From positions 34,083,950 to 34,147,949 of the forward strand of contig OX424569.1 of the NCBI GenBank assembly GCA_949152475.1: a stretch of 64,000 bases of DNA. The letters are read 5' to 3'. This document shows positions 1 through 64,000 of the stretch, piece by piece. Made by a program: the position numbers and the translations under genes. This stretch comes from Terebella lapidaria. Lineage: Eukaryota; Annelida; Polychaeta; Terebellida; Terebellidae. The notes beneath the pieces were generated by a model. That model had not been told where the DNA came from, searched no databases, and worked only from the letters and a program-made list of their open reading frames with translations. Positions within the stretch are counted from its first letter, which is position 1; every line of letters starts with the position of its first letter.

Positions 1-335
1 TATTTGTGAATAGTGTGATGGAAGGACTATTTCGTACGCGGGAGCGTCAAATGCGTCTCCTGCTCGGCTCACAACTAGCAGACTACTACGTCGATCAGGA
101 GCCGTGTGATTTGGTCGCGGAGGACCTTATCGAGTTCCCGGATGTCTCGTACAGTCTCGCGATGAAGGGAGAGAATGAGCTTTTGAGCGAGATTGACGCG
201 GCACTTGGACGACTTCTCGGCGGGACGATGTTGATGGAGCGGTTGGAGCAGAAGTGGCTGAGAGGAACCTGTCGGCGACACGGGACTCTGCCCACACTTC
301 AAGACACGACAACATACCAGGGTGATCATTCATAA
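1..335 (+). CDS. Partial exon: C-terminal half of an ionotropic glutamate receptor-like ligand-binding domain (LBD1)
   Basis: The frame is open from the window edge and reads as the end of lobe S2 of a kainate-type LBD. It has the helix and strand that normally precede the conserved ligand-contact glutamate, then PCDL, a helix around SEIDAALGRLL, and KWLRGTC. The two cysteines match the conserved LBD disulfide. In GluK receptors the strand reads LLMEST; here it reads LLLGSQ, so the glutamate that holds the ligand amino group is replaced. A stop comes about 17 codons after the last Cys, so no M4 membrane helix follows in this exon. Possible donors at 271 and 322 would both leave phase 1, which does not fit the phase-0 acceptor at 1323. 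A joined two-LBD protein would therefore need an unseen small exon; otherwise this is the end of a separate tandem gene. The family call is fairly firm; the gene structure is not. Confidence 0.6.
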   Translation, partial: FVNSVMEGLFRTRERQMRLLLGSQLADYYVDQEPCDLVAEDLIEFPDVSYSLAMKGENELLSEIDAALGRLLGGTMLMERLEQKWLRGTCRRHGTLPTLQDTTTYQGDHS

Positions 336-570
336 TAGATGTAAACTGGTTTTGGTCTGAGCATAGATTAGCATACTCGGAAAGATCCGTTATGATCTCA
401 CGTGTAACTATGAACAACAATTGTTCGATGGAACTATTCAAGTTTATTTTTTATTACGAATTAATGTTTCTGCTGTCAATCTGAGTCTGTGTTTGCATTT
501 AATTGAATCGGCCTTCAGAGCGGCGAGTTACGGGAAAGAGGCGAGTCGTTATCACTTCTCTCATGGTGAG

Positions 571-1000
571 TGTTCAGACACGATCCAGAATAAACCAAGA
601 GACGATCCAGACACACCCCAGATGTGCACCAGACACTACTATCCAGACACGATCCAGACACGATCCAGACACATCCCAGACAAGATCCAGTCCCAATCCA
701 GCAAAGTTTGGGCCCAGACATGACCAAGACACTATCTAGACACGACCCAGGCACGCCCCAGACATAACCCAGACACGCCCCAGACATAACCCAGACACGC
801 CCCCCAGACATAACCCAGACACGCCCCAGACATAACACAGACACGATCCAGACATAACCCAGACACGCCCCAGACACGATCCAAACAGGATCAGGACACG
901 ATCTAGACAAGATCCTGACACGTTTTAGACACGATCCAGACACGATCCAAACAGGATCTAGACACGATCCTGACACGTTTTAGACACGACCATGACCCGA
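571..1000. repeat. 11-bp minisatellite
   Basis: Degenerate tandem repeat of about 11 bp, alternating forms close to CCAGACACGAT and CCAGACATAAC, with a block of CCAGACACGCC forms at 745-870. It lies between the LBD1 exon and the first LBD2 exon. Long open frames on the minus strand here arise from the repeat and are not taken as genes. Confidence 0.85.
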
Positions 1001-1322
1001 TCCAGTACATGTAGACACAACCATGAAGAACATTTCTAGAAAAGACCACTGTAAAGAACTGCAAAAAATACTAAGACATTGGCAAATAGTGGAAAATGTA
1101 TAAAATAAAAGTAAAGTATACCAATTTTACTTCCTAGATGTAAAGATGAAACATTTTGCGCAACTTGAAATTTAGTCAGCAATTCATTACCATCATGGTC
1201 TTTCATCCGACCGCATAACGTCGACATTGTTCGTATCTCAAATGTTTGTGGACGCCATCTAAAATCATAACGTATGTTCTCCGAGCTAATTGTTAGAGCC
1301 TGATATCGATCTTCCACCCCAG

Positions 1323-1505
1323 ATGGAGCCTTTTTTGATGCGATCTACAAAACGAGGGGTGGATTTCGAGGGATATATCGCTGATCTGATTCACCAGATG
1401 GCGCGGGTGGTGCCATTTGAGTATGAGTGGAAGATAAAGAGACGGTTTGGACGTCAACGAAACGACGGGTCCTGGACAGGCGTAATCGGGGGTCTCATAG
1501 CAGAG
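1323..1505 (+). CDS. Exon: first part of lobe S1 of an iGluR-like ligand-binding domain (LBD2)
   Basis: The exon follows a pyrimidine-rich acceptor (CTTCCACCCCAG) and is phase 0 at both ends. It encodes 61 residues beginning MEPFLMRS, with FEGYIADLIHQ, then RNDGSW.GVIGGLI. This is the standard S1 signature (EPF.M, FEGY..DL, G.W.GM..ELI) of kainate/AMPA receptors. The exon ends just after the GLI motif, at the same place as the conserved kainate-receptor exon boundary before the (K/E)AD..v.P segment. The donor is GTTCGT, weaker than consensus. The beta strand that normally precedes EPF (L.V.T.LE) is not visible, so at least one more upstream exon is expected, perhaps within 336-1322. Confidence 0.75.
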
Positions 1506-1780
1506 GTTCGTCACACTCCTTCCAACAGCAGAATATAACAGTCATTAGTGACCGAACCAGTCTGACTGTATCCACTTGATAACTTTTTCCCACCGCATAA
1601 TTAGATCCAATATATGTAAAAAAAAACCGCGGTAGGTAAATGTTTTACTGTCATGAGGCACATGTATGTAAAAGACTAGAAGCAATCATTAATCCCACAT
1701 AAAGGTGGTAGCATGCTTTCCATAGATGTGGTTGACTGTTCTAAACCAAGCTTTCTGACGAATCTTTCTGTTTTCTGCAG

Positions 1781-3334
1781 GAAGCCGACTTCGCTGCCGG
1801 ACCGTTCATTGTTGATGAGAGACAGAAATCTTTCATATCGTTCTCCAAACCATTCCTGGAGTCGACCCTGTCCTTGCTGGTGACCTCCCCAGCTCCGGAC
1901 AGAGGTCTGTCGGTACAGCTGGTCGAGGATCTACTCAACCAGACAGCCTACGACTTCGGGGTCGTCCACAACAGCCCCATCGCCAAGCGCCTCAAGAGGT
2001 CGCGACTGCCACTCTACAGGAAACTCTGGAAGAAACTGAAAGTGAAAGACAACGAAAATCGAATTGAAACCCTAGCTGAAGGAATACAGAGAGTGCGTAG
2101 TGGAAATTTCGCCTTGATTTTGGAATCGACGGACGCGACGCTGCTATCGTCACAGATTCCGTGCGATTTACTGTCGATATCACAGTATCTAAGCGTCATG
2201 AATTACGCGTTCGCGACTAAACGAAGTAGTCCACTGGTCGAGCAGCTAAACCGAGCGCTGGTACAGCTCCAGCAAGATGGTGTGCTCCAAGCTTTGTTTC
2301 ACAAATGGTGGAACTCTGACGCGTGTGTGAACTATGTAAAAGAAACATTTCCAGCTACTGAACCAACCACAGTGAGTACTCCTATTGCAACAACCACTGA
2401 CGAGCCGGAGGTGATCCCTGCTCCCATCTTGCCCAACTTCGCTGATGTTGACCTAGATGCTCTTCTGGGTCTCGCGACAAACCCGCCGTCGCTGCCGGTA
2501 GATGTCGTCTATGAAGACCTGGAAGTGGACAGAGAGAACTTTGACATAGACAGGATATTTCTGACGTCTCCGGTCAGCGCTTTCACACCACAGCGTTCTC
2601 TGACCAATGACGTGTCACCGATAGGCGGCAGCACGGAGCCTGTGGTGCCTTCTCCAGAAGGTGTTTACTCTTTTCCTGTTGACTGGGAAAGTGGCTTATC
2701 AAACAGTTCCGATATACCTATCTATGAAAAACCCAAAGATGAGTCTCTGAGTTCTGAAAGTCAGAACGTCACGGAATCATCAGAGGATTTACAGTTTGGC
2801 GGCTCTCCAGTTACCAGTTCAACAACAACTGAATCAACAACGACAGCTACAACTATACCAGTGATGGACACGTCCACAAGGAAACGTAAACGGACAAGAA
2901 AACCTGGAAGACGAAAGAACAAGAAAAACAGACGAACGACCACATTTCCACCCACGTCACCATTGTTGACAGAGGAAGATAAATCACGTGACTGGTCACA
3001 TGACTTTAACCGGGATTACAATTGGTTCCTCGCTACTGAACGACCGAGAATGCAAGAATATGAAATTGTCGTTCACAGTAACGACTCAGATACCGAAAGA
3101 CAACCATTCACGACTTATATTCATCGTAATAAAAACAAAGACTTGTCATATACAGTGCACAATGATTTAGTAAAAACTACACAGTCGACACGCACGGCAA
3201 CACACATTGATTCTGGAGTATCACCGCAGGCTGGCGCTACCAGCAAAGCTGTACTGTTCGTTCTTGTTGTACATTTGTTGATCTTTGGCTGGCCCAGTAG
3301 TATCTCAGACTGCAAGGAAAACTGTAACCACTAG
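1781..3334 (+). CDS. Last exon: pore-less kainate-receptor-like LBD2 with Thr/Ser-rich stalk and C-terminal hydrophobic segment
   Basis: After a strong acceptor (TTTCTGTTTTCTGCAG) the frame continues in phase from the exon at 1323; together they give 578 residues. Residues 62-95 finish S1 (EADFAAGPF....ERQK, then FSKPF). The next residues, TSPAPDRG, lead straight into S2 (AYDFGVVHNS, LAEGIQRV, LILEST, PCDL, HKWWNSDAC). The roughly 130-residue M1-pore-M3 block that every channel-forming iGluR has at this point is absent from the genomic DNA, and no intron is available to hold it. Cys189 and Cys243 match the LBD disulfide and Glu176 matches the ligand-binding glutamate. M4 is also missing. Instead there is a stalk of about 300 residues, rich in Thr/Ser/Pro, with a Lys/Arg cluster near residues 428-447. 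A hydrophobic run at about 551-566 is followed by a short polar tail. It is probably a surface-anchored or GPI-type extracellular LBD protein, not a channel. Confidence 0.75.
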   Translation, partial: EADFAAGPFIVDERQKSFISFSKPFLESTLSLLVTSPAPDRGLSVQLVEDLLNQTAYDFGVVHNSPIAKRLKRSRLPLYRKLWKKLKVKDNENRIETLAEGIQRVRSGNFALILESTDATLLSSQIPCDLLSISQYLSVMNYAFATKRSSPLVEQLNRALVQLQQDGVLQALFHKWWNSDACVNYVKETFPATEPTTVSTPIATTTDEPEVIPAPILPNFADVDLDALLGLATNPPSLPVDVVYEDLEVDRENFDIDRIFLTSPVSAFTPQRSLTNDVSPIGGSTEPVVPSPEGVYSFPVDWESGLSNSSDIPIYEKPKDESLSSESQNVTESSEDLQFGGSPVTSSTTTESTTTATTIPVMDTSTRKRKRTRKPGRRKNKKNRRTTTFPPTSPLLTEEDKSRDWSHDFNRDYNWFLATERPRMQEYEIVVHSNDSDTERQPFTTYIHRNKNKDLSYTVHNDLVKTTQSTRTATHIDSGVSPQAGATSKAVLFVLVVHLLIFGWPSSISDCKENCNH

Positions 3335-3939
3335 TTTAAGTTACAATCTTTTAGTTATGGCCCTAGTGTATGATTATATAATATAAGTATTCAGTGACTA
3401 CTATTTTCATACAGTAATATAAAGCAATTATTGCCACCATAATAATTTCGCCAAGCTGAATTGCGCACTCGGTGTCGGCAAGTATATCACATCACGTAAT
3501 ATACACAATTAAATATTGGATCAATATATCTGATCCTATGTGACTGCACGCTAGCACAGGTATATATGTTCTCACAGTTTCTTTTCTGTTTCAGGAGAGT
3601 TTTAAGTAATCATGGCATTGTGATTTATCAAAGTTTTGAGCAACATTATGCTCTGAACACTTGTGATAAGTAAAATATTTCTTAGTTTTTCACGTCATAT
3701 GTATATATCATTTGCACATCGGACGAGAAGACTCATTATTTTCCTGTAGGAGGAAGAAAGTTGTACAATTGTACATTTGTGTTTGATGGACCATACAAAA
3801 TAAAATGTACATACTATGGAATAAATAATATACATGTTTCATTACGAATGTATTGTATTCACTTAGATATAAGTACAATCTTAAGCATTCTATACTCAGA
3901 GATTCACACCGGACTAAGATCAATGGCCCTGGCAAGTGT
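3335..3939. other. Probable 3' UTR and intergenic DNA
   Basis: AT-rich sequence without a convincing open frame. An AATAAA at 3799-3804 is the first plausible polyadenylation signal after the receptor-like gene, but transcript data would be needed to assign it. Confidence 0.4.
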
Positions 3940-4405
3940 ATTGAGGCATCACCATACGTTATGATAGGCCCTAGCACCTCACCATACATTATGATAGGTC
4001 TTATCACTTCCCTGTACGCTATGATAGGTCTTATCACGTCACCATACGCTATGATAGGTCTTATCACGTCACCATATGCTATGATAAATCTTGAAACATC
4101 GCAATATCTATTATAGGTCTTGACACTTCACCATTATGATAAATTTCGACACCTTACAATACGTTATGATAGGTCTTATCACCTCATCATACGGCATGAT
4201 AGGGTTTGTCACCTCAAAATACGTTTTGATAGGTCTTGACATCTCATCATACGTTATGACAGGTCTTGACACACCCTACGTCATGGCAGGTCTTGGCACC
4301 TCCCCATACGTTATGACAGGTCTTTGACACCTGATCATACGTTGTATGATAGGTCTTGACACTTTACCCTACGTTGTGATAAATTTCGACTTACACAATA
4401 CGTTA
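3940..4405. repeat. 30-bp minisatellite
   Basis: About 15 units close to CACCATACGYTATGATAGGT plus a 10-bp TCTTATCACG-like segment. The centre (4010-4110) is the most regular and the edges are degenerate. The 30-bp period gives spurious repeats of ten amino acids in open frames on both strands. Confidence 0.9.
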
Positions 4406-7224
4406 TGATGACTGATATTTAGCTGATATGGGCGAGTATAGACCAGTATGTGCAGCTCTGCCTGGAAAATCCCCACTGTCATTAATCAGACGTATAACAG
4501 AAAAGCACATGGTTATTCTGGTACATACGTATACTATACATGACTGAGCACCACAACGAAGTTTTACTTCATATATGATACATGATACTTTCACTTTCCA
4601 CACAGCAGCAAATATTCTCTATGAAATATTGTTGATCGTTGACCAAACTTCACAAACTGTGTTGGCTTAGACTAAGGGTATATGGATATATCATAAATGA
4701 AATTTGTATATACTTAATTACACAACAGATAATTACTTCTGGAGCCAAGGATACGTTGATATTTGGAATCAAATACATAGATAATACCATGGCTTGATTG
4801 TTGACTAAACTCTTATTTGATAACATGTATGAAAAACGTCAATGAACATTGCGTGTACAACACAAAACTTGCAGATTATAAAATTTGAAATGTATATAAA
4901 ATGAGATGGAATGCATTCCATTGCTTCTTACAAATCTTTATTTCTTTATGTAACACATATGTGTTGCATTCCTGTATTTTATGCATAACTGGTTTTCTTC
5001 CAGTTTTATGCAATATATACTAAAATATAAATGTTGCGGAAAGAAGAGAAATTTCCCTTGCGACTCATTACCCGTATATCATCCCGTTTACAAATATCAA
5101 CTACAATGTGACAAAAGATTGCAATTGACTTCAACAAGATTATGTTAAGACCCAAAGACGCAGCCTTCTATTTATTGTATTCCACTTCCGACAGGTTCGA
5201 AACTTTTTTCGTTGGAAAGTAGATAGTTACACGAGTAGCCTATTTTTATGTAGCTAGTGCACGAAATTTGGCAAGTTTTGTCCAAGGATTGTTCGTAGAA
5301 ATTTGTAGTAAATGATTTTAGTATCATCTTCAGAATTATATCCTCCGCGGCTCGTTTTCTAGCAATTTATGTATAGATACATTTTCTTCAAGAAGCAATG
5401 GGAGTGTACAAAAAGAAAGCACAAACTAGCATGTTCTGTAAAGCAGGGAATCCTTCTGTGTTTCTGATGAAAGGCAAACAAAAACATTTACACGTAAGCA
5501 GACTGGCTTTGTGTCCAAGTTCCAGTCAGGTTTTAGGGAGACCACCTCCAACTGTTGTATATCAATTCCCCCTCACGTTATATCTACATACAAAGTGATT
5601 CACTCGAGATATCTTTATGTGGATGTGATTGTACATCTTCTTACAACGGACGGGAATGTCTTGCTTCTCTGTCTCTCTGGTACTTTTTCCGGGCACATGC
5701 ATGAACATTTCCGCCGTTTTGAAACAGTGTAGAGGCCAATCCAGCCGTCTGGAGTGATAATTCAAAGTTGAAACTGAAATCAGCTTAAACTTTAGCATTT
5801 GTGTTTGTCATGGAAACTTGACATATATTTCGAATATGTCGGAAATATATAACATATGCACAATTCGATGACAATTACTGAAAAAAAACATGATTACTCG
5901 TACATGAAAACACTAGATAGAGAATGCTTGGCTTGCCGACATTGCCTGTTGCCAGGGTATCCAGACAAATACCTATGACGTCATGAGAAAACCTCGTGTG
6001 TAGAACTCGCAAGCAACACAGTCCGCTTTGTGGAATGATTGGATGAGGGCGAGGTCGATTGATATTTTACTAGTGGTAATTTACAAACCATACTTTAGAC
6101 AAATTTCTGTGTCAATTGTCATTAAATATAGATGAATTCAGTCAATTCTTAAATTGATTTCGACGTTAACGAGCAGACCTCATTACGTCTCAAATCTAAT
6201 ACTTTTAAGACTTACGAATTTGATGTGTGATCAAAATTACAAATTTACCTGTGTATACCTTTATACGTGTCATAATATCTGACACAGAAAAGAATACATT
6301 GAAGGTTGGCACGTGAATGTGACCAGCTCTGGAATGAAGACCACGCGCTGTAGACAAAACATTCAAACATTAATTGTAAAGAAACCCAGATGTTTCTTAG
6401 TTATATAAACCATGCAGTAATGTGTAGGGAAAGTTAATTTAAATCGGCATGCTTACATATAGATTGTTTTTTAAAATATAAATTATTTTTTTAAATATAC
6501 ATATATTTTTAAAGATTCCTCAATATAGAATTTTTTCAGTACAATGCAATTGAATAAAGCCCAGCATAATATTTGTCGTTTAAAGTTATATCATTCAATT
6601 GGTAATGTATGCAGCCATTGGAGGCAATCAGTTTACCCACAACAGCCACACAACACACACAGTTCCTATTCATCCACAAATCCACACATTTGAATCTTGA
6701 AAATGTTAACATATATAGAAATTGTTTGTTCAAGTTCCTAAATGTGTCCAAAGCGTATTAAAATTTCCCGATTTTCCCGACATTGTTAGGTCGGAGCCCT
6801 TAGTACTGTTTTCGTGTCTATTCGCAATAGCAGAATATTTATATCTTAAAATTTGAAAAAAAAGTTGTAATCTACTGTTTGATTCCCAGGTGAAGTATGG
6901 CAGGTTATAGAACGATGCCATTTGGCATCGCAGAAATATCTTAAAAAAACGGTGTAAAAAAATCAGAGTATAAGAATATTTTATTGAAATAAACATGTAT
7001 GTGACTTCCAACTCAAAAACGCTCCTCATATTATATTTCTTATCACGAAATCCCCAAATTTGCTTGAATTCCCGTGATCCCATTTGGGACCAACATTTAA
7101 CATTGAGGTATTGCCCAACTTGTCCAGTTTTTGAAATAGAAATAGTTTTAAAAACGAGACAATCAGAGATTGCAGACCCTCGCCCTTCAGATTTAGTCAC
7201 TAATATTAAAGCTGATAACCTTTG
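4406..7224. other. Gene-poor AT-rich DNA
   Basis: I see only short open frames with no recognisable domain, no tRNA-like B box and no clear repeat array. Promoters or distal exons cannot be excluded. Confidence 0.5.
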
Positions 7225-8565
7225 AATTTACAACGTGAGCGATTATCGGGGATCTTGGTCATACGACATTTGGTCATATATCAAATGGTCAGGAATTGGC
7301 CATAGAAAAATATACAAAAATCATGGGAGGATTTATCATTAATAAAAGTAGAGTTCCTGCGATTTCTCTATTTTGACCATATTCTCGGCCACGGCCTGAA
7401 TCCTTGACACCGACCTTTCAAAAGTTGCAGGCTCACTCAGATTTATACTGCGCAAAATATTCTAAGGAATATCTTCAGTGGTTTCTGAATTATTACTAAT
7501 TGAATTATTACGAATCGGTAATTTCAGCTAATGACCTTTACATTCTCGACCTTGGGTGATAATGGGGAATTTTGATCTTACGACCATTGGTTATATAGCA
7601 AATGATGGAGAATTGACAACAGAAAAATAGAAAATTATTAGGAAAAATTGATCATGAATATAAACGAAGTAATTGCAATTTTTCGATTTTGACCTCTTCT
7701 GTGGCCTTGACCTTGTCGTTCATTATTGAGCTGTCAAATTTCACCACAATGTTTCTATTATCAAAGCACATCTCATGAACGAAAACGGTTTAAACAGATA
7801 ATTGGCTTCATAATATGGTCTCGAATCTCCGAACACTCACAAGTGTAAAAATCGTGACCACCAACTTTTCGAGCTCGGGCGATAATTGAGAATTTTGGTT
7901 TTAAGACCATCGGTTGCATGCTATACGATCGGGAATTGGCCAAAAAAAAATACAAAAATAGTTTGAAAATTTAATATTGATTAGAACCGGAGTTATAGTC
8001 AATTATGTGATTTTCTTTTTTCCGTTGCCATGGCAACCGGTTTTATCCGATTTTGACAAAATTCGAACGGGACCGAGTCACTACCATAGTTCTCTAGCCC
8101 TATAAATTTCAGAACGAAATTTGAGTTATGAGCGCAGACATTTTCACTGAAAGGTCGCTGGCAAAAAATAACGAAAATCGTGACCCCTAATTTTTCGACA
8201 TCGGGCGAGAATGAAGAGTTTTCGTCGTACGACCACCAATCGTACCCCATACGATCGGGAATTGCCCAAAGAAAAATACTAAAATAGTTGGACAAATTAA
8301 TATCAAGTAGAACCGCGGTAAGAGCCAATTATGTGATTTTCACTTTTTCCGTTGTCATGGCAACTGTTTTTATCCGATTTTGACAAAATTTGAGGAGGAC
8401 TGAGTCACTGACATACCGCTTCATTCCTATAAATTTCACATCGATCGGACCTTTCATTTCCGAGTTATGCGCGCGGACAGACAGACAAACAGACAGACAG
8501 ACGGGGAGACAGACCCAAATGCAATACCCTCGCTCCCCCGCACGGGGGCGAGGGTAATAAATATG
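7225..8565 (+). repeat. Dispersed repeat made of about four diverged ~320-bp units with a GACA tract and terminal hairpin
   Basis: A similar block starts near 7235, 7540, 7860 and 8190. Each has a GGGCGATAATTGAGAATTTT-like segment, then a phrase near TACGACCAT.GGT, then GATCGGGAATTGGCC, then an A-rich stretch and ATTTTGACC. The last unit is followed by a GACAGACA tract (8475-8513). A hairpin comes next (CCCTCGCTCCCCC / GGGGGCGAGGG, 8528-8553), then TAATAA. This layout matches non-autonomous repeats common in marine invertebrate genomes, but I cannot assign the family. No coding capacity is seen. Confidence 0.6.
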
Positions 8566-11500
8566 GTTTTATCCCAAATGGAAACATGTAACATTACAAA
8601 CTGATCGGGCCACCCTAAACAAAGTTATATGGCCGAAACTTGACCCGAAAGCATTTGAGGTTTGTGGTGAACTTGACTAAACGCTTTAATTTCGTTCTTA
8701 TTTTTTTTTATGAACATTTCAATATATTTTTTAACGTTAGTTGAACCCCCCCCCCCCCCCCCCCCCGAAACAAAAATGGCAGTTTTGTTCCACATCGAAG
8801 TTAGAGGTTACGATTTGGCACAAGTTATTCTGTCATATAGACGAATGGATTTATGGTTACAATGTACACACTGCAAACCAGAATAATGATTAAATATACA
8901 CACACTATAAAAGTTAATTTGATTTACAATGGAACAGTCAAACATATAAAAATGCAGTTGCTACTTAGGCCATGTCATGCGCAAACCCTACGTGTGCAAA
9001 TAGAAAAGTCGTCATAAATACCGACTATACGTATTTCCATGGACTATGCATTTAAGTGCTGTTGCGATCAGACGTGAGTAGACTTTGAGCCCTGTGCGTG
9101 ATTGGAAAGATATTGGTCCCAGTCGGTGATAGGTACGGGATTAAGATTGCTGTAAATTCATAACGAACTTCACAAATGGACTGTCAGTCGTTACCCTGCC
9201 CTTCTCAACCCACTCGAAACACCGACCACCAAATCTAACCTAAATATGGAGATAACTTTTCAGTTCTCCACATTATCTACCCTCATTCATCCGTTGTCAC
9301 AAGAAAATATTCATTTCTGAAATGGACATACATATGTTTCTAGTGTTGTAGTATTTGTCGAGTTTTTAGTGTTGTAGTTGCGTTTTGACAGACCGAGTAT
9401 TTGTCGATTTCTAGTGTTGTATTTGAGTATTTCCAGGATTAATTTCAATAAATATATTTCGTATATCACGATTGAATGCTACACATGAATATGGCTGCCC
9501 CGTATATGTACACCAGTAATTACCGTCTGGCAGACAGCAATTAGCTGTGTGTTATACATGTGAAGGCTAGCCATTTATAATTTTGACATCGCCACATGAA
9601 AAATATCACGTGTTGAGGTAATGATGTTTGTGTGTAAAAATTAGGTCAATAATGAGCAAATATGGACTGTTCATCCTGATATTACGCCCTGATATATAAC
9701 TCAGCAATGTTTGAGTACTCAGAACTACGCTTCAGACAGATATGAGATCACACTTAGATACTTGAACTGGCAGAAACAACTTCAGTTCGCACGTAAAATA
9801 CCATCATAGAAAATCAAGAGCAAATATCATGCTTTTCAAATTATTGTATGTGGCTTGTACTTCCACAAAACATGATATCATAAGTGCACAAACTGACTGA
9901 ATAGTTGACGACATTAGACTGATGTGATGCGTGTAATAATCATTAGCACCAATGTCATAAAACTCTCCAAAACCCCGGGCCATTAAAACCAACACATAAA
10001 GTCCAGCTAATATTCTGAGCGAGTTTGACCCTTGATGTATATTATCATTGATATGCGATAACAGGTTATTGCCTCGTCCATGTCAAGTGTTAGTCAAATG
10101 TTACATAATAAACCTACAAGAATAACCACACGTCGAAATAATGTTTGATGGCAAACTCCTAGATTCAGAAGAAATCATATAGAACCAATATCTTTGATAG
10201 ATCTATCTCCTGATTGTCTGCGGAGGCTGAACGTCAAATGGGTCTGAAATAGATATTAACAAAAATACATTTCATACAGAAATATGTTTTTGTATATTGT
10301 TGTCTACCTTATAATTAAAAAAAAAAATAGCAGGTATTTAACACCATATATATGGTGAGACAAGAAAGATAACGTGTCAAGCTTTCTAAAGCAAAAAATG
10401 TGTAATTCAACAAGTTTACTGATTAATTGACGAAGGTCAACTTTAAAAAGGAAAGGAGAGCACAATAGGAGAGGATACATTATTTTTGATTTCCCTGTAC
10501 ACACACACGTAGTCACCGGTAACTACGTCAATGATATGATTTATGACTTCATGCTTATAATATACACAAGCATGATCGAAATCCTAAAGCTCTGGTGACG
10601 TTAGATGATTCACGAGCATTTGACACAATTATTACTGCGCGTGGAGTGGCCTGTTTACGTTTGGGATGGGACTATTTTCTACGCGGAGTCACCCACAGGA
10701 AGTAAGGAGGACTCGTAAAGTTGTCCAAAGTATTCACGGTTCAGCGGTTGTGTCTTTCAAACAGTTATATCTGGTTAATGCTCGCACAAAACCCTCCAAA
10801 GTTACGACTGTTTGAATACTGAACGACCCTCGAGGCGGTGCAGATCATAATGCATACCTTTCCCAATGATCGAGCAGTACAAAGTACAATAAGTTACGAC
10901 CGTACAAGGATACTCGAGACAGTGAATAGTCCACCAAAGTGTATTGTATTGAGCATGATTTAGGAGACGTCAATGTCAGCAAGAAACACGATTTAGTCAT
11001 CGAGATATTATTTCATGCAATTGCGTTAGAAAACCATAAAGGTAGACTATGAATTTGGTACTGTAATTCGTTTTGTTGAATAGAAATATTAGGGCGGTGA
11101 TATCAAAGTCAAAGGCATTTATTGCAAGATCAACCACTATACAGGTGCATTAAAGCAGACAGGCAAACAGGCAATGTTGTTTCATACTTATTTTAAATTT
11201 CTACATTCAACACCAGATGTTAACTGTCCGATTGGCGTTCCACCCATATCAAAGATACTGCATTTCATTATTAATTTCTTATCTAGTCTTGATAAGGCTG
11301 ACCACTAGAGCCGGTCGTGTTCCGTACGGATATCTACTTGCAACACCTGGTGTGGTCAAAAATAAGCGTAAATCATCCTGATAATAACAAGATTTTCTTG
11401 TTCATTTTGCCAGGAGTTGAGGGGAATCAGAGGAGTGGGGCGAGGGGGGATAGATCCATAGGACCCATAGGATGGGGGGGGGGAGGGGTAGGGGTAGGCA

Positions 11501-11596
11501 AGGGTTACGATTATAGGTCTTAGTTCAACAGATCATAATGTCAGGGACCCTCGGCTTTAAGGGTGTGATTTACCGTCGGTTCTCGGTCTATTTGTT
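8566..11596. other. Gene-poor DNA with a homopolymer C tract
   Basis: A run of 21 C residues lies at 8746-8766. The rest is AT-rich sequence with short open frames only and no domain that I recognise. Confidence 0.5.
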
Positions 11597-11634
11597 TATT
11601 ACGGTGCCCCAGATAGGACATGGTGAAAAAAACC

Positions 11635-11757
11635 TACTTCGTTCGCACGAAGTACTACTTCGTTTGCACAAAGTACTAAGTCGTTTGCACGAAGTGAAGT
11701 CGTTTTCACGAAGTACTAAGTCGTTTTCACGAAGTACTATGTCGTTTGCACGAAGTT
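11635..11757 (-). repeat. 21-bp repeat array, left arm
   Basis: Five to six units of the 21-mer, in the orientation TACTAAGTCGTTTGCACGAA. They are the reverse complement of the units at 11822-11975 and 12310-12735, so this DNA could fold with either block. Confidence 0.85.
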
Positions 11758-11821
11758 GTGGCCTTGTTTCATATTATTACAATGTTCGAATACTATGTAT
11801 CGATATTTGAATTGCTTGTTA

Positions 11822-11975
11822 TTTCGTGCGAACGATTTAGTACTTCGTGCGAACGAATTAGTATTTCGTGCGGACGAAGTAGTATGTCGTGCAAACGAAG
11901 TTGTACTTCGTGCGAACGACATAGTATTTCGTGCGAAAGACATAATATTTCGCGAGAAGTTCTTCATGCGAATGA
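11822..11975 (+). repeat. 21-bp repeat array, inner block
   Basis: About seven degenerate units of the 21-mer, core form TTCGTGCGAACGAATTAGTA. Only about 65 bp separate it from the inverted left arm, giving a local hairpin of its own. Confidence 0.85.
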
Positions 11976-12309
11976 CTTAGTACTTATACCATAAGCGGGC
12001 GGTCATCCTGATGTTAACAATTAACCATTTATTCACCCTAGCCAGTTTTCAGTGTCCTCCCCAGGACCTAAGTGTGGATAGCCCTATTTACATTTAGTAA
12101 TTAACTTATAGAATAATGAATAATCCATCGATACAGATATAAATTTACCTCAAATACATGTAATAGCAGAAGATTGTATTTAGTATAATCTTATTGATCA
12201 GGAATATATTATATTAAAATAACAAATTCTTGCCAGGGGAAGCATAGATGATTTAGAACGCCATATGGTGCTTGATGTGGATGAGTTTGTCAACTATGTA
12301 ACATTACAT

Positions 12310-12735
12310 CGTGCAAACGATTTAGTACTTCGTGCAAACGACTTACTACTTCATGCAAAACAACTTAGTACTCTGTGCGAACGAATTAGTACTTCGTGCA
12401 AACGAATTAGTACTTCGTGTGAACGAATTAGTATTTCGTTCGAACGAATTAGTACTTCGTGCAAACGAGGTAGTACTTCGTGTGAACGATGTAGTACTTT
12501 GTGCGAACGAATTAGTACTTCGTGCAAACGAGGTAGTACTTCGTGTGAACGATGTAGTACTTTGTGCGAACGAATTAGTACTTCATGCAAACGAATTAGT
12601 ACTTCGTGTGAACGAATTAGTACTTCGTGTGAAAGAATTAGTATTTCGTCCGAACGAATTAGTACTTCATGTGAACGAATTAGTACTTCGTTCGAACGAA
12701 TTAGCACTTCATGCAAACGACTTCGTGCGAACGAA
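12310..12735 (+). repeat. 21-bp repeat array, right arm
   Basis: About 20 units of the 21-mer. Because 21 is a multiple of three and the unit lacks stops in several frames, long open frames appear on both strands. They read as seven-residue repeats (such as TSCERIS) and are judged non-coding. Confidence 0.9.
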
Positions 12736-12788
12736 GTAGGTATTTTCCATCATGTCCTATTGGGGGTACCACAGTATTACCTTAAACC

Positions 12789-12789
<1 letters not shown>

Positions 12790-12820
<31 letters not shown>
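12790..12820. repeat. GA microsatellite
   Basis: Uninterrupted (GA)n of about 30 bp, immediately outside the right end of the foldback-like element. Confidence 0.95.
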
Positions 12821-12821
<1 letters not shown>

Positions 12822-15800
12822 GTGGAAGGAAGTGAGGGGTGTAACTTGTCCACGCAGTAGACACATGACTGAACTGTTTATGGAGTTTTACAATTTGGCA
12901 AATTCACTTTTCTATGTCTCGTGTATGTTTATAGCATCTCATAATATTACCGGTGAGATCTGTCGATATCCCCTCCTCCCATCGGTGATGATTACAACTT
13001 CAAAACTATCTGTGTAGTCTCCTTCTACAAGAGATGTCTTATCCATTTATTACAAAAACTTAAAACTTTCATGCAAATCATACTAATATTTGCGATTTGG
13101 GTTCGGCACAGTGGACCAGCAATTGATTTCCATAGATCCTTAGAGTCGTGGAGGAATGATTCCATCTTTGCATCAGGTAAGTGTCCGAGAATACAGCACC
13201 ACTAATGCAACACGCAGATCCCCGCTCGCTGTCAGTGAAAGACCATAGTCATACTACAGCACTAATACCTCCTTTGTTTCGCGGACGAGAACAGACTAAC
13301 CATATATCTTTGTTAGCGAAGGGCGTTCACTTACACTTTTAACTTTGTTTTCTTTTTGTTCCACGATTGTAACTGGCACGGCTATATTTTGGCGCGTGAA
13401 ACCTACGAGTTTAACGGTTTTATTGGAAGAGTTAGCATTTTTACCCCAAACAGGTTCAGGATCGTTAAAGTTTTTGCCGTTTTGTTTCATGCAAAGCACT
13501 CATTGTCTTTAACCCTGGCCTGTTTTCTTCTGACCCTTTTAGCGATATTACTAACGGAAGTGGTTCACTTTTCGTGCGCTTTAATTGAAGAGTTCTATTC
13601 GCTAGCCTCTCCAGGTCTATCGCTTTGCTTACAAGGTCTTGCTCTTAGCTTAGTGTTGTCTGGATTGCTTAGTCATGTATCTATCGGACAACAACCGGCC
13701 AAAAACACTTGTAATTTCCACAACCCCCACAACAACTGCTATTGCTGGTTATCTGGACAGGCTGCGTGTGGTTTCTCTCATAAAAATGACAGCAAAGTGT
13801 TACTTAATAAATTGTGGCCTACCAATCTCTTTGTATTTTGAGATATTGTTTTTCGCCTAGTGAGTCTCAGGCATGACACTCTAAACATTATGATTTCATT
13901 TCAATGTGCATTATTGCGAACGGATATCAGGATACAAAACAATTGGTGCCGCAGTTACAGAATCAACAAGTTTGTGACAAATCGAAAAATCGCATTTCAG
14001 GAAGATGGATCTTGACTAGAATATAGCCTATATATTGGTGAGTAAAATTTGCACGACACCCATCGTTTTGAACATTTTGTGAATATTGAGACTACTGTTT
14101 AATATTACGGCGCCTGTCCTCGGCCAGCTTCCTGTTTTATAATCGTTCAAGACCGAAGTGGCAATAGTAGTTACTCTTGAACGATCTGTTCTATGAACGC
14201 TTGACCCTCACTATTATATAAAGTACCAAGGTGTATATGTATTCCTCTTCAGTCGTTTGACTCTCACTATTAATACCCGAGGTGTACACTATTTCGATTC
14301 AGTCGTCTGGCCAACAGTGAATATTGACTGCGGACTTGCACAAGATGGCGGCAGACATCAAGAGACAGACGACAATGTCACAGAGCCGCCATCTTGAAAT
14401 TGGTTTATGGCCGTTGGAAAGTGGCAGCATTGGGACAAATCGGCCATTTTTATGACCTGATAAGGCGACGCCTTGAGCAAAGTTGGTATCACCCCACAAG
14501 CAAGTGTATAAATATGTAGGAATTCTACATCAGTAGTTTCAATTGTTGGCTCGCTTTCCGAGCTGTGCAAATCAGCGATATTTTTGTGTCGTTTTGTGCG
14601 AATGATTAATTTGTACCAGGCTCAGCTCGGTACAAAACGACGTTTATTGGATATTGAACTAATTTATTGCTTTCAGTTGGCTCTCTCTGTGTCTCGATTT
14701 GCATGTATCGTTTGTGCAAATGTTAACTCAATCGTGAAATGACGAAATATATTGAATGACTGAAGTGTGCCTGTTTATTCAAACCAATGGAAACTTCAAT
14801 TGTATTCAATACATTATGTTTTGTGATTCAAACTTAGTTATGGAACTAATTAACATACATACACATATGTCTTAAGAACATTTTAAACGACTGAACATTT
14901 TACTATACCTTTTAATAGTTCGGTTTCTACATTCTTCGTATTACTATATAAACAAGTTCACACGTGGACACAAGAACGAATGCAAGTAAACTGGTGATTA
15001 CATACGTTTTACTTAGAGCGGTGTTTTTCGCTGATACATTCGAAGATACCCAATGTATTGCCAGTGTTCCAAGTCACACTTTTTCGATATTTGATACTTA
15101 CATCTTTGAAAAACAAAAATATATCGAGATATCCAACAACTCAATGTCTGTATCCATTGAAAATCCATGAAAACGAAATATTCCAACACGATATGAATTG
15201 ATTATCATAATTTCCTACATTTGTAAATGATTTTGAAAGGTACTTGTTTTCATCCCCAAGTTTTCCAACAGTTTTCGAGTTGTCCACCGCAGTATCCAAG
15301 TCTGTTTGCAACAGGCAGTCGGCCATATCCTGAATCCTTCAAAGTTGAAATTGAATCATTTTTAGAGGGAATCTATATTGTCACGAATTGGGGAAATTAA
15401 GGGACATGTGAATAGTATCATTGATTTGAATCCAAAGTATCCAAATGTCCTTCCGTCTGAACCACATTGACCGAATTCTGGGTCCATGTTTCGTCTTCAA
15501 ATCACTCTGACTATCCAGAAGAAATTCGGCCTTTTGTGAGTAAAAACACAGGTAAAGATTAACTTATCTAGGAGTTTCTCTCATTCTATATCCGATAAGA
15601 AACAACCCTTCTTATCTCTCCCTACTTCTGGGTAAATTATTATCTTGCAGGTTTGGTATCTCTGAATAATCTCAGCTGGTCAAATGTCAGTTTACCAATA
15701 GTTATCTTGGCTGGACTGTGATGTTTTATAAAGTAATTTCGTGTGATATCTAGCGACTATCTCGTATAATTGTTAACAAGCGATAAAATGTGACGGTTTT

Positions 15801-18081
15801 ACGAGAGACCTTGTCGTAACAAAGAGCTTTTAGTATACTTGAAATTATACAACCTTCCAGATAATGCTGATGATATTGTAGTCATAACTTCGATGATAAT
15901 AAGTGTACGGGAGCTGTAAAATTGGACGTTATCACGAACAGGGACAAGGGGCTAGTATTAGAGATATTACGAGGGCAAACGATCACGAACAAGGCGATGG
16001 GATCCACTTTGCACAGATAACATTCGCTATCAGTCCATGTTTGAGAGGAGATAGAAAACTATAACTTGGAGATCTTTCATCCGGGAGATACGCGCTGGTT
16101 CTCCGACAAAAGCATGTAACTGTCCTGCCAAAAATGTTATCACAGTCGGTTATCCGTCATGGATATAACGAAGTGATAATACAATACCATAAAAGGGGCA
16201 CACATACTGTTAGGGGGGAACTTACGCTTGGCATGTCTACCCCGGCTTGGATTTTATCGGTCGCCATCTTGGATGATTTATCGTGGATCTCAGACTGGTT
16301 GCTCAAGAGCAAAAGGGGCCGCTAGATATCAACACCCTACGAAACATTGGCAGGATTGTGTCCACGGTATCGCGACCGATAAAACAGAAATATTTCTTTC
16401 TTACTTCCCACCCCAAAAAGCTGTTATCAGACGAAAGATTAGGCTGATTTTGGAGCAGCGATCGAGTGACGATCGCAGTCGGCAGACTCTCTAGGAACAC
16501 AGGAGGAGCCAGCCGGACACCAAGGTGGAGTCAGGATCCGCGAACTGGAGTCAGCGAACTGAGAGTCACAGCAAGCTCTAAATCTATCAACTACGATCTC
16601 GTCCTAGGGCCATACCTGGACAAAAACGTCCCACCAAAATTATAAAAGTCATTTCAATAGCCAGATTTGGGTGTGGCTCGTTTTCGGTTGGATTACAAAT
16701 GGAGGATTACTCAGAATAGACAACATCGAACACTTTATCGACCAGTGGATCATTTTTAGACACGATTGAGGAGAGACAGAGCGAAAGAAGAAAAGAAAAG
16801 TGAGCAAGTCCGACCTATTTTATGACGCGGGCCCTTACACGCTGATCGAGTGACGAGTTTACCTGGCCGAGGCGTAGGAATACAACAAGACCCGAGCATG
16901 ATGTTGTCCGCACGTATCAAGGCTCATGCAGCACACCTATACACCGGGGCGATAGCTTTACCGAGAGCCCAGAGCTCTGCTCGCACGTGTTATGTTCCCA
17001 ACCTCGCCAAATTCTTACGCGCAGGTTGGCGCCTTACGCCTGCTCCTCCGTGGCACGGCCATTTTGGTAAGTGGAGATTATTTTATGGCCGTGTATGGTC
17101 CTTGTTTTTAATGTGAGTTACCTGACTCGCCCAGGAGGCTGGCGAAGACGGGTTCTATTTTCCATGACGAAAATATCAAACAGGAGATTGTGAGTATAAT
17201 GTAAGAAGTGACTTGCTCGATTGTCCATTTATGACTCTCGAGTGCTTGTAATTATGGCATGAGGAGTCTGAATTAATGTCGCTCAGTTTCAAGAAGCTGA
17301 GTCTTTAATTCGCATTTTGTCACGAGTTGAAAAAACAAGTTAAAAGGGTTGCTAGCACCATTTTCTGGAATCGTTCTGTTGTGGAAATTGATAATGGCTG
17401 AAAGAAAGGTACGAACCACTTGGTTTGAATCCACGACTTCCCGAACCAGTCGAATGTCCTGATGTGACAATAAACTGTCCGGTGTATGGAATGCTGATAA
17501 ATTCGCGGACCATCGAAGGTATCGAAAGTACTGTCTGCCAAATTGCTCAGTGTTCAATGATACACTATTCGCATTGGCGAAATCCTGACGATTACCATAT
17601 TCTATAGAGGATTACACCCCAGGAAAGAGGTAGGTTAGGAAATCGTGCAAAATCGCGCTCGGTCATGTTATTGCAAAGTCTCTGATCACAAACAACAGGT
17701 CTCCAGGGGTCGGCGGAATTCCGTGTACTTGGGGCGCTCTAATCTGCAACTCCTTATTTCCATCATCACTTTACACAGTGACATTTCGACACATAGGTAT
17801 TATGTAGGCCTACGTAATTGTTTTATATGGATATTTTGTTCTATATGATATGTGCGTAGTGATTACTGTTACATATAGATATGTACATGGGATTTATGAC
17901 TATAGCTTGAAAATTTACATATTAAATTCTAAATTAATTTTGGTAATTTTAATGCTGTTTTGGTTTTTCATTATTAATTCCGCAGTGTGAAACTATGTTG
18001 TTCATATGGTTCGCGAATAGATGACTGGCACGAATGCTATCATTTTGTGTGTGCCTCTCAAGATATATACATAAATGTATA
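12821..18081. other. Gene-poor DNA, no assigned genes
   Basis: Contains short open frames without recognisable domains. One at 13356-13841 is hydrophobic but lacks an ATG. A short two-copy direct repeat of about 60 bp lies at 14200-14310. The DNA at 16200-17200 is more GC-rich than its surroundings and may be an old unrecognised repeat. Confidence 0.4.
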
Positions 18082-18994
18082 TACCGTATTTCCTCGATTG
18101 AGGGTCCGGGCGCTTATTTTTTCGAGCGTCTTTTACCACCGGCGCTCATACGAGGCAGGCGCTCATTCGAGGCCCGGCGCTTATTGCTATATCGTAACTT
18201 ATCAGTGCGCGAAAAATTTCGTGTCAAACAGACGTCGCCCATCGAAGGTATTCAGGCGAAATGATGCACAGTTTTTACGCAAATTCGGATCCTATATGGA
18301 ATAACTGTGATGTTTCAATGCATAAATACCACCGATACAACAAGGTTCTGATGACGATAATAGAATATCTTAAATCTTCGGCAAAATTAAGTAATACGAT
18401 GGCAAAGAAATGTTCAATAAAATATCGCATCACTTACTGAGCAAATCCATGGCTATACTTATGAGGTAGTAAATCTGCTCAAAAAAGAGAGCTGACATGA
18501 ATATTGGGACAGCAATTTGTTAATTGTGTAAACTTTAGTGTCAATGTTTTCACAACCATGGCTTTCCAACATGTTGAATGTTAGCGTGATGGGGGCATCA
18601 TCAAGATGGATTCAAGCATTTCACGATGTTTCCCTTCAGTGGCCGAAGCGGGGCGGGAGCCGTAAAAAAAGGAGAATTTCATAGTTAGTCTGGGAAAGTT
18701 AGTCTGTTTTGTATACTTTCATTGTAATCACAGTTTATTAAGTTTTCAAGTAACACATTTCACACAAAGTTGTCACCCTTACCATTTACTGGGTGCTAAT
18801 TTCAATCGAGAATTTGCTTGCAATTGCCGCCGATAAACTATAGATTCACAAGGCCAAATTCAATTGAGAAATAATTGTTCTCGAGCCATACCCGGCGCTT
18901 ATTTTTGTCAATCACTGGCTACCCCCGGCGCTCATATGAGGCAGGCGCTCTTTCGAGGCCCGATCGAGACCCGCTCAATCGAGAATATACGGTA
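18082..18994. mobile_element. MITE-like DNA element with ~21-bp terminal inverted repeats
   Basis: The left end TACCGTATTTCCTCGATTGA is matched by the right end read in reverse, TACCGTATATTCTCGATTGA. Inside both ends is a GC-rich subterminal zone with repeated GCGCTCAT.CGAGGC and GGCGCTTATT motifs in inverted arrangement. The core (18270-18870) is AT-rich and has no transposase frame. TA on both sides may be part of the terminus or the target duplication. The element resembles small non-autonomous DNA transposons; the superfamily is not determined. Confidence 0.6.
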
Positions 18995-21846
18995 TTTGCA
19001 TATTTGTGCAAAATTTTACAGAAATTCGGCATCGCCAAATCAAAACATGATTTTGTCATACAGTTTGCGGTCTGTTGTCTGATAATGTTTACTCACTGAT
19101 ATCACGGCGGAACAAAAGTCTGCACCTATTAATATAATAATATATTGATAGGGATCTATATTCAGAAATGTTTATGCTCCCATTGCGACCTAATCAGTGA
19201 TTTATCTCAAAGGTTCAATAACATCACGATATCACACCCCGGTAAGTCCTGATATGTCACTAGGTGGGATATACGTTGTATGAAAACATGACGTCAAGTT
19301 CGATGTGGTTGAAAAATTATAGGAAATAGGAATTTTGATGTCGAAAAAAAGGAATTTCCGTCAAAGAGCAGTTGAAAATTTTTTTTTTCTCCCAGCACTC
19401 CTACTACTAAATACAGAGCTCGTCGCGATATTTTATAGTACCTGACAACCAAGCTAAGTTACGGTCCCAGTGATGCCGTCTGAAATGGGAGAAATACCGC
19501 GCGAAAAACAGAAAATACTTGTGAATAGGGAACATACAAACGTTTGTGTTCTCTGAAAAAAAATTATAATTGCTAAATTATAATGCTGTTTGAACATTAA
19601 TCACATAGTAATATTTATTTGATTATTATTTATTCCTTAGAAAATTGTTATAAATAATCAATTGATAAATGATCAATTAGTTTATTTTTAAATGATCAGT
19701 TAATTTATTTTTATTTATAAATGTTGTGATTTTCATACAACCGTTGTATATTTTCAGAAACTGAGGTGTTGTTGAACATTTGAGATAAATACACTATGTT
19801 TGGGCCGCACGAGGAGCGTTCTTCGCATATTTTTGGAAGTTATATTTTCCAAGTTTATTATATTTAACTGACAAGAATTTAAGACATCGAATACACACGT
19901 CACCAAAAAGTAGCCACTAAAAAAAAAACAATTCCACCTTTGTGACACGTCGCATCATATTTATTTTTGGTGTGTAGATGTCCGGATGAGTGTATACTTC
20001 CCTTGAAGTATATAATTTGAGATATAATGACCAGGTTTGCAAAGCAAGATCTTGATGGAATTATGATTGAATAGCTGGGAAAGCAAAAGGGTGTTGAGAA
20101 AGTGCCATTATCATCAAATCGTTGTATTTTTCATAGGCTGTGTCATTCATATTTATCACGCGATGTCATCTCACAAAAGTACATCGACATATTTTAATGG
20201 CTAAGTTGAAAATTATTTTGGAAGTATGCTATGAGCGGCTGAAATGCGGCCATTTAGCATTGATTCAAATGGCCCACGGTGTGCTGCTCTCTGACAGCAC
20301 GTGGTAATGTGGCGCTCCCTGTCGGCGCTATCATTCAATAGTAAACTCCACTCAGATCTGTGGATGAACAAGCCAAGCACACGAGTACATCTGAAACCGC
20401 ACAAAAGTTTACTGCTCTCGATTTGTACACAATTCTCGTCAGTACAAAATGTTTTATTTCCATGAATAAATTCCGTGAATATGTCACATCAAAACTATGT
20501 ATTAAGCACTTCGCAAGCAGCAATGTAACATTCCTACCCTGAGGTGAATAGTATTTATTAATTTATATTCAGAAAAAAAGCTGTATAAATGACACATTTA
20601 CAGCTAATATCAAGGGGTTCAAGAGGCCCGATAAATGTATTTGCTGATATTTTATGTTTCAATGCGATAAGAAGATTGTCGATAAATTATGGTCCACAGT
20701 AGCAATGTCGTAAATTTTACCTCTCAAAATTTATTGAACTTGAGGAAAGATTAAACATGTAAAGTCCAGCCCATTTCTGACCTATGTTTGATATATGGAC
20801 AACATAAACGTATGCGAATCTTAGCGTTGTTTTGTCAATAATAATCTCAACATTAATTTGAGGGTATCATATATTTCCTTGCATATTATTTCAAATTAGA
20901 AGTGTAATTTTTGTCGTTCTTTCATCTCATTGTGATTTGAGTGACTTTTATGTACCAAATATGTTAATATTCATAATATGAACTGCACAAATGACCAGTT
21001 GGTGGCAATTTGCAGCAATATTTCTGCATATATACAATACGAATTTGTGAAAATTATGAATCACCCATGCAACATTTCTTCTAATGTTATTCCCTTCCGA
21101 GTGGAGAAGAAACACGGAGCAGATAGATCTGGAAGACTAAAAATTCTGTGTCGTTTTCGTACATGATTTGACAGCAGTACTCGACTATGAAATGGCGAAT
21201 ACCTTTCATACTCAGGATCCAGGTTTGATATTTCAAGTCCGTCAGTGGACGGCGCCTTTTTCTCTCGTGGCTATAGCGAACAACCTCGCCCTCTGAACAG
21301 CCAATACTCGGGGAGGAAGTGTCAGCTGCGGCTGTCAAACCTCGTGTTGGTTTTGTACTTGTCTTTGACGACCGAGAAATATATTAATGCGGGTTTTGTC
21401 TGTGAGACTCGAGCCACGGGTTGTGTCAAAGGGGAGGGGGGGGGGGGGGGGGGTGGTACAGGAGTTGTGGGGTGGGGGGCTGGTTTAAGGGGGTGGGATG
21501 GATTTGATCGTAAAACTACATAATTATCAATAGATAAATGTGAATAATTGCTTTCATCTCAAATTTGCAGACGTTATAATACACATACAATTTATATGTA
21601 GGGATGTGGTAAATTCATAATTATCTACACAAATAGTGCGAAATCCTCATTGTAATGAAAATATAAAATATATATATATATATATATTTATTTTTTCAAA
21701 AACTTCCAATTCAAATTTTGCGTCATACTTTGGCATATTTTGACGAGCATCAAATCATTGACAGGTGTTTTTGTACACTGGATGTTTACATATGTTTTTG
21801 TACACCAGATGTTGACAGATATTTTGGTACACCAACATTGCAATAA
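18995..21846. other. Gene-poor AT-rich DNA with simple repeats
   Basis: Contains a run of 18 G at 21436-21453, a TA microsatellite at 21668-21687 and three degenerate ~30-bp repeats with TTTTTGTACAC at about 21760-21835. No gene recognised. Confidence 0.5.
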
Positions 21847-22467
21847 TACGGAAGCGTAGAAGGGACTTCCTCAGAAAAAAACATTTCCTCTAATTTCCCG
21901 ACATTAATTTTGATATTTTCGACTTTATTCTCGATTTTTCGACTATCATGTCAATTTTATCGAATTTATCGTAGAAATTTATCAACACATAAGTTGGTGT
22001 GAAACCAAAGAATGCTTTTTGTTTGTGAAGTACGAAATAAAACATTGAACTGGTAATACAGTGTAGGGTCAAAATACTGTGGGGGGGGGGGGGGGGGTAC
22101 ACTACTATTGATATTTAAATCAGAAGGGTATTCTTTCGATTTCGATCTCGTCTCTCTCAAGGTCGTCTATAGAACCCTCAAACGTGTACTTACATGTCAA
22201 TCAACAAACTTCTTATTGCTTTCATTGTACATCGTACAATCATCATGCATATATATATATGTCGCGTTTGATATTCCCGAGATAATAAGTCGATATTATT
22301 GAGAATAAAGTTAAAAATATCGAGAATATAGTCGATAAAATCGTGAATGAAGTCGATAAAAATGAGCTTAGAGTCGTTAAAATCGATCGAATAGTCCATA
22401 AAATCGAGAATAAAGTCGGGAAATTGAGGGAAATATTTTGCGAGAGTATCCCTTCTACGCTTCCGTA
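21847..22467. mobile_element. MITE-like element with ~100-bp imperfect terminal inverted repeats
   Basis: The outer 19 bases, TACGGAAGCGTAGAAGGGA, are perfectly inverted at 22449-22467. Similarity continues inward for about 100 bp: AATTTCCCGAC, then CTTTATTCTCGATTTT on the left, and its complement near 22390-22435. The right arm contains three to four degenerate ~21-bp units of the GTCGATAAAATCGAGAATAA type, so the arm grew by short tandem duplication. A run of 17 G at 22081-22097 lies in the core. No coding capacity. Superfamily unknown. Confidence 0.65.
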
Positions 22468-22943
22468 CATTCAGGAATTAACCATTACAAATGATGATAA
22501 AATATATGAAACTTATCAAAATATAAAATAAACGCCAGATAATATAGATAGGATAAGCTCGCGCGATATTTGTAAATTACATTAGCTTGTCGGCTATGAG
22601 AGAAGCTCCTGTCCGCAGTGATCGGTACACACCACATTTGGAGTGCATGGTACACATGTACTTGTACCGACAACTGAACACATTTCCGACATCTTCTGGC
22701 TCAAAAATATCCATTCCAAGTTGACACAAACTGTCATGTTATTGTTCCCGGTAATGGCCGGAGACAGCAATGTGACAGGCTTGAGTGATAAATAAGTTGT
22801 CCTTTAAGCATTACAGTCTGCTCTCTCCCCCAAACTTATGTCCGTTAGTTATGTCTATTTACTTTCCCTCTGAAAGTAGTCATTTTTGTAACAACTATTA
22901 TCATCATCAGCCGAAATTGCACAAAAGTAGCCGTTTTAGTTAT
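22468..22943. other. Spacer between MITE-like element and 40-bp satellite
   Basis: No gene or repeat recognised. Confidence 0.5.
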
Positions 22944-24436
22944 GCATGTATCCATGAATTGATGGCACTGCACTGACACGTGCACGGGATACATGTATCT
23001 GATGGCACTGCACTGACACGTGCACGGGATACATGTATCTGATGGCACTGCACTGACACGTGCACGGGATACATGTATCTGATGGCACTGCACTGACACG
23101 CACACGGGATACATGTATCTGATGGCACTGCACTGACACGTGTACGACACGGGATACATGTATCTGATGGCACTGCACTGACACATGCACGGGATGCATG
23201 TATCTGATGGCACTGCACTGACACGTGCACGGGATTCATGTATCTGATGGCACTGCACTGACACGTGCACGGGATACATGTATCTGATGGCACTGCACTG
23301 ACACGTGCACGGGATTCATGTATCTGATGGCACTGCACTGACACGTGCACGGGATACATGTATCTGATGGCACTGCACTGACATGTGCACGGGATACATG
23401 TATCTGATGGCACTGCACTGACACGTGCACGGGATACATGTATCTGATGGCACTGCACTGACACGTGCACGGGATACATGTATCTGATGGCACTGCACTG
23501 ACACGTGCATGGGATACATGTATCTGATGGCACTGCACTGACACGTGCGCGGGATACATGTATCTGATGGCACTGCACTGACACGTGCACGGGATACATG
23601 TATCTGATGGCACTGCACTGACACGTGCACGGGATACATGTATCTGACGGCACTGCACTGACACGTGCATGGAATACATGTATCTGATGGCACTGCACTG
23701 ACACATGCACGGGATACATGTATCTGATGGCACTGCACTGACACGTGCGCGGGATACATGTATCTGATGGCACTGCACTGACACGTGCACGGGATACATG
23801 TATCTGATGGCACTGCACTGACACGTGCACGGGATACATGTATCTGGTGGCACTGCACTGACACGTGCACGGGATACATGTATCTGGTGGCACTGCACTG
23901 ACACGTGCACGGGGTACATGTATCAGATGGCACTGCACTAACACGTGCCCAGGATACATGTATCCGATGGCACTGCACTGACACGTGCATGGAATACATG
24001 TATCTGATGGCACTGCACTGACACGTGCCCAGGATACATGTATCCGATGGCACTGCACTGACACGTGCATGGAATACATGTATCTGATGGCACTGCACTG
24101 ACACGTGCACAGGATACATGTATCTGGTGGCACTGCACTGACACGTGCACGGGATACATGTATCTGATGGCACTGCACTGACACGTGCACGGGATACATA
24201 TATCTGATGGCACTGCACTGACACGTGCACGGGTACATGTATCTGATGGCACTGTACTGACACGTGCACGGGATATATGTATCTGATGGCACTGCACTGA
24301 CACGTGCACGGGTACATGTATCTGATGGCACTGCACTGACACGCGCACGGGATACATGTATCTGATGGCACTGCACTGACACGTGCACGGGATACATGTA
24401 TCCGATGGCACTGCACTGAAATGTGCTCGGTACATG
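22944..24436. repeat. 40-bp satellite array, about 37 units
   Basis: The unit is GATGGCACTGCACTGACACG followed by TGCACGGGATACATGTATCT. Most units differ at only one or two positions, mainly at CpG sites (CACGTGCAC, CATGTGCAC, CACGTGCGC, CACGTGCAT). One longer unit lies near 23140 and a few lack one base near 24230-24330. The unit carries CACGTG, TGCAC/GTGCA and TACATGTA palindromes. Because 40 is not a multiple of three, each minus-strand frame cycles through all three readings, and none holds a stop. This creates open frames of up to 510 codons that I regard as artefacts. Confidence 0.95.
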
Positions 24437-26778
24437 AAAATGAGGGATCGAAATAATAAACCTTGTATGCAATATAGATTTATATAGAAAGGTAATATAT
24501 TTAACATATCAACATTCGTATGACCTCTTTCAAAATCAATTTATGAAAGGCACATGTCTTGACAAAAAATAAATTGTTATAAATGGTGCAGATTTTAGAA
24601 TAAATACACTGCTTTTTAAAAATGTTTTTGCGGTCCACACACAAATATAACACGCATTTCTGTTCACGCGTGTTTGACTCAGACTTGTTTGGTTGATACC
24701 CCTGTCCTCTCGCATGCAGTTGAACAGACTGGCCAAAGACAAATAAGTGATGCTCACGTGGATATCATCACTTGTTGATTGGTAATTTTCACTGGCAAAT
24801 CCTCTGTCCTCGATGTTGAAGGACTTCTGATCAGTTGTTCAAAACAGGACAAGTCAGAACGCGACGCAGGTTGTGCACAAAATTAGAAATTTGACGAACA
24901 TGTTCAGGTTTGTTGCACCGACAATTGTCACCTTCTGCCAACCAAATCAAACCAAATACATTCTCAGTAGCACAAAGAATACATATTTATGACGAAAGAT
25001 AAATGTAATGTCTACTGGGAGGTGACACATAGCCATTGGCTGTCTTGATGTGCCATGCACCTCCACATAAATGATGGAAACTGCTAGTACACGGTGGGCT
25101 TGGAGACCAGTAACTGCGAGATGATCAAGTGGGTGAATAAACGCATACGTATTACATTGAGATCACCACAAGCGGCCATGTGAGTGAAATATCCAAATCT
25201 ATATTGTAAGGTTTGTTCGAATAAGTTACACTGCCTACATGAAGAATTGTCAGGCGCACATCACGACAACTGATTGCGTTGTTTCGCGATATTGTATTAA
25301 TTTTGTGGAGACCACGGGGTGGTGGGGGTGGTGGGATGATGGTGGGCATCGTCCTCTGCACCAGTAACAACGTCGTCCCCCCCCCCCGCCCCCCGAGAAA
25401 AAAACAAACAAACAGAAAACAAAAAAGACAAAAACAAAAACAAAAAAACTTGACGGTTTCATTAGTCATTGCAATATTACTAATATCTAGCTTGATCATC
25501 TTTGGTTAAAAATGCTCATACTCAGGCGGTAATTTATATTTCTTTCCACGAACCTCGGCCTCTTAAAATACCCCAGCAAAGAAAAAATATCCCACGCGGC
25601 GTTAGAACGACCAGAAAATCAGAAAATAGGAAGCCATGATTGTACTTTGACTAATACCGTAAACTAACATAGGTAAGTCACAGGTAATCCTGTAAAAAGT
25701 TTAATCAGGGGCCCAGAAGACAAAGGCAGAGTGGTGTGTTTACACGTCGAGGTAGAATTCCTTCGTTTTAGATGTAGCTCTGTGGATTTCTAGTGATCGA
25801 AACGTCCGCTCTTATCAGATAAGAACGCCCTTCGGTGTCAATCATATCATTGTGGCAAAGACGCGACTTATTAATTCTACCTGTGCGTCCAAAAAGGGAC
25901 AAGTTCGGTCACCTTTAATTTGCTAATTTGGCCGATTTCAGCCCATGAGCGTGTGTACAGTACGGCTGTTTTCAATGTGTGTTTATGTGATTTTAGCAGA
26001 TGACACACGTGTTTTAACCCATGGAAAATGTTTATATAACACACAAAACGTGTGCATTCCGAGACTTTGTTATCTACAATAGAAGCAAACCGGGTGCATA
26101 TAATTCATGGATGTTTCATACTTTTTTTAACTGGTAATAAAATAATGCAATATATATATATCATTGCACGTTAATTTGTAGAATTCCCACAATTTTCACC
26201 TGTGATCATGCTAAGGAATCATTAACAAATAACACAATTGCTCAAAATTCCTTTAATTAGTCAGTGCATCTATCATTGCTTGTTTTGCTGCGTTTTGAAT
26301 TTATATACGACAATTCCTCAAAATTATCCAATTGTGGATATCTCATATTTGGAACAAGAATATATGTAGATATGGTACATTACATTTTTAAACATTCGGA
26401 ATAGGGATTTGTTTCATTTTTATCAAGAGTAAAATCATTAAAATGTCATGATTCGGTGACAAAAATGTTGCTCCATAAATGTATTTTTTTACCGCAGGAT
26501 GGATTCATTGCATACTTCTGTGAGTTAGCGAGATGGCACACTTACATGAGTCGCTTAAATGTTCGATTGGCTTTATGCATATATTTTTATCTGAAAGGTT
26601 GTTGTCTTTCTATTTACGAAGACATAAATTACGTTGATCGAACTTTATCAATGTAAACATGAATATCCTAACTATTAAAAAAACATTCTTTCCTGCTGAT
26701 ACATAAGTCATGGACGGATGAGTTCACAATAAAGAAACACAACTCTATAAGAACTGGAATTACTCGATTGATTGGGAC

Positions 26779-26821
<43 letters not shown>

Positions 26822-27456
26822 AAAGTGTACAAATAAAAGTGAATAAATAAATAAGAAAAAAAGATTAAATAGATAAAACTTCTATATTTACGAACAAAAT
26901 ATTTGAAGCCAATGGAGAAGAACACAAATGTATGGCTATCATATATCGACCTATTGCTAATCTGGCTAATGACTCCAATGATGCCAATATAAAAAATAAA
27001 GGTAAAGTTTTAATCAACATATTTGCCATACATGTACTAATATAGTCATTCATTTTTTTTCTCCTGCCATTTACAGGGTTATCTCTTGAAGGCTTCTTGT
27101 GTCATCTACAAAGGACACCGCCTTGAGGCCAGGATCAGACCGGTTAAAAACAAACACTTCGATCACTTGATGTGATTTCCACATGCAAAGATCAGATGTA
27201 GAACGGAATGGACTATGGGAGTTTAACGGGCCATGTTTGGCTATAGTCTTGTAATCGCAATAGATAAGGCTTGGCGTAGATCAAATAAACAAAACATAAA
27301 ACGCCGCGAGAGATCCGCAGCCCACTGTTTACAAAGTGTCGATGTGATCGCCGAAAATAAATACCAATTGTTGAAGTGACTTCTTTCTGCCGAGTGAGGA
27401 AAGAAAACAACGACGAATAAACATATATGTGATGTTGCACTTATTTGGAGACGTTC
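24437..27456. other. Upstream region of the GATA gene
   Basis: Intergenic DNA with a C-rich tract (25377-25394), an AAAT microsatellite (26780-26822) and a palindromic GATA site (25811-25823). A pyrimidine stretch ending CCATTTACAG at 27067-27076 could be the acceptor of a 5' UTR exon of the GATA gene. An in-frame stop at 27430-27432 closes the GATA reading frame upstream of its start. Confidence 0.45.
25811..25823. promoter_or_regulatory. Palindromic double GATA site
   Basis: CTTATCAGATAAG contains two GATA cores back to back in the ATC(A/T)GATA arrangement. Vertebrate GATA1 studies established this as a high-affinity site engaged by both zinc fingers. It lies about 1.6 kb upstream of the GATA coding start, which fits autoregulation. 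The sequence is observed; its use is inferred. Confidence 0.5.
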
Positions 27457-28485
27457 ATGCTTAGAAAGATGGAGAGCAGTCAACCGGAAAAGCCCAACCG
27501 CGTGGAGGGAGATTCCAAGGCTTCTGATTGGTCAGCGCAGAAGGAGGGCGGAGCCAATCAGCGGGTAATATCAAACACACCCCGTGATAACAGTGGGGAG
27601 GCCAGCGAGGCAGACATAGCTACAATAGCTCTATTAAAGACGGAAGACCCCCAGAATCGACAAGAGATAAAAGACCCCGTTAAATTGTCCGAGGATCAAT
27701 CAACAGAGTCTTCCATATACCGGCACCAGCCGACGACATTTAGCGGCACCGCAGAGTCGTTATCAGTTAGCAGCTCGGTGGTTGATTTACAAAGTGCCGA
27801 CGGCAGTGGCGGAGTGATAAAGGTTATCACGAGTGATAACAAGACGGCAGTCGGCAGCAGCGAGAGCGACAGGGGGGAGGAAGCTCCCACTGTAATCTAC
27901 TCGATTCCAGAGGATCCTAGCGCTTACGTCAACGGTCCACCCGGACTCACGGACACCGTTACTCTACAGAAAGTCATCGATTCACAAGGAAGCACCAACT
28001 ATACATACATCTTACCCCAACACTTCGTCCAGCCCTCGACGATCCAAGCGCTAAGGGCAAACACCAACCCAAGCGGGATTCTTATGGACATTCTAACGGG
28101 AACTAAACCCGTTGAAAGACTCCCGACTGAAGACTTCACAGAGAGAGACTCGGCTGAGATGGTTCCTGGGCCTGACAACTCGCAAACTGAAGTCCACAAC
28201 TCAGCAGCGATGGTCGAAACAGCAGTTGCACAACATAATCATGACGGTACCAATGACGTTACCATAGAAACACGCGTCCCGTACGTTAAAGCGGACCCCC
28301 CTCGCGCTGCGTCCATGTCCCCAACAAACCTCAATCCCGGGGCCGCCCCTCCCTCCATGCTGACACCCATCCACGGGTGTTACCCACCCGTCTCCTGGGC
28401 AACCCCCCGTCCCAGCTCTCAGCCAGGACATCACACCTTCCAGAACCACAGCCCACACGCAGACAGTCCACGGGGAAACCACCAG
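27457..28485 (+). CDS. GATA4/5/6: GATA4/5/6-type transcription factor, coding exon 1 (N-terminal region)
   Basis: The exon encodes 343 residues, low in predicted structure and rich in Ser, Thr, Pro and acidic residues; I recognise no domain in it. An in-frame TGA at 27430 lies upstream. The first ATG (27457) has a weak context; the ATG at 27469 (AAGATGG) has a stronger one and may be the main start, four codons later. The donor is CAG|GTTAGT in phase 0, matching the phase-0 acceptor at 28837. Linkage to the zinc-finger exons rests on phase, strand and order. Its length makes the N-terminus much longer than in vertebrate GATA4-6 (total about 400-600 residues), so an upstream or separate gene is the alternative. 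Confidence 0.65.
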
Positions 28486-28836
28486 GTTAGTCACGTTATA
28501 GTCAGTGGTCAGAAATAACAAAATGTTGTGATTGTAAAAGTCTACTGCTAATAGACTAAGTGCAAGTCTTACGATAATCGCTGTATCTATCCCTGCCTAT
28601 GATACTTAGCTTTCACTCTATTGCAAATTGTACATAACTTATAAAACAAAATAGAAGGTCAAAGCGTACAGCTTCTATAAGTTCTTCTAAGTAATCCATT
28701 ATTAATCCATTCGGTATCATTCACCTAGCATTCTCATATGTTCACTCATGAATATGAGTACAAGTAGGTCCTGCAGGTTGAACGTTCGAGCGAGGTCATA
28801 TCGATACTTGAGTTGCAATGTTTCTATTTATTGCAG
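28486..28836 (+). other. GATA gene intron 1
   Basis: 351-bp phase-0 intron with donor GTTAGT and acceptor TTTCTATTTATTGCAG. If the donor were missed, the frame would read through into a stop at about 28516-28518. Confidence 0.65.
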
Positions 28837-29995
28837 GTGGCATGTGAGACGGAATCTCTGTATGCGGCGTCCACGCACCACCAGATCCCGACCGGCTCGG
28901 CCCGAGGACTGGAGCCGGCCCGGGGAGTAGAGTCCCCAGCACCTCGCCCCACGCCCGAGTACGCGCCTATGTCGGCAGTCGTGCCCCCGATGCACGCACC
29001 GAGCCCCGCCGATCTGACTCCCCGGGTCGCGGACCTGACTCCGCGACCCTCGGACACCTCAGACAGCTCGGCCAGCCCCGCGCAGACCCCGGGTCGCGAG
29101 GCAGAGTCTCCGTACTACGGGACGCAGACCGTGTATGGGTCAGGTCTGGGCTACGTCAACGTCCATCCCCCCGGGGAGTACAGCGGTCACGGTGGCTACA
29201 CGACGTACAGTGCCGCCACTCTCGGACCGCCGCCGGCGCTTCAGTCCATCACCAGCAGCGGCTACGTGACGTCCTCACCGTCCGCGGTCAGCGGTCTCCA
29301 AGAGGCGCTGGTGCAGGGGACGTCATCTGCGAATGCACCCAAGTCGCTACTCTCCGCATTGCAAGCCCCAGCGATGTCGCACATGACCGCGGCCGGGGTC
29401 GCAGGCGATGTCAGTGCGATGTCCCGCGGGCGCGTGGGCAGCCCGGTGTCCGCAGTATCCGGGGGTCGCGCGACCGTCTCACCTGCGGGTGGAGTCGTTG
29501 TCATGGATACACAGCACCTAGCAACGCAACAACAGCAATCCCAGACTCCCTCACGCGAACAGCAACAGCAAGACGCGTCTGACTACACAACATCATCTAC
29601 AACCGACGTCCAATGGCCAACGCAACATCAACAACAACAACCAACACATCAGCAACAGCAATCAGCGCAACAGCAACAATACCTGAACCCAAACTACACA
29701 GACTCTGCCCTTCAAACGATGACGGATCGCTACGCCACCGCCTATCCGAGCGGCCAGGACTCACAGGCTACTGTGACGCCGAACAGTCCCTCGGCCTACG
29801 GAGCTCTGGACCAGTACGGACGGCTGCAGAACGGGTCGGGAGCTTTGGAATACAGCCAGCTGCCGAGCGATCTCTCACACGGGGCGGGCACAGCTGTGGA
29901 CCAGTCGGGAGGGACAGCTGGCTCCAGCATTAGCTCTCTTCTCCTGAACAGCAACATGGCACTTAAAGGCTACTCCAACATGCCTGGACAGATGG
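28837..29995 (+). CDS. GATA4/5/6: GATA4/5/6-type transcription factor, coding exon 2 (transactivation region, Gln-rich)
   Basis: The exon encodes residues 344 to about 729. The first part is Pro/Ser-rich with Tyr-Gly motifs (YYGTQTVYGSG, GYVNVHPPGEY), like the tyrosine-containing transactivation segments of GATA4-6. A strongly Gln-rich stretch (about residues 575-625, many CAA/CAG) follows, then a Ser/Gly-rich end close to SSISSLLLNSN. It is much more GC- and CpG-rich than the surrounding introns, notably at 28870-29500. The exon ends ATGG|GTGAGT in phase 1, matching the finger-1 exon. No DNA-binding motif is present; the role is inferred from position. Confidence 0.8.
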
Positions 29996-32214
29996 GTGAG
30001 TCTGTTGTTTTAAGGCTCGCTTCAGTTAAATTCACCAATAACTAAAGTTAAATATAAAACCAAATTCAAATTATATTGAACAAAAGACCCAAGACGACGT
30101 GACTCGATGTATCTGAAAGAGTGGTGATAATTATCATAAACAAAACATTACATTATGTGAGTGACACGAATGTTAGTCTGTCCGCCTATTTTATTATATC
30201 TGCGCCAATTGATAACACAATATTTACAATTTTAACACCATTTCTTCGAATCAATTCTGGATAACTTGGAACAGCTTCAATCCCTCAAAACGAGGTGCCT
30301 GGTTCTGTTTATCAAGTAATCATAATTTTAATGCGCTGTGACGGTGACCGGTCTGCAAACAGAAATGTACGTCTGTCGCGTGAACACAATGCAAATAACG
30401 CAACGGTTCATTTGCAGTTAATGTGCCGGCGATCCAATCTGGTATCATAAACATAAAGGCAGAAAAGTTATTCTAATGCCTGATAAAGCTGGATTTGTTT
30501 TCTTACACTAATTATTCTCATTTTTCGCGGCAAAAATATATGGAAAGCTACGTTAGAGTCTAGGGGCTGATTTGTACTGAATGATAAATCGCTAGGGTTT
30601 TTTTTACCGTAAATTGCAGCACTAAATTGTGCCGACGGGGCTCAAAGACGTTAATATAAACAAATGCCACCAAATATGTCCACATTTCGGCTTAAAACAA
30701 AGATACTTGTAGCATCTGAGGAGCTCAGCATTTTCCTTCTTGGGAACTTCAAGACAAATTGACATTTCTTCTTAGCGTAGCTATCAGATGCGTAAACGTA
30801 AGCGGTCGCTTATAACATGCACTTGTTTCGTCAAACATAACACTGACAAAAAGCGAGAGTTTACTTTGCTGTTGTGTAAAATCGGTAAAAGGGCCTTCTA
30901 CCCGCAAAGATCAAAGGATCAAAAAGAAAGGCTGGGTTTTTTCACTAGGTTTGGAAATCCAGGATTTGGGCTGGTTTAACTGTGCCGGCAAAATCACGAG
31001 CGAGTGGGCGCAAAGAAAATATGTACACGTACCGAGACAGAAACACGCGACATTACGGTACCCACAATGCATTGGCACGGATGTCGTCTGAGCATTCATG
31101 ACTCATAATAACAAACATCGGGTGATGAAGCGCTAATTGCTATTACGTCATTTTCCCTCTTTTTTTTGCATCCCGTTTGCTGACAAAGGCTACAAACGAA
31201 AATGAAAATACACACAAATCATCCTTGTATAATATACACGCATTTGGTAAATTGGGATATAAATTACGAAGCTAGTGAAGACATATTTCGATATTATTAC
31301 GAAGCTAGTAAAGACATTTCGATTCCAATTCTATCTGAGCCTATTATGCCACACTAAAATATATAGTGCAAATAATGATAGGCATGATTACAAAGGATAT
31401 ATGCATTGACCTTTCTCTGTAAATGTTACGGAACATGGCGCCTGCCTTTTAAAAGCTTTTAAAAACCAATATGTCGATTATAATTCTTCTAACCTTGCTC
31501 ATCAAATAACTCATTTCGTATTGTCGATTACGAACACAACACGAAAGATCATTCACTGAAAACGAAATGGGAATGATACCATCAGTCACCACCCTGTATG
31601 GCAAACTTGAGAATTAATAAGAAGTATTTACTTTACAAGCGAGTGAGACTTGCTATAAATCAAACTTGGCACGATTGATATTTTCCCAGGTAAAATACAA
31701 GTCGTGCTAATACTCTCAAACCCACATGACACTCGGCGTATACTCTCAAACTCTGACACGCCAAGCCTCGTGCATTGGTCAAACAGTCGCTGAAGTCACT
31801 GAAGTCACAGATGGTAGACTAACCTGAGCAAACATTGCACCGACATAAAGCGGATAATTCAGAGCGGGACTAGACTGTCTTTTGATCAACGTTTGATTTC
31901 CTGATCTGCATGATCTTATCAAATGAATGGAAACTATGATTGGCTAAGCCACTTAGTAACTGAAACTCCCATGCTGGTTTTTGGAAGATTAAAAGAAAAA
32001 ATCTCACAAGGAGCAAATAAAGCTATATTATTCAAGTATTTGATATATATATACATGGGTAAGTATGAAAGCTTTCTATGTAGACGCCAGACTAGGACAC
32101 CATAAACAAGACATTGACTCTAGATTTGACACCACGCCGTAAGTTCCTTCACAGCCCAGATGTCCACATGCACATGTTACATGTATTCTAAGACTTTTCC
32201 CTGCTGTCCTCCAG
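29996..32214 (+). other. GATA gene intron 2
   Basis: 2.2-kb phase-1 intron from donor GTGAGT to acceptor GTCCTCCAG. Nothing coding or repetitive is recognised in it. It could hold enhancers, which need comparative data to see. Confidence 0.7.
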
Positions 32215-32387
32215 CTTCAGACGACGCCGAGTTTTTCGCCGAGGGACGAGAATGCGTTAACTGTGGAGCGATCTCCACCCCGCTGTGGCGCCGGGACGGG
32301 ACTGGACACTATCTGTGCAATGCATGCGGTCTCTATCATAAGGTGAATGGAGTAAATCGGCCGCCCAGAATACAACCCAAGCGAATG
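32215..32387 (+). CDS. GATA4/5/6: GATA4/5/6-type transcription factor, coding exon 3 (N-terminal zinc finger)
   Basis: Encodes a canonical GATA finger: CVNC, 17 residues ([17 protein letters not shown]), CNAC, then [12 protein letters not shown]. The Cys pairs are at about residues 743/746 and 764/767. This finger binds GATC-type and palindromic sites and contacts FOG-type cofactors in other animals. The segment after NRP reads PRIQPKRM rather than the usual LIKPQRRL, a local divergence. The acceptor region has two AGs six bases apart (CCTCCAG|CTTCAG|ACGAC), both in frame, so forms with or without Ala-Ser are possible. The exon ends ATG|GTGAAT in phase 0. Identity as a GATA finger is certain. 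Confidence 0.95.
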
Positions 32388-32912
32388 GTGAATATAAGTC
32401 AATTATACAGTGCCAAACGAACCAAAATCATTATATAATTGATTTAACGTTTACTTCATTCAATTGGGCTTGTGATTCGCTTGATGTAAAACCTGTTCTT
32501 GATTAGTACAGATTTTAGGTCATTATTTCAATACACATGTCCTGGTGATTATGGAATATGCTGTAAAAAATTTGCACATATGCCTTGAAGTAAAATAATG
32601 AAATGTAGACTCGAAAGATATAATTTATTTTAGATCTCGCTCGGAATTAATACTGGGTGTTGATTCTACGTCTATGGGAAGAAAACTGAACTAAAAGGCC
32701 TGAATGCATATCGATTACATTTTTATTGGGACCTTTTGTATGTTACTAATTTTCGAAACTGATAAATATATATTCGAGGGCAAAATGTGTACCATATACA
32801 TTTAGTCTGGAAATAATTATTTCACACACAGTAATAACTGCGCATGTGTCCGTACAACCCCATATAACCACCTCCAAACAGATGTCTTAGCCCCATGTTC
32901 ATTGGCTTGCAG
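32388..32912 (+). other. GATA gene intron 3
   Basis: 525-bp phase-0 intron between the two finger exons, AT-rich, nothing else recognised. Confidence 0.75.
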
Positions 32913-33071
32913 CAGTCTGGGACGTCTAGTTCGCCCTCCATCCAGCAGGGGGCGCGCCGGATCGGCCTGCAATGCGCCAATTGTTTGACGACGACTACTA
33001 CCCTCTGGCGGCGAAATAACGAGGGAGAACCGGTGTGTAACGCGTGTGGACTGTACTACAAGCTGCACCAG
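32913..33071 (+). CDS. GATA4/5/6: GATA4/5/6-type transcription factor, coding exon 4 (C-terminal zinc finger)
   Basis: Encodes [11 protein letters not shown], 17 residues ([17 protein letters not shown]), CNAC and GLYYKLHQ. The Cys pairs are at about residues 808/811 and 829/832. This is the main WGATAR-binding finger. ARR.GL.CANC and NNEGEPV match the GATA4/5/6 class better than the GATA1/2/3 class (ARRAGT.CANC, NHNGDPV). The acceptor is a NAGNAG pair (TTGCAG|CAG|TCT), so one Gln between the fingers may be present or absent. The exon ends CACCAG|GTCAGT in phase 0, inside the finger's basic extension, which is completed by exon 5. Confidence 0.95.
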
Positions 33072-33410
33072 GTCAGTGCAAATACATACTGTTGTTTACT
33101 AATGAGATGTGCAGCATGAATATTTAAGAATTTCACATGTACTGATATAGTTTACGTAACGAAATAATTGAGTTATCTTACGCTGACATAATAGCAAACA
33201 TCCAGCACGTTTTCTGGTATGCCCAGTATCTAGTTAGGGCCTAATTCATAGTCTACTAGTTGACTGTGTTATCGTTATCTTAATGTGTATTAGAAACTGT
33301 TTTTTTTCCCTGTCATGAATCCGTCACTTCTCAAACAATGTAACCCTATATTGACGTTAAAAAGTTGTATGTGTTTACCTGGTCAGTTTAACAGAGTGAT
33401 CGGACCACCA
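33072..33410 (+). other. GATA gene intron 4, unique 5' part
   Basis: About 340 bp of unique AT-rich intron before the 57-bp array. No feature seen. Confidence 0.7.
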
Positions 33411-34664
33411 CAGACTATATTGTGTTTTAGTGTCTCAGGATAACTACAATATTCACGTGTCAGGGGTCAGACTATATTGTGCTTTAGTGTCTCAGGATAA
33501 CTACAATATTCACGTGTTACAGGTCAGACTATAGTGTGCTTTAGTGTCTCAGGATAACTACAATATTTTTACGTGTTACAGGTCAGACTATATCGTGCTT
33601 TAGTGTCTCAGGATAACTACAATATTCACGTGTCAGGGGTCAGACTATATCGTGCTTTAGTGTCTCAGGATAACTACAATATTCACGTGTTATGGATCAG
33701 ACTATAGTGTGCTTTAGTGTCTCAGGATAACTACAATATTCACGTGTTACAGGTCAGACTATATCGTGCTTTAGTGTCTCAGGATAACTACAATATTCAC
33801 GTGTTATGGATCAGACTATATTGTGCTTTAGTGTCTCAGGATAAGTACAATATTCACGTGTTATGGATCAGACTATATTGTGCTTTAGTGTCTCAGGATA
33901 ACTACAATATTCACGTGTCAGGGGTCAGACTATATCGTGCTTTAGTGTCTCAGGATAACTACAATATTCACGTGTTATGGATCAGACTATATCGTGCTTT
34001 AGTGTCTCAGGATAACTACAATATTCACGTGTCAGTGGTCAGATTATATTGTGGTTTAGTGTCTCAGGATAACTACAATATTCACATGTTACAGGTCAGA
34101 TTATATTGTGCTTTAGTGTCTCAGGATAACTACAACATTCACGTGTCAGGGGTCAGACTATATTGTGCTTTAGTGTCTCAGGATAACTACAATATTCACG
34201 TGTCAGGGGTCAGACTATATTGTGCTTTGGTGTTTCAGGATAAATACAATATTCACGTGTTAGGGGTCAGACTATATCGTGCTTTAGTGTCTCAGGATAA
34301 CTACAATATTCACGTGTCAGGGGTCAGACTATATTGTGCTTTAGTGTCTCAGGATAACTACAATATTCACGTGTTAGGGGTCAGACTATATTGTGCTTTA
34401 GTGTCTCAGGATAACTACAATATTCACGTGTTACGGGTCAGACTATATTGTGCTTTAGTGTCTCAGGATAACTACAATATTCACGTGTAACGGGTCAGAC
34501 TATATTGTGCTTTAGTGTCTCAGGATAACTACAATATTCACGTGTTACGGGTCAGACTATATTGTGCTTTAGTGTCTCAGGATAACTACAATATTCACGT
34601 GTTACGGGTCAGCCTATATTGTGCTTTAGTGTCTCAGGATAACTACAATATTCACGTGTTACAG
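33411..34664 (+). repeat. 57-bp intronic minisatellite (22 units) ending at the splice acceptor
   Basis: The unit is about GTGTCTCAGGATAACTACAA, TATTCACGTGTTACAGGTCA, GACTATATTGTGCTTTA. Twenty-two units fill the 3' end of intron 4, and the last unit stops exactly at TTACAG, the acceptor of exon 5. Each unit carries a branch-point-like TAAC, a TCAG, a further AG near the unit end and, in nearly all units, CACGTG. Variants at the acceptor-like position are TTACAG, TTACGGG, TTAGGGG, TCAGGGG and TTATGGA. The period is a multiple of three, and the frame that leads into exon 5 holds only one stop after 33717 (TAA at 34488-34490). Confidence 0.95.
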
Positions 34665-34806
34665 GTTCCTCGGCCTCTGTCAATGAAAAAAGAAGGAATT
34701 CAGACACGGAAAAGGAAACCAAAAGGAATGGGGAAATCCAAGTCCAAGAAAGCCGCTAAAGAGGAAAACAGTCCAGATGAGGGAAAGTCGGCCGTCAAAG
34801 TGGAAG
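34665..34806 (+). CDS. GATA4/5/6: GATA4/5/6-type transcription factor, coding exon 5 (basic tail of the C-terminal finger)
   Basis: Encodes [20 protein letters not shown] followed by a Lys-rich segment. V-P-R-P-L-(A/S)-M-(R/K)[12 protein letters not shown] is diagnostic of GATA4/5/6; the GATA1/2/3 class has [20 protein letters not shown]. This basic arm contacts the minor groove and contains the nuclear localisation signal in relatives. The exon starts in phase 0 directly after the last 57-bp repeat and ends GTGGAAG|GTATGA in phase 1. Confidence 0.95.
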
Positions 34807-35149
34807 GTATGACGTCACAATAACTATTTTATGTCAAAAGTCAAGGTCATGACTGTGTGGATATTCGTCAAACATAATTCGGTTATGTGATTCTAAATTC
34901 GTGTTGGAGGTAAATTTTGCCTTTGTACAAAAAGAAATACTTCAAGGATGGAGTATACAATGAACTGTTATGAAGCCTTTTATACAAAGGCGTTATGTAG
35001 ATGAAAACTAGCCTAAGAGCTAAGGGATGTTAGCAGATGCTCGGTTTTAGGACAGAAAATCAAAAAACGGTATATTTTTATTATTGACATGGAAGGTCAA
35101 ATTCAAGGTCTCAACTCAAAACGCTGCACATGATTTGTAATTTGACTAA
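34807..35149 (+). other. GATA gene intron 5, 5' part
   Basis: Intron sequence. From about 35090 it resembles the start of a dispersed repeat (tracts like GGAAGGTCAAATTCAAGGTC) found widely in invertebrate genomes. No coding potential recognised. Confidence 0.5.
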
Positions 35150-35450
35150 AAGCTCTGTTTTAGAGCATACTATATTTGCGCAAGCATATAACTCTTTGAA
35201 GGAACTCTCTAACTCTGTTTTAGAGCATTCAATGTGTGCTCAAGCATAGAACTCTTTCGAAGGAACTCTCTAACTCTATTTTAGAGTATTCAATGTGTGC
35301 TCAAGCATAGAACTCTTTGAAGGAACTCTCTAACTCTGTTTTAGAGCATTCAATGTGTGCTCAAGCATACAACTCTTTGAAGAAACTCTCTAACTCTGTT
35401 TTAGAGCATTCAATGTGTGCTCAAGCATACAACTCTTTGAAGAAGAGCGT
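35150..35450 (+). repeat. 60-bp tandem repeat, five units
   Basis: Unit of 60 bp containing AACTCTTTGAAGGAACTCTC, TAACTCTGTTTTAGAGCATT and CAATGTGTGCTCAAGCATAG. Units three to five are almost identical; the first is diverged. It sits inside the dispersed repeat that ends near 35650. Confidence 0.9.
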
Positions 35451-35660
35451 CACTGGAATTGTCAAGTCCGAGTGTCGGACAAAATCGGACCCAAACAGAT
35501 TTTCGTCGAAAATTACGTTCATGTATATTTGTGCAAAGAAACATTCGACGGTAAACTTTAAAGGCAAAAATGTTGATAACGGATAACGACGACGGATGTA
35601 ACACCATGCCAATTGGTTATCGGACCAAAAGTTCGGTAACCTAAAGATTATGCAAATTGT
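35451..35660 (+). repeat. Dispersed repeat tail, same family as 63690-63960
   Basis: Shares with 63690-63960 the order TTTGTGCAAAG, ATTCGACGGTAAACTT.AA, GGCAAAAATGTTGAT, a GACGACGACG tract and a TATCGGA.CAAA end. Non-coding; probably a non-autonomous element or its tail. Confidence 0.55.
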
Positions 35661-35712
35661 ATGAAATAGAATCAATTCCGCCGTTAAACTTCAGAGCCTA
35701 ATTGATAGATTG

Positions 35713-36345
35713 TACTTGTCATATATCTATTTCATGGGGTTTGTTTCGGATTTGTAAGTTTTTTTCATAGGTTGTTGGGCAGTTGTATACTAATTCCATC
35801 AGGTGTACTGTAGAAACAACTACATTTACCACACTGTCTGCCCCTGATGACGCCAGTGTGGTTTTTGATAAGATATTTGGTCGGGGTTTATTTCTATTGG
35901 AAACTGTTGTATTTTATGCTTGTTATTGGAATCATCAAAATTTGGCTGTATTGGTGGTAATAGATTGATACTTGCATTCATACAACTGAGCCGGTGTCAC
36001 TGCTGGTGGACGTTAATTCTGTCCCCGAGGATACCATCAACTCGATAGCCTTTTGGCTTGTGATTAGGTACTTATGTACTTGTCATATATCTATTCCATG
36101 GGGTTTGTTTCGGATTTCTAAGTTTTTTTCATAGGTTGTTGGGCAGTTGTATACTAATTCCATCAGGTGTACAGTAGAAAAAACTACATTTACCACACTG
36201 TCTGCCCCTGATGACGCCAGTGTGGTTTTTGATAAGATATTTGGTCGGGGTTTATTTCTATTGCAGAGTGTTGTATTTTATGTTTGTTATTGGAATCATC
36301 AAAATTTGGCTGTATTGGTGGTAATAGATTGATACTTACATTGTT
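35713..36345 (+). repeat. 364-bp tandem duplication before GATA exon 6
   Basis: The segment from about 35713 recurs from 36077 with few substitutions; the second copy is shortened and ends about 20 bp before the acceptor of exon 6. Both copies contain CTGATGACGCCAGTGTGG and a 61-codon open frame. I recognise no protein in it. Confidence 0.85.
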
Positions 36346-36364
36346 CTCTCTCGCCCATGCACAG

Positions 36365-36978
36365 ATGTACCGACGACGCTACAGCCCTCCATCCCGGCCA
36401 TCAGCGCCCCGTCCGGAGCTCAGGTGTCCAGGAGTCAGCTTGACTCCCAGGCGGCTGAGTACAAATCTTATTACTCGAACCCGGCCTCGCAGGGCGCCAT
36501 ACAGGCCCTGCTTGCTAACCCCACCCACCAGACACACTACCTACACCCCACATTGGACCACGGCCAGCCCGGCGTCATGGGCAGCTCCTCCACTGTACAC
36601 AGCTCCCTCCTCGCGGCACCCTCACAGCAAACTCTTACGTCATACGTCTCCCATGGCGACGCCATGTTATCCTCAATTAACACTTCCGGCTCGGTACTGC
36701 TCCCGGGTGTGACGTCCCTTCCGTACACGGCGGCGACTTCCGGTGCGCAGGATGGCGGAGCGGTGCCTTTCAGTCTTTATTCCTCACAGCACAGCTCTCT
36801 GTTTGGAGTGCCTTCACCACCAAAAGCTGTGCCAGTTCAGCTCTCAGACATGCCCGATAATGTGACTTCCTACCTTGGCGCAAACGGTGGAGAGCTGACT
36901 CATGGCAAACCACTGAATGCCGAACTTTCCTTGGTCAAAGCCGAACTCGGAGCCTTAACAACCACTGGCTCGAGTTGA
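36365..36978 (+). CDS. GATA4/5/6: GATA4/5/6-type transcription factor, last coding exon (C-terminal region)
   Basis: After acceptor CCCATGCACAG the exon continues in phase 1 (codon G|AT, Asp). It encodes about 204 residues ending at TGA 36976-36978. The segment is rich in Ser, Pro, Gly, Ala and His, with no folded domain, as in the C-termini of GATA4-6 where it serves in activation. The last residues include PLNAELSLVKAELGAL. Base composition is GC-rich relative to the introns, as in exons 1 and 2. With it the predicted protein is 1091 residues from the first ATG. Confidence 0.9.
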
Positions 36979-37489
36979 AGTTGACGGACGCACTGCGCAC
37001 GTGTGTTCCAGTGACATCAGCTCACACTGTCGACAAGCACGGTACGTGCTCGGTGTACATTATGCTGGCAAGTTTGTTATTTATTGTCAACGACAATTGA
37101 AATGTGTTTCACAAAATGCGGAACCAGGGTAAATGCTGTAAATATCTCCCTATTGTATCATGGTGTAAGGTTTGTTTGTATATATATAGCTTCAAACGGT
37201 CATTCAGCCGTAAATTAACCTATATACAGCCAGTGCATACAGTTATATGAATTGTCAACATGATATACAATGCATTTTATGTTGTAATATTCTATGTTGA
37301 TTTAAGGTGATCAGTTTTGACATTTGGGGTAAAAAATAACGAACATTACCTCTCGGAATACTGACTTCAATATTTGTATATACAGAGAGAGGACCAACAA
37401 AAAACATATCATTGCATACAAACTGATACAAAACATACCCGGTATTAGGGTGAAGTATGTGTATGAATCCTTATATATATATATATGAC
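36979..37489 (+). other. Probable GATA 3' UTR
   Basis: AT-rich DNA after the stop. No AATAAA is close; one occurs far downstream near 38897, so the 3' UTR may run through the 28-bp array or use a variant signal. Confidence 0.4.
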
Positions 37490-37800
37490 ACAATATACTT
37501 TTGTCACAATGTCAGACAAATCATACTTTTGTCACAATGTCAGACACCATACTTTTGTCACAATGTCAGACAAATCATACTTTTGTCACAATGTCAGACA
37601 AATCATACTTCTGTCACAATGTCAGACACATCATACTTTTGTCACAATGTCAGACACATCTTACTTTTGTCACAAAGTCAGACACATCATACTTTTGTCA
37701 CAATGTCAGACACATCATACTTTTGTCACAATGTCAGACACATCATACTTTTGTCACAATGTCAGACACAATATTAGACAATATAATTTTGTCACAAATC
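37490..37800. repeat. 28-bp minisatellite
   Basis: About 11 units of TCACAATGTCAGACACATCA plus TACTTTTG, with a few shortened by three bases. Open in several frames on the + strand, judged non-coding. Confidence 0.95.
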
Positions 37801-38349
37801 ATGTCACAATGTTACTTTTGGCGATACATGTTATGACTATAGCCCCAGAGATCGTCAATAGAGAAATTTAGAGACTTAATACAAAGGAGTAAGAAGTATT
37901 ATACGTCATAATGTATCCGTAATAATGATGTCATATATTTTGTTTTTGATCAAACAAAGACACTTTGATGAGGAAATTGTCGGGTAATAATGTACCGACA
38001 AGTGTACTGCAGTCATCGTCTATAATGATTGGTTGAGCAGAATTCAGTATATTTGAGTAGAAATACACATGTATATCTTTTGATCTTGTTTTGGCATTTG
38101 AGCATAATCATCATAGGCCTAGTGTTTTTTTTACATCATTGGCACATCTAACATGTTTACGTGAATACACGGGGTATATGTTTCCATGGTAATCGTGGTT
38201 GAAAACTTCTCCAAAGTAAGGTAATCTTGAAGAAAGTGAGTACACATGAAAAGCCACACTAGAATGTAAATATGCTGTGCAAATCGAAATGTTAACTGAT
38301 AATAGATTGTTATCAATTTGTCGTTATGATAACTGTCGGTAATTTTGAA

Positions 38350-38380
38350 TTAATCACGTGCATATTAATCACGTGCATAA
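38350..38380. promoter_or_regulatory. Two CACGTG boxes in a 16-bp direct repeat
   Basis: TTAATCACGTGCATA occurs twice, 16 bp apart. CACGTG is the E-box/G-box core bound by bHLH-ZIP factors. Function is not shown by the sequence. Confidence 0.35.
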
Positions 38381-38582
38381 GGTGAGTATCACAAATCGGG
38401 AACAATTAATTGAAAGTACACCTGAAGTCAAAAATCAAATGCTCATGTTAGAGTGTGTGGGTAAAAGTATTTCACATCAGAATTGAGGGTCGAGTAAACT
38501 TGTCAATATTTGTAATTGATGTTTCAAGGCGAAAAGTCTATTCCCAATAGTGTACTGCACCATGCAAAAGTGTAGAGAAACC

Positions 38583-38637
38583 CACGTGACCACACCACGT
38601 GACCACACCACGTGATCGCACCACGTGATCGAACGTG
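38583..38637. promoter_or_regulatory. Four CACGTG boxes at 13-bp spacing
   Basis: CACGTG at 38583, 38596, 38609 and 38622, followed by a degenerate AACGTG at 38632. The 13-bp period shows a short tandem duplication, either a homotypic E-box cluster or a minisatellite. Confidence 0.4.
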
Positions 38638-41600
38638 GCAATCATTAACGGAAAGTTTCCAATTGTCGATAGAAAGTTTATTGCTGTTGTATTCACTTGA
38701 GGCCGTTTCCTGTGTCTTTATGCATTGTATTTGTAGCATTCAGACTGAGAGAGATGTACAAAAACGCATCTATGTGAAGCGTACGTATATATTACTTGTT
38801 CACAGAAAGACAAGATACATGCATGTTCGTACAAATAACAGATATCGGTTGTTATAGGGTAATTTTATGAAAAGGTATGGACGGGTAGTAGTCACAATAA
38901 AATGAATGAAAAGCTACATATATCTTTCTTGTTTTTTTTATTTGTTTTATTTCATTGAATACATTGAAGATTTATATCATCGAGAACTCAACTGGTACAT
39001 TTGCACGTATTACGAGGTTCTCAACTATGTATACGGAAACATTATTAACTAATACCAGAAATCCATAAAATTAAAAACTCGACTAATGCATCTACATATA
39101 TTCCGAGGTGCTGAACTATGTATACGGCAACATTATTAACTAATACCAGAAATCCATATAGTTGAGAACACGACTGGTACATTTACACGTATTCCGAGGT
39201 GCTGAACTATGTATACGGAAACATTATTAACTAATACCAGAAATCCATATAATTGAGAACTCGACTGGTACATTTACACGTATTCCGAGGTGCTGAATTA
39301 TGTATACGGCAACATTATTAACTCATACCAGAAATCCATATAATTGAGAACTCGACTGGTACATTTACATGTATTCCGAGGTGCTGAACTATGTATACGG
39401 AAACATTATTAACTAATACCAGAAATCCATATAATTGAGAACTCGACTGGTATATTTACACGTATTCCGAGGTGCTGAACTATGTATACGGAAACATTAT
39501 TAACTAATACCAGAAATCCATATAATTGAGAACTCGACTGGTACATTTACATGTATTCCGAGGTGCTGAACTATGTATACGGAAACATTATTAACTAATA
39601 CCAGAAATCCATAAAATTAAAAACTCGACTAATGCATCTACATATATTCCGAGGTGCTGAACTATGTATACGGAAACATTATTAACTAATACCAGAAATC
39701 CATATAATTGAGAACTCTGCTGGTACATTTACATGTATTCCGAGGTGCTGAACTATGTATACGGAAACATTATTAACTAATACCAGAAATCCATATAATT
39801 GAGAACTCGACTGGTACATTTACATGTATTCCGAGGTGCTGAACTATGTATACGGAAACATTATTAACTAATACCAGAAATCCATATAATTGAGAACTCG
39901 ACTGGTATATTTACACGTATTCCGAGGTGCTGAACTATGTATACGGAAACATTATTAACTAATACCAGAAATCCATATAATTGAGAACTCGACTGGTATA
40001 TTTACACGTATTCCGAGGTGCTGAACTATGTATACGGAAACATTAATAACTGATACCAGAAATCCATATAATTGAGAACTCGACTGGTACATTTACATGT
40101 ATTCCGAGGTGCTGAACTATGTATACGGAAACATTATTAACTAATACCAGAAATCCATAAAATTAAAAACTCGACTAATGCATCTACATATATTCCGAGG
40201 TGCTGAACTATGTATACGGCAACATTATTAACTAATACCAGAAATCCATATAGTTGAGAACACGACTGGTACATTTACACGTATTCCGAGGCGCTGAACT
40301 ATGTATACGGAAACATTATTAACTAATACCAGAAATCCATATAATTGAGAACTCGACTGGTACATTTACACGTATTCTGAGGTGCTGAACTATGTATACA
40401 AAACATTATTAACTAATACCAGAAATCCATATAATTGAGAACTCTGCTGGTACATTTACACGTATTCCGAGGTGCTGAACTATGTATACGGAAACATTAT
40501 TAACTAATACCAGAAATCCATATAATTGAGAACTCGGCTGGTACATTTACACATATTCCGAGGTGCTTAACTATGTATACGGAAACATTATTAACTAATA
40601 CCAGAAATCCATAAAATCAAAAACTCGACTAATGCATCTACATATATTCCGAGGTGCTGAACTATGTATACGGCAACATTATAAACTAATACCAGAAATC
40701 CATATAGTTGAGAACACGACTGGTACATTTACACGTATTCTGAGGTGCTGAACTATGTATACGAAACATTATTAACTAATACCAGAAATCCATATAATTG
40801 AGAACGCGGCTGGTACATTTACACGTATTCCGAGGTGCTGAACTATGTATACGGCAACATTAACTAATACCAGAAATCCATATAATTGAGAACTTGACTG
40901 GTACATTTACACGTATTCCGAGTTGCTGAACTATGTATACGGAAACATTATTAACTAATACCAGAAATCCATATAATTGAGAACTCGGCTGGTACATTTA
41001 CATGTATTCCGAGGTGCTGAACTATGTATACGGAAACATTATTAACTAATACCAGAAATCCATATAGTTGAGAACTTGACTGGTACATTTACATGTATTC
41101 CGAGGTGCTGAACTATGTATACAGAAACATTATTAACTAATACCAGAAATCCATAAAATTAAAAACTCGACTAATGCATCTACATATATTCCGAGGTGCT
41201 GAACTATGTATACGGAAACATTATTAACTAATACCAGAAATCCATATAATTGAGAACTCTGCTGGTACATTTACACGTATTCCGAGGTGCTGAACTATGT
41301 ATACGGAAACATTATTAACTAATACCAGAAATCCATATAATTGAGAACTCTGCTGGTACATTTACACGTATTCCGAGGTGCTGAACTATGTATACGGAAA
41401 CATTATTAACTAATACCAGAAATCCATATAATTGAGAACTCTGCTGGTACATTTACACGTATTCTGAGGTGCTGAACTATGTATACGGAAACATTATTAA
41501 CTAATACCAGAAATCCATATAATTGAGAACTCTGCTGGTACATTTACACGTATTCCGAGGTGCTGAACTATGTATACGGAAACATTATTAACTAATACCA

Positions 41601-43944
41601 GAAATCCATATAGTTGAGAACTCGACTGGTACATTTACACGTATTCCGAGGCGCTGAACTATGTATACGGAAACATTATTAACTAATACCAGACATCCAT
41701 ATAATTGAGAACTCTGCTGGTACATTTACACGTATTCCAAGGTGCTGAACTATGTATACGGAAACATTATTAACTAATACCAGAAATCCATATAGTTGAG
41801 AACTCGACTGGTACATTTACACGTATTCCGAGGCGCTGAACTATGTATACGGAAACATTATTAACTAATACCAGAAATCCATATAGTTGAGAACTCGACT
41901 GGTACATTTACACGTATTCCGAGGCGCTGAACTATGTATACGGAAACATTATTAACTAATACCAGACATCCATATAATTGAGAACTCTGCTGGTACATTT
42001 ACACGTATTCCAAGGTGCTGAACTATGTATACGGAAACATTATTAACTAATACCAGAAATCCATATAATTGAGAACTCTGCTGGTACATTTACACGTATT
42101 CCGAGGTGCTGAACTATGTATACGGAAACATTATTAACTAATACCAGAAATCCATATAATTGAGAACTCGGCTGGTACATTTACACATATTCCGAGGTGC
42201 TTAACTATGTATACGGAAACATTATTAACTAATACCAGAAATCCATAAAATAAAAAACTCGACTAATGCATCTACATATATTCCGAGGTGCTGAACTATG
42301 TATACGGCAACATTATTAACTAATACCAGAAATCCATATAGTTGAGAACACGACTGGTACATTTACACGTATTCTGAGGTGCTTAACTATGTATACGGAA
42401 ACATTATTAACTAATACCAGAAATCCATAAAATCAAAAACTCGACTAATGCATCTACATATATTCCGAGGCGCTGAACTATGTATACGGAAACATTATTA
42501 ACTAATACCAGAAATCCATATAATTGAGAACTCTGCTGGTACATTTACACGTATTCCGAGGTGCTGAACTATGTATACGGAAACATTATTAACTAATACC
42601 AGAAATCCATATAATTGAGAACTCGACTGGTACATTTACATGTATTCCGAGGTGCTGAACTATGTATACGGAAACATTATTAACTAATACCAGAAATCCA
42701 TAAAATTAAAAACTCGACTAATGCATCTACATATATTCCGAGGTGCTGAACTATGTATACGGCAACATTATTAACTAATACCAGAAATCCATATAATTGA
42801 GAACTCGACTGGTACATTTACATGTATTCCGAGGTGCTGAACTATGTATACGGAAACATTATTAACTAATACCAGAAATCCATATAATTGAGAACTCTGC
42901 TGGTACATTTACACGTATTCCGAGGTGCTGAACTATGAATACGGGAACATTATTAACGAATACCAGAAATCCATATAATTGAGAACTCGGCTGGTACATT
43001 TACACGTATTCCGAGGTGCTGAACTATGTATACGGAAACATTATTAACTAATACCAGAAATCCATATAATTGAGAACTCTGCTGGTACATTTACACGTAT
43101 TCCGAGGTGCTGAACTATGTATACGGAAACATTATTAACTAATAACAGAAATCCATATAATTGAGAACTCGACTGGTTCATTTACACGTATTCCGAGGCG
43201 CTGAACTATGTATATGAAACATTATTAACTAATACCAGAAATCCATATAATTGAGAACTCGGCTGGTGCATTTACACGTATTCCGAGGTGCTGAACTATG
43301 TATACGGAAACATTATTAACTAATACCAGAAATCCATATAATTGAGAACACGACTGGTACATTTACACGTATTCTGAGGTGCTGAACTATGTATACAAAA
43401 CATTATTAACTAATACCAGAAATCCATATAATTGAGAACTCTTCTGGTACATTTACACGTATTCCGAGGTGCTGAACTATGTATACGGAAACATTATTAA
43501 CTAATACCAGAAATCCATATAATTGAGAACTCGGCTGGTACATTTACACATATTCCGAGGTGCTTAACTATGTATACGGAAACATTATTAACTAATACCA
43601 GAAATCCATAAAATCAAAAACTCGACTAATGCATCTACATATATTCCGAGGTGCTGAACTATGTATACGGCAACATTATAAACTAATACCAGAAATCCAT
43701 ATAGTTGACAACACGACTGGTACATTTACACGTATTCCGAGGTGCTGAACTATGTATACGGAAACATTATTAACTAATACCAGAAATCCATATAGTTGAG
43801 AACTTGACTGGTACATTTACATGTATTCCGAGGTGCTGAACTATGTATACAGAAACATTATTAACTAATACCAGAAATCCATAAAATTAAAAACTCGACT
43901 AATGCATCTACATATATTCCGAGGTGCTGAACTATGTATACGGA

Positions 43945-46900
43945 AACATTATTAACTAATACCAGAAATCCATATAGTTGAGAACTCGACTGGTACATTT
44001 ACACGTATTCCGAGGCGCTGAACTATGTATACGGAAACATTATTAACTAATACCAGAAATCCATATAATTGAGAACTCTGCTGGTACATTTACACATATT
44101 CCGAGGCGCTGAACTATGTATACGGAAACATTATTAACTAATACCAGACATCCATATAATTGAGAACTCTTCTGGTACATTTACACATATTCCGAGGTGC
44201 TGAACTATGTATATGAAACATTATTAACTAATACCAGAAATCCATATAATTGAGAACTCTGCTGGTACATTTACACGTATTCCGAGGTGCTGAACTATGT
44301 ATACGGAAACATTATTAACTAATACCAGAAGTCCATATAATTGAGAACTCGACTGGTACATTTACACGTATTCCGAGGTGCTGAACTATGTATACGGAAA
44401 CATTAACTAATACCAGTAATCCATATAATTGTGAACTCTGCTGGTACATTTACACGTATTCTGAGGTGCTGAACTATGTATATGAAACATTATTAACTAA
44501 TACCAGAAATCCATATAATTGAGAACTCGACTGGTACATTTACACGTATTCCGAGGTGCTGAACTATGTATACGGAAACATTATTAACTAATACCAGAAA
44601 TCCATATAATTGAGAACTCGGCTGGTACATTTACACGTATTCCGAGGTGCTGAACTATGTATACGGAAACATTATTAACTAATACCAGAAATCCATATAA
44701 TTGAGAACTCGACTGGTACATTTACACGTATTCTGAGGTGCTGAACTATGTATATGAAACATTATTAACTAATACCAGAAATCCATAAAATTGAGAACTC
44801 GGCTGGTACATTTACACGTATTCCGAGGTGCTGAACTATGTATACGGAAACATTATTAACTAATACCAGAAATCCATATAATTGAGAACTCTGCTGGTAC
44901 ATTTACACGTATTCCGAGGTGCTGAACTATGTATACGGAAACATTATTAACTAATACCAGAAATCCATATAATTGAGAACTCTGCTGGTACATTTACACG
45001 TATTCCGAGGTGCTGAACTATGTATACGGAAACATTATTAACTAATACCAGAAATCCATATAATTGAGAACTCTGCTGGTACATTTACACGTATTCCGAG
45101 GTGCTGAACTATGTATACGGAAACATTATTAACTAATACCAGAAATCCATATAATTGAGAACTCTGCTGGTACATTTACACGTATTCCGAGGTGCTGAAC
45201 TATGTATACGGAAACATTATTAACTAATACCAGAAATCCATATAATTGAGAACTCTGCTGGTACATTTACATGTATTCCGAGGTGCTGAACTATGTATAT
45301 GGAAACATTATTAACTAATACCAGAAATCCATATAATTGAGAACTCTGCTGGTACATTTACACGTATTCCGAGGTGCTGAACTATGTATACGGAAACATT
45401 ATTAACTAATACCAGAAATCCATATAATTGAGAACTCTGCTGGTACATTTACACATATTCCGAGGTGCTGAACTATGTATACGGAAACATTATTAACTAA
45501 TACCAGAAATCCATATAATTGAGAACTCAACTGGTACATTTACACGTTTCCGAGGTGCTGAACTATGTATACGGAAACATTATTAACTATACCAGAAATC
45601 CATATAGTTGAGAACTCGACTGGTACATTTACACGTATTCTGAGGTGCTGAACTATGTATACGGAAACATTATTAACTAATACCAGAAATCCATATAATT
45701 GAGAACTCGGCTGGTACATTTACACATATTCCGAGGTGCTGAACTATGTATACGGAAACATTATTAACTAATACCAGAAATCCATATAATTGAGAACTCG
45801 ACTGGTACATTTACACGTATTCCGAGGTGCTGAACTATGTATACGGAAACATTATTAACTAATACCAGAAATCCATATAATTGAGAACTCTGCTGGTACA
45901 TTTACACGTATTCCGAGGTGCTGAACTATGTATACGGAAACATTATTAACTAATACCAGAAATCCATATAATTGAGAACTCTGCTGGTACATTTACATGT
46001 ATTCCGAGGTGCTGAACTATGTATACGGAAACATTATTAACTAATACCAGAAATCCATATAATTGAGAACTCTGCTGGTACATTTACACGTATTCCGAGG
46101 TGCTGAACTATGTATACGGAAACATTATTAACTAATACCAGAAATCCATATAATTGAGAACTCTGCTGGTACATTTACACGTATTCCGAGGTGCTGAACT
46201 ATGTATACGGAAACATTATTAACTAATACCAGAAATCCATATAATTGAGAACTCTGCTGGTACATTTACACGTATTCCGAGGTGCTGAACTATGTATACG
46301 GAAACATTATTAACTAATACCAGAAATCCATATAGTTGAGAACTTGACTGGTACATTTACATGTATTCCGAGGTGCTGAACTATGTATACGGAAACATTA
46401 TTAACTAATACCAGAAATCCATATAATTGAGAACTCTGCTGGTACATTTACACGTATTCCGAGGTGCTGAACTATGTATACGGAAACATTATTAACTAAT
46501 ACCAGAAATCCATATAGTTGAGAACTCGACTGGTACATTTACATGTATTCCGAGGTGCTGAACTATGTATACGGAAACATTATTAACTAATACCAGAAAT
46601 CCATATAATTGAGAACTCTGCTGGTACATTTACATGTATTCCGAGGTGCTGAACTATGTATACGGAAACATTATTAACTAATACCAGAAATCCATATAAT
46701 TGAGAACTCTGCTGGTACATTTACACGTATTCCGAGGTGCTGAACTATGTATACGGAAACATTATTAACTAATACCAGAAATCCATATAGTTGAGAACTC
46801 GACTGGTACATTTACACGTATTCCGAGGCGCTGAACTATGTATACGGAAACATTATTAACTAATACCAGAAATCCATATAATTGAGAACTCTGCTGGTAC

Positions 46901-48480
46901 ATTTACACGTATTCTGAGGTGCTGAACTATGTATATGAAACATTATTAACTAATACCAGAAATCCATATAATTGAGAACTCTGCTGGTACATTTACACGT
47001 ATTCCGAGGCGCTGAACTATGTATACGGAAACATTATTAACTAATACCAGAAATCCATATAGTTGAGAACTCGACTGGTACATTTACACGTATTCTGAGG
47101 TGCTGAACTATGTATATGAAACATTATTAACTAATACCAGAAATCCATATAATTGAGAACTCTGCTGGTACATTTACACGTATTCCGAGGCGCTGAACTA
47201 TGTATACGGAAACATTATTAACTAATACCAGAAATCCATATAGTTGAGAACTCGACTGGTACATTTACACGTATTCCGAGGTGCTGAACTATGTATACGG
47301 AAACATTATTAACTAATACCAGAAATCCATATAATTGAGAACTCTGCTGGTACATTTACACGTATTCTGAGGTGCTGAACTATGTATATGAAACATTATT
47401 AACTAATACCAGAAATCCATATAATTGAGAACTCTGCTGGTACATTTACACGTATTCCGAGGCGCTGAACTATGTATACGGAAACATTATTAACTAATAC
47501 CAGAAATCCATATAGTTGAGAACTCGACTGGTACATTTACACGTATTCCGAGGTGCTGAACTATGTATACGGAAACATTATTAACTAATACCAGAAATCC
47601 ATATAGTTGAGAACTCGACTGGTACATTTACATGTATTCCGAGGTGCTGAACTATGTATACGGAAACATTATTAACTAATACCAGAAATCCATATAATTG
47701 AGAACTCGGCTGGTACATTTACATGTATTCCGAGGTGCTGAACTATGTATACGGAAACATTATTAACTAATACCAGAAATCCATATAGTTGAGAACTCGA
47801 CTGGTACATTTACATGTATTCCGAGGTGCTGAACTATGTATACGGAAACATTATTAACTAATACCAGAAATCCATATAATTGAGAACTCGGCTGGTACAT
47901 TTACACGTATTCCGAGGTGCTGAACTATGTATACAGAAACATTATTAACTAATACCAGAAATCCATATAATTGAGAACTCTGCTGGTACATTTACACGTA
48001 TTCCGAGGTGCTGAACTATGTATATGAAACATTATTAACTAATACCAGAAATCCATATAGTTGAGAACTCGACTGGTACATTTACACGTATTCCGAGGCG
48101 CTGAACTATGTATACGGAAACATTATTAACTAATACCAGAAATCCATATAATTGAGAACTCGACTGGTACATTTACACGTATTCCGAGGTGCTGAACTAT
48201 GTATATGAAACATTATTAACTAATACCAGAAATCCATATAGTTGAGAACTCGACTGGTACATTTACACGTATTCCGAGGCGCTGAACTATGTATACGGAA
48301 ACATTATTAACTAATACCAGAAATCCATATAATTGAGAACTCGACTGGTACATTTACACGTATTCCGAGGCGCTGAACTATGTATACGGAAACATTATTA
48401 ACTAATACCAGAAATCCATATAATTGAGAACTCGGCTGGTACATTTACACGTATTCCGAGGTGCTGAACTATGTATATGA
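43945..48480. repeat. Higher-order repeat copy A within the 91-bp array (4,536 bp)
   Basis: Rare variants in this block recur 4,536 bp later: an AGAACTCGAC junction at 43981 and 48517, ACTCTG...ACACATATT at 44075 and 48611, and the shortened ACGTTTCC unit at 45544 and 50080. The block ends where the second copy begins, so it is a direct tandem duplication of about 50 units. Confidence 0.85.
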
Positions 48481-51400
48481 AACATTATTAACTAATACCA
48501 GAAATCCATATAGTTGAGAACTCGACTGGTACATTTACACGTATTCCGAGGCGCTGAACTATGTATACGGAAACATTATTAACTAATACCAGAAATCCAT
48601 ATAATTGAGAACTCTGCTGGTACATTTACACATATTCCGAGGCGCTGAACTATGTATACGGAAACATTATTAACTAATACCAGACATCCATATAATTGAG
48701 AACTCTTCTGGTACATTTACACATATTCCGAGGTGCTGAACTATGTATATGAAACATTATTAACTAATACCAGAAATCCATATAATTGAGAACTCTGCTG
48801 GTACATTTACACGTATTCCGAGGTGCTGAACTATGTATACGGAAACATTATTAACTAATACCAGAAGTCCATATAATTGAGAACTCGACTGGTACATTTA
48901 CACGTATTCCGAGGTGCTGAACTATGTATACGGAAACATTAACTAATACCAGTAATCCATATAATTGTGAACTCTGCTGGTACATTTACACGTATTCTGA
49001 GGTGCTGAACTATGTATATGAAACATTATTAACTAATACCAGAAATCCATATAATTGAGAACTCGACTGGTACATTTACACGTATTCCGAGGTGCTGAAC
49101 TATGTATACGGAAACATTATTAACTAATACCAGAAATCCATATAATTGAGAACTCGGCTGGTACATTTACACGTATTCCGAGGTGCTGAACTATGTATAC
49201 GGAAACATTATTAACTAATACCAGAAATCCATATAATTGAGAACTCGACTGGTACATTTACACGTATTCTGAGGTGCTGAACTATGTATATGAAACATTA
49301 TTAACTAATACCAGAAATCCATAAAATTGAGAACTCGGCTGGTACATTTACACGTATTCCGAGGTGCTGAACTATGTATACGGAAACATTATTAACTAAT
49401 ACCAGAAATCCATATAATTGAGAACTCTGCTGGTACATTTACACGTATTCCGAGGTGCTGAACTATGTATACGGAAACATTATTAACTAATACCAGAAAT
49501 CCATATAATTGAGAACTCTGCTGGTACATTTACACGTATTCCGAGGTGCTGAACTATGTATACGGAAACATTATTAACTAATACCAGAAATCCATATAAT
49601 TGAGAACTCTGCTGGTACATTTACACGTATTCCGAGGTGCTGAACTATGTATACGGAAACATTATTAACTAATACCAGAAATCCATATAATTGAGAACTC
49701 TGCTGGTACATTTACACGTATTCCGAGGTGCTGAACTATGTATACGGAAACATTATTAACTAATACCAGAAATCCATATAATTGAGAACTCTGCTGGTAC
49801 ATTTACATGTATTCCGAGGTGCTGAACTATGTATATGGAAACATTATTAACTAATACCAGAAATCCATATAATTGAGAACTCTGCTGGTACATTTACACG
49901 TATTCCGAGGTGCTGAACTATGTATACGGAAACATTATTAACTAATACCAGAAATCCATATAATTGAGAACTCTGCTGGTACATTTACACATATTCCGAG
50001 GTGCTGAACTATGTATACGGAAACATTATTAACTAATACCAGAAATCCATATAATTGAGAACTCAACTGGTACATTTACACGTTTCCGAGGTGCTGAACT
50101 ATGTATACGGAAACATTATTAACTATACCAGAAATCCATATAGTTGAGAACTCGACTGGTACATTTACACGTATTCTGAGGTGCTGAACTATGTATACGG
50201 AAACATTATTAACTAATACCAGAAATCCATATAATTGAGAACTCGGCTGGTACATTTACACGTATTCCGAGGTGCTGAACTATGTATACGGAAACATTAT
50301 TAACTAATACCAGAAATCCATATAATTGAGAACTCTGCTGGTACATTTACACGTATTCCGAGGTGCTGAACTATGTATACGGAAACATTATTAACTAATA
50401 CCAGAAATCCATATAATTGAGAACTCTGCTGGTACATTTACACATATTCCGAGGTGCTGAACTATGTATACGGAAACATTATTAACTAATACCAGAAATC
50501 CATATAATTGAGAACTCGACTGGTACATTTACACGTATTCCGAGGTGCTGAACTATGTATACGGAAACATTATTAACTAATACCAGAAATCCATATAATT
50601 GAGAACTCTGCTGGTACATTTACACGTATTCCGAGGTGCTGAACTATGTATACGGAAACATTATTAACTAATACCAGAAATCCATATAATTGAGAACTCT
50701 GCTGGTACATTTACATGTATACCGAGGTGCTGAACTATGTATACGGAAACATTATTAACTAATACCAGAAATCCATATAATTGAGAACTCTGCTGGTACA
50801 TTTACACGTATTCCGAGGTGCTGAACTATGTATACGGAAACATTATTAACTAATACCAGAAATCCATATAATTGAGAACTCTGCTGGTACATTTACACGT
50901 ATTCCGAGGTGCTGAACTATGTATACGGAAACATTATTAACTAATACCAGAAATCCATATAATTGAGAACTCTGCTGGTACATTTACACGTATTCCGAGG
51001 TGCTGAACTATGTATACGGAAACATTATTAACTAATAACAGAAATCCATATAGTTGAGAACTTGACTGGTACATTTACATGTATTCCGAGGTGCTGAACT
51101 ATGTATACGGAAACATTATTAACTAATACCAGAAATCCATATAATTGAGAACTCTGCTGGTACATTTACACGTATTCCGAGGTGCTGAACTATGTATACG
51201 GAAACATTATTAACTAATACCAGAAATCCATATAGTTGAGAACTCGACTGGTACATTTACATGTATTCCGAGGTGCTGAACTATGTATACGGAAACATTA
51301 TTAACTAATACCAGAAATCCATATAATTGAGAACTCTGCTGGTACATTTACATGTATTCCGAGGTGCTGAACTATGTATACGGAAACATTATTAACTAAT

Positions 51401-52653
51401 ACCAGAAATCCATATAATTGAGAACTCTGCTGGTACATTTACACGTATTCCGAGGTGCTGAACTATGTATACGGAAACATTATTAACTAATACCAGAAAT
51501 CCATATAGTTGAGAACTCGACTGGTACATTTACACGTATTCCGAGGCGCTGAACTATGTATACGGAAACATTATTAACTAATACCAGAAATCCATATAGT
51601 TGAGAACTCGACTGGTACATTTACACGTATTCTGAGGTGCTGAACTATGTATATGAAACATTATTAACTAATACCAGAAATCCATATAATTGAGAACTCT
51701 GCTGGTACATTTACACGTATTCCGAGGCGCTGAACTATGTATACGGAAACATTATTAACTAATACCAGAAATCCATATAGTTGAGAACTCGACTGGTACA
51801 TTTACACGTATTCCGAGGTGCTGAACTATGTATACGGAAACATTATTAACTAATACCAGAAATCCATATAATTGAGAACTCTGCTGGTACATTTACACGT
51901 ATTCTGAGGTGCTGAACTATGTATATGAAACATTATTAACTAATACCAGAAATCCATATAATTGAGAACTCTGCTGGTACATTTACACGTATTCCGAGGC
52001 GCTGAACTATGTATACGGAAACATTATTAACTAATACCAGAAATCCATATAGTTGAGAACTCGACTGGTACATTTACATGTATTCCGAGGTGCTGAACTA
52101 TGTATACAGAAACATTATTAACTAATACCAGAAATCCATATAATTGAGAACTCTGCTGGTACATTTACACGTATTCCGAGGTGCTGAACTATGTATATGA
52201 AACATTATTAACTAATACCAGAAATCCATATAGTTGAGAACTCGACTGGTACATTTACACGTATTCCGAGGCGCTGAACTATGTATACGGAAACATTATT
52301 AACTAATACCAGAAATCCATATAATTGAGAACTCGACTGGTACATTTACACGTATTCCGAGGTGCTGAACTATGTATATGAAACATTATTAACTAATACC
52401 AGAAATCCATATAGTTGAGAACTCGACTGGTACATTTACACGTATTCCGAGGCGCTGAACTATGTATACGGAAACATTATTAACTAATACCAGAAATCCA
52501 TATAATTGAGAACTCGACTGGTACATTTACACGTATTCCGAGGCGCTGAACTATGTATACGGAAACATTATTAACTAATACCAGAAATCCATATAATTGA
52601 GAACTCGGCTGGTACATTTACACGTATTCCGAGGTGCTGAACTATGTATATGA
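48481..52653. repeat. Higher-order repeat copy B within the 91-bp array (about 4,173 bp)
   Basis: Second copy of the block at 43945-48480, colinear at offset 4,536 up to about 50.1 kb. Markers further right (ATACAGAAAC at 47931 and 52104) show an offset of 4,173. The net loss of 363 bp equals four units and reflects several whole-unit gains and losses. A third, very short partial copy of about 150 bp follows before the array changes type at 52.8 kb. Confidence 0.8.
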
Positions 52654-55348
52654 AACATTATTAACTAATACCAGAAATCCATATAGTTGAGAACTCGACT
52701 GGTACATTTACACGTATTCCGAGGCGCTGAACTATGTATACGGAAACATTATTAACTAATACCAGAAATCCATATAATTGAGAACTCGACTAGTACATTT
52801 ACAAACGGAAACATTATTAACTAATACCAGAAATCCATATAATTGAGAACTCGACTGGTACATTTACACGTATTCCGAGGCGCTGAACTATGTATACGGA
52901 AACATTATTAACTAATACCAGAAATCCATATAATTGAGAACTCGACTAGTACATTTACAAACGGAAACATTATTAACTAATACCAGAAATCCATATAATT
53001 GAGAACTCTGCTGGTACATTTACACGTATTCCGAGGTGCTGAACTATGTATACGGAAACATTATTAACTAATACCAGAAATCCATATAATTGAGAACTCT
53101 GCTGGTACATTTACATGTATTCCGAGGTGCTGAACTATGTATACGGAAACATTATTAACTAATACCAGAAATCCATATAATTGAGAACTCTGCTGGTACA
53201 TTTACACGTATTCCGAGGTGCTGAACTATGTATACGGCAACATTAATAACTAATACCAGAAATCCATATAATTGAGAACTCTGCTGGTACATTTACACGT
53301 ATTCTGAGGTGCTGAACTATGTATACGGAAACATTATTAACTAATACCAGAAATCCATATAATTGAGAACTCTGCTGGTACATTTACACGTATTCCGAGG
53401 TGCTGAACTATGTATACGGAAACATTATTAACTAATACCAGAAATCCATATAATTGAGAACTCTGCTGGTACATTTACACGTATTCCGAGGTGCTGAACT
53501 ATGTATACGGAAACATTATTAACTAATACCAGAAATCCATATAATTGAGAACTCTGCTGGTACATTTACACGTATTCCGAGGTGCTGAACTATGTATACG
53601 GAAACATTATTAACTAATACCAGAAATCCATATAATTGAGAACTCGGCTGGTACATTTACACATATTCCGAGGTGCTGAACCATGTATACGGAAACATTA
53701 TTAACTAATACCAGAAATCCATATAGTTGAGAACTCGACTGGTACATTTACACGTATTCCGAGGTGCTGAACTATGTATACGGAAACATTATTAACTAAT
53801 ACCAGAAATCCATATAATTGAGAACTCGGCTGGTACATTTACACGTATTCCGAGGTGATCAACTATGTATACGGAAACATTATTAACTAATACCAGAAAT
53901 CCATATAATTGAGAACTCGGCTGGTACATTTACATGTATTCCGAGGTGCTGAACTATGTATACGGCAACATTAATAACTAATACCAGAAATCATATAATT
54001 GAGAACTCGACTAGTACATTTACACGTATTCTGAGGTGGTGAACTATGTATACGGAAACAATATTAACTAATACCAGAAATCCATATAATTGAGAACTCT
54101 GCTGGTACATTTACACGTATTCCGAGGTGCTGAACTATGTATACGGCAACATTATTAACTAATACCAGAAATCCATATAATTGAGAACTCGTCTGGTGCA
54201 TTTACATGTATTCCGAGGTGCTGAACTATGTATACCGAAACATTATTAACTAATACCAGAAATCCATATAATTGAGAACTCGACTGGTACATTTACATGT
54301 ATTCCGAGGTGATCAACTATGTATACGGCAACATTATTAACTAATACCAGAAATCCATATAATTGAGAACTCGTCTGGTGCATTTACATGTATTCCGAGG
54401 TGCTGAATTATGTATACGGAAACATTATTAACTAATACCAGAAATCCATATAATTGAGAACTCGGCTGGTACATTTACATGTATTCCGAGGTGCTGAATT
54501 ATGTATACGGAAACATTATTAACTAATACCAGAAATCCATATAATTGAGAACTCGACTGGTACATTTACATGTATTCCGAGGTGCTGAACTATGTATACG
54601 GAAACATTATTAACTAATACCAGAAATCCATATAATTGAGAACTCGACTGGTACATTTACATGTATTCCGAGGTGCTGAACTATGTATACGGCAACATTA
54701 TTAACTAATACCAGAAATCCATATAATTGAGAACTCGTCTGGTGCATTTACATGTATTCCGAGGTGCTGAACTATGTATACGGAAACATTAATAACTGAT
54801 ACCAGAAATCCATATAATTGAGAACTCGACTGGTACATTTGCATGTATTCCGAGGTGCTGAACTATGTATACAGAAACATTATTAACTAGTACCAGAAAT
54901 CCATATAATTGAGAACTTGACTGGTACATTTACACGTATTCCGAGGTGCTGAACTATGTATACGGAAACATTATTAACTAATACCAGAAATCCATATAAT
55001 TGAGAACTCGACTGGTACATTTACACGTATTCCGAGGTGCTGAACTATGTATACGGAAACATTATTAACTAATACCAGAAATCCATATAGTTGAGAACTC
55101 TGCTGGTACATTTACACGTATTCCGAGGCGCTGAACTATGTATACGGAAACATTATTAACTAATACCAGAAATCCATATAATTGAGAACTCGACTGGTAC
55201 ATTTACATGTATTCCGAGGTGCTGAACTATGTATACGGAAACATTATTAACTAATACCAGAAATCCATATAATTGAGAACTCGACTGGTACATTTGCATG
55301 TATTCCGAGGTGCTGAACTACGTATACGGAAACATTATTAACTAATAC

Positions 55349-56871
55349 TTTAATTCACGAAGTATTGCGAGAATACCTGGTTAAGCATGTGAGTTATTTA
55401 CTGTTTTCTGAATTAGAACCGCAACACATCATAGATTTTCATGCAGTGTAGTTGGTACAACGATCTGCAAGTTAGATCAATGGAAGTTAGATCAATAGAT
55501 ACATTATTCAATGGACTGAAACAAAGAAATGGATTGGGATATCAGGTTTTTATTTCCTATTGCAACTGCACACAGAACTCTAGCTACTGACCAAATATAA
55601 TTCATATATCTCAGAAAAGCCTATATATTAAGGTCACATGACACCATCATTCAGCCATTCACCTCACTTAGGCAACATAAAGAAAACGAAAAGCACCCGA
55701 AATATCGTGTATTCTCACCTCGGGTCCATTCAAGGCAGGATTGCGAAAAATCCCATGTGTCTTCCCATATATTCATGCTTATCATGCAATGTCCAATACG
55801 TTAGTTAATAATACTAGCATAGTGGTTAGGTGATGTCATAATTTGTTGAACTAGGTAACTATTTGAAGATTATCAATACAATTCAATGGTCATTTGCCGT
55901 AGCTGGGGGCAGGGGGGGGGGGGGGGTTGTGGAATCCACAGAAATTATATGGTCGGCTGGCCTATATATGGCAGTGTTCTTGCTATGCTCAGTGGCAAAA
56001 TTATGACTTGACTGATTTTTTTTTGCACAGAACTAACGATAAGGATGCATATGAATTGTTCAGGCTTCTACAGGTGTCAGGTGCTACTAAATACTCACCA
56101 CTGTGCCAGATTACCAGAATTGAGGTCGGCCCTATTCCATAGCCGAAACCTATCATAAAAAGCCTCCCTGACCCCAACATCACTCTAAAGACACCAGGTT
56201 GCATACATATAATAGCTCCTTGATATTCTTGAAATTCTAAATGGATTACTAGTGGTTTACAAATTGCAACAAAAGGTTTTAAAGTGGTTTTCATCCCCAC
56301 TGAGTATACTGATAATCTACAAAATATAATCCCTGAAATGGGTTAAAATGGAATCATTTCAAAGATGGCCACAGCGAAGCCACGAAAATCCTTAAACAGC
56401 TATGATTTCTCCAATGATTGTGGTAGAAAAATAATTTTGGGGTCTAGCATAGGGTTTTGGAGGGCGAGCAATCCAATAGTGTCGATAAAATTAAGTTCTG
56501 ATGAATATTCAGCCTGAAATCCAGGATGGCGGCGATAAATGATACCATACCAAATTAAACGTAGAAATCGTCTGTTCACATAAAAAATATAACTTCTTAA
56601 AAAATATATATGATAAAAAAACAACCTTTGGTTCTAGTCTAGGGCTTCAATAGGTGAGCAATCATCAGATGACAATGAAATTCAGGATTAAACAATAATT
56701 AAGATGTCAATTTCAAGATTGTGGGGGATTTTATCGGGCTGATCCAGAACCGAGCCTCTTGACGTTGTGTGATGTAGTGACACAAGAAAAAGGCTCGGTG
56801 TATCATACAATGTATAAAAGCAACAATTAATACACAGTGGCGGGATCAATAAGGAACATTGACCCGCTTAT
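55349..56871. other. Gene-poor DNA between satellites
   Basis: Contains a run of 14 G (55913-55926) and two diverged ~225-bp related segments around 56400-56720. Both of those carry a TCTAG..TAGGG.TT, GAGCAATC and ATTCAG pattern and are probably part of an old dispersed repeat. A TATAAAAG at 56813-56820 precedes the 90-bp array. No gene recognised. Confidence 0.45.
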
Positions 56872-58229
56872 ACATTCCGGGATGTCAGTGTTCCAGAACA
56901 GGACTCCCTCGGGAAATAGTTCACTGACACTGTCACATCCCGAGGCTCAAATAATTGACATATTCGGAAATGTCACAGTGATCCAGAACAGGACGACCTC
57001 GGAAAATAGTTCACTGACACTGTCACATCCCGAGGCTCAAATAATTCATATTTTCCGAGATGTCACAGTGATCCAGAACAGGACGACCTCGGGAAATAGT
57101 TCACTGACACTGTCACATCCCGAGGCTCAAATAACTCACATATTCCGAGATGGCACAGTGATCCAGAACAGGACGACCTCGGGAAATAGTTCACCGACAT
57201 TGTCACATCCCGAGGCTCAAATAATTCACATATTCCGAGATGTCACAGTGATCCAGAACAGGACGACCTCGGGAAATAGTTCACTGACACTGTCACATCC
57301 CGAGGCTAAAATAATTCATATTTTCCGAGATGTCACAGTGATCCAGAACAGGAAGACCTCGGGAAATAGTTCACTGACACTGTCATATCCCGAGGCTCAA
57401 ATAATTCATATTTTCCGAGATGTCACAGTGATCCAGAACAGGACGACCTCGGGAAATAGTTCACTGACACTGTCATATCCCGAGGCTCAAATAATTCATA
57501 TTTTCCGAGATGTCACAGTGATCCAGAACAGGACGACCTCGGGAAATAGTTCACTGACACTGTCACATCCCGAGGCTCAAATAATTCATATTTTCCGAGA
57601 TGTCACAGTGATCCAGAACAGGACGACCTCGGGAAATAATTCATATATTCCGAGATGTCACAGTGATCCAGAACAGGACGACCTCGGGAAATAGTTCACT
57701 GACACTGTCACATCCCGAGGCTCAAATAACTCACATATTCCGAGATGTCACAGTGATCCAGAACAGGACGCCCTCGGGAAATAGTTCACCGACATTGTCA
57801 CATCCCGAGGCTCAAATAATTCATATATTCCGAGATGTCACAGTGATCCAGAACAGGACGACCTCGGGAAATAGTTCACCGACATTGTCACATCCCGAGG
57901 CTCAAATAATTCATATATTCCGAGATGTCACAGTGATCCAGAACAGGACGACCTCGGGAAATAGTTCACCGACATTGTCACATCCCGAGGCTCAAATAAT
58001 TCATATATTCCGAGATGTCACAGTGATCCAGAACAGGACGACCTCGGGAAATAGTTCACCGACATTGTCACATCCCGAGGCTCAAATAATTCATATATTC
58101 CGAGATGTCACAGTGATCCAGAACAGGACGACCTCGGGAAATAGTTCACTGACACTGTCACATCCCGAGGCTCAAATAATTCATATTTTCCGAGATGTCA
58201 CAGTGATCCAGAACAGGACGACCTCGGAA
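56872..58229 (+). repeat. 90-bp satellite array, about 15 units
   Basis: The unit is GGAAATAGTTCACTGACACT, GTCACATCCCGAGGCTCAAA, TAATTCATATTTTCCGAGAT, GTCACAGTGATCCAGAACAG, GACGACCTCG. One shortened unit near 57640 shifts the frame; on each side one + frame is open. It would give a 30-residue repeat with two N-glycosylation sequons (NRT, NSS) per unit. An ATG at 56882 lies 60 bp after TATAAAAG. There is no signal peptide, variation between units is not biased to silent sites, and I treat it as satellite DNA. CCCGAG and CTCGGG in each unit can pair. Confidence 0.9.
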
Positions 58230-59654
58230 TGACGAATCTACGATTCTACTTATACACAAAATAAGTAGATTTGCGAGTGGACTACTGTAAGCGGGGATGG
58301 CAGCAATGGGGGTCAAGGGCGCTACATACACCACACCCCGTCTGGCAAATGTGTGTAAAAAAACCCTAAAAAAACCGCCGAAATGTTCAATTCTGTCGAT
58401 AAAACATGTCATTCTTACAGACATGTATGATTCTATCGTAAACCCCGCCTGAGTTCTCCAAATATGTTTTCTGTTTAAAAATACAAGTATGCCTATATTT
58501 CGTTTACATGAACCAAGAATTGAGAATTCACACAAAATTTGTGTGAAAGAAAGCACGCGCAACATTAAACAAGATCGATATGGGCTTATTCGTATCGATA
58601 GGGGCTTATTATTTTTGAATGACCGAGTTAGTTAGCAGCCAGGAGAAGTTCAGAATCAACCTCAGAACACCAAAGCTCTGGCTTCTGGGGCTCTTAAGCG
58701 GGTGCCAGACCCCACGCCGTACGCTGGCTCCCTCGCTGTGCTCGGTCGCGATTTGTGTAGGCCCACATATATATTTTAGAACCCCTCTATCAGTGAGCTC
58801 AGTGAGATCACATGTCGGGAGTATCCTGGTACCATCCCTTTGTATTTGTATTTGTATTGTATTCAATACATTACAAAAGATGCAGTGGATTAATTTTTTT
58901 TGGCCTATTTCAGATGATAATTTCCCAATCAGAGAAAAATTAAATCCCTTGATAGGCTACCTCAGAAAAAAAAACACTGAACTGGGCCCAAGGTACACAA
59001 CAGAACTGCTCTGTGAGAACACCAAATTCCAAAATGTTCTAGGGGAGCTTATGGCGCCCCCAACCCCGAGGCCGGACCTTTTGCCCCCCTCTCCCACTTT
59101 TCAAATGTTTCCAACGCCACTGATGGGAACTTAGCATATTGTAAAAGTTTTGTGTGTATAGCCATATATGTTTCGACAGTGATATAGGGCGTAAGCTACA
59201 CGCTTAAAACAATGGGTCATTATCCACCAAAAATGTCCGCTCTATAAAACCACTGGCTGCTTAGGCCTATTGTTCTCGAGTTCTCCCCGAGACACGACGC
59301 CGACGGACAGACAGAACATATCACCGCCGCGGGCGTACATCGCAGACTGGTATCACCTGGCCAGAGGTCAATGAAACACGTGGCTAGTATTTACTAGTAG
59401 TTGAACACCGTAGGTAGCCTAGTCTACTGATGCACCAACAGTTGCCAGCGAAGTGGGCGACTGTGCTTTGAAAACCAAGGCCAAATGTATAATTCTATTT
59501 TAAAATGAATTTAACTCGCGGTTGGGCGCCAGTTGCTCGTGTCGTTCGGGGAGACAGACAAACAAATGGCAACAATCGTCAACTGGCAATAATGGCAACT
59601 GGCCAAAGCACGTGTCACCTGGGACAGTCATTTACAAACAGCTAGCCTAGACTC
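58230..59654. other. Intergenic DNA upstream of the small secreted peptide gene
   Basis: Holds a 171-codon open frame (58619-59134) with no domain I recognise. From about 59200 to 59650 the sequence is more GC-rich, contains several TAGGCCTA-like motifs and probably includes the promoter of the gene at 59743. Confidence 0.4.
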
Positions 59655-59662
59655 TATATAAA
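59655..59662 (+). promoter_or_regulatory. TATA box of the small secreted peptide gene
   Basis: TATATAAA followed by GCGGGC. A TCATT initiator-like site lies about 33 bp downstream (59688-59692), giving a predicted 5' UTR of about 53 bases before the ATG at 59743. Confidence 0.65.
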
Positions 59663-59742
59663 GCGGGCACAGTTTAGAGTTTCCCATTCATTGCGATCAA
59701 CCTTGTAGCCGCAGTTTCGAACTTCGGAAAACACCCGCAAAA

Positions 59743-59943
59743 ATGAAAGCCATCGGATTCGTATTCCTCGCCTTCGTGCTTGCCATGGCGACAGCGTATC
59801 CCTATGGATATGGTTACTATGGTTACCGTTTCGATGAAAACAATGACGGATTGGATGACAGAGTCGACTTCAACAGAGATGGTCACCCGGACTTCGGCTA
59901 CTACCCGTATTATCGTCCATACTTCTTCGGACGTTACTTCTAA
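59743..59943 (+). CDS. Small secreted Tyr/Gly-rich peptide with Asp/Asn-rich repeats
   Basis: A 66-residue protein in one exon. Residues 1-18 (MKAIGFVFLAFVLAMATA) form a typical signal peptide with cleavage expected after ATA or AYP. The mature part has three segments: YPYGYGYYGY; an acidic middle DENNDGLDDRVDFNRDGHPD; and an aromatic end YYPYYRPYFFGRYF. The middle resembles D.N.DG.xD calcium loops as in EF hands or thrombospondin type 3 repeats, present as two short tandem versions. The ATG has an A at -3. A TATA box and initiator lie at the right spacing. The stop is followed 41 bases later by a perfect GTAAGT, so the 3' UTR may be spliced. I do not recognise the family. Secreted structural, biomineral-associated or antimicrobial roles are all possible and unproven. 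Confidence 0.75.
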   Translation: MKAIGFVFLAFVLAMATAYPYGYGYYGYRFDENNDGLDDRVDFNRDGHPDFGYYPYYRPYFFGRYF

Positions 59944-61013
59944 AAAACAGCCCTGCCACTAGATTTGCAGGCCGGTTGGCATGGGTAAGTGGGGTATGTT
60001 TTGTTGTGTAAATGATAGGCCTATCGAGGTCTATTTTGACGCCTAAGTTGTACTGCTTGTGCAGGTTTAGATCACAGAAAATAATTAGGCCTATTTTGAT
60101 TATTATATACATGGTCAGGTCGTAGCCTACACTCTCCAGGCCTAGGCATATATTAATTGTTAATATCACATGATTGTTATTATAACATCCGAGTTGCGAT
60201 ATTCATGCAATAGATCTATGCACAACTAGTGCTAGATCTAGTAGTATAATCGGCTACAGCGCAGAATTTATACTTTTCTGTTTTCCCCAGTGAACAGGTG
60301 ATTCGAGCATGACGGTTCACTGTCAAATGACTCACTTCACGATCAACAATCCTCACTGTCAGAATATCGAGGCCTTGCTCCATCTTCAACATAGGAATTA
60401 CCAACCGGGACTTCTTCTAGGTGTAGGCGTCACGATAATAAAATATGAAGAACCTTTATATTTGTGTGTTTCCATTTCACTGTGTCTGATCTGCTGCTAT
60501 AGGGGGCACCTTCGTTTGGCCAATAATGGTCACCATGGTTGGTTGACCTTATTACGACTGAGCATGCATATTGCGCAGCTGTCAAACGAATGTTAATTGT
60601 CACCGTGGTCGACTTTGTGCAGGGACATGGCACTTGATACCCACCCCCCCCCCCCCCCCGCTACACTGTTTCCCTTGTATCCACCATCTTGGAACCACAG
60701 TGACCATGTCCCCGACCAGACAGCACTGTGGTTGAGCGAACCTGACGTCCTTTCGACCAAACTTGGTCAAACCAAAGAGCAAAACGGGTGTTAGTTTTGT
60801 ACTCGTCCCGCGAGGCTAACTTGTCATAAATTCTTCTTTACACCGAAATACCAAGGCATCTTTATGCATTGACATCTCGAGACGTCATTAGCTGATACTG
60901 TGTCTGGAGTGACCGGTCATGATAAAACCTCAAACATGTGACGTTCTCATTATGAAGACTTATTTACATGTAATAGTGTGAAATGTTCTTGCTATAAGGA
61001 ATAAGTATTAGTA
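59944..61013. other. 3' flank of the peptide gene and intergenic DNA
   Basis: Includes a donor-like GTAAGT at 59985-59990, TAGGCCTA-type motifs at 60020-60150, and a C run at 60643-60659. No further gene recognised. Confidence 0.4.
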
Positions 61014-61700
61014 GTGAATCTTCAGGGTCATGTCTTGAGGAGGTGTCTGAGTTTATCAGAAATTTGGAATTTCAAGCCCAGTCCGAGTGTGTGTTTCCCG
61101 TACGTCAGAGGGTTGTCGGAAAAAAAACTCTCCATCATTTTCCGCAACCATGGGGTGTCGACCTACCACAAGCCTATCAACACCATCAGATCGAGGCAAG
61201 TCCACCCCAAGAATAAGGTACCAGACCACAAAAAGTGTGGCGTGGTCTACAAAATCACCTGTGATGACACCTTTGTGGGCGAGACAGGCAGGTCCCTCGG
61301 CACGAGGATGAAGGAACACCTCGCCAACAGGACTCCACTCACAGCCGTACGCATCCAACCCACGGACGTGAAGGTTCTGAACCGGGAACACCACCTCTGG
61401 AGCCGCAAAATCTGCGAATCCATCGAGATCCGGGTCAACCAACCAGCCCTGAACCGCGACACCGGTACGAGCTCCCGGCGATCTACAACCGCCTGTTGAC
61501 CCTGAGCCTGACCCCCGCGCCAGCCACAAGCCTTCCGCTGTCATGTGACCGCCCTAGCGGCGGCGATGTGACCTGAGAGTTTCTTCACATGTACTGACGA
61601 AGCGGCCGAGATGGTCGCGAAAGCTCTGTATTTTGGCCTTGCCAGGAATGGCTCTGGGACAGAGCCAGGCAGAAAAGTTGAATAAAGAACGAGGTACTGC
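61014..61700 (+). mobile_element. Penelope-like retroelement, 3' fragment with GIY-YIG endonuclease domain
   Basis: Translation of 61080-61480 reads FPYVRGLSEK, then FRNHGVSTYHKP.NTIR, then HKKCGVVYKI.C, then FVGETGRSLGTRMKEHL, then VKVLNREHHLWSRKI.ESIEIRV, then ALNRDTG. This is the C-terminal linker and GIY-YIG endonuclease of Penelope-like elements. The catalytic region is degenerate at the first motif (GVVYKI for GIYKI-type) but keeps G.TGR and the glutamate-bearing helix. The reverse transcriptase is absent (5' truncation), and the end of the domain has slipped out of frame near ELPAIYNRLL, which lies in the next frame. Downstream, GACGAAGCGG.CGAGATGGTC and GCGAAAGCT, then AATAAAG at about 61682, form the expected 3' tail. 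A dead copy. Confidence 0.85.
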
Positions 61701-62974
61701 CAGACTATCCATAACTGTATTGTGTCAATAATATACACAAAGTAATTGAATAAAGATAGTTTTTCCCACCTTTCACTGCAAAGAAAAGGTTTAGTATTTT
61801 CTCTTCAATGCTGACAACTGAAATAGTTGTGCTAAAACAAATTATGGCTGATTTGGTATCGTTCAGAAGATCGAAACTGACTTTTGCCGAGTTTTATATT
61901 TGTGCACCAAACCTCAGAGCCCCCTAGCGAATGACAGACGAAAATGGCCGGTGGGGAAAACGAAACTACACACCTCGTCTGAGATCGTGGAAATTTTTGT
62001 ATATAACTCGCTTCCTCGATTGCTAAACTGCTGCTAATGAAGAGATTATAGGTAATTGAAACTCATTATACCCAAATATAGTGGCGTTTAATGGAAAATA
62101 ATAAACTGCCGCGTCAACATCATTGTATTCTCCCAGGCTCTCTCAGAGCCATTCCTGGCAAATTTTACCCTACCACGACATTGAAAGGTAACTAAATTAC
62201 TTTCAAAAACTTCCCAGTTTGTATACACTCATATTAGAATTCGGTATTATCGACCAGACCTTGTGTTTTGAGGGCATATGTTTTATGTCCCGAGATCATT
62301 TGTGTATTTTGAGAATCTATTATTTGTACAAATTTATTATGTAAATGAATCAAATGAAATACCAATACCAACATACAAGACCTAGTCGCATCACAAACAT
62401 GTTCCCGAAGTGAGCTATGTGTCTGTTGAGTCAAATTTATTGAGTTGATGAGATGAGTAGAAAGTGATCTCAAGTGCACTTTGAACAATGTCGAGGCCAG
62501 GTTAGGGGAAAAACAACGGGTGAAAATACCGAATTTTCCACTAGTGCAATGGGTGTATTGTATCTCAAAGTTACACAAAATCCATACAAACAAATATATG
62601 TGTTTATTTACGATGACGAGTCCGAAAATAACGTCCGATTTGCTCTACAACGCACCATATTCGATATATCAAAGAAAACAAAAATGCCGTCTCAGCCGAA
62701 AAAAAATCAAGTCCAGGTCAAAGTTCATTCTTCATCCTACGTTTGTCTTGGGCGACAAGTCCGAAACATCCGTTTCGCCATACGACGTATCGTTTTCACC
62801 AATACAGCCAACCATAAGAACCTCATCACAGTGCCCTCATCAGCTGTTGGCCTGGACATTAACATTAATAGTGCCAAACATATGCGATTCTGTATGTAGA
62901 ATGCGTGGTCCTCCCTCAAAAAGTCAGCATCATTAGTGAACTGTTTTTGGACAATCACTAGGATGTTATGGGTT
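61701..62974. other. Intergenic DNA
   Basis: An inverted partial copy of the Penelope-like tail lies at 62130-62170. A 141-codon open frame at 62474-62899 contains two weakly similar segments (around 62610 and 62750) but no domain I recognise. Nothing else is seen. Confidence 0.4.
62130..62170 (-). repeat. Inverted partial copy of the Penelope-like element tail
   Basis: Read in reverse, this gives TTGCCAGGAATGGCTCTGAG and AGAGCCTGGGA, close to TTGCCAGGAATGGCTCTGGG and ACAGAGCCAGGC at 61638-61672. Penelope-like elements often leave inverted tail pieces beside the main copy. Confidence 0.55.
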
Positions 62975-63470
62975 TAACGGTTAACCGAGACTTGGTTATC
63001 TGGAACCGACACTGACATTGTCATTGTCGGCAGTCTGATCTCCACTCTGAAGGGATGGATATAAGGTCATCTCACATCCTCGGAATTCTCACCATGGCGG
63101 ATGTGTTGTTGTCATTGTTCGCAGGACCCTTGTCCTGCAACAGTGACATGATCTGGCTTGTACTGATATACAGCCCGCCCCCTCCAAAGCCAATGGATGT
63201 ACCATGAATAGTTCATGGATGAATTCGCCTCACTCCTTGAGGGTCTGACGCTGGTTCCCGGACGCCTGCTGCTTGCTGGCGATATCAACTTTCACGTCAA
63301 CATTGCATCATCGAAGGATGCCTCGAACTTTCTCAAGCTGTTGGATTCCCAAGATCTTCAACATTATGTCCGCGATCCACCGGACGTCCGTGGTCACACC
63401 CTTGGCCTCTTCATTGCACATAGTGGGGATAATTTGATTCAAGCTGTAGATTTGGCCTTCTGATCACTAT
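62975..63470 (+). mobile_element. LINE fragment (CR1/Jockey-type apurinic endonuclease domain)
   Basis: Near 62983 a frame reads TETWLSGTDTDIV, the TETWL motif of CR1/L2/Jockey-class endonucleases. In another frame, 63215-63463 reads EFASLLEGL, then GRLLLAGDINFHVN, then LLDSQDLQHYV, then GHTLGLFIAHSGD. The GD.NFH and GHTL.L motifs belong to the C-terminal half of the same domain. The catalytic Asp and Asn of GDINFH are present, and GHTLD has Gly for Asp. The two halves are in different frames and no reverse transcriptase follows, so the copy is dead and truncated. Confidence 0.8.
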
Positions 63471-63689
63471 GCTCTCGTATTTTCACTCAGCCTCAAATGT
63501 ATCATTTCCTATATGTCTACAATTGATTCCTAATCTCTAATCTCAATATGAAGTTAGATATTAGGGAAAATGTGTCCCATTATAAAGCATAAGAGAATTT
63601 AACATGGGATTTGGGACCCGTCGACTTGCCATTGAAGGGTAATACATGTACACGTCACAGAGGTATAGGCCTATGAGGGGAATCTTTTG

Positions 63690-63960
63690 AAACAAAAATC
63701 TCAAATCTGATCAAACAGTTTTTGAGAAAATGGTCGCCAATGTAAAAAATTGCCCATTTTTCTACAAATTGGCTGCCATTTCGGGAAAAATTGCGAAGAT
63801 AAAAAAAAGTACATCCCTCTTGAAATATTATTAGGCATTTTTGTGCAAAGTTTCAGAAAGATTCGACTGTAAACTTCAAAGATAAAAATGTAGATGGGCA
63901 ACGACGACGACGCCGACGGACACAACGCTACTGCAATAGCTATCGGATCAAAGATATCAT
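63690..63960 (+). repeat. Dispersed repeat, same family as 35451-35660
   Basis: Contains TTTGTGCAAAGTTTCAGAAA, ATTCGACTGTAAACTTCAAA, a GACGACGACGCCGACGGAC tract and GCTATCGGATCAAAGAT, in the same order as the copy in the GATA intron. Non-coding. Confidence 0.55.
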
Positions 63961-64000
63961 CATTAACTGGTTTTATTAGTGAAAATCAAGCCGATCTGGT

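What the first reader, a model, noticed from the sequence alone, without database searches (positions are those of the whole stretch)
1323..3334. Kainate-receptor-like ligand-binding domain without any channel block
Seen directly: S1 passes into S2 through about eight residues (TSPAPDRG), within one uninterrupted exon. In all channel-forming iGluRs this point holds M1, the pore loop and M3 (about 130 residues). M4 is also missing after the last LBD cysteine. The gene therefore encodes the natural counterpart of the soluble S1S2 constructs used in crystallography, placed on a stalk with a C-terminal hydrophobic anchor. Inference: a surface or shed ligand-binding protein, perhaps a scavenger, co-receptor or synaptic organiser. 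I do not know a described metazoan family with this layout.
Basis: partly seen in the sequence, partly recalled or inferred. Interest (0 to 1): 0.75.

Follow-up and report, generated by a model that had tools for sequence, protein, structure and literature searches.

The report
Glutamate-receptor binding domains without channels
An animal gene carries the ligand-gripping part of a glutamate receptor twice over but no ion channel, and the same genome holds a family of such channel-less receptor heads that look tethered to the cell surface.

Summary
Window 1781-2326 reads from the end of S1 into S2 of an ionotropic glutamate receptor (iGluR) inside one exon, with a 24-residue junction where five channel genes of the same genome have 126-139. 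The domain matches the GluK1 ligand-binding domain (LBD) at E 1.8e-37.

The gene model needs correction. The ATG at 1323 is an internal exon start. A microexon (519-565) precedes it, and window 1-319 plus sequence upstream is a second channel-less LBD (GluK4, E 6.3e-20). The gene encodes at least two LBDs, a 306-residue Thr/Ser/Pro-rich stalk and one C-terminal hydrophobic segment; its N-terminus is not established.

Decay is unlikely: I count 27 channel-less LBDs in 26 genes of this genome (perhaps an annelid), 24 of them on one chromosome. dN/dS is 0.05-0.28 in 8 paralog pairs. Paralog L033 reads as hydrophobic start, LBD and GPI-like tail, 335 aa. Most keep Arg485 (19 of 21); only 6 of 21 keep an acidic residue at 705.

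Best reading: surface-tethered Venus-flytrap binding proteins made from iGluR genes, mostly not for glutamate. Ligand and role are inferred.

The parts
1..319 (+). 3' part of the S2 exon of LBD1 (first, channel-less LBD); the exon begins 229 bases upstream of the window (C16:34083721, L021:9422)
   Evidence: frame 3-335 reads FVNSVMEGLFRT...WLRGTC and lines up with S2 of this and other LBDs; weak on its own (GluA2 E 0.075; no Pfam match); whole LBD1 PF10613 1.4e-20, GluK4 6.3e-20; donor CAGG|GTGATC, phase 1, proposed
519..565 (+). microexon: short linker and first strand of LBD2 (RRVTGKRRVVITSLM)
   Evidence: acceptor ttcag|AG, donor ATG|GTGAGT, phases fit; the same kind of microexon (xVTxxx|GT, phase 0) found in 6 of 10 paralog loci scanned
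1323..1505 (+). S1 exon of LBD2 (MEPFLMRS...VIGGLIAE)
   Evidence: PF10613; acceptor ccccag|ATG; donor GAG|GTTCGT at the intron position of the paralogs
1781..1855 (+). end of S1 of LBD2 (EADFAAGPFIVDERQKSFISFSKPF), start of the terminal exon
1856..1927 (+). 24-residue S1-S2 junction that stands where M1-pore-M3 lies in channels
   Evidence: 126-139 in 5 of 5 channels measured; 24 in 18 of 19 aligned channel-less LBDs, 17 of 21 in a second alignment with two more rows
1928..2326 (+). S2 of LBD2, ending at the last LBD cysteine
   Evidence: both S2 cysteines kept
2327..3244 (+). 306-residue stalk rich in Thr, Ser and Pro, without Cys
   Evidence: open frame, codon score, composition; no Pfam match (protein 4)
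2879..2935 (+). polybasic stretch RKRKRTRKPGRRKNKKNRR in the stalk, with convertase-type motifs KRKR|T and KNRR|T
   Evidence: motif scan, 4 matches in the product, the other 2 inside LBD2; cleavage not tested
3248..3292 (+). C-terminal hydrophobic segment AVLFVLVVHLLIFGW, followed by 13 mostly polar residues and the stop
   Evidence: hydropathy

Best explanation
The gene belongs to a family of animal proteins made from ionotropic glutamate receptor genes by clean removal of the channel. An in-exon loss of about 100-115 codons fused S1 directly to S2, and M4 and the cytoplasmic tail gave way to a short C-terminal hydrophobic segment. Most members would be single Venus-flytrap LBDs tethered to the outer cell surface, probably by GPI; the window gene is a derived member with two LBDs in tandem on a long stalk. 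Shown: architecture, shared intron position, paralogs, purifying selection among paralogs, residue changes. Inferred: the tethered flytraps bind small extracellular ligands. The upper-lobe aromatic residue and Arg485 are mostly kept, so a carboxylate or other anion may still dock there; the lower-lobe Ser654, Thr655 and Glu705 are mostly replaced by hydrophobic residues or proline, so the ligand is mostly not an alpha-amino acid. With no channel and no cytoplasmic domain, signalling would need a partner, or the proteins act as capture, presenting or scavenging proteins. Tandem arrays with changed pockets suggest recognition of varied external cues. Both LBDs of the window gene have lost canonical glutamate residues, so I do not expect it to bind glutamate.
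For: Junction inside one exon, 24 aa in 18 of 19 rows. Intron before the S2 exon at the same place and phase in 8 of 8 channel-less genes inspected and clearly in 4 of 7 channel genes inspected. 24 S1end-S2 matches without insert among 53 rows of a genome search with a paralog query, plus LBD1, L034 and L040 read by hand. No ANF_receptor match within 0.4 Mb of the C16 loci in the listed 112 (115 of 166 candidates scored). dN/dS 0.05-0.28 in 8 of 8 pairs that gave a value. L033: 4 exons, 335 aa, hydrophobic start, LBD, hydrophobic tail. Hydrophobic C-terminal segment with at most 19 residues after it in 19 of 20 paralog tails. Pocket: Arg485 19 of 21, Tyr or Phe at 450 16 of 17, acidic at 705 6 of 21, Pro at 705 13 of 21; channel rows 14 of 14 Arg485 and 13 of 14 acidic at 705. 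Tree: the 21 channel-less rows on one side of a branch, support 74/61.
Against: No RNA, protein or ligand data. Support for one origin is weak (74/61, not starred; 72% of bootstrap trees) and both window LBDs are long branches that meet. The 24-residue junction is not universal: L034 and L040 have 21, L030 24 or 25, LBD1 16 or 18 by alignment, and many rows are near-copies. Channels of this genome also vary in the pocket: Ser654 in 6 of 14, Thr655 in 8 of 14. GPI attachment was not predicted by a dedicated program; the tails of the 1.1-1.4 Mb cluster, L025, L030 and the window gene have 13-19 residues after the best hydrophobic stretch in most cases and fit a short membrane anchor as well; L040 is only mildly hydrophobic. 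Signal-peptide-like starts were seen only in L033 and L024. For the window gene a scan of about 15 kb upstream gave one weak candidate start, MWYRTFFLVDICMFNKRE at C16:34079773, which I do not trust. The single-sequence structure model failed (mean pLDDT 35.8).
Confidence: 0.6

Rival explanations
1. Channel partner or decoy: the tethered LBDs pair with the LBDs of real iGluR channels or compete with them for ligand, tuning glutamatergic signalling as non-conducting subunits.
For: Same fold and ancestry as the channels of this genome; a few members keep a near-canonical pocket (C7 pair and C16:15.59: Pro478, Thr480, Arg485, Thr655, Glu705).
Against: Positions that (recalled) lie in the LBD back-to-back dimer face are lost in most: Glu486 kept in 3 of 21, Lys493 in 1 of 21 (window LBD2), against 10 of 14 and 11 of 14 channel rows. 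Most pockets are not canonical. No M4 for assembly.
Confidence: 0.15
2. Structural or recognition module without small ligand: the flytrap fold is kept as an extracellular interaction domain, the window gene being a stalked, shed or matrix-bound protein.
For: Window LBD1 and LBD2 have each lost key pocket residues; LBD1 has a shortened junction and a gap in early S2; long stalk with a polybasic stretch and convertase-type motifs.
Against: Across the family the upper-lobe pocket is kept (Arg485 19 of 21), which fits a working pocket rather than a bare scaffold.
Confidence: 0.2
3. Decayed iGluR or annotation artefact: a pseudogene that lost its pore.
For: Some family copies carry stops or are split (C16:1185229 one TAA; fragments at C16:9062066, 1310357, 15022349, 15024852). 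Selection on the window gene itself could not be measured, since its only comparison is saturated.
Against: Long intact frames, similar junction lengths, microexon in 6 of 10 paralog loci, shared intron, purifying selection in 8 of 8 paralog pairs with a value.
Confidence: 0.04
4. Bacterial periplasmic binding protein acquired by gene transfer.
For: SBP_bac_3 passes its cut-off (47.7 bits against 26.4).
Against: Lig_chan-Glu_bd scores higher (79.2 bits); the 60 solved-structure matches shown, of 376, are all named glutamate receptors; intron position shared with iGluR genes.
Confidence: 0.01

Closest known systems
Ionotropic glutamate receptors, kainate/AMPA type (LBD part)
   Same: S1 and S2 with the same fold by sequence (GluK1 E 1.8e-37), the S2 cysteines, the intron before the S2 exon
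   Different: no M1-pore-M3, no M4, no amino-terminal domain found, no cytoplasmic tail seen; pocket and dimer positions mostly changed
Engineered S1S2 crystallography constructs (e.g. 2f34)
   Same: S1 joined to S2 by a short linker in place of the channel; the window's natural junction is 5 residues longer (24 against 19)
   Different: natural, genome-encoded, in a multigene family, here in tandem
Ionotropic receptors (IRs) of protostomes
   Same: iGluR derivatives with altered glutamate-contact residues and gene expansions
   Different: IRs are characterised by the channel domain (PF10613 plus PF00060; PMC2924276, passage); these have none
Bacterial solute-binding proteins, family 3 (free or tethered flytraps)
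   Same: stand-alone type II periplasmic-binding fold; may work like a tethered binding protein
   Different: sequence and intron position place these among iGluRs; no transporter partner known
Kainate-binding proteins of lower vertebrates (recalled, no call)
   Same: short iGluR relatives without amino-terminal domain
   Different: those keep all membrane segments

Membership tests
Ionotropic glutamate receptor (channel subunit) | S1 + S2 ligand-binding domain | tested here: met
   PF10613 3.3e-22; GluK1 LBD 1.8e-37
Ionotropic glutamate receptor (channel subunit) | M1, pore loop and M3 between S1 and S2 (PF00060) | tested here: not met
   24-residue junction inside one exon; none of the 84 PF00060 matches in the genome lies at the locus
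Ionotropic glutamate receptor (channel subunit) | M4 after S2 | tested here: not met
   one hydrophobic segment only, after a 306-residue stalk
Ionotropic glutamate receptor (channel subunit) | Amino-terminal domain (PF01094) | tested here: inconclusive
   no listed match within 0.4 Mb of the C16 loci (115 of 166 candidates scored); the window gene's N-terminus is not established
Ionotropic glutamate receptor (channel subunit) | Glutamate contacts Arg485, Thr655, acidic 705 | tested here: not met
   window LBD2 Q, I, E; LBD1 R, P, G; not all channels of this genome keep Thr655 either (8 of 14)
Ionotropic receptor (IR) | PF10613 plus PF00060 channel | tested here: not met
   no PF00060 at the locus; definition from a passage of PMC2924276
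Solute-binding protein family 3 | Best match to SBP_bac_3 rather than iGluR | tested here: not met
   47.7 against 79.2 bits; iGluR-type intron
GPI-anchored surface protein | N-terminal signal peptide | tested here: inconclusive
   hydrophobic starts in paralogs L033 and L024; only a weak candidate for the window gene; no dedicated predictor
GPI-anchored surface protein | C-terminal hydrophobic attachment signal and no cytoplasmic domain | tested here: inconclusive
   19 of 20 paralog tails have such a segment; the window gene has 13 residues after its own
GPI-anchored surface protein | Lipid attachment at the membrane | not testable with these tools
   needs expressed protein

The most novel reading that the evidence does not exclude
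A whole class of animal receptors has been overlooked: iGluR genes that shed their channel and became GPI-tethered Venus flytraps for non-amino-acid ligands, expanded by tandem duplication into an external-chemical recognition repertoire, with the window gene as a stalked two-flytrap form.
Probability: 0.35. Interest if true: 0.82.

Novelty: new variant of a known kind. Interest (0 to 1): 0.64.

Why it matters
[quoted passage not shown] If expressed, the family would show that the iGluR binding head can live without its channel in animals, would give ready-made soluble LBDs with new pockets, and would open the question of what ligand they see and how a tethered flytrap without a channel passes on a signal.

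Tried and rejected
Rejected: the ATG at 1323 as start (splice acceptor, upstream microexon, second LBD in phase). Rejected as unlikely: pseudogene. Rejected: bacterial origin. Rejected: a hidden pore exon, since S1 end and S2 share an exon.

Led nowhere: a scan of viral contigs gave 5 pattern matches, none a relative; Rfam and tRNA scans were empty; AlphaFold on the contiguous S2 exon alone gave mean pLDDT 35.8 and was not used, so lobe closure was not tested; signal peptide and LBD1 microexon of the window gene were not established in about 15 kb scanned upstream, part of it a 34-bp minisatellite; 10 of the 126 window ORFs of 75 aa or more listed were given to Pfam and none matched. Animal proteomes, transcripts and named animal genomes could not be searched, so orthologs in other species are unknown. 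Eight paper searches (listings and abstract starts) and passages found by term in seven papers (PMC6307864, PMC2924276, PMC10642201, PMC12226733, PMC4890853, PMC12837371, PMC11748453) showed no description of channel-less LBD genes. No paper was read whole, and most subscription papers are not in that library.

Phylum: annelid is a guess from 7 matches to Eryth_link_C, PF16915, which I recall as the annelid haemoglobin linker domain, and none to Haemocyan_bet_s, PF14830 (whose output warns that absence is not shown).

Errors in my notebook, mended here: says the microexon was in 7 of 10 loci and that 20 kb upstream were scanned; the calls show 6 of 10 and about 15 kb.

Full report
What was checked. 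The window's S1-S2 region was read directly. Exon 1323-1505 and exon 1781-3334 join in phase 0 to give an iGluR ligand-binding domain (LBD2). Pfam gives Lig_chan-Glu_bd at 3.3e-22 and SBP_bac_3 at 1.7e-12; among solved structures the best is the GluK1 LBD, E 1.8e-37, aligned from residue 6 to 258 of 261. The junction between S1 and S2 lies inside the terminal exon, so an alternative exon cannot simply supply a pore at that place.

Correct gene model. The codon ATG 1323 sits directly after a splice acceptor. A microexon at 519-565 (acceptor ttcag, donor ATG|GTGAGT) encodes RRVTGKRRVVITSLM, the first strand of the LBD. A pattern scan found such a microexon in 6 of 10 paralog loci (L024, L027, L028, L031, L032, L033) and not in L025, L034, L036 and L040. 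Upstream, window 3-319 is the end of an S2 lobe, and L021 (C16:34074300-34084299) holds its S1 exon (MDPFVALGYEP..., again after an ag|ATG) and the start of its S2 exon. The window piece alone is weak (no Pfam match; GluA2 E 0.075, below an unrelated top row), but the whole LBD1 is an iGluR LBD (PF10613 1.4e-20; GluK4 6.3e-20) and is channel-less too. A phase-1 donor (CAGG|GTGATC, a moderate site) and a phase-1 acceptor join it to LBD2 in one frame. That join is a proposal; RNA would settle it. The start of the gene is not established: a scan of about 15 kb upstream (C16:34068300-34083400) gave one weak signal-like candidate and two weak microexon-like ones.

Rest of the protein. After the last LBD cysteine come 306 residues with 42 Thr, 34 Ser, 28 Pro and no Cys, a polybasic stretch with two convertase-type motifs (the scan also hits twice inside LBD2), and one hydrophobic segment near the end. 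The frame of the stalk and tail stays open in 0 of 2000 shuffles; its first half scores as coding in the proposed frame, its second half is weaker (-0.018, still the best of six frames).

A family in the same genome. The window is G000:C16:34083950-34147949 of a 761.6 Mb genome in 438 contigs. With a 183-aa paralog exon as query, 53 matches at E up to 1e-3 were returned; 24 of them cover essentially the whole query without an insert: 22 on C16 (window LBD2 included) and 2 on C7. One of the 24, C16:1185229, has a TAA inside. Adding LBD1, L034 and L040, read by hand, I count 27 channel-less LBDs in 26 genes, 24 genes on C16 and 2 on C7; the tool calls its counts lower bounds. Fragments at C16:9062066, 1310357, 15022349 and 15024852 were not counted. 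Other matches in these lists are true channels, for example C2:13.41, whose exon carries M1, pore and M3, and C3:27.71 and C15:32.71, with pore exons; I did not inspect all the rest. PF00060 gave 84 genome matches and PF01094 gave 112 (115 of 166 candidates scored); none listed lies at the C16 or C7 family loci.

Conservation. I aligned 19 channel-less S1end-S2 rows; of the 27 LBDs, three near-identical copies, one with an internal stop, C16:1298909 and 1330446 were left out, and L034 and L040 were added later. The junction is 24 residues in 18 of 19, LBD1 having 16 and a gap in early S2. In a second alignment with all 21 rows it is 24 in 17, 25 in L030, 21 in L034 and L040, 18 in LBD1. Many of these rows are near-copies, so they are not independent witnesses. 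Five channels have 126-139, or 21 once M1-M3 is cut out. Both S2 cysteines are kept in 21 of 21. NG86 dN/dS is 0.05-0.28 in 8 of 8 pairs that gave a value (one of them with dS 2.2, near saturation); two further pairs, including window LBD2, are saturated, so selection on the window gene itself was not measured. The intron before the S2 exon has the same place and phase in 8 of 8 channel-less genes inspected; of 7 channels, L041-L044 show donor and acceptor there, L045 the acceptor only, L037 and L039 neither clearly. This makes the family iGluR genes that lost about 100-115 codons inside an exon.

Tree. Of 35 rows, 21 channel-less and 14 channel (13 of this genome and GluK1), the channel-less rows fall on one side of a branch; support 74/61, 72% of bootstraps; one change of state is enough. 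It favours one origin and does not prove it. WINDOW_LBD1 and WINDOW_LBD2 are long branches and their mutual nearness may be false. Several rows lack S1 or the end of S2.

Pocket and interface (GluA2 numbers; names of contacts recalled, except Arg485 and acidic 705, which PMC6307864 states in a passage). Of 21 channel-less rows, Arg485 is kept in 19 (window LBD2 Gln, L034 Lys); position 450 is Tyr or Phe in 16 of the 17 with S1 (LBD1 Ile); position 705 is acidic in 6, Pro in 13, Gln in 1, Gly in 1; Ser654 is kept in 0 and Thr655 in 4. The control matters: among 14 channel rows Arg485 is kept in 14 and an acidic 705 in 13, but Ser654 only in 6 and Thr655 in 8, so the 705 change is the distinctive one. 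The dimer positions Glu486 and Lys493 are kept in 3 and 1 of 21, against 10 and 11 of 14 channel rows. So the upper lobe of the pocket stays, the lower lobe and the dimer face change. The C7 pair and C16:15.59 keep the most canonical pockets.

Anchoring. Paralog L033 reads as four exons, 335 aa: hydrophobic start, one LBD, and the tail ...SRLYTVLLCAMFTVLFCNFVHWS. L024 has a similar start; starts were not sought in the other paralogs. Of 20 paralog tails, 19 have a C-terminal hydrophobic 12-mer (L040 mild, 1.53) with at most 19 residues after it and 0-2 basic residues; the exception, L031, stops early. L034 (...YSLASLVLSVILALSF) is a very GPI-like end. No dedicated GPI or topology program was available.

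How it most likely works. Shown: fold by sequence, absence of channel, hydrophobic ends in paralogs, selection among paralogs. Inferred: the proteins sit outside the cell and close on small ligands; changed lower-lobe residues argue against glutamate for most. The tandem and stalked form in the window, with both pockets altered, may be a recognition or matrix-binding variant. I commit to tethered binding proteins at 0.6.

Print. No description of such genes turned up in eight searches of open-access papers or in passages from seven papers. Three of those show why such genes would be missed, since they select on or define by the channel.

Noticed in passing
window 38974-55348: A 16.4-kb satellite array of a 91-bp unit, about 94% alike; further arrays at 56875-58227 (90 bp), 22953-24430 (40 bp) and 33411-34661 (57 bp). 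The window lies 157-221 kb from the end of the C16 sequence.
   Followed up: no
window 27433-36975: Long + strand ORFs (361, 425, 216 aa), rich in Ser, Gln, Pro, Ala, that look like exons of one regulatory-protein gene; no Pfam match.
   Followed up: partly
L039 3171-4750 (C15:32.71 Mb): In a true channel gene, a stretch reading SPVTSLRGLMAGIHGDDYSIGCVKGGNTY (start of S2) is repeated about a dozen times in tandem, unit 109 bp.
   Followed up: no
L030, upstream of its S2 exon (C16:33.75 Mb): Minisatellite open over long stretches (LVVKQTREIQAGVGNQ repeats) before the S2 exon; the nearest S1 match, C16:33777968, is about 24 kb away.
   Followed up: no
C16:14.71-14.83 Mb (L009-L012, L028, L029): Four near-identical channel-less genes 38-41 kb apart on the same strand; three have identical protein up to the last LBD cysteine while the tails differ.
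   Followed up: partly
C7:40310571 and C7:40387695 (L036, L047); C16:15.59 (L040): Channel-less members with the most canonical glutamate-contact residues; best candidates for amino-acid binding.
   Followed up: partly
window 61005-61496: ORF with ...GVVYKITCDDTFVGETGRSLGTRMKEH..., which by recall resembles a retroelement endonuclease fragment; no Pfam match.
   Followed up: no
L045 (C4:4.92 Mb), junction of S1 exon and next intron: This channel gene shows the usual acceptor but no GT donor at the usual place; the sequence could be a GC-AG intron.
   Followed up: no
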